Source: an uncultured Rivibacter sp. (GTDB taxonomy: Bacteria; Pseudomonadota; Gammaproteobacteria; Burkholderiales; Burkholderiaceae). Taken from it: a stretch of DNA of 27,922 nt. Position numbers and translations under genes: made by a program. The notes beneath the pieces are model-generated. The model saw only the letters and a list, made by a program, of their open reading frames with translations, did no database searches and had not been told where the DNA came from. Positions 1 through 27,922 of this stretch are shown here, one piece after another; position 1 is the first letter of the stretch; every line of letters starts with the position of its first letter. The stretch spans positions 1 through 27,922 of the forward strand of contig CAMLLU010000072.1 in assembly GCA_946480925.1 (NCBI GenBank), written 5' to 3'.

Positions 1-531
1 GGTGATGCCTTGTGTCGCCAGCGCCGATCTCAGCTCCGGCGTCTCTTCAAGAAAAGGGAACCGATAGGCCGCTGCGCTGGTGGCGAACGTCTTTTCATAG
101 GCCGACCGCATCGCTCGCAAGTCATCGAGCTGAGCCTGCTTGGGAAGCGAAGAGAAGTGCTCATGCGTGAATCCGTGCATGCCTACCGAGTGGCCCTCGG
201 CGTGCACCAGCCTTGCCAACTCGCGGTGCCGCGACAACGCTTCGCCAGGCATGAAGAAGGTTGCCTGCACGCATTGCCGGCGTAGCGCATCGAGCACGGC
301 GGGCGTGGACTCCGGCCGAGGCCCATCGTCGAACGTGATCACGACCTCGCCAGGTTCCAGTGGCAAGGGTGGGTACTGCGCGGTGCCGTAGGCTGCCGCC
401 TCGCGCTTGAGTACAAGCGTGCGCGACGTACCTAGCACGTCGGTTGTGCACTGTGCTGCCGTGGCAAAAGACGACATCGCCAGCCCCGCGGGTGATAGCG
501 CTCCACGTTGGCAGGGTGTTCCTTGCCCCAC
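1..531 (-). CDS. CE4 polysaccharide deacetylase (NodB fold), C-terminus cut by window edge
   Basis: About 177 residues are visible, and the gene runs off the left edge. The CE4 metal-dependent deacetylase motifs are present: TFDDGP at residues 66-71 (catalytic Asp68, metal-binding Asp69), GMHGFTH at 117-123 (metal-binding His119 and His123) and RFPFLE near 157. Family members remove N- or O-acetyl groups from polysaccharides. The start is uncertain. GTG at 531 gives a signal-peptide-like stretch ending in ATAA-Q near residue 26, whereas the first ATG is at 477 and would leave almost no signal. It follows the GH1 gene by 22 bases, so it is probably the last visible gene of the lipoprotein-porin-GH1 unit. 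In mannan context it could remove acetyl groups from the polymer or oligosaccharide, but the substrate is inferred. The second position of the His motif is Gly where Thr or Ser is common. Confidence 0.82.
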   Translation of the reverse strand, partial: MGQGTPCQRGALSPAGLAMSSFATAAQCTTDVLGTSRTLVLKREAAAYGTAQYPPLPLEPGEVVITFDDGPRPESTPAVLDALRRQCVQATFFMPGEALSRHRELARLVHAEGHSVGMHGFTHEHFSSLPKQAQLDDLRAMRSAYEKTFATSAAAYRFPFLEETPELRSALATQGIT

Positions 532-553
532 GATGGGATCGGCGCAATGACTG

Positions 554-1873
<1,320 letters not shown>

Positions 1874-1953
1874 CGGCGAGCCCGCCGGCGGGGCGACCTG
1901 CTGCGGGCCGACGACTCCTTCGGTAGATGGACGGGCTGGGCCGCGCATGGGGA

Positions 1954-3243
1954 TCAGAAGTTCGTGCGGACGCCGACGCTGGCTTTTGCGCCGAAGGGGT
2001 CGTAGCACTCGCGCGAACGGCCGGGAGCGCACAGACCACCGTAACCGGGCGCTTCCTTGAAGTCAGTCTTGCTGACGTCGACGCCCACTACCGCACGTGT
2101 GCCTTTGGCGAATTCGTAGCTCACTTCGCCACCGACCTGCATCAGGTCGCGCGTGTCGTTCGAATAGATCCACGCATAGCCTTCCGGCAACACCGTGTCG
2201 GCACTCAGCGAGAAGCGAGTGAAGTTCGCGCGGGCCCACAGGCTCCAGGGGCCGTGCCAAGCGGAAAGGAAGACGGCCGCTTGGCGGGAGCGATAGCCGA
2301 CAGCGGGGAATGCCGGGTTGACCATCTGGACCCGGTTGACCTGATTGCGGCTTGCCGACGCACCGACGCGGAACGAGCTGAACTCGTATGAGGCCAACAG
2401 CGAGGCGCCCTGCGAGCTGGTGAGCGCGCCGCTGCCCGGCACGGCAGGGAACAGGGTATCGGAGCTGTAGATGCCATCGAGGCGCCCCGTCTCGCGCCAC
2501 TGGCGGGCGGTGTAGCGCTCGTGGTAGATGGCGGCGCGTGTCGTCAGGGCACCGAACCAAGTCCCGTCGAGCAGCAGCGAGTTGCCTCTGGGTTCGGTCT
2601 TGTTGCGCGAGTCTTCCTCGGCTGCGTGGAGGACGCGGATCTCCTTGCGCATGCGGGCGCCCTTGTAGTTCGCGTAGCTGAACGTCAGGCCGTGGCTCTT
2701 GTCACCGATCACATAGGGTGAGTCGTAGGCGACCATGAGGTCCAGCATTTCGCGGCCACCGAGATCGGTCGTGCCGTCGCCTTCCAGGGCCTTCATGCGA
2801 GGGTTGAGACCTCTGCCGGCCCTGACGGTGCCGAAGTCGAGGTGACGCAGGCCCACCCAGGTGTCCTCAAGTTCCGCCTGCACATGAGGGGAGTCGCTGT
2901 AGTCCACGAAATTGGTGGAGCTGTTGCCGCCCCCCTTGGCCGCTTCCGTGACGGTGTAGAAGGCGTTGTTCAGGTAGGCAGATGCTTGGCCGCGGAATAC
3001 CAGGGTGACGTCGTCGGAAAGATCGCTCACACCGTCGACGCGGAGGTAGTTATCGCCTTGCAGTCGTGTGCGCGTCTTCTTGCACGAGGCGGAACCATCG
3101 TTCCAGCACCCGTTCATGTCCTTGCCATAGTACGTGACTATCGCCTCGGCCTTGCCGCTGAACGTGAGGTCGGTGTCGGCCTGCGCGTTGCCGGCCAGGG
3201 CGGCAATCGCCATGGCCATGGCCGTGGAAAAACGATGCGTCAT
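1954..3243 (-). CDS. Outer-membrane general porin
   Basis: The protein has 429 residues. It has a Sec signal peptide (residues 1-22, ending GNAQA), alternating short beta strands with aromatic girdle residues throughout, and a C-terminal Phe in the final strand (VGVRTNF), the usual signal for outer-membrane assembly. RAGRGLNPR and RAGRG-like segments resemble betaproteobacterial trimeric porins (Porin_4 type). The start ATG at 3243 is preceded by CAGGAGA at good spacing. It is the second gene of the unit behind the lipoprotein (44-base gap) and is followed by GH1, so it probably admits mannan oligosaccharides or their breakdown products to the periplasm. Four Cys residues form two close pairs (46/54 and 405/413), which is unusual for a porin and could be loop disulfides. 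Substrate preference is inferred from context only. Confidence 0.88.
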   Translation of the reverse strand: MTHRFSTAMAMAIAALAGNAQADTDLTFSGKAEAIVTYYGKDMNGCWNDGSASCKKTRTRLQGDNYLRVDGVSDLSDDVTLVFRGQASAYLNNAFYTVTEAAKGGGNSSTNFVDYSDSPHVQAELEDTWVGLRHLDFGTVRAGRGLNPRMKALEGDGTTDLGGREMLDLMVAYDSPYVIGDKSHGLTFSYANYKGARMRKEIRVLHAAEEDSRNKTEPRGNSLLLDGTWFGALTTRAAIYHERYTARQWRETGRLDGIYSSDTLFPAVPGSGALTSSQGASLLASYEFSSFRVGASASRNQVNRVQMVNPAFPAVGYRSRQAAVFLSAWHGPWSLWARANFTRFSLSADTVLPEGYAWIYSNDTRDLMQVGGEVSYEFAKGTRAVVGVDVSKTDFKEAPGYGGLCAPGRSRECYDPFGAKASVGVRTNF

Positions 3244-3287
3244 CGCTGCGATCTCCTGAACTCGAAAGAATGGGGTTGACGGTGCGA

Positions 3288-3962
3288 TCAGCTCGCGCTG
3301 CGCAGGGCTCGGATCTGTTGCAGGTACAGCGGCCCTTGATAGCGGACGCGGTTGCCGCCCAGGCGCAGGATCAGGTCCTTCGGCGAGCCGGTGGCCGAGC
3401 CGATGCGGCAGGTCACGGTTTGCGCCAGGTAGGGCTTGCCGGCGATGGTGATCTGCTCGGGCAGCCGCAGGTCCGGCCAGTGTTTGGTTTCGCTCCAGGG
3501 CGAGTTCAGCGCGCAGCCGATCTGCATCGGGCCGCGGGGCCTGCCATTGGCGGCGGGCACGAGCACGCGCAGGTTGATCGCCTGCGGCAGCGGCTCTTCC
3601 GGCCACTGGACCTTCAGGTTGGCGTCGCCCCAGTCCTTGGACTGGAAGTTGACCGTCACCTTCAAACCCAGCCCGGGCTCGACGCTCATCTCCGTGGCCG
3701 CGGTGTCTTCCGAGGAGTTCCACCCCAGGCGCCAGCCGCCGGTGCTGCCATCGGCAAAGGTCCACTCGCGCAACGCGACCGGCTGTGCCACCGCAGGTTG
3801 AGCTTGTTCAGCGACGACAGGTGCAGGGGCTGCCGCAGCAGGGGGCGCCGTGACTTCGGTGGGCGCTGGCGCCTTGGTCCTGGTCATGCATCCGGCAAGG
3901 CCGGCGATGGCGACAAGGCAGAGCGCGCTGAATGACGAAGCGGGAAGAGAGGTGGTCTTCAT
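3288..3962 (-). CDS. Lipoprotein with one carbohydrate-binding-like beta-sandwich module
   Basis: The protein has 224 residues. The N-terminus is a lipoprotein signal (hydrophobic stretch ending LAGC, Cys25), followed by an Ala/Pro-rich linker to about residue 62. A single beta-sandwich-like module fills the rest. It starts with REWTFADGSTGGWRLGW and contains WGDANLKV, and it carries Cys150 and Cys185 in positions matching the Cys pair of the modules in the secreted proteins at 24088-24996 and 25139-27556. The fold resembles galactose-binding-like carbohydrate modules, so it may bind mannan at the cell surface. This is inference, as no catalytic motif is seen. It is the first gene of the minus-strand unit and has a clear promoter and operator upstream. 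The ATG at 3962 has AAGGG about seven bases before it. Confidence 0.72.
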   Translation of the reverse strand: MKTTSLPASSFSALCLVAIAGLAGCMTRTKAPAPTEVTAPPAAAAPAPVVAEQAQPAVAQPVALREWTFADGSTGGWRLGWNSSEDTAATEMSVEPGLGLKVTVNFQSKDWGDANLKVQWPEEPLPQAINLRVLVPAANGRPRGPMQIGCALNSPWSETKHWPDLRLPEQITIAGKPYLAQTVTCRIGSATGSPKDLILRLGGNRVRYQGPLYLQQIRALRSAS

Positions 3963-4013
3963 GTGAATCCCTTGTGGCCTTCAGATCGATAGGCTGGACT
4001 TGCCTGGAGACGC

Positions 4014-4037
4014 ATCACAGTTCAAATAAACTGTGAT
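4014..4037. repeat. 9-bp perfect inverted repeat in the leader of the lipoprotein transcript
   Basis: The arms ATCACAGTT (4014-4022) and AACTGTGAT (4029-4037) are perfect complements around a six-base loop. It abuts the operator at 4039-4049 and lies downstream of the predicted minus-strand start site, so it would form a hairpin near the 5' end of that transcript or act as a second protein-binding site. The half-site order is opposite to that of a CRP site. Confidence 0.7.
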
Positions 4038-4038
4038 T

Positions 4039-4049
4039 GTTTACTAAAC
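4039..4049. promoter_or_regulatory. Operator palindrome GTTTACTAAAC (LacI-type, proposed)
   Basis: This is a perfect odd-centred 11-bp palindrome. It begins eight bases downstream of the -10 box of the minus-strand promoter, so it covers the predicted transcription start, a classic repressor position. The same element occurs at 20226-20236, and variants occur at 20366-20376 and 25069-25079. Binding by either of the two LacI-type proteins encoded here is inferred. Confidence 0.75.
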
Positions 4050-4057
4050 GTATGGAG

Positions 4058-4086
4058 ATTCTGGGCTGCCATACTGGTCACGTCAA
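4058..4086 (-). promoter_or_regulatory. Sigma70-type promoter for the lipoprotein-porin-GH1 unit
   Basis: On the minus strand, the -35 hexamer TTGACG (4081-4086) and the -10 hexamer CAGAAT (4058-4063, four of six consensus bases) are separated by 17 bases. The operator palindrome follows eight bases after the -10. The same layout is found before the sugar-binding protein gene at 20244-20272, which supports the assignment. Confidence 0.65.
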
Positions 4087-4171
4087 GCAGCGTCGCTGCG
4101 CGATTACCCGAATGAAGTCAAAGATCTGCGTTAAAACCCACACTGGACCATCGGGCATGGCATGGGCGAAT

Positions 4172-4185
4172 TGTTTATGTAAACA
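4172..4185. promoter_or_regulatory. Even-spaced operator-like palindrome before regulator 1
   Basis: The half-sites TGTTTA and TAAACA are separated by TG. They share the GTTTA/TAAAC core of the 11-bp operators but carry one extra central base. The site lies about 45 bases upstream of the regulator 1 start, which suggests autoregulation. Whether both spacings are bound by the same protein is open. Confidence 0.55.
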
Positions 4186-4229
4186 TCGCTATATCAATGA
4201 CGAAAGGATTTCCAAATCCTTGTGAAGGG

Positions 4230-5225
4230 ATGACCGTGGGGCAAAAAAGCACGACGATCCGCGATATCGCTGCAGCGGCAGGGGTGTCGATAGGGACGGT
4301 GTCGCGCGCGCTGAAGAATCAGCCGGGGCTTTCGGCACAGACGCGCAGCGAAGTGGTCGAAGCCGCCGAGCGCCTGGGCTACGACATTTCGAAGCTGCGT
4401 GGCGGCAAGCCGCGGCGCATGCTGTTCCTGTTCAACCGGGCTCATGCGTCGCTGAGCGCGAACCCGTTCTATTCGGTGGTCCTGCAAGGAGTCGAGCGGG
4501 TCTGCCACGACGAAAACGTCGCGTTGAGCCTGCTGTCCGTGGGCGCGGGCGAGCCGGTGGACGTGCTCATCCGCCGGCATGAGCCGGACGTACTGCTCGC
4601 GGCCGGGTACTTCGAGCCCGAGCTGCTGGTGCGCATCAAGGCTTGCGACTTGCCCGTGGTGCTGGTGGACCACTACGACGCCGCCTGCTACAGCGTGAAT
4701 GACGACAACGTGCAAGGCGCCTGGCTGGCCACCCGGCATCTCATCGAGCAGGGCGCACAGCGCGTGGCGATGATCGTCGGGCCGCTCGCCCACCATTCGG
4801 TGGCGCTGCGCGTGCGCGGCTATCGCAAGGCCCTGTTCGAGGCCGGATGCCTGGCCGACCCCGACCTCGAAGTGATGCTCGACCCCGGCTTGCCCTATGA
4901 CGAAGCGGCACGGCGCGCGATGCAGCGGCTGCTGAGCCTAAAGCAGCGGCCCGACGCCGTGTTCGCCTACAACGACGAGACTGCGCTCAACGCGATGCAG
5001 GCGTGCCGCGACGCGGGCCTCGTGCTGCCGCGCGACATCACCTTCGCCGGTTACGACGACATCGCGCAGGCCTCGACCAGCCAGCCCGCGCTGACGACGA
5101 TCCGCGTGGACAAGGAAGGGCTGGGCCGCCACGCGGCCGAGCAGCTGATCCATGGGCATGAGCCGGTAGGAGAACAGTTGCTGCCGGTCGAACTGGTGGC
5201 ACGCCAGAGTTCGGTGCGGGGCTGA
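4230..5225 (+). CDS. LacI family transcriptional regulator 1
   Basis: The protein has about 331 residues, typical of the LacI/GalR family. The N-terminal helix-turn-helix reads TIRDIAAAAGVSIGTVSRAL and is followed by the hinge region (RLGYDISKLR). A periplasmic-binding-protein-like ligand domain follows, with HHSVALRVRGYRKA, DAVFAYND and FAGYDDIAQA as family landmarks. Such proteins usually repress sugar genes until a sugar binds. It is transcribed divergently from the lipoprotein-porin-GH1 unit and shares with it an intergenic region holding two operator-like palindromes. The start is not certain. ATG 4230 has AAGG only two bases before it, GTG 4236 has AAGGGA at ideal spacing, and the further upstream ATG 4197 has no ribosome-binding site. 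It is clearly paralogous to regulator 2 at 8625-9650. Confidence 0.93.
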   Translation: MTVGQKSTTIRDIAAAAGVSIGTVSRALKNQPGLSAQTRSEVVEAAERLGYDISKLRGGKPRRMLFLFNRAHASLSANPFYSVVLQGVERVCHDENVALSLLSVGAGEPVDVLIRRHEPDVLLAAGYFEPELLVRIKACDLPVVLVDHYDAACYSVNDDNVQGAWLATRHLIEQGAQRVAMIVGPLAHHSVALRVRGYRKALFEAGCLADPDLEVMLDPGLPYDEAARRAMQRLLSLKQRPDAVFAYNDETALNAMQACRDAGLVLPRDITFAGYDDIAQASTSQPALTTIRVDKEGLGRHAAEQLIHGHEPVGEQLLPVELVARQSSVRG

Positions 5226-5231
5226 CCTTCG

Positions 5232-5251
5232 CCCGCCCTTGCAAGGGCGGG
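5232..5251. terminator. Convergent-gene hairpin, possible bidirectional terminator
   Basis: CCCGCCCTTG (5232-5241) is perfectly complementary to CAAGGGCGGG (5242-5251). It fills the gap between the stop of regulator 1 (plus strand) and the stop of the alpha-galactosidase (minus strand). No T-run follows on either side, so termination would rest on the GC-rich stem. Confidence 0.5.
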
Positions 5252-7390
5252 TCAGTCCAGCGCCGTCACGTCCATCACCAGCGCCGATTCGCCGGCAAGG
5301 CGCGGTAGCGCGAGGCCGGCATTGCGCAGCCATGAGCCGTGCAGCACGGCACCCTCGGGTTGTGACCACGCCTCATGCAACGCCGAGCGGCCGCCGCCGG
5401 GCAGTTCGGGCAGCAGGTGTGAATCGAGCCGTCTCACACGGTAGCGCCGCTGCGCATCGAGCATCGGCAGTCGAAGCGAGGGGCTGTAGCGTTGCGCGGT
5501 GGGCTCCAGCCGGTACACCAGCAGCACCAGTTGCCGGTCGTCGCCATGCGCCTGCCAGACGATGCCGTCGCCCGCCTCGCCGAGCTGGACGGCGCAGCCG
5601 TGCAGGCGCCCCCGCAACTGCTTGTACAGCGCGATCCACCCTGCCAGGCGCTGCCGCGCGGCCGCATCGAGGCGACGAACGTCCGTCTCCACGCCCAGGT
5701 GCAAAGGCAGCGCAACGGCGGCTCGGAAGTCCAGCGACTGGCTGCGCCCCGTCGTGTGGGCGGGGGCAGGGCCGACGTGCGCGCCCAGCACCTCGGGTGG
5801 AAAGAACTGCAGCGCGCCACGCTGGATGCCCACGCGTGAACGGGCGTCGTTGCAATCGCTCGTCCAGACGCGGTGCGTGTGCCGCAGCACGCCCAGGTCG
5901 ATGCGCGCCCCGCCGGACGAACAGCTTTCGATCTCGAGCTGCGGGTGGGCATCGCGCAGGCGCTGCATCAGGCGGTAGAGCGAGCGCACCTGGGCCCGGT
6001 AGGCTGCCCGCCCACCGCTGCCTGCCGTGGTGAGGTCGCGATTCATGTCCCACTTGAAGTAGCTGATCGGCACCTCGCGCAGCAAGGTGTCGAGCCGGCT
6101 GAAGAGGTGGTCGGCGACTTCCTGGCGTGCCACGTCGAGCACCAGCTGGTTGCGTCCAGTGAGCAGCGGCCGGCTGTCGAGCTGCAGGGCCCACCCGGGG
6201 TGGTTGCGGTACAGCTCGCTGTCCGGGCTCACCATCTCGGGCTCTACCCACAGGCCGAACTCCATGCCGAGGGCGTTCACGCGCCGGGCCAGCGGCGCGA
6301 GCCCCTGCGGGTACTTGTGCTCGTCGGGCCACCAGTCGCCCAGTGCAGCCCGGTCGCTGTGGCGGCCGTGGAACCAGCCGTCGTCGAGCACGAAGCGTTC
6401 GACGCCGACCTGGGCCGCAGCCTCCGCGAGCGACTCCAGCGCCTGCATGTCGTGATCGAAGTAGATCGCCTCCCAGGTGTTCAGGTGCACGGGGCGCGGC
6501 CTCATTCCGGCAGTTGGCCAGGGCAGGGCCGCACGCACCGCGGCATGGAAGCTCGCTGCCAGCCCGTTGAAGCCGTGGGTCGAGCAGGCGGCGTAAAGCT
6601 CCGGCGTGGCGATCGACTCACCCGGCGCGAGCTCCACCTCGCCCGGTGCCAGCCATTCCCCCAGTTGCCATTGAAAGCCGCCTTCGGCCAGCGGCTCGAT
6701 GGTCTGCTGGTGGTTGCCCGACCACGCGAGGTGCGCGCCGTAGACGAGGCCGGTGTCGGCGCTGGCCTGCGGGCCCATCACCAGGGCGCCGGGGAAGCAG
6801 TCGTGCGAGGTGCGTCCGCGCCGGTTCTCACGCCGCCAGAGGCTGTGCGTGAGAGGTTCGGTTTCGGCGCGGAACTCGTTGGCCCACTGGCCATGGAACG
6901 AACGCACACGATCGCACGTGCCCGGCAATGGCAGCGTGCCGGCCGCCAGCCATTGCAGCTGCAGCAGGGCGGCACCTTCGTTGACCAGCGTAGTGCGTAG
7001 GCGCAGCACGTCGTCACCGCCCAGCTGCATTTCGAGCTTCGCCACGAGCTGCGCCACGTGGTCGTGCAGCTCGAACACGACGCTGCGCTGCGCATCGACT
7101 TCGGTGACGTGGCATGCATCGAACTGCTGCGCGAAGTCCCGCCCCTGCCGGTGCGCGAGCAACGCGCTCTGGCCGAACCAGCCCACGCCGAAGGTCGGCA
7201 ACACCGAGAGCGGGCGTTCCTCTTCGAGCGACGACGGCGGTACCGGCCGCGTATCGCGCAGCCACGGGCCAGGGGTGCAGCCTTCGGGCAGCCGTGGGCC
7301 CCAGTAGCGCCACAGCGGCGCTTCGTGGCTGCCGCATTCGAGCACCACGCTGACGTGCGGGCTGTGCAGGGTGATGTAGCGGCGTTCCAT
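5252..7390 (-). CDS. GH36 alpha-galactosidase
   Basis: The 712-residue protein has the length and layout of a bacterial GH36 alpha-galactosidase: an N-terminal beta-supersandwich (to about 290), a (beta/alpha)8 barrel and a C-terminal beta domain. The nucleophile is Asp448 in YFKWDMNRDL, and the acid/base is Asp512 in WTSDCNDARSR. FVLDDGWFHGRHSD (333-346), GLWVEPEMVSPDSELY (379-394) and the SCSSGGARIDLG segment near 489 are diagnostic. It removes alpha-1,6-galactosyl side groups from galactomannan or galactoglucomannan oligosaccharides. No signal peptide is seen, so it acts on imported oligosaccharides. ATG 7390 has GAAGGA seven bases upstream and lies 14 bases after the isomerase stop. It is the last gene of the long minus-strand run. 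Confidence 0.95.
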   Translation of the reverse strand: MERRYITLHSPHVSVVLECGSHEAPLWRYWGPRLPEGCTPGPWLRDTRPVPPSSLEEERPLSVLPTFGVGWFGQSALLAHRQGRDFAQQFDACHVTEVDAQRSVVFELHDHVAQLVAKLEMQLGGDDVLRLRTTLVNEGAALLQLQWLAAGTLPLPGTCDRVRSFHGQWANEFRAETEPLTHSLWRRENRRGRTSHDCFPGALVMGPQASADTGLVYGAHLAWSGNHQQTIEPLAEGGFQWQLGEWLAPGEVELAPGESIATPELYAACSTHGFNGLAASFHAAVRAALPWPTAGMRPRPVHLNTWEAIYFDHDMQALESLAEAAAQVGVERFVLDDGWFHGRHSDRAALGDWWPDEHKYPQGLAPLARRVNALGMEFGLWVEPEMVSPDSELYRNHPGWALQLDSRPLLTGRNQLVLDVARQEVADHLFSRLDTLLREVPISYFKWDMNRDLTTAGSGGRAAYRAQVRSLYRLMQRLRDAHPQLEIESCSSGGARIDLGVLRHTHRVWTSDCNDARSRVGIQRGALQFFPPEVLGAHVGPAPAHTTGRSQSLDFRAAVALPLHLGVETDVRRLDAAARQRLAGWIALYKQLRGRLHGCAVQLGEAGDGIVWQAHGDDRQLVLLVYRLEPTAQRYSPSLRLPMLDAQRRYRVRRLDSHLLPELPGGGRSALHEAWSQPEGAVLHGSWLRNAGLALPRLAGESALVMDVTALD

Positions 7391-7404
7391 GTGGCGATCC
7401 TTCG

Positions 7405-8628
7405 TCAGCGTGCCGGTGCCTTCTGCAGGCCGAGTGCGCGCAGCACGTCGTAGCAGGCACCCATCGTGTGGTAGTCGGTCTTGCCGGCCGGGCTTTTTTC
7501 GTCGGTGAGCTTGCGGTTGTCGGGCGAGAGGATGCGGTACCAGGCGCCGTGCTGGTGGTCGACGAAGTGCTCCCAGCTGTAGGCCCAGATGCGGTCGTAC
7601 CACTCCCAGTACCGGGTTTCGCCGGTGCGCACGGCCAGCCAGGCTGCGGCCGCGAAGCTTTCGGCCTGCACCCAGAAATACTTGTCGCCGTCGCACACCT
7701 CGCCGTCGGGCCCGAAGCCGTAGACCAGCCCGCCATGGGCGGGGTCCCAGCCGCGTTGCATGGCGGTGTCGAAGAAGTGCCGTGCCTTCGGCAGCAGCCA
7801 GTCGGCCGGCGCGTGCCGCTCCAGCTGCAGCAGCAGCTTGGCCCACTCCGTGAGGTGGCCGGTCTGGAAGCCCCAGGGCCGGAAGATATTGGTCTTGTCG
7901 TGGCGGTTGTAGTCCCAGTCCACCGACCAGTCGCTGCGGTAGTGCTCCCACACCAGTCCATCGGCCAATGCCGCCTGCCTGAGCGTCACGGACTGCGCCA
8001 GCAGCTCCGCGCGGCGCAGGAAGCTGCCCGACCCCGTGGCTTCGAAGGCGGCCAGCATGGCCTCGCAGGCATGCATGTTGGCGTTCTGCCCGCGGTAGCT
8101 GCCGAGCCGCCAGTCAGCGTCGGCTTCGTCGGCATAGAGGCCGTGCTCGCGCTCCCAGAAACGATGCTCCATCAGCTCGAAGGTGGCCCACAGGCCGGGC
8201 TCGGCTTCGCGCACGCCGGCCATCAGCGCATGGGCATGTGCCAGCAGCACGAAGGCCAGGCCGTAGCAATGGTTCGTGCCGTCCTGCACGGTGGCCTGCG
8301 AGCCGCCCCAGTCGATCTGCCAGGCATGGCCGCCATTCGGCTGGCGATGCGCCTTCTGCAGGAAGCGCAGGCCGTGGCGCACGAGCGACGGTTCGTGTGC
8401 CTCGCCGAAGTGGCGCGAGGCCATGGCATGGTTGAACACGAAGCGCGTGCTGCTGACCAGGTGGCGCGTGCGCCGGTCGTAGACGGTGCCGTCGTCCTTG
8501 AAGAAATGAAAGAAGCCGCCGGTCTCGTCGATCTCGCGGCGGGCATAGAAGTCCAGCGTGCGGCGCACGTGCTGCCGCAGGAATTCAGGAGAGCGGAAAT
8601 CGGGTGTGGCCATGGTTCGTGAGGTCAT
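7405..8628 (-). CDS. AGE family sugar isomerase, D-mannose isomerase-like
   Basis: This 407-residue member of the N-acylglucosamine 2-epimerase superfamily has an (alpha/alpha)6 barrel. SYRGQNANMHACEAML (177-192), RPWGFQTGHLTEWAKLL (250-266, His258) and KTDYHTMGACYDVL (His387) correspond to the YihS/mannose isomerase branch rather than the disaccharide epimerase branch. His258 and His387 match the two catalytic histidines of that branch. The predicted reaction is interconversion of D-mannose and D-fructose, feeding mannose freed by the beta-mannosidase into glycolysis after phosphorylation. ATG 8628 overlaps the stop of regulator 2 (ATGA), which suggests translational coupling. A second in-frame ATG at 8613 is possible. 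The exact sugar is inferred from family and context. Confidence 0.85.
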   Translation of the reverse strand: MTSRTMATPDFRSPEFLRQHVRRTLDFYARREIDETGGFFHFFKDDGTVYDRRTRHLVSSTRFVFNHAMASRHFGEAHEPSLVRHGLRFLQKAHRQPNGGHAWQIDWGGSQATVQDGTNHCYGLAFVLLAHAHALMAGVREAEPGLWATFELMEHRFWEREHGLYADEADADWRLGSYRGQNANMHACEAMLAAFEATGSGSFLRRAELLAQSVTLRQAALADGLVWEHYRSDWSVDWDYNRHDKTNIFRPWGFQTGHLTEWAKLLLQLERHAPADWLLPKARHFFDTAMQRGWDPAHGGLVYGFGPDGEVCDGDKYFWVQAESFAAAAWLAVRTGETRYWEWYDRIWAYSWEHFVDHQHGAWYRILSPDNRKLTDEKSPAGKTDYHTMGACYDVLRALGLQKAPAR

Positions 8629-9650
8629 TCGGTTGGTGCCGATTCGCCGCCTTGCGGCACTGTGCTGCCGCGCACGACGAGCTCCACCGGCAGCAAGGTT
8701 TCGCCGCTCGTGTGCTGGCCGGCCAGCAGCTGTTGCGTGGACATGAAGCCCATGAGTTCCTTTTCGACGCGCACCGTGGTGAGCCCCGGCGTCGAGGAGG
8801 CGGCGGCAGCGATGTCGTCGTAGCCGGCGATCGCCAGGTCGTGCGGCACGCGCAACCCGAGGTTCTGGCACTCGTGCAGCACTTCCAGCGCGAGTTCGTC
8901 GTTGTAGACGAACAGCGCGTCCGGCCGGTTCGGCAGCTGGAGCAGGCGCCGCAGCGTGGAAGCGACGGCTTCGGTCCGATCGGCACTGCCGTCCACCTGC
9001 ACCTCCAGGTCGGGGTCGGTCGGCAGCCCGGCCTCGAACATGGCCTTGCGGTATCCACGTGCGCGCAGGGCGATGGAATGGTGGCCGGACGGCCCGCCGA
9101 TGAAGGCAATGCGCCGGTGCCCCTGCGCGATGAGATGGTCCGTGACCTCGTAGGCTCCGCGGAAGTTGTCGTCGTTCACGCAGTGCACGCCGCTGGCGTG
9201 GTGATCGACGGCCACCATCGGCAGTTCAAGGCGTCGCAGGCGCTCGAACACGCTCTCTTCGAAGTGCCCCACACACAGCAGCAGGTGAGGGCGCTGGCGT
9301 CGCACCTCCTGCTCGACCCCGTCGTCGGGGCCCAGCATCAGCAGCGACAGCAGCGCCTTGTGGTGGCGGCAGCACGACTCGGCGCCCTGCAGCACGCGGC
9401 TGTAGAAGGCGTTGGACAGCGCGCCGCGGTGGTAGCGGTTGAGGATGAACAGCACCCGCCGGGGGGCGGTGCCCCCACTGGGCGCACTGCTGCGCAACCG
9501 GGCGCGGTCGTAGCCCAGGCGGTCGGCCGTGGCGATGACGGCCTGGCGAAGCTCCTCGGACAGTCCAGGTTGCTGGTTGAGTGCGCGTGACACCGTGCCC
9601 ACCGAAACGCCCGCCGCCGCGGCGACCTCGCGTATCGTGATCCGGTTCAT
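8625..9650 (-). CDS. LacI family transcriptional regulator 2
   Basis: The 341-residue protein has an N-terminal helix-turn-helix (TIREVAAAAGVSVGTVSRAL) almost identical to that of regulator 1. Its ligand domain has matching blocks: HHSIALRARGYRKA, DALFVYND and IAGYDDIAAA. ATG 9650 has AAGGG eight bases upstream. It lies inside the long catabolic run, 52 bases after the esterase gene, and its stop overlaps the isomerase start. Its own level would therefore rise with induction of the run, giving feedback. The same recognition helix suggests that it reads the same GTTTA/TAAAC operators as regulator 1, while the ligand domains are more diverged and may sense a different sugar. Confidence 0.93.
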   Translation of the reverse strand: MNRITIREVAAAAGVSVGTVSRALNQQPGLSEELRQAVIATADRLGYDRARLRSSAPSGGTAPRRVLFILNRYHRGALSNAFYSRVLQGAESCCRHHKALLSLLMLGPDDGVEQEVRRQRPHLLLCVGHFEESVFERLRRLELPMVAVDHHASGVHCVNDDNFRGAYEVTDHLIAQGHRRIAFIGGPSGHHSIALRARGYRKAMFEAGLPTDPDLEVQVDGSADRTEAVASTLRRLLQLPNRPDALFVYNDELALEVLHECQNLGLRVPHDLAIAGYDDIAAAASSTPGLTTVRVEKELMGFMSTQQLLAGQHTSGETLLPVELVVRGSTVPQGGESAPTE

Positions 9651-9702
9651 GACGACACCCTTTTGCGGTCGGCCGGGTACTGCACCGCGCGCATGGGAAT
9701 GC

Positions 9703-11946
9703 TCATTTCTTCAACACGTCTCGTCGCAGGAAGTCGACCAGCTCCTGCGCCAGCACGTCATGGGTGTCGATGCGCGGGTGGTTGTCGGTGTAGGCCTCGA
9801 AGACGTAGGACCACACGGCCGGGTCGTCGCGCCGCAGCGTCGCCACGGCCGACTTGAACCCCTGCAGCAGCTCGCTCGAATGGCGCCAGCCCGACATGCC
9901 GCCCAGCAGGCACACGATGCGGGCCTTCGGGTACAGCGCGCGCAGGCGTTTCACGAAGGCCACGTAGCGTTCGGTGTAGTCCTTGGGGAACGGCTGGCCT
10001 TGCGAATCCGGGAAGCCGAAGTCGTTCTGCCCCAGGTTGACCAGCACCACGTCGGGTGCGCGACCGGAGAAGTCCGCACGAGATGCGCTCGCACTGGGGG
10101 CGACGCGGTCGAAGACGGCGGGCATGAGCACGTCGTTCCAGCTGTGCGTGATGCCGGTGCCGCTGACGGCGATGCCCACGTAGTCGGCCCCCAGCCGCCG
10201 TGCCGCCACGGCGCCGTAGGCCCGCGTGCCGTCGTGCGTGGAGAGGTCTTCGTACTGGTCGGCTTCGGCATCGCCGTTGCAGGCGCCGGCCGTGATGGAG
10301 TCGCCGTAGAACTCCAGCCGCAGCGGCCGGTCGGCGGGCCGAGGCAGCAACTGCGCGCCCGGCTCCAGCAGCAGGCCCATGAAGCGGGCTTGCGAGAAGG
10401 CGCCTTCGGTGCGCTTGGCGATGCTGACCTCATGCTCGCCGGGCGGCAGGCTGGCCGCGAGCACGTAGTCGTGCTTGGCGTCGCGCTGCAACGCGAGCCG
10501 GTGAACCTGGCCGTCGATGGTCACCGAATAGAAGGCCGGCCCCGTGGCGCCGGCAAAGCGCAGCCCGAGCCTGCGGCCGGTGAACCGCGCGCGGATCTCG
10601 CTGCCGCTCCATGCGGCCAGCGGCGCGTCGGGCAGCTCGCGGTCGAAGCGGCCGACGTAGGCGTAGCGCGGGTCTGTGGCGCCGACGTGTTGCAACGTCG
10701 CTGCGCGGTCGGGGTCGATCTCGAAGGCCGATGCGCGGCCCGCAGGAGCGGCGGGCTGCAGCCCGGCCGTCATGATGCTCACCACGCCGGCGCTGCGGCC
10801 GGAGCCGGCGAACCCATCGCGGCGCATGCGGACGTGCAGCAGGTGGGCCCCGTCTTCGAGGTCCACGCCCACCGGCGCATAGGCCCAGCCGAGATAGCCC
10901 TGGCGCGTGGCGTTGTGCGTGTGGAGCTCGACGGGCGGCCGGTCGTCGACCCAGGCCTCCAGGTTGCGGTAATGCTTGCTTTCCGAATGGAACAGCCCGA
11001 TCTGGCGGCCGTACACGAGGAAGGACATGACGGCGTCGTCCGCATCGCTCACCCAGCCTTCGCGCGCGCCACCGGGGAGGCTGCGCCATTCCTCGTGCAC
11101 GTCGCTGCCGCGCTTGAAGCCGCGGTTCGCATACGGCTCGGCGTCGCCGTTGCCCAGCTCGCTCACGAACTCGAAGTCAGCCGAATGCAGCGGCGCGGGC
11201 AGCGCCCGCGCTTCGGCCGCCGACCACGGCATGCGTGCTTCCCGCCACGCGGCGCCCAGGGCTTCGATCACCGCGGCGGCGATCACGCCGTGCCCGTCCT
11301 GGTTGGGGTGCACGGGCTCGTCGTACAGCGTTTCCCACCGCACTTCGCCCAGCGCGGCCCGGCGCTGCATCCAGCTGCCGAAGTCGATGGACGTGAGCCC
11401 GTAGTGGCGCGCGATGCGCAGGTGCTCCTCGACCGCGTCGCGCGGCTGGTTGCCTTGTTGCGTGAGGTGCAGCGCCACGACCGCAGGGCGGTTCGGCGCC
11501 TTCAGCAACTGGCGGATCAAACCCTCGTAGCTGCGCGGGCGCACCCGCGGATCGAGCCACTGGTCATTGACGCCGAATTCGACGATGACGATGTCGGCTG
11601 CCGTGTCGATGGCCTGTGCCCGCACACGCTGCGCCGCCGCGGCCGAGTCGGTGCCGCTGGCGCCGAGGTTGAGGAACTCGACACGCCCGCCCGCCCGCTG
11701 GGCCTGCTGCTGCAGCCAGTTCGCCACGGAAGCGGCCCAGCCGCGCTGCTGCGGCGGCTGGGCCGCGTAGCCGGTGGTGATGGAGCCGCCGATGGCGGCA
11801 AGCTTGATGGTGCCGCCAGCCTGCAGGCGGGCCAGGGCTTGTACGAGTTGCGGATCCATTGCGGGCACTCGTTCAGCCGGCATGGCGGTTTGCGGAAGCA
11901 GCAGCTGCAGTAGCAGCAGTCCGGTGCCCAGGAGCCAGGTTCTCAC
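9703..11946 (-). CDS. Two-headed SGNH esterase: N-terminal GDSL-like unit fused to a CE2-type acetyl esterase
   Basis: The 747-residue exported protein has a signal peptide at residues 1-24, rich in Leu and ending AMPA. The first SGNH unit has Ser55 (GGSIT), Gly/Asn in GVND (Asn127) and Asp210-region DEPVHPN (His213). A beta-rich linker domain spans about 255-400. The second half has a CE2-like jelly roll (about 430-530) and a second SGNH unit with Ser550 (YGDSITAG), Asn641 (LGQNDFG) and His723 (DNHP). Both active sites look complete. CE2 and other SGNH esterases remove O-acetyl groups from plant polysaccharides, and in this locus acetylated mannan oligosaccharides are the likely substrate. 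The start is GTG 11946, with GAGAAAGG seven bases upstream. It sits 12 bases after the ABC exporter stop. Confidence 0.85.
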   Translation of the reverse strand: MRTWLLGTGLLLLQLLLPQTAMPAERVPAMDPQLVQALARLQAGGTIKLAAIGGSITTGYAAQPPQQRGWAASVANWLQQQAQRAGGRVEFLNLGASGTDSAAAAQRVRAQAIDTAADIVIVEFGVNDQWLDPRVRPRSYEGLIRQLLKAPNRPAVVALHLTQQGNQPRDAVEEHLRIARHYGLTSIDFGSWMQRRAALGEVRWETLYDEPVHPNQDGHGVIAAAVIEALGAAWREARMPWSAAEARALPAPLHSADFEFVSELGNGDAEPYANRGFKRGSDVHEEWRSLPGGAREGWVSDADDAVMSFLVYGRQIGLFHSESKHYRNLEAWVDDRPPVELHTHNATRQGYLGWAYAPVGVDLEDGAHLLHVRMRRDGFAGSGRSAGVVSIMTAGLQPAAPAGRASAFEIDPDRAATLQHVGATDPRYAYVGRFDRELPDAPLAAWSGSEIRARFTGRRLGLRFAGATGPAFYSVTIDGQVHRLALQRDAKHDYVLAASLPPGEHEVSIAKRTEGAFSQARFMGLLLEPGAQLLPRPADRPLRLEFYGDSITAGACNGDAEADQYEDLSTHDGTRAYGAVAARRLGADYVGIAVSGTGITHSWNDVLMPAVFDRVAPSASASRADFSGRAPDVVLVNLGQNDFGFPDSQGQPFPKDYTERYVAFVKRLRALYPKARIVCLLGGMSGWRHSSELLQGFKSAVATLRRDDPAVWSYVFEAYTDNHPRIDTHDVLAQELVDFLRRDVLKK

Positions 11947-11958
11947 GTTCGGCCTTTC

Positions 11959-13791
<1,833 letters not shown>

Positions 13792-13807
13792 GGCAGTGCT
13801 GTTCACT

Positions 13808-15070
13808 TCACAACCGTCGAGCGCAGTTCGCCAGGCGATCCATCATCTCGAAGCAGGCCCGTGCGTGGTGGTAGGGACATTCCCACGGCCCGGTCTTCAA
13901 GTGGTGGGGAACCGGCCGGTTGTGGACGTCCAGCACCTTGAACCACTCGCCGTGCCTGCGGTCCACATGGTGCTCTTCGGCATAGCGCCAGCAGCGCCAC
14001 GCGGCCTGCGCATGCACGGGGTCGAGGTGGTGCTCGAAGGCGTTCCAGAAGCCCACCATGCCTTCGGCCTGACACCACCAGTGGCGTTCGGGGTCGGTGA
14101 CCCTCGTCGTCGTGCCCTCGGCGAGCACGCAGCCTTCGGCGCCCACGCCACGTGCCAGCACGGCGTCGGCCACGTGCACAGCGAGGCCCTGCGTGCGCTG
14201 CATGAGCTGGGTGTCGCCCAGCACCTCGGCCGCGCGCTGCAGCAGCCATGCCGCTTCGATGTCGTGGCCGTAGGACACCTGGCCCGTCATGCAGCGCCAG
14301 TTGGCGGTGAAGAAGAGGCCGAAGTGCCTGTCGCGGGGCTGCCAGATCCGCTGCAGGAACAGCTCGACCATCTGCCTCACGCGGGCCTCCAACGTGGCGT
14401 CGCGCCACACGCGCAGCAGCTCGGTGCAGCCTTCGAGCACGTGCAGCATGGTGTTCATCGACTTGGCCGACGCCGGCTCCTTCGGCGACAGCCGGCTGTC
14501 GGCCATGAGCCGCCAGTCACGGGTGCAGCCTTCGAAGTAGCCGCCGTGCTTCGGGTCGTACGCCGCGGCATCGAGCTGGCGGAACAGGCTCTGCGCCAAC
14601 TGCAGGGGCTGTCTGGCGATGCTCAGCCGGTGATAGGCCGCAAGGGCGTAGATCGCAAAGCCCTGTGCGTAGGAGTGCTTGATGTCCTGCACCGGGCGGC
14701 GCGCTGCATCCACGCCCCAGTACACGCCGCCGTGCTGAACGTCCCACAGCGCGTCGCGCAGCCAGGCCCATGCGTGTTCGGCCACCGTGTGCCAGCGGTC
14801 GTCGCGCAGCAGCCGCGCGGCGGTGGAGAACGTCCACAGGATGCGCGTGCCCAGCACGGCTGTGCGGGGCTGTTCGTCGCGCAGGGTGCCGTCGTTGTCA
14901 CGTCCGCCATAGAAGCCGCCATTCGGGTCCAGCATGCGGCGCTGCCAGTACGGCAGGATGTTGCCCTCGAGCTCCTCGCGCAGGCGGGTGCGCCACAGGC
15001 CGAGGCCGTGGCGATTCAGCGGAAGCGACTCAGGCAGGCCTGTGGGCACTGAGGCAGCCGTTGCAAGCAT
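13808..15070 (-). CDS. Mannobiose/cellobiose 2-epimerase (AGE family)
   Basis: The 420-residue protein belongs to the disaccharide 2-epimerase branch of the AGE superfamily. It opens with LEGNILPYWQRRMLDPNGGFYG, shown here as the segment at 34-55. Landmarks are SYGHDIEAAWLL (His269), WWCQAEGMVGFWNA (331-344) and WECPYHHARACFEMM (His401). These are the residues that carry out proton transfer in characterised cellobiose 2-epimerases. It should convert the reducing-end mannose of beta-1,4-mannobiose (or glucose of cellobiose) to its C2 epimer, giving mannosyl-glucose in mannan pathways. There is no signal peptide, so it is cytoplasmic. ATG 15070 is four bases after the GH5-like stop and has GGGTTGAGG before it. 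No GH130 phosphorylase, its usual partner, is seen in this window. Confidence 0.9.
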   Translation of the reverse strand: MLATAASVPTGLPESLPLNRHGLGLWRTRLREELEGNILPYWQRRMLDPNGGFYGGRDNDGTLRDEQPRTAVLGTRILWTFSTAARLLRDDRWHTVAEHAWAWLRDALWDVQHGGVYWGVDAARRPVQDIKHSYAQGFAIYALAAYHRLSIARQPLQLAQSLFRQLDAAAYDPKHGGYFEGCTRDWRLMADSRLSPKEPASAKSMNTMLHVLEGCTELLRVWRDATLEARVRQMVELFLQRIWQPRDRHFGLFFTANWRCMTGQVSYGHDIEAAWLLQRAAEVLGDTQLMQRTQGLAVHVADAVLARGVGAEGCVLAEGTTTRVTDPERHWWCQAEGMVGFWNAFEHHLDPVHAQAAWRCWRYAEEHHVDRRHGEWFKVLDVHNRPVPHHLKTGPWECPYHHARACFEMMDRLANCARRL

Positions 15071-15074
15071 CACC

Positions 15075-16952
15075 TCAACCCTTTGCACCCGACAGCTGGA
15101 CGATCGCGGCCACGTCGCGCTCGAACGCCGGGCATTCGGCACTGAGCACGCCGTCGTTGATGCTCGCCGAGAAGGGGGCCTGACCGAGCCATTGGCCGGT
15201 GACCGTGTCGAACCAGCGAACGCGCACGTTGCCGTCGGGCATTCGCAGGCCGGTGCAACGCACCACGGCGCCGGTGATGGGTTTCCATGGCGGCGTCCAC
15301 TTGGCGGCCGGGGCGTCCTCGTGGTCTTCCTTGTAGGCCGCTTGCAGCGCGGCGGCATCGAGCAGGTTGGCCCGCACCCACAGCAGGACGGTCGCCGGCC
15401 CCACCAGCGCCAGTGCCGTGCCTTCCTTGCTGCTCAGCTGCGCCGGGTGCGGCCTGTGCGCCGCCAGCGGCTCGCGTTCCTGCACGCGGTCGATGAAGCG
15501 CGAGATGCCGCGATAGGTCGACCACAGCTTCTGCGGGTCGACCAGCATGTCCCACCACCAGTACAGCGCGGTGCCCGCATAGCCGCGGAAGATGGGCGCC
15601 CACAGGCCGTTGTGCAGGTGCACCGCGTCCCAGTTGAACGGACGCTTGGCGCCCGCGTCGTAGGCGGTCTCCATGCCCAGCTCGGCGGGCAGCAGCGGCT
15701 TGGCCGGTACTTCCTCGCGGAACTCGCGGTACTGCGACGCGTAATGCAGGCTGAGGTCACGTGTCGTGTAGTCGTGCTGCTGCGCGAAGTCGATCTCGGG
15801 CATGGCCCACACCTGCGCTGCGCCGCGGTGGGCCCAGCTGGTGCTGCGCAGGCGGCGGTAGGGGTCGTGGCGGTCGAGCACCGCGCTCATCTCGCGGATC
15901 CACGGCACCAGCTCGTCGTCGTGGATGGGGGTCCAGTTGACCTCGTTCCACCACTCCCAGCTGTGCAGTGCCGGCGAATGCGACCAGCGGGCCGCGATGT
16001 AGCGCACCCGGCGCGCGAAGAGCGCCTTCGCACGGGTGTTGGAAACGAACTCCTCCGGCTCCTTCAGCGGCCCGCCGTTGGCCGCGTTGTAGGGGTTGTC
16101 GGCCCATTCGGCGTCGGCCCCCACGGAGAACGCGCCGTGGTTGAGCAGGCACAGCATGATGCGGATGCCGTGCGATTCGGCCAGCTCCAGCACCTGGTCG
16201 AGCAGGTTGGCGCGGTCCATGCGCGCGGCGTAGTCGCCCAGCGGCGTGTCCTTCCACTCGATGCCGAAGGCCCAGCTCGACATCCACAGCCGCGCGAAGT
16301 TGCCGCCGTTTTCGGCCAGACGCCGGAACCAGCGCTTGTAGTCTTCCAGGGCCGATCCGCCGCCGCCCCAGGCGACGTTCAGCCCCACCGGCACGAAGGG
16401 GCTGCCGTCCTCGAAGGCGAAGTAGCCCGGGTGTTTGGCGTCGATGCCGATGCGGCGTTTCGGCGACAGCTGCCGCACCTCGAAGCTCATGGGCTCGCCC
16501 ACGGCCACGGGCGAGCCGCCGGCCATGCGCATCTGCGTGCGGGCTTTCCACGTGCCGGCGGCCGTGGGCATGAGCCGCACGGCCCAGCCGCGGCCTTCGC
16601 GGTCTTTCATCCAGAACGCGGTGGCGCGCAGCCGCTGCCCGCCCGGGCCTTCGAATTCCACCCACAGGTCGACCTGCGCTTCGTCGAAGGGGTTGGACTG
16701 CAATGCCGACCATGCCGAGGGCGCTTTCATGCGCCACTCGAGCCAGCCGCTGCCGCGGACTTCGGGGCCGCTCCAGTTGGCCGATGCGGCCGCGTCGCGC
16801 GCGGCGCGAAGATCTGCTTCGTTCACGGGTGAGGCACTCCAGCCGGAAGAGCCGAAGCCGGCGGCAACGGCGGCGGCGGCGGCTTGCACGACGCGCCGGC
16901 GTGCCAGCCGATCGGCTTCCGGCGCGATGCTTGTTGTGTGTTTTGGACTCAT
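15075..16952 (-). CDS. GH5-like glycoside hydrolase with N-terminal DUF5060 domain, probable Tat export
   Basis: The protein has 625 residues. Residues 15-42 form a twin-arginine-like signal (ARRRVVQ followed by an Ala-rich stretch). A DUF5060-like beta-sandwich spans about 55-162 (NPFDEAQVDLWVEFEGP and GWAVRLMPTAAGTW). A TIM-barrel hydrolase domain follows (about 170-500), with the probable acid/base Glu337 in WEWWNEVNW and the probable nucleophile Glu424 in LPAELGME. A small C-terminal beta domain ends the protein. The arrangement is that of clan GH-A enzymes with an accessory sandwich. Endo- or exo-acting beta-mannanase activity fits the locus, but the subfamily is not one I can assign. 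It lies eight bases after permease G, so it is made together with the importer and probably acts in the periplasm on entering oligosaccharides. Confidence 0.8.
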   Translation of the reverse strand: MSPKHTTSIAPEADRLARRRVVQAAAAAVAAGFGSSGWSASPVNEADLRAARDAAASANWSGPEVRGSGWLEWRMKAPSAWSALQSNPFDEAQVDLWVEFEGPGGQRLRATAFWMKDREGRGWAVRLMPTAAGTWKARTQMRMAGGSPVAVGEPMSFEVRQLSPKRRIGIDAKHPGYFAFEDGSPFVPVGLNVAWGGGGSALEDYKRWFRRLAENGGNFARLWMSSWAFGIEWKDTPLGDYAARMDRANLLDQVLELAESHGIRIMLCLLNHGAFSVGADAEWADNPYNAANGGPLKEPEEFVSNTRAKALFARRVRYIAARWSHSPALHSWEWWNEVNWTPIHDDELVPWIREMSAVLDRHDPYRRLRSTSWAHRGAAQVWAMPEIDFAQQHDYTTRDLSLHYASQYREFREEVPAKPLLPAELGMETAYDAGAKRPFNWDAVHLHNGLWAPIFRGYAGTALYWWWDMLVDPQKLWSTYRGISRFIDRVQEREPLAAHRPHPAQLSSKEGTALALVGPATVLLWVRANLLDAAALQAAYKEDHEDAPAAKWTPPWKPITGAVVRCTGLRMPDGNVRVRWFDTVTGQWLGQAPFSASINDGVLSAECPAFERDVAAIVQLSGAKG

Positions 16953-16960
16953 TGAGGTGT

Positions 16961-17866
16961 CTAGCCTTTGGTGGCACCGGCCGTGAGGCCGTCGATGAAT
17001 TGACGCTGGAACAGCAGGAAGGCGATCACCGCGGGCAGCGAGACCACCAGCGAGGCGGCCATCAGCACGGCGGCCGACTGCGGGTCGAAAGTGAGGTTGC
17101 CGGCCAGCTTGCCCAGCACGAGCGGCAGCGTCATGTGCTGCGCGTCGTTGATCACGAGCAGGGGCCAGAGGAAGTTGTTCCACTCGGCGATCGCCACCGG
17201 GATGCCGATGGCGGCGAGGCCCGGCCGCAGCAGGGGCAGCACGACGCTCCACCAGATGCGCAGCGTGCCCGCGCCGTCCATGGTGGCGGCATCGATCAGG
17301 TCGTTCGGGATCGACAGGATCATCTGCCGGAAGTAGAAGACCACGAAGGCCTTGGCCAGGCCGGGGATGAGCAGCGCCTCGTAGCGGTTGATCCAGCCGA
17401 GCTCGGTGACGGTGATGAAGTTGGGAATGATCGTCACCTCCCACGGCACCATCATGCTGGCCAGCAGCAGGTTGAACAGCAGCCGGCTGCCGGGGAAGGG
17501 ACGCTTGGTCAGCACGAAGGCCACGAACGACGCCGCCAGCAGGCTCACCACCGTGACGAAGGCCGTGATGCCCAGGCTGTTGAGGTAGTAGTGCGCGAAG
17601 CCCCAGCCTTCGGACTCGCGCTGGAAGATGCCGGCCCAGTGACCGGGCCGTTCTTCGCCTTCCACGTAGCCGGGGTCGTAGAAGTTCTGCGTCGTCGGTT
17701 CTTCGACCCAGAAGGTCGGCGGCTGCTGCACCAGCTCGGGCACCGTCTTGAAGGCGCCGATGGCCATCCAGTAGTAAGGCACGAGCACGCTCGCCACGAG
17801 CAGCAGCAGCGGCAGTTTCGCCACCGCCCACCACCGCGACGTCTTCTCGTTGGGAACCAGTTGCAT
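16961..17866 (-). CDS. Carbohydrate ABC importer permease, MalG type
   Basis: The 301-residue inner-membrane protein has about six hydrophobic segments and the cytoplasmic EAA loop at 192-216 (DAATMDGAGTLRIWW, then VVLPLLRPG), which docks on the ATPase. It belongs to the CUT1 family of oligosaccharide importers. A loop of about 50 residues after the first segment (around 45-90) is periplasmic. ATG 17866 has GAGGG ten bases upstream. Its partners are permease F, the binding protein upstream and the ATPase encoded on the other strand at 20433. Confidence 0.94.
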   Translation of the reverse strand: MQLVPNEKTSRWWAVAKLPLLLLVASVLVPYYWMAIGAFKTVPELVQQPPTFWVEEPTTQNFYDPGYVEGEERPGHWAGIFQRESEGWGFAHYYLNSLGITAFVTVVSLLAASFVAFVLTKRPFPGSRLLFNLLLASMMVPWEVTIIPNFITVTELGWINRYEALLIPGLAKAFVVFYFRQMILSIPNDLIDAATMDGAGTLRIWWSVVLPLLRPGLAAIGIPVAIAEWNNFLWPLLVINDAQHMTLPLVLGKLAGNLTFDPQSAAVLMAASLVVSLPAVIAFLLFQRQFIDGLTAGATKG

Positions 17867-17879
17867 GCTCAGCCCGCCC

Positions 17880-17963
17880 TCAGCACCGCCATGCTTCGGC
17901 AGCAGCGGTCGGCCTGAACCACGGGCCCACGTTCATTGGCTGGCACTGCGCTTTGATCTGCAC
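17880..17963 (-). CDS. Candidate small protein (27 residues) between the two permease genes
   Basis: A GTG start at 17963 lies nine bases after a perfect AAGGAG ribosome-binding site located in the end of permease F. The reading frame starts four bases after the permease F stop and ends 13 bases before the permease G start. It fills what would otherwise be a 100-base gap in a run where other gaps are under about 55 bases. The peptide begins VQIKAQCQPMNVGPWF and ends in a Trp-Arg-Cys, with Cys at 7 and 27 and Trp at 15 and 25. It has no membrane segment or signal. I do not recognise it. It could be a real small protein, or a short translated leader that couples permease G to permease F. Confidence 0.5.
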   Translation of the reverse strand: MQIKAQCQPMNVGPWFRPTAAAEAWRC

Positions 17964-17967
17964 GATT

Positions 17968-18921
17968 TCAGGCTCCTTCGTGTGCGCGGCCCAGCCGCAT
18001 GTTGACCATCGTGAGCACGAACAGGATGGCGGTGAGCACCCAGGCCACGGCGGACGCATAGCCCAGGTTGAGCTGATGGAAGCCGTGGTCGAACAGGTAG
18101 GTCACCAGCATCAGTGCCGAATCGAGCGGGCCTCCCACCGAGTCGACCGTGCCGAACAGGATGTAGGGCTCGTAGAACACCTGGAACGACGTGATCATTC
18201 CGGTGACGAGCACATACAGGATGGTGGGCCGCAGCAGCGGCAGCGTGATGTGGAAGAAGCGCTGCACCGGTGTCGCGCCGTCGAGCGCCGCGGCCTCGTA
18301 GAGCTCCGCCGGGATGTTGCGCATGCCCGCCACGAAGATCACCAGGTTGTAGCCCATGACGGCCCACACGGCCATCATCGTGAGGATGGGCAGGGCCCAG
18401 GCCGGGTCGCCGAGGAAGCGCACCGGGTCGAGCCCGAACCACGAGCGCACGGTGTTGAAGAGGCCGTAGGGCTCGGAGTTCGCGAGCCACTTCCACACCG
18501 AGATGACGCCCACGCCGCCGGCCACCGAAGGCAGGAAGAACGCGATGCGAGCCCACTGGTGCGTGCGGCGCTGGCTGCCGAAGGCCACCGCGAGCACGAG
18601 GCCGAGCACCACCGCCAGCACCGAGACCATGGCCATGTAGGCGCAGGTGTTCCACAGCGCGCGATAGAAGCGCTCGTCGGCGAACAGCTCGGCATAGTTG
18701 TTCCAGCCCACCCACGCCGGCGCGTCGGTGGCGTGGTAGTCGGTGAAGCTCAGGTACAGCGAGCGCAGCACCGGCCACAGGCTGAACACGGCGAACAGCG
18801 CAAGAAAGGGCAGCACCAGCAGCACGTTGGTGCCGTGCCGGCGCAGCTGGCGCGCCAGGCGCCGGCGGGGCCGGGGCGCGGCGGGCATGTGAGGCTGCTC
18901 GGGTGCGTGGGGGGCGCGCAT
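17968..18921 (-). CDS. Carbohydrate ABC importer permease, MalF type
   Basis: The 317-residue protein has about six membrane segments and the EAA loop at 209-232 (EAAALDGATPVQRFFHITLP). It belongs to CUT1, together with permease G. The N-terminus (first 30 residues) is Arg/Pro-rich and cytoplasmic. ATG 18921 lies 14 bases after the binding-protein stop and has no strong ribosome-binding site, while ATG 18888 is an in-frame alternative. The order binding protein, F, G matches sugar importers of the maltose type. Confidence 0.93.
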   Translation of the reverse strand: MRAPHAPEQPHMPAAPRPRRRLARQLRRHGTNVLLVLPFLALFAVFSLWPVLRSLYLSFTDYHATDAPAWVGWNNYAELFADERFYRALWNTCAYMAMVSVLAVVLGLVLAVAFGSQRRTHQWARIAFFLPSVAGGVGVISVWKWLANSEPYGLFNTVRSWFGLDPVRFLGDPAWALPILTMMAVWAVMGYNLVIFVAGMRNIPAELYEAAALDGATPVQRFFHITLPLLRPTILYVLVTGMITSFQVFYEPYILFGTVDSVGGPLDSALMLVTYLFDHGFHQLNLGYASAVAWVLTAILFVLTMVNMRLGRAHEGA

Positions 18922-18935
18922 GAAGGCGAGCGGCG

Positions 18936-20162
18936 CTACTTCGCCAGTGCCTTGTTCATCTTCTCCGCCGCGGCGGAAAGCGACTGCTTCGCGTCGGCGC
19001 CGGCCAGCACGACCTGCTGCACGGCACGCGTCACCGCGTCGTCGGCCTTTTCCCAGCCCCGGCAGTTGGGCGGGCCTTCGGCGTCCTTGAGCTGCTCGAC
19101 GAGCGCGCGCTTGCGGTCGGCCGGCAGCTCGGCCGACTCGATGAGGTCTTCGCGCCCGCCGGGCAGCCACAGCAGGCCCAGCTTGAGCGCGGTGTCGGTC
19201 ATCTTCCTGGCCACCGGCGTCTCGAAGATGGTGCGCACGAACTCGACCGCCAGGTCGGGGTGGGCGGACATCGTCGTCACGCCGATCGTGGTGCCGCCGA
19301 TGAAGGCCGTGGACTTGCCGGTGGGGCCTGCAGGCAGCTTGGCCGCGCTCCACTTGCCCGTGATCTTCTTGCGCGAGACGTCGAGGCTGGTGAAGGCCCA
19401 GCTGCCGGTCTGCACCAGTGGGTAGGCACCGCTTTCCAGGCCGGTCTCGACGTCGGGCCAGGGGTCGCTCGGTGCCTTCAGCCTGCTGTAGAGCGTGGCG
19501 TAGTACTGCAGGGCCTTCACGGCTTCCGGGCTGTCCACCGTGGCCTTGGTGCACTTGGCGTCGTAGAGCGAGCCGCCGGCCTGCTGGAGGTACGGAAAGA
19601 AGCCGACCCAACCCAGGTTGCCCCATTGCTGGGCCCAGCCCTTCGTGCCGGTGCCGCGCAGTTTCTCCACTTCGGTGGCGAATTCGTCCCAGGTGGCGGG
19701 CACCTTGGCGACGAGGTCGGTGCGGTAGAGCTGCAGCTGGACGTGAAGGTCGTAGGGCAGGGCGAACAGGGCGCCGTCTTGCGATCGGATCGAGCGCATG
19801 ACGCCCTGGTTGGCCGTCTTCTCGAGCGACTTCACGAGGTCGGGCGCTTTCCTGGACAAGTCGACGAGGCCGCCCTTGGCGCCCAGCTCGATGCCGTAGG
19901 ACAGGCCGCCGGTGATGACGTCCGGCCCGGTCTTGCTGGCGATGGCCGCGGAGTACTTGGTCATCGCGTCACCCCAGGGAATGGCCCGGACCTCGAACTC
20001 CACGCCAGGCCGCTTGGCCTTGAAGCTGTCGATCGCCGGTTGCAGCACCTTGGCGGACTTGTCGTCGCCCACGAGCCACACCGTGAGCTTCTCGGCGCGT
20101 GCCGGCGCGGCGCAGGCCATGCCCAACGCCAGTACGAAAACCGAAAGGGAGCGGGTTGTCAC
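18936..20162 (-). CDS. Periplasmic sugar-binding protein of the ABC importer
   Basis: The 408-residue protein has a Sec signal peptide (1-23, ending APARA) and the type 1 solute-binding fold of CUT1 importers (KLTVWLVGDDKSAKVLQPAIDSFKAK pattern at the mature N-terminus, residues 25-50). GPDVITGG, ALPYDLHVQLQLYRTDL and YPLVQTGSWAF are family-like. It should capture mannan oligosaccharides in the periplasm, although the ligand is inferred from neighbours. The start is GTG 20162 with GAGGAG eight bases before it. It is the first gene of the long minus-strand run and is preceded by a good promoter with an operator at the start site. Confidence 0.93.
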   Translation of the reverse strand: MTTRSLSVFVLALGMACAAPARAEKLTVWLVGDDKSAKVLQPAIDSFKAKRPGVEFEVRAIPWGDAMTKYSAAIASKTGPDVITGGLSYGIELGAKGGLVDLSRKAPDLVKSLEKTANQGVMRSIRSQDGALFALPYDLHVQLQLYRTDLVAKVPATWDEFATEVEKLRGTGTKGWAQQWGNLGWVGFFPYLQQAGGSLYDAKCTKATVDSPEAVKALQYYATLYSRLKAPSDPWPDVETGLESGAYPLVQTGSWAFTSLDVSRKKITGKWSAAKLPAGPTGKSTAFIGGTTIGVTTMSAHPDLAVEFVRTIFETPVARKMTDTALKLGLLWLPGGREDLIESAELPADRKRALVEQLKDAEGPPNCRGWEKADDAVTRAVQQVVLAGADAKQSLSAAAEKMNKALAK

Positions 20163-20184
20163 GGTCGGGTCTCCTCGTTCGCTC

Positions 20185-20202
20185 CACCTCGACCTCGAGG
20201 TG
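20185..20202. repeat. 8-bp perfect inverted repeat in the leader of the importer transcript
   Basis: The arms CACCTCGA (20185-20192) and TCGAGGTG (20195-20202) are separated by two bases. A second weaker repeat, TGCAGC/GCTGCA with a five-base loop, follows at 20204-20220. Both lie between the predicted start site and the binding-protein ribosome-binding site, so they could fold in the mRNA leader. Function is unknown. Confidence 0.6.
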
Positions 20203-20225
20203 CTGCAGCTCCGGGCTGCATTGAT

Positions 20226-20236
20226 GTTTAGTAAAC
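20226..20236. promoter_or_regulatory. Operator palindrome GTTTAGTAAAC (LacI-type, proposed)
   Basis: This perfect 11-bp palindrome is identical (on the opposite strand) to the site at 4039-4049. It starts seven bases downstream of the -10 box of the importer promoter and so overlaps the predicted start site. Confidence 0.78.
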
Positions 20237-20243
20237 GATTCGT

Positions 20244-20272
20244 ACGATATCGAGGCTTGGTGTTGGCGTCAA
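20244..20272 (-). promoter_or_regulatory. Sigma70-type promoter of the importer/catabolic run
   Basis: On the minus strand, -35 TTGACG (20267-20272) and -10 TATCGT (20244-20249) are separated by exactly 17 bases. This promoter likely drives the run from the binding protein to the alpha-galactosidase. Confidence 0.68.
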
Positions 20273-20292
20273 TCGGCTAATTTGCGTCTTTT

Positions 20293-20319
20293 TTGACGAT
20301 CAAGTGGCGATCTTATGAC
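20293..20319 (+). promoter_or_regulatory. Possible promoter for the ATPase-GH2 unit
   Basis: TTGACG (20293-20298) and TATGAC (20314-20319) are spaced by 15 bases, which is shorter than ideal. It is divergent from the importer promoter. The transcript would begin about 105 bases before the ATPase start and contain the degenerate operator at 20366. Confidence 0.3.
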
Positions 20320-20365
20320 CAAGGATGTCCCTCTACGGAAAAACAACCATAGAAACAAAGATTTT

Positions 20366-20376
20366 GTTTAGTATTG
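20366..20376. promoter_or_regulatory. Degenerate operator copy GTTTAGTATTG
   Basis: The first eight bases match the 11-bp operator and the last three differ. It lies about 57 bases before the ATPase start. It could be a weak auxiliary site that works with the perfect site about 140 bases away by looping, or chance in an AT-rich patch. Confidence 0.35.
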
Positions 20377-20432
20377 TTTTGCTGGCGCGACCTCCTGAGT
20401 CGCTTTTCCCAGCCCCATTCCGGAGACGGCCC

Positions 20433-21533
20433 GTGGCGACTTTGAGCCTGCGAAACATCGAGAAGACCTACGACGGCGCCGCCGCACCGGTGATCCGCGG
20501 CCTCGACCTGGACGTGGCCGACGGCGAGTTCATGGTGTTCGTCGGCCCCTCGGGGTGCGGCAAATCCACCACGCTGCGGATGATTGCAGGCCTGGAGGAA
20601 ATCACCGGCGGCGAGCTGCTCATCGGCGGGCGCGTCGTCAACGACCTGCCGCCGGCCAAGCGGGGTGTCGCGATGGTGTTCCAGAGCTACGCGCTGTACC
20701 CGCACATGACGGTGGCCGAGAACATGGGCTTCGCGCTCAAGCTCGCCGGAGCCTCACGTGAAGAGGTGGCCACTGCCGTGGCGCGGGCCGCGCGCATCCT
20801 GCAGATCGAGCCGTTGCTGGACCGCAAGCCCAAGGCGCTTTCGGGCGGGCAGCGGCAGCGGGTGGCGATCGGCCGGTGCATCGTGCGCCAGCCCCAGGTG
20901 TTCCTGTTCGATGAGCCGCTGTCCAACCTCGATGCGGCGCTGCGGGTGCAGATGCGGGCCGAGCTGGCGCGGTTGCATCGCGAACTGCGCACCACGATGG
21001 TCTACGTCACGCACGACCAGGTGGAGGCGATGACCCTGGGCCACCGCATCGCGGTGTTCAACCAGGGCGTCATCGAGCAGTGCGGCGCGCCGCTGGATCT
21101 CTACGAGCGCCCCGCGAACCGCTTCGTCGCAGGCTTCATCGGCTCGCCCGGCATGAACTTCCTGCCGGTGGCGATGGCCGCCGTGGCGGGCGAGCTGCAG
21201 CTCGTGCTGCCCGGCAGTTCGATGTGGGCCCTGCCTCGCGAGCGCCGACCCTCCGCAGCGGTCGACGTGAGCCTTTCGCTCGGCGTCCGCCCCGAACACC
21301 TCGAACTCACGTCACCTGGCGAGGGTGACTTCGACGCGTGGGTCGATGCCGTCGAGCACCTCGGCGGCGAACAGGTCGTGCATCTCAAGACGACCAGCGA
21401 CTCCACCTCCTTGATCGCCAAGCTCGACGGCGACGCGCCGCAAGTGCGTGCAGGCGAGCCAGCCGGCGTGCGCATCGACGCGCGGCGTTTCCACCTCTTC
21501 AGCGACGACGGCCGGGCCGTCCCGCTCTCCTGA
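20433..21533 (+). CDS. ATPase of the carbohydrate ABC importer (MalK/MsmK/UgpC type)
   Basis: The 366-residue protein has Walker A GPSGCGKST (38-46), Q-loop Gln84, signature LSGGQ (136-140), Walker B VFLFDE (156-161) and the switch His194. A C-terminal regulatory TOBE-like domain follows (about 240-366). It energises the CUT1 importer formed by the binding protein and permeases F and G on the other strand. Such ATPases often serve several importers. The start is GTG 20433, supported by GGAG seven bases upstream and by the conserved N-terminus (ATLSLRNIEKTYDG). An upstream in-frame ATG at 20325 would add 36 unconserved residues. GH2 starts two bases after its stop. Confidence 0.94.
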   Translation: MATLSLRNIEKTYDGAAAPVIRGLDLDVADGEFMVFVGPSGCGKSTTLRMIAGLEEITGGELLIGGRVVNDLPPAKRGVAMVFQSYALYPHMTVAENMGFALKLAGASREEVATAVARAARILQIEPLLDRKPKALSGGQRQRVAIGRCIVRQPQVFLFDEPLSNLDAALRVQMRAELARLHRELRTTMVYVTHDQVEAMTLGHRIAVFNQGVIEQCGAPLDLYERPANRFVAGFIGSPGMNFLPVAMAAVAGELQLVLPGSSMWALPRERRPSAAVDVSLSLGVRPEHLELTSPGEGDFDAWVDAVEHLGGEQVVHLKTTSDSTSLIAKLDGDAPQVRAGEPAGVRIDARRFHLFSDDGRAVPLS

Positions 21534-21535
21534 AC

Positions 21536-24040
21536 ATGTCCCTGATCCCGGAACTCCATCGCTCCCTGACCCAGGGCTGGCAGCTGCGTGCCGCCGATGC
21601 GGCCCTCGACCCGCTCGAGAACCTGACCGCCGAGGACAGCTGGCAGGCTGCTCGCGTGCCCGGCACGGTGTACCAGGACCTCATCGAGGCCGGCAGCATC
21701 CCGGACCCTTGCATCGGCCTCCATGAGCAGGACGTGCAGTGGGTCGCCGAGCGCGACTGGTGCTACCGGCTCGACTTCGAGGTCGACACGTCGTCGCTCG
21801 CGGCCCACGCCGACCTCGTGTTCGAGGGGCTCGATACCTTCGCCCGCGTGTGGATCAACGGCGAACTCATCGTCGACAGCGACAACATGTTCGTGCCCGT
21901 GCGCGTGCCGGTGCGGCACCTGCTGCGCCACGGCGTCAACCGCCTGGGCATCGTGTTCGAGTCCGCCTTGCGCAAGGGCCGCGAACGCGAGGCTGTGTTC
22001 GGCAGGCGCCACCTCTGGAACGGCGACTCGAGCCGCCTGTACGTGCGCAAGGCGCAGTACCACTACGGTTGGGACTGGGGCCCGGTGCTGCTGACGGCTG
22101 GGCCATGGAAGCCCATTTCGCTGCACAGCTACGACCTGCGCGTCGACGAGATTGACACGCCTGTGTGGCTGGACGACACACGAACCCGCGCACGTGTGGG
22201 CGTGAACGCCACGGTGGCCGGTTGCCTCGACGACGATACGGCGTGGCTGGAGCACACACTGTTCGATCCGCAAGGACAGGCCGTGGCCATGGCCGCGGTC
22301 AAGGCGTCTGCGAGCTCCAGCGCCAGCTTGCCGGTGGAGGCTCCGCAACTGTGGTGGCCGGCAGGCCATGGCGGGCAGCCGCTGTATCGGCTGGTCACGC
22401 GACTGCTGTCCGGCAAGCGCGAGCTGGCGCGGCACGAACGGCGGCTGGGCTTTCGCAGCGTGAAGCTGCTTCAGCAGCCGGTCGAGGCTGAAGCTGGCAG
22501 CTCGTTCCACTTCGAGATCAATGGCCGGGCGCTGTTCATGGGCGGCGCCAACTGGATCCCGGACGACAACCTGCTCAACCGCATCACGCCGGCGCGGTAC
22601 CGCGAGCGTGTGCAGCAGGCACGTGACGCCAACATGCTGATGCTGCGCGTGTGGGCCGGCGGCATCTACGAAGACGACGCCTTCTACGACGCCTGCGACG
22701 AGCTGGGCGTGCTGGTGTGGCAGGACTTCCTGTTCGCATGCGGCATGTACCCGGCGCATGCCGGGTTCGTGGCCAGCGTGCGGCGCGAAGCCGAGGCGGC
22801 GGTGCGACGCCTGCGCCACCGCGCGAGCCTGGCGCTTTGGTGCGGCAACAACGAGGACTACGCGATCGCCGAGTCGATCGGGCAGTACGGCGTCGGCAAG
22901 GACATGGCGCGCTTCGATGCACGCGCTCTGTACGAAGAGGTGCTGCCGCAGGTGTGTGCCGAGCTCGATCCGCAGCGCCCTTACTGGCCGGGCAGTCCCT
23001 ACAGCCCCAGTGCCATCGGCACGTTGTCGTCGGCAGAGCAGACCGTGGGCGACCGCCACAGCTGGGAGGTGTGGCACGGGCAGATGGCGCCGTACCAGGA
23101 CTACCACAAGGTGCAGGGGCGCTTCGTCAGCGAGTTCGGCATGCAGTCGCATCCGTCGCTGGCGGTGCTGGAACACGCGGTGCCCGAGGCCGAGCGCCAC
23201 CCGCAAAGCCGCACGGTGATGTGGCACAACAAGGCCGGCTCCGCCGGCATTCCGGACGGGCACCGCCGCCTGGCCGTCTATGCGGCCGACAACCTGCGGG
23301 GCGGCACCACGCTGGCCGAGCACGTGTACGCCACGCAGTTCGTGCAGGCCGAGGCGATGCGCTACGCCTACCAGGACTTCCGCCGGCGCTGGCAGCGCGA
23401 CGGCGCACGCGCCGTCGGCGGGGCCCTGGTCTGGCAGCTCAACGATTGCTGGCCGGCCACGAGCTGGGCAGTGATCGACTCGTCGGGAACGGTGAAGCCC
23501 GCGTGGCACACGATCCGTCGTGCATTGGCTCCGCTGGCCGTGGCGCTGCGCATGTCGGGCACGCGCGCAACCGGCTGGATCATGAGCGACCGCGACACGG
23601 CCCAGGCGCTGGTGCTCGAGCTGCACGTGCATGCCTTGTCGGGCGAGCGGCTGCACAGCCTCGAGATACCGGTGCTGGCACGCGCGAGCGGCAGCACCGA
23701 GTTCCAGTTCCTGTTGCCGGACTTCGGTCAGCCGGCGGTGGCGCAGGCGCGATTGATGCGCGAAGGCAGCCTGATCGCCGCCGACACCGCGTGGCCCGAG
23801 CCCTTCAAGTTCCTCCAGCTCGAACAGGCCGGCCTGTCGGTCGAGCGGCGCGACGACGGCGAACTCGTGGTGTGGACCGACAGACCGGTCAAGGGTGTGT
23901 GGTTCTCCGGAGCGGGCCTGAGGTTCGACGACAACTTCATCGACGTGATGCCGGGCGCGCCGCAGCGGCTGCGCTTGCGGGGCGACACCTCTGCCCGCAT
24001 CACGGTGGCGGCCCTGGAACAACCGACCCTGCAGGTGTGA
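21536..24040 (+). CDS. GH2 beta-mannosidase
   Basis: The 834-residue protein has the five-domain layout of GH2 beta-mannosidases. VPGTVYQDLIEAG (41-53), DWCYRLDFEV (74-83) and YHYGWDWGP (175-183) mark the N-terminal domains. The acid/base is Glu440 in LWCGNNEDY, and the nucleophile is Glu533 in FVSEFGMQS. The Trp-rich NDCWPATSW region follows. It removes non-reducing-end beta-1,4-mannose from mannan oligosaccharides. No signal peptide is seen, so it is cytoplasmic. The start overlaps the ATPase region closely (two-base gap) with no clear ribosome-binding site, so it is probably translated by coupling. This gene is the best single evidence that the locus targets beta-mannan. Confidence 0.95.
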   Translation: MSLIPELHRSLTQGWQLRAADAALDPLENLTAEDSWQAARVPGTVYQDLIEAGSIPDPCIGLHEQDVQWVAERDWCYRLDFEVDTSSLAAHADLVFEGLDTFARVWINGELIVDSDNMFVPVRVPVRHLLRHGVNRLGIVFESALRKGREREAVFGRRHLWNGDSSRLYVRKAQYHYGWDWGPVLLTAGPWKPISLHSYDLRVDEIDTPVWLDDTRTRARVGVNATVAGCLDDDTAWLEHTLFDPQGQAVAMAAVKASASSSASLPVEAPQLWWPAGHGGQPLYRLVTRLLSGKRELARHERRLGFRSVKLLQQPVEAEAGSSFHFEINGRALFMGGANWIPDDNLLNRITPARYRERVQQARDANMLMLRVWAGGIYEDDAFYDACDELGVLVWQDFLFACGMYPAHAGFVASVRREAEAAVRRLRHRASLALWCGNNEDYAIAESIGQYGVGKDMARFDARALYEEVLPQVCAELDPQRPYWPGSPYSPSAIGTLSSAEQTVGDRHSWEVWHGQMAPYQDYHKVQGRFVSEFGMQSHPSLAVLEHAVPEAERHPQSRTVMWHNKAGSAGIPDGHRRLAVYAADNLRGGTTLAEHVYATQFVQAEAMRYAYQDFRRRWQRDGARAVGGALVWQLNDCWPATSWAVIDSSGTVKPAWHTIRRALAPLAVALRMSGTRATGWIMSDRDTAQALVLELHVHALSGERLHSLEIPVLARASGSTEFQFLLPDFGQPAVAQARLMREGSLIAADTAWPEPFKFLQLEQAGLSVERRDDGELVVWTDRPVKGVWFSGAGLRFDDNFIDVMPGAPQRLRLRGDTSARITVAALEQPTLQV

Positions 24041-24087
24041 AGGCGACACCGAAGCAACTCCTCAGCATTCATCCCGGAAAACCAACC

Positions 24088-24996
24088 ATGAAAAGGAACA
24101 CTGGCATTTCAGCCCGCAATGGACTCGTCGGCATGCTCTGCGGGCCGGTTTTCGCCTCGATGGCTTTTGCGCAGGCGGCATCGTCATCGGAAGCCGAAAC
24201 CGAAGCGATGGCGCGAGCCAAACGCGACGCCGAGAAGGTGTTTTCGTGGATCCGCAAGGACGGCGAGGTCGCTGCCCCGCAGGGGAAGCGCAAGCCGAAC
24301 GACGACGCTGATGCGCCGGCTCCCAAGGCCGCGCCGAAGCCGCCCGTGGCCAAGCCGCCACCGCCGCGAGCGGTGAAAGCTCCGCCAGCGGCGGCCAGCG
24401 CTGCGGCGCCCACCGTGGCCAAGCAGCCGGACGCCTCCGCCGCTTCGGCAAAGCCGCAAGGCGCGCCGGCCCCCACTGGCAAGCAGCAAGCGACCCCGGC
24501 GGTTCCTGCGGCAACAGCAACGGCAACGGCGACGAAAGGTCCCGAACTGCCTCCCGCGCTGTTCGACTTCGAGAAGAACAGCGAAGGGTTCACCGCCAAC
24601 GACGGCTACAAGTGGGGCCCCTCCGCTGGAGCGGAATTGGCGCTCGTCGACAAGGCGATGCGAGGTGCGAAGGCCTTGCAGGTCAAGGTGGTGCGTGACA
24701 GCTGGGTTGGCCGCGACCTCGAAAGCGAGGACTGGGGCGGCAAGGCCTACGTGGTGTTCGCCCTGCACAGTGAGCGCGGCTATGTCGGGAAGGTGGGTTT
24801 CAAGACGGGCCCGGACTGGAGCTGGTGCGACGCCAAGGCCGTGGCGAGCGGTGAATCGAAGGGTTTCACCATCTACCGCGTGGCGCTGGAGAGCAAGTTG
24901 TGCCCCTCGCTGGACAGGCGTGACGTGCGCGGCATGCACCTGTGGATCAACGGCGGCGACACCGTGACGCTCGACAACTTCCACCTCACCGACTAA
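24088..24996 (+). CDS. Exported protein with Pro/Ala/Lys-rich linker and one carbohydrate-binding-like module
   Basis: The protein has 302 residues. The signal peptide ends FAQA (residue 30) and is followed by a charged helix-like stretch (31-60). A low-complexity linker rich in Pro, Ala and Lys (about 65-150) then leads to a beta-sandwich-like module (158-302). The module has FDFEKNSEGF at its start, WSWCDAK (Cys247), a second Cys272, and ends LDNFHLTD. It shares this pattern with the three modules of the protein encoded next and with the lipoprotein at 3288-3962. No catalytic residues are evident. A role in holding mannan or oligosaccharide in the periplasm or at the surface is inferred. 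It follows GH2 by 47 bases. The ribosome-binding site is weak (GGAAAA). Confidence 0.75.
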   Translation: MKRNTGISARNGLVGMLCGPVFASMAFAQAASSSEAETEAMARAKRDAEKVFSWIRKDGEVAAPQGKRKPNDDADAPAPKAAPKPPVAKPPPPRAVKAPPAAASAAAPTVAKQPDASAASAKPQGAPAPTGKQQATPAVPAATATATATKGPELPPALFDFEKNSEGFTANDGYKWGPSAGAELALVDKAMRGAKALQVKVVRDSWVGRDLESEDWGGKAYVVFALHSERGYVGKVGFKTGPDWSWCDAKAVASGESKGFTIYRVALESKLCPSLDRRDVRGMHLWINGGDTVTLDNFHLTD

Positions 24997-25029
24997 TGCC
25001 ATGCCCGGCATCACGCCTCTGATGCGATG

Positions 25030-25049
25030 TGTGTGGCATTCGCCACACA
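25030..25049. promoter_or_regulatory. 8-bp perfect inverted repeat between the two secreted-protein genes
   Basis: The arms TGTGTGGC (25030-25037) and GCCACACA (25042-25049) are separated by four bases. No T-run follows, so it is a poor terminator. It lies where a -35 region would fall for the operator at 25069-25079, so it may be an activator or second regulator site. Confidence 0.45.
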
Positions 25050-25057
25050 TTCGTAAC

Positions 25058-25080
25058 TAAACAAAGTTGTTTACTAAAAC
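25058..25080. promoter_or_regulatory. Overlapping operator-like repeats before the CE3-like lipoprotein gene
   Basis: GTTTACTAAAA (25069-25079) matches the 11-bp operator at ten of eleven bases. The seven-base arms TAAACAA (25058-25064) and TTGTTTA (25067-25073) also form a perfect inverted repeat around AG. Three half-sites of the GTTTA/TAAAC type are thus packed into 23 bases, 59 bases before the start codon. Confidence 0.6.
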
Positions 25081-25138
25081 AACCCGATAACATGTTTTGC
25101 CTCTGCACAAGCTCTGCCTTGTCCCTAAGGAGATCCCA

Positions 25139-27556
25139 ATGAGATTGCGCCTGTTTCCGGCTGTCCCCTCGGCGGCCATGGCCGCTGCCAGTCTGCTGGC
25201 GGTCAGCGTCCTCGTCGCGTGCGGCGGCGGGGGATTCGATGACGAGTCGAGCACTGGCTCGGGTGGCAGCTCAGGCAGTGCCAGTGAAACCGTGCTGGCC
25301 GGCTTTGAAAGCGGCGTGAGCGGTTTCACCGTCTACAACGACACCGCGACCACCAACGGCAGCACGGTCGGCACCATCGCTGCCTCGACCAGCAACAAGA
25401 CCGAGGGCTCTGCGTCTGCCGAGGTAACTCTGGTGGCGCCGAAGGTTTTGCTCGACGTGCCGGTCACCGTGAACGACTGGTCCGGCTACCGCACCCTGCT
25501 CGCCGACGTGACCTCGACCAATGCCATCGACGCGGGCGATGCCAAGCTCGTCACCAAGAGCGGCAATGGCTTCGCGTGGTGCAGCGTGTCGCCCAACCAG
25601 GCCGTGACCGCCGGCAGCACGACCACGCTGTCGTTCCGGCTCGACTGGTCGAACATGGACGTGTGCGGCAGCAGCGGCGACAAGACGGCCGTGAAGCAGG
25701 TGTACCTGCAGCTCGGCGGCGGCGCCGGCAACAAGGTCTACGTCGACAACGTCCGCCTGACCAAGGCGGTGCGGGTCATGCCGCTGGGCGACTCCATCAC
25801 CGCCGCTTCGCCGTGGCGACAGTTGCTGTGGCAGGACGTGAAGGCCAACACGCCTGCGGTGGATTTGGTCGGTTCGCTGAACAGCGGCGAAACCGGCTGG
25901 GATGCCGACCACGAAGGGCATGGCTGCCTGCAGGCCGTGGAGATTGCGGCCGCGGCTCGCGACAGCGTCATCACCAAGACCAATTGCCCCACGCACACCG
26001 GCAACCTCGATGTGTGGCTGGAAAAGAGCCGGCCCGACCTCGTGATGCTGAACCTGGGCACCAACGACATCTGGGGCGGCATTGCGCCGGCCACGATCCT
26101 CACCGCCTTCGACAAGATGGTGGCGCAGCTGCGTGCCAGCAACCCGAAGATGCACATCCTGGCCGGGCAGATCCTGCCGCTGTCGCCCTCGGGCTGCAGT
26201 GATTGCGCCACGCGTGCCGCTGCGTTCAACACGGCGCTCGCTGAGTGGGCGAAGTGCGCCACCACGGCTGCCTCGCCGATCACGGTGGTGGACCTCGCCA
26301 CCGGCTGGGACGCTGCGAGCATGACCGCCGACGGCGTGCACCCGAACAGCACGACGGGTGCTGCTCGTCTGGCCTCCGTGTGGAGCGCACCGCTGAAGAC
26401 CGCGCTTACGGGCATCGACACCGACGGCGAAGGCCCCGCGGCCACCTGCGGTGCCAGCGCTTCGGACGTTGCCGACGCCACGCAGCTGTCGGACGGCACG
26501 GTCGTGCTCAACAGCTTCAAGACCGGCATCAGCAAGCTGGCCATGCGCACGGGTACGGGCCTTGCAGCCTCGACCGCCGCTACCGCCGAGCTCGACAACA
26601 GCGGAAGCAACGCCACCGAAGGCGTGAACGCGGCGAAGCTCAACGTGCTGAACACGCCTGCGGGTGAATGGGTGGCGCCGGCCTTCGAAGGCAATGGTGG
26701 CGTGGCCGACTGGAGCGGCTTCAAATACCTGCGCGTCGACGCCAAGGCAGACGCCAACGGGTTGAGTGCTCAACTGGTCGTGCAGAGCAAGGCCGACTTC
26801 ACCGGCTGGTGCACCACCACCGCAAAGAGCCTGTCCGCCAACGCCTCCGGCACCTTCGAACTCGACCTGTCCAGCTGCGGTGCCAACGCCGACCTGACGA
26901 AGGTGCAGCGCTACCAACTGGCCATCTGGAACACCGCCGGCACCTACTACATCGACAACGTGCGCCTGGTGCCAGCCTCTGCGGTGACGGTCTCCGACAC
27001 TGCTGACGGCACCGCGGTGAACGCGACGACGACTCAGCTCTACAGCTTCCGCGAAGGGCTCTCGGGCATGAAGGTGTTCGAGACCAACTCGACGGAGAAC
27101 GGCGCGCTGGCCACGCTGAGCTGGGATCAGGGCAGCAGCTTCGCCACCGAAGGCAGCAATGCCACCAAGGTGGTGATGGCCGGTAGCACCGATGCCATGG
27201 TCGGCTTCCGCGTGGACGACAGCACGCTCAAGGTGACCGACTGGTCCACGGCCAAGCACCTGAAGGTGGACATCGCCGCAACGGGCGGCGTGTGGTGGGC
27301 GCAAGTGGTCACGCAAAGCGGCAGCAGCTTTGCCTGGTGCACGCTGGGCCAGTCCGGCCCCAGCAATGCAGGCGACGGTGCCACCGCCATCACGACGCCG
27401 GCGACCGTGAGCTTCGACCTCACCGCACAGACCTGCTCCGGCTCGACCCAGACGATCTCGGACTTCGTGTCGTCCGACATCAAGCGCTTCTTCCTGCTGG
27501 TCCAGGGCGCGAGCGGCACCTACTACATCGACAACATCCGCCTCACGACCGACTGA
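25139..27556 (+). CDS. Lipoprotein with CE3-like SGNH esterase and three carbohydrate-binding-like modules
   Basis: The protein has 805 residues. The lipobox is LVAC (Cys28), followed by a Gly/Ser-rich linker. Module 1 spans about 52-210 (Cys148, Cys176, ends YVDNVRLTK). The SGNH domain (211-425) has Ser219 in MPLGDSITAAS, DHEGHG near 257, Asn309 in LGTNDIW, and Asp398/His401 in DGVHPN. This pattern is closest to CE3 acetyl esterases. Module 2 spans about 455-613 (Cys558, Cys580) and module 3 about 632-805 (Cys734, Cys766), both ending YYIDN(V/I)RL. It probably deacetylates mannan at the cell surface while its modules hold the polymer. ATG 25139 has AAGGAG seven bases upstream. An operator-like site precedes it and a strong terminator follows. 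Confidence 0.87.
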   Translation: MRLRLFPAVPSAAMAAASLLAVSVLVACGGGGFDDESSTGSGGSSGSASETVLAGFESGVSGFTVYNDTATTNGSTVGTIAASTSNKTEGSASAEVTLVAPKVLLDVPVTVNDWSGYRTLLADVTSTNAIDAGDAKLVTKSGNGFAWCSVSPNQAVTAGSTTTLSFRLDWSNMDVCGSSGDKTAVKQVYLQLGGGAGNKVYVDNVRLTKAVRVMPLGDSITAASPWRQLLWQDVKANTPAVDLVGSLNSGETGWDADHEGHGCLQAVEIAAAARDSVITKTNCPTHTGNLDVWLEKSRPDLVMLNLGTNDIWGGIAPATILTAFDKMVAQLRASNPKMHILAGQILPLSPSGCSDCATRAAAFNTALAEWAKCATTAASPITVVDLATGWDAASMTADGVHPNSTTGAARLASVWSAPLKTALTGIDTDGEGPAATCGASASDVADATQLSDGTVVLNSFKTGISKLAMRTGTGLAASTAATAELDNSGSNATEGVNAAKLNVLNTPAGEWVAPAFEGNGGVADWSGFKYLRVDAKADANGLSAQLVVQSKADFTGWCTTTAKSLSANASGTFELDLSSCGANADLTKVQRYQLAIWNTAGTYYIDNVRLVPASAVTVSDTADGTAVNATTTQLYSFREGLSGMKVFETNSTENGALATLSWDQGSSFATEGSNATKVVMAGSTDAMVGFRVDDSTLKVTDWSTAKHLKVDIAATGGVWWAQVVTQSGSSFAWCTLGQSGPSNAGDGATAITTPATVSFDLTAQTCSGSTQTISDFVSSDIKRFFLLVQGASGTYYIDNIRLTTD

Positions 27557-27590
27557 TCGAAACCACGTATCGATCAGCCGATCGCACCGA

Positions 27591-27619
27591 AACAGCCCGG
27601 CATCGCCGGGCTGTTTTTT
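27591..27619 (+). terminator. Rho-independent terminator
   Basis: An 11-bp stem pairs AACAGCCCGGC (27591-27601) with GCCGGGCTGTT (27605-27615), with a three-base loop and followed by a T-run. It lies 35 bases after the CE3-like lipoprotein stop and separates it from the next gene. Confidence 0.92.
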
Positions 27620-27696
27620 CGTGGGCCTGCACCTGGCCGGTTGCGCGGCCGCCGCAGCGCGGCTGTCTCCACACAACAAATTCGAAGAGGGAAACC

Positions 27697-27922: not shown

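Follow-up and report, generated by a model that had tools for sequence, protein, structure and literature searches.

In gut Bacillota, the removal of acetyl groups from mannan is divided between two separate esterases, with FpCE17 reported to remove only the axial 2-O-acetyl and FpCE2 the 3-, 4- and 6-O-acetyls (PMC8262883), and a like division of labour is described for the esterase pair of R. intestinalis (PMC10492685). In RiCE17, the catalytic triad is Ser41-His193-Asp190, with Asn110, and the CBM35 domain with Trp326 makes a clamp that is crucial for binding and activity (PMC13276840). The same source states in 2026 that CE17 has been described for Bacillota only. An initial annotation had pointed to the known cooperation of separate CE2 and CE17 esterases on mannan in a gut Firmicute, and had suggested that the protein described below could join comparable activities in one chain. 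Our analysis supports that reading: within the window (the whole 27,922-nucleotide stretch of DNA analysed), a single gene in a beta-mannan-type locus encodes a complete CE17-type esterase module followed by a complete CE2 module, and conservation extends to both active sites. We consider it likely that the fusion is a bifunctional, probably exported acetyl-mannan esterase, its activity being predicted.

The fusion gene (9703..11946, minus strand) starts with GTG, is preceded by GAGAAAGG and encodes 747 residues; 12 nt separate it from the stop of the preceding gene. On this strand, a hydrophobic signal-peptide-like segment (about residues 1-24, 11875..11946; maximum 2.2 in a crude hydrophobicity test rather than a dedicated signal-peptide predictor) leads into the first SGNH catalytic domain, of CE17 type (residues 31-239, 11230..11856; S55, G95, N127, E210 and H213), and a beta domain equivalent to the RiCE17 CBM35 domain (residues 250-400, 10747..11199; 6hfz aligned over 27-399). 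A linker (residues about 401-426, 10669..10746; pLDDT below 50 at residues 400-403) connects these to the CE2_N jelly-roll domain assigned by Pfam (residues 427-537, 10336..10668) and the second SGNH catalytic domain, of CE2 (residues 540-747, 9706..10329; S550, G596, N641, D721 and H723). Consistent with the initial description of two complete SGNH esterases in one frame, each with its own accessory beta domain, Pfam matches a GDSL domain at 51-219, CE2_N at 430-537 and then a second GDSL stretch, and the catalytic residues named there (S55, N127 and H213; S550, N641 and H723) are all found in place. The fusion query matches 204 proteins at E <= 1e-3, and among the matches listed (at least 120) all cover 95-100%; with so many near-full-length relatives, neither chance nor one faulty join in the assembly accounts for the open reading frame. 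A 794-aa open frame lying opposite the fusion gene over a long overlap (9529-11913, plus strand) is probably a shadow frame of GC-rich sequence. An origin of the two halves by duplication of one esterase was rejected, as residues 27-400 and 405-747 lack significant similarity (blastp best E 0.094) and the two halves match different families. A mobile-element origin was likewise set aside: 15 plasmid records and seven phage records match, but not one of them reaches 80% query coverage at any one place.

The first half has the two-domain plan of RiCE17 of Roseburia intestinalis (PDB 6HFZ/6HH9), an SGNH domain followed by a C-terminal CBM35-type beta domain, and in an alignment of 178 CE17-type domains plus RiCE17, S55, G95 (the oxyanion glycine), N127, E210 and H213 lie opposite RiCE17 S41, G78, N110, D190 and H193. 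Across 145 fused rows including the window protein, among which one gene may occur twice, as protein and as locus, S55 is kept in 145 and G95, N127 and H213 in 144 each. The likening of this half to CE17 stands for the architecture and the aligned Ser, Gly, Asn and His; at the third catalytic position Glu210 replaces Asp190, a conservative change. RiCE17 differs further in being a separate protein of the Bacillota with only about 24% identity to the window protein, and perhaps in its clamp: Trp326 falls opposite Tyr351 in the 178-domain alignment, whereas a profile alignment places it two residues earlier, opposite Q349. Over the 179 rows, the acid and clamp positions are Glu/Tyr in 162, Asp/Trp in 11 (RiCE17, P0147 and nine distant spirochaete loci), Asp/Tyr in two (the fused P0137 and P0138) and other pairs in four. 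Given the low identity, the change of Asp190 to Glu and, if the alignment is right, that of Trp326 to Tyr, 2-O specificity is not to be assumed.

These substitutions bear on a reading that we regard as unlikely, in which both halves act on mannan at overlapping positions, the Glu/Tyr variant of CE17 has a different or broader preference, and what the fusion brings is rate or avidity, not complementarity. Almost the entire clade departs from RiCE17 both at the acid and at the aligned clamp residue, as this reading would expect, but the remaining catalytic residues are retained, as is the complete two-domain fold, and complementary roles better suit a pairing with CE2 that turns up in several arrangements.

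In the second half, a CE2_N jelly roll is followed by an SGNH domain with Ser, Gly, Asn and His all kept, as in CtCE2 (PDB 2WAO/2WAB) and CjCE2A, and its initial assignment to CE2 holds. S550, G596 (the oxyanion glycine), N641 and H723 are each present in all 145 fused rows, a Ser-His pair with a Gly/Asn oxyanion hole. The window protein reads Asp721-Asn722-His723 here, with the Asp two before the His, the same spacing as Asp333/His335 of CjCE2A; in most fused relatives this CjCE2A-type Asp is replaced, residue 721 being Trp in 91, Tyr in 30 and Asp in 11 of the 145 rows, so that the catalytic unit there is probably a Ser-His dyad, of the kind described for CtCE2 and CjCE2B (PMC2661963). Against the NCBIfam AxeC2 equivalog NF042969, the protein scores 107.5 bits and does not reach the curated cut-off of 500. 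CE20 was rejected as the family: in XAC1771 the SGNH core is split by the X448 insert and flanked by two beta-sandwiches, a domain order different from that of the window protein, and Foldseek gives structure 7kmm a TM-score of 0.18 by query length and 0.29 by target length.

CtCE2, which unlike the window protein is joined to a cellulase, binds cellulose via its esterase active site (PMC2661963), and W603, opposite CtCE2 Tyr-665 (a number counted from Gly-658), is aromatic in 145 of 145 fused rows. One half might by analogy be chiefly a carbohydrate-binding module, yet the position of CtCE2 Trp-790 is Asn722 in the window and Ala in 125 of the 145 fused rows, and catalytic residues are conserved in both halves; we hold this to be very improbable.

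The genes around the fusion point to mannan as the substrate. On the plus strand, a GH2 beta-mannosidase (21338..24040; 5n6u, E 2.7e-144) probably has its true start inside the open reading frame; GH2 matches lie near the fusion, on the same contig and within about 10 kb, in all 13 Burkholderiales genomes searched (out of 21 available), each genome giving one or two such matches at E <= 1e-60. The minus strand encodes a cellobiose (mannobiose) 2-epimerase-like protein (13808..15358; 9l8i, E 2.4e-94, match from residue 122), a second AGE-family epimerase/isomerase (7405..8871), a relative of which directly follows the fusion in 14 of the 16 Burkholderiales loci that carry the fused gene, a GH36 alpha-galactosidase (5252..7951; domains from residue 212 of the open reading frame) and a GH1 glycosidase (554..2032) and a sugar ABC importer of two permeases and a binding protein (16961..20162). 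A DUF5060 protein on the same strand (15075..16919; PDB 9gmj, E 8.3e-53), also present in L013, has weak similarity to GH5 mannanases and may be the locus's mannanase. Two LacI regulators and a porin-like protein are also encoded in the window. Among related loci, GH26 mannanase genes adjoin CE17 in L018, L021, L024, L025 and L026 and lie two genes off in L027, GH130 occurs in L012, L025, L026 and L027, L005 has a GH5 shortly downstream, and in P0040 a GH5 mannanase forms a third module of the protein itself (1bqc, E 3.1e-86).

Another acetylated plant glycan such as xylan could in principle be the main substrate, as xylan, like glucomannan, is a substrate of CE2 enzymes (PMC2661963), and as in one fused locus, L001, a Pfam scan of six of the 11 neighbouring open reading frames shows no mannan gene and none of 16 mannan-locus queries matches by tblastn. 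This is very unlikely in view of the GH2 beta-mannosidase, epimerase and GH36 in the window, the GH26, GH130 or fused GH5 mannanase in relatives, and the action on mannan of CE17 enzymes in the literature cited.

Two further genes of the window deserve mention. A CE3-like SGNH esterase (25097-27556, plus strand; 5b5s, E 8.8e-25) carries repeated beta modules by eye, with a similar module in the protein near 24100-24996, and with this esterase present the fusion need not be the only deacetylase at work. The gene immediately upstream, 11959-13806 (minus strand), encodes an exporter-type ABC transporter with membrane domain and ATPase; the other Burkholderiales loci gave no tblastn match to it, and L018 has an exporter-type ABC transporter two genes after its CE2.

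The pairing of CE17 with CE2 recurs elsewhere, as neighbouring or fused genes. Relatives with organism names among the matches listed belong to Roseateles, Pelomonas, Ideonella and other Burkholderiaceae or Betaproteobacteria, and 18 of 29 loci from the genome collection encode CE17 then CE2 as a single reading frame, 16 of them carrying the labels Burkholderiales, Pelomonas or Roseateles, one assigned to an uncultured bacterium and one to Spirochaetaceae. The Spirochaetaceae-labelled fusion (L012:9962-12151) shares about 48% identity with the window protein and has a gene for a GH130 phosphorylase close by. In two loci the genes are separate and adjacent in the same order as in the fusion (L018 and L021), in two they lie within one cluster (L025 and L026), in one CE17 is followed by only a partial CE2 match (L024), and contig ends truncate another five; in L037, from the spirochaete search, the two genes sit side by side. 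The remaining locus, L027 of a yak-rumen Treponema, encodes the reverse fusion, CE2-like then CE17 in one protein (L027:9920-12178), with GH26, GH130 and GH36 genes near. A Roseburia CE2 match on a plasmid (L030), with no mannan genes among its annotated neighbours, was kept only as a distant CE2. The fusion is rare across the wider family, CE17 being found in five of 299 sampled genomes (centre genome counted); among 392 sampled spirochaetes it was found in 22 at E <= 1e-15, seven of these at E <= 2e-75 (query's own genome counted).

For phylogenetic placement, trees were built from hand-chosen subsets (48 of 178 CE17 rows and 49 of 254 CE2 rows, plus one reference each) of domain sets that excluded matches below 330 aa (CE17), 290 aa (CE2) or 70 bits, the partial loci L028 and L029 and the duplicates L031-L035, L063 and L064, and whose remaining rows may include one gene as both protein and locus. 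In the CE17 tree, fused sequences share a well-supported clade (38 rows, 100/100) with relatives that are separate or stand alone, and in the CE2 tree, where branches are long and the deep branching order lacks resolution, both non-Burkholderiales fusions fall among stand-alone CE2 proteins. These placements suggest that fusion and separation have probably occurred repeatedly. Being below the length cut, the CE2 portion of L027 is absent from the CE2 tree; the independence of this reverse fusion, one locus of one metagenome-assembled genome, is argued from its order and its score, a partial match of 76 bits where the 18 fused CE17-CE2 loci reach 358-484. We see an even chance that a single-chain, position-complete mannan deacetylase has arisen at least twice (CE17-CE2 in Burkholderiales and relatives, CE2-CE17 in a rumen Treponema), with its CE17 module in a Ser-His-Glu/Tyr-clamp subfamily that would be the first CE17-type characterised outside Bacillota.

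By analogy with the gut enzymes, the N-terminal module would remove the axial 2-O-acetyl from mannose by means of a putative Ser55-His213-Glu210 triad, with its beta domain supplying a clamp, and the C-terminal module the 3-O-, 4-O- and 6-O-acetyls by Ser550-His723, perhaps with Asp721. Both would act outside the cytoplasm, probably in the periplasm, ahead of import; the deacetylated manno-oligosaccharides would then be cut by GH36, GH1, GH2 and mannanase-type enzymes, and the products imported and epimerised. Joining the modules would fix their ratio at 1:1 and hold the two activities to one and the same oligosaccharide. When judged by crude hydrophobicity, the N-terminus is signal-like in only 82 of 114 fused proteins; those of L012, which has no evident signal peptide, and L027 look unlike signal peptides, and linkage is thus not simply a co-export device. 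Nor is a gain from linkage a given, as BcCE7 and BcCE25 are reported to show no synergy (PMC13276840); for CE6-CE1 fusions, linkage is reported to be of benefit on one biomass and of none on another (PMC7110780).

If the prediction holds, CE17 would be extended to Burkholderiales and spirochaetes, natural one-piece enzymes for softwood or konjac mannan would be at hand, one with a mannanase attached, and the separate, fused and reverse-fused versions would allow one to ask what esterase linkage gains. Within the literature searched, whose coverage stops short of subscription papers and preprints, we found no report of a CE17-CE2 or CE2-CE17 fusion, and the relevant mention of CE2 with CE17 is of a pair of esterases and not a fusion.

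The families and the kind of pairing are known, and what is new is the arrangement and the residue-level CE17 variant. RiCE2 with RiCE17 and FpCE2 with FpCE17 belong to the same two families as the modules described here, and their mannan loci are described as holding GH36, an epimerase and an ABC importer, as in the window (PMC8262883, PMC7666174). The CE6-CE1 acetyl-feruloyl esterases of Bacteroidetes are likewise a natural fusion of two esterases in a hemicellulose locus, differing in their xylan substrate, in combining acetyl with feruloyl activity and in their families (PMC7110780). The gut Bacillota pairs, in contrast, are two genes and two proteins, where the window has one chain with a signal-like N-terminus in Burkholderiales-type sequence.
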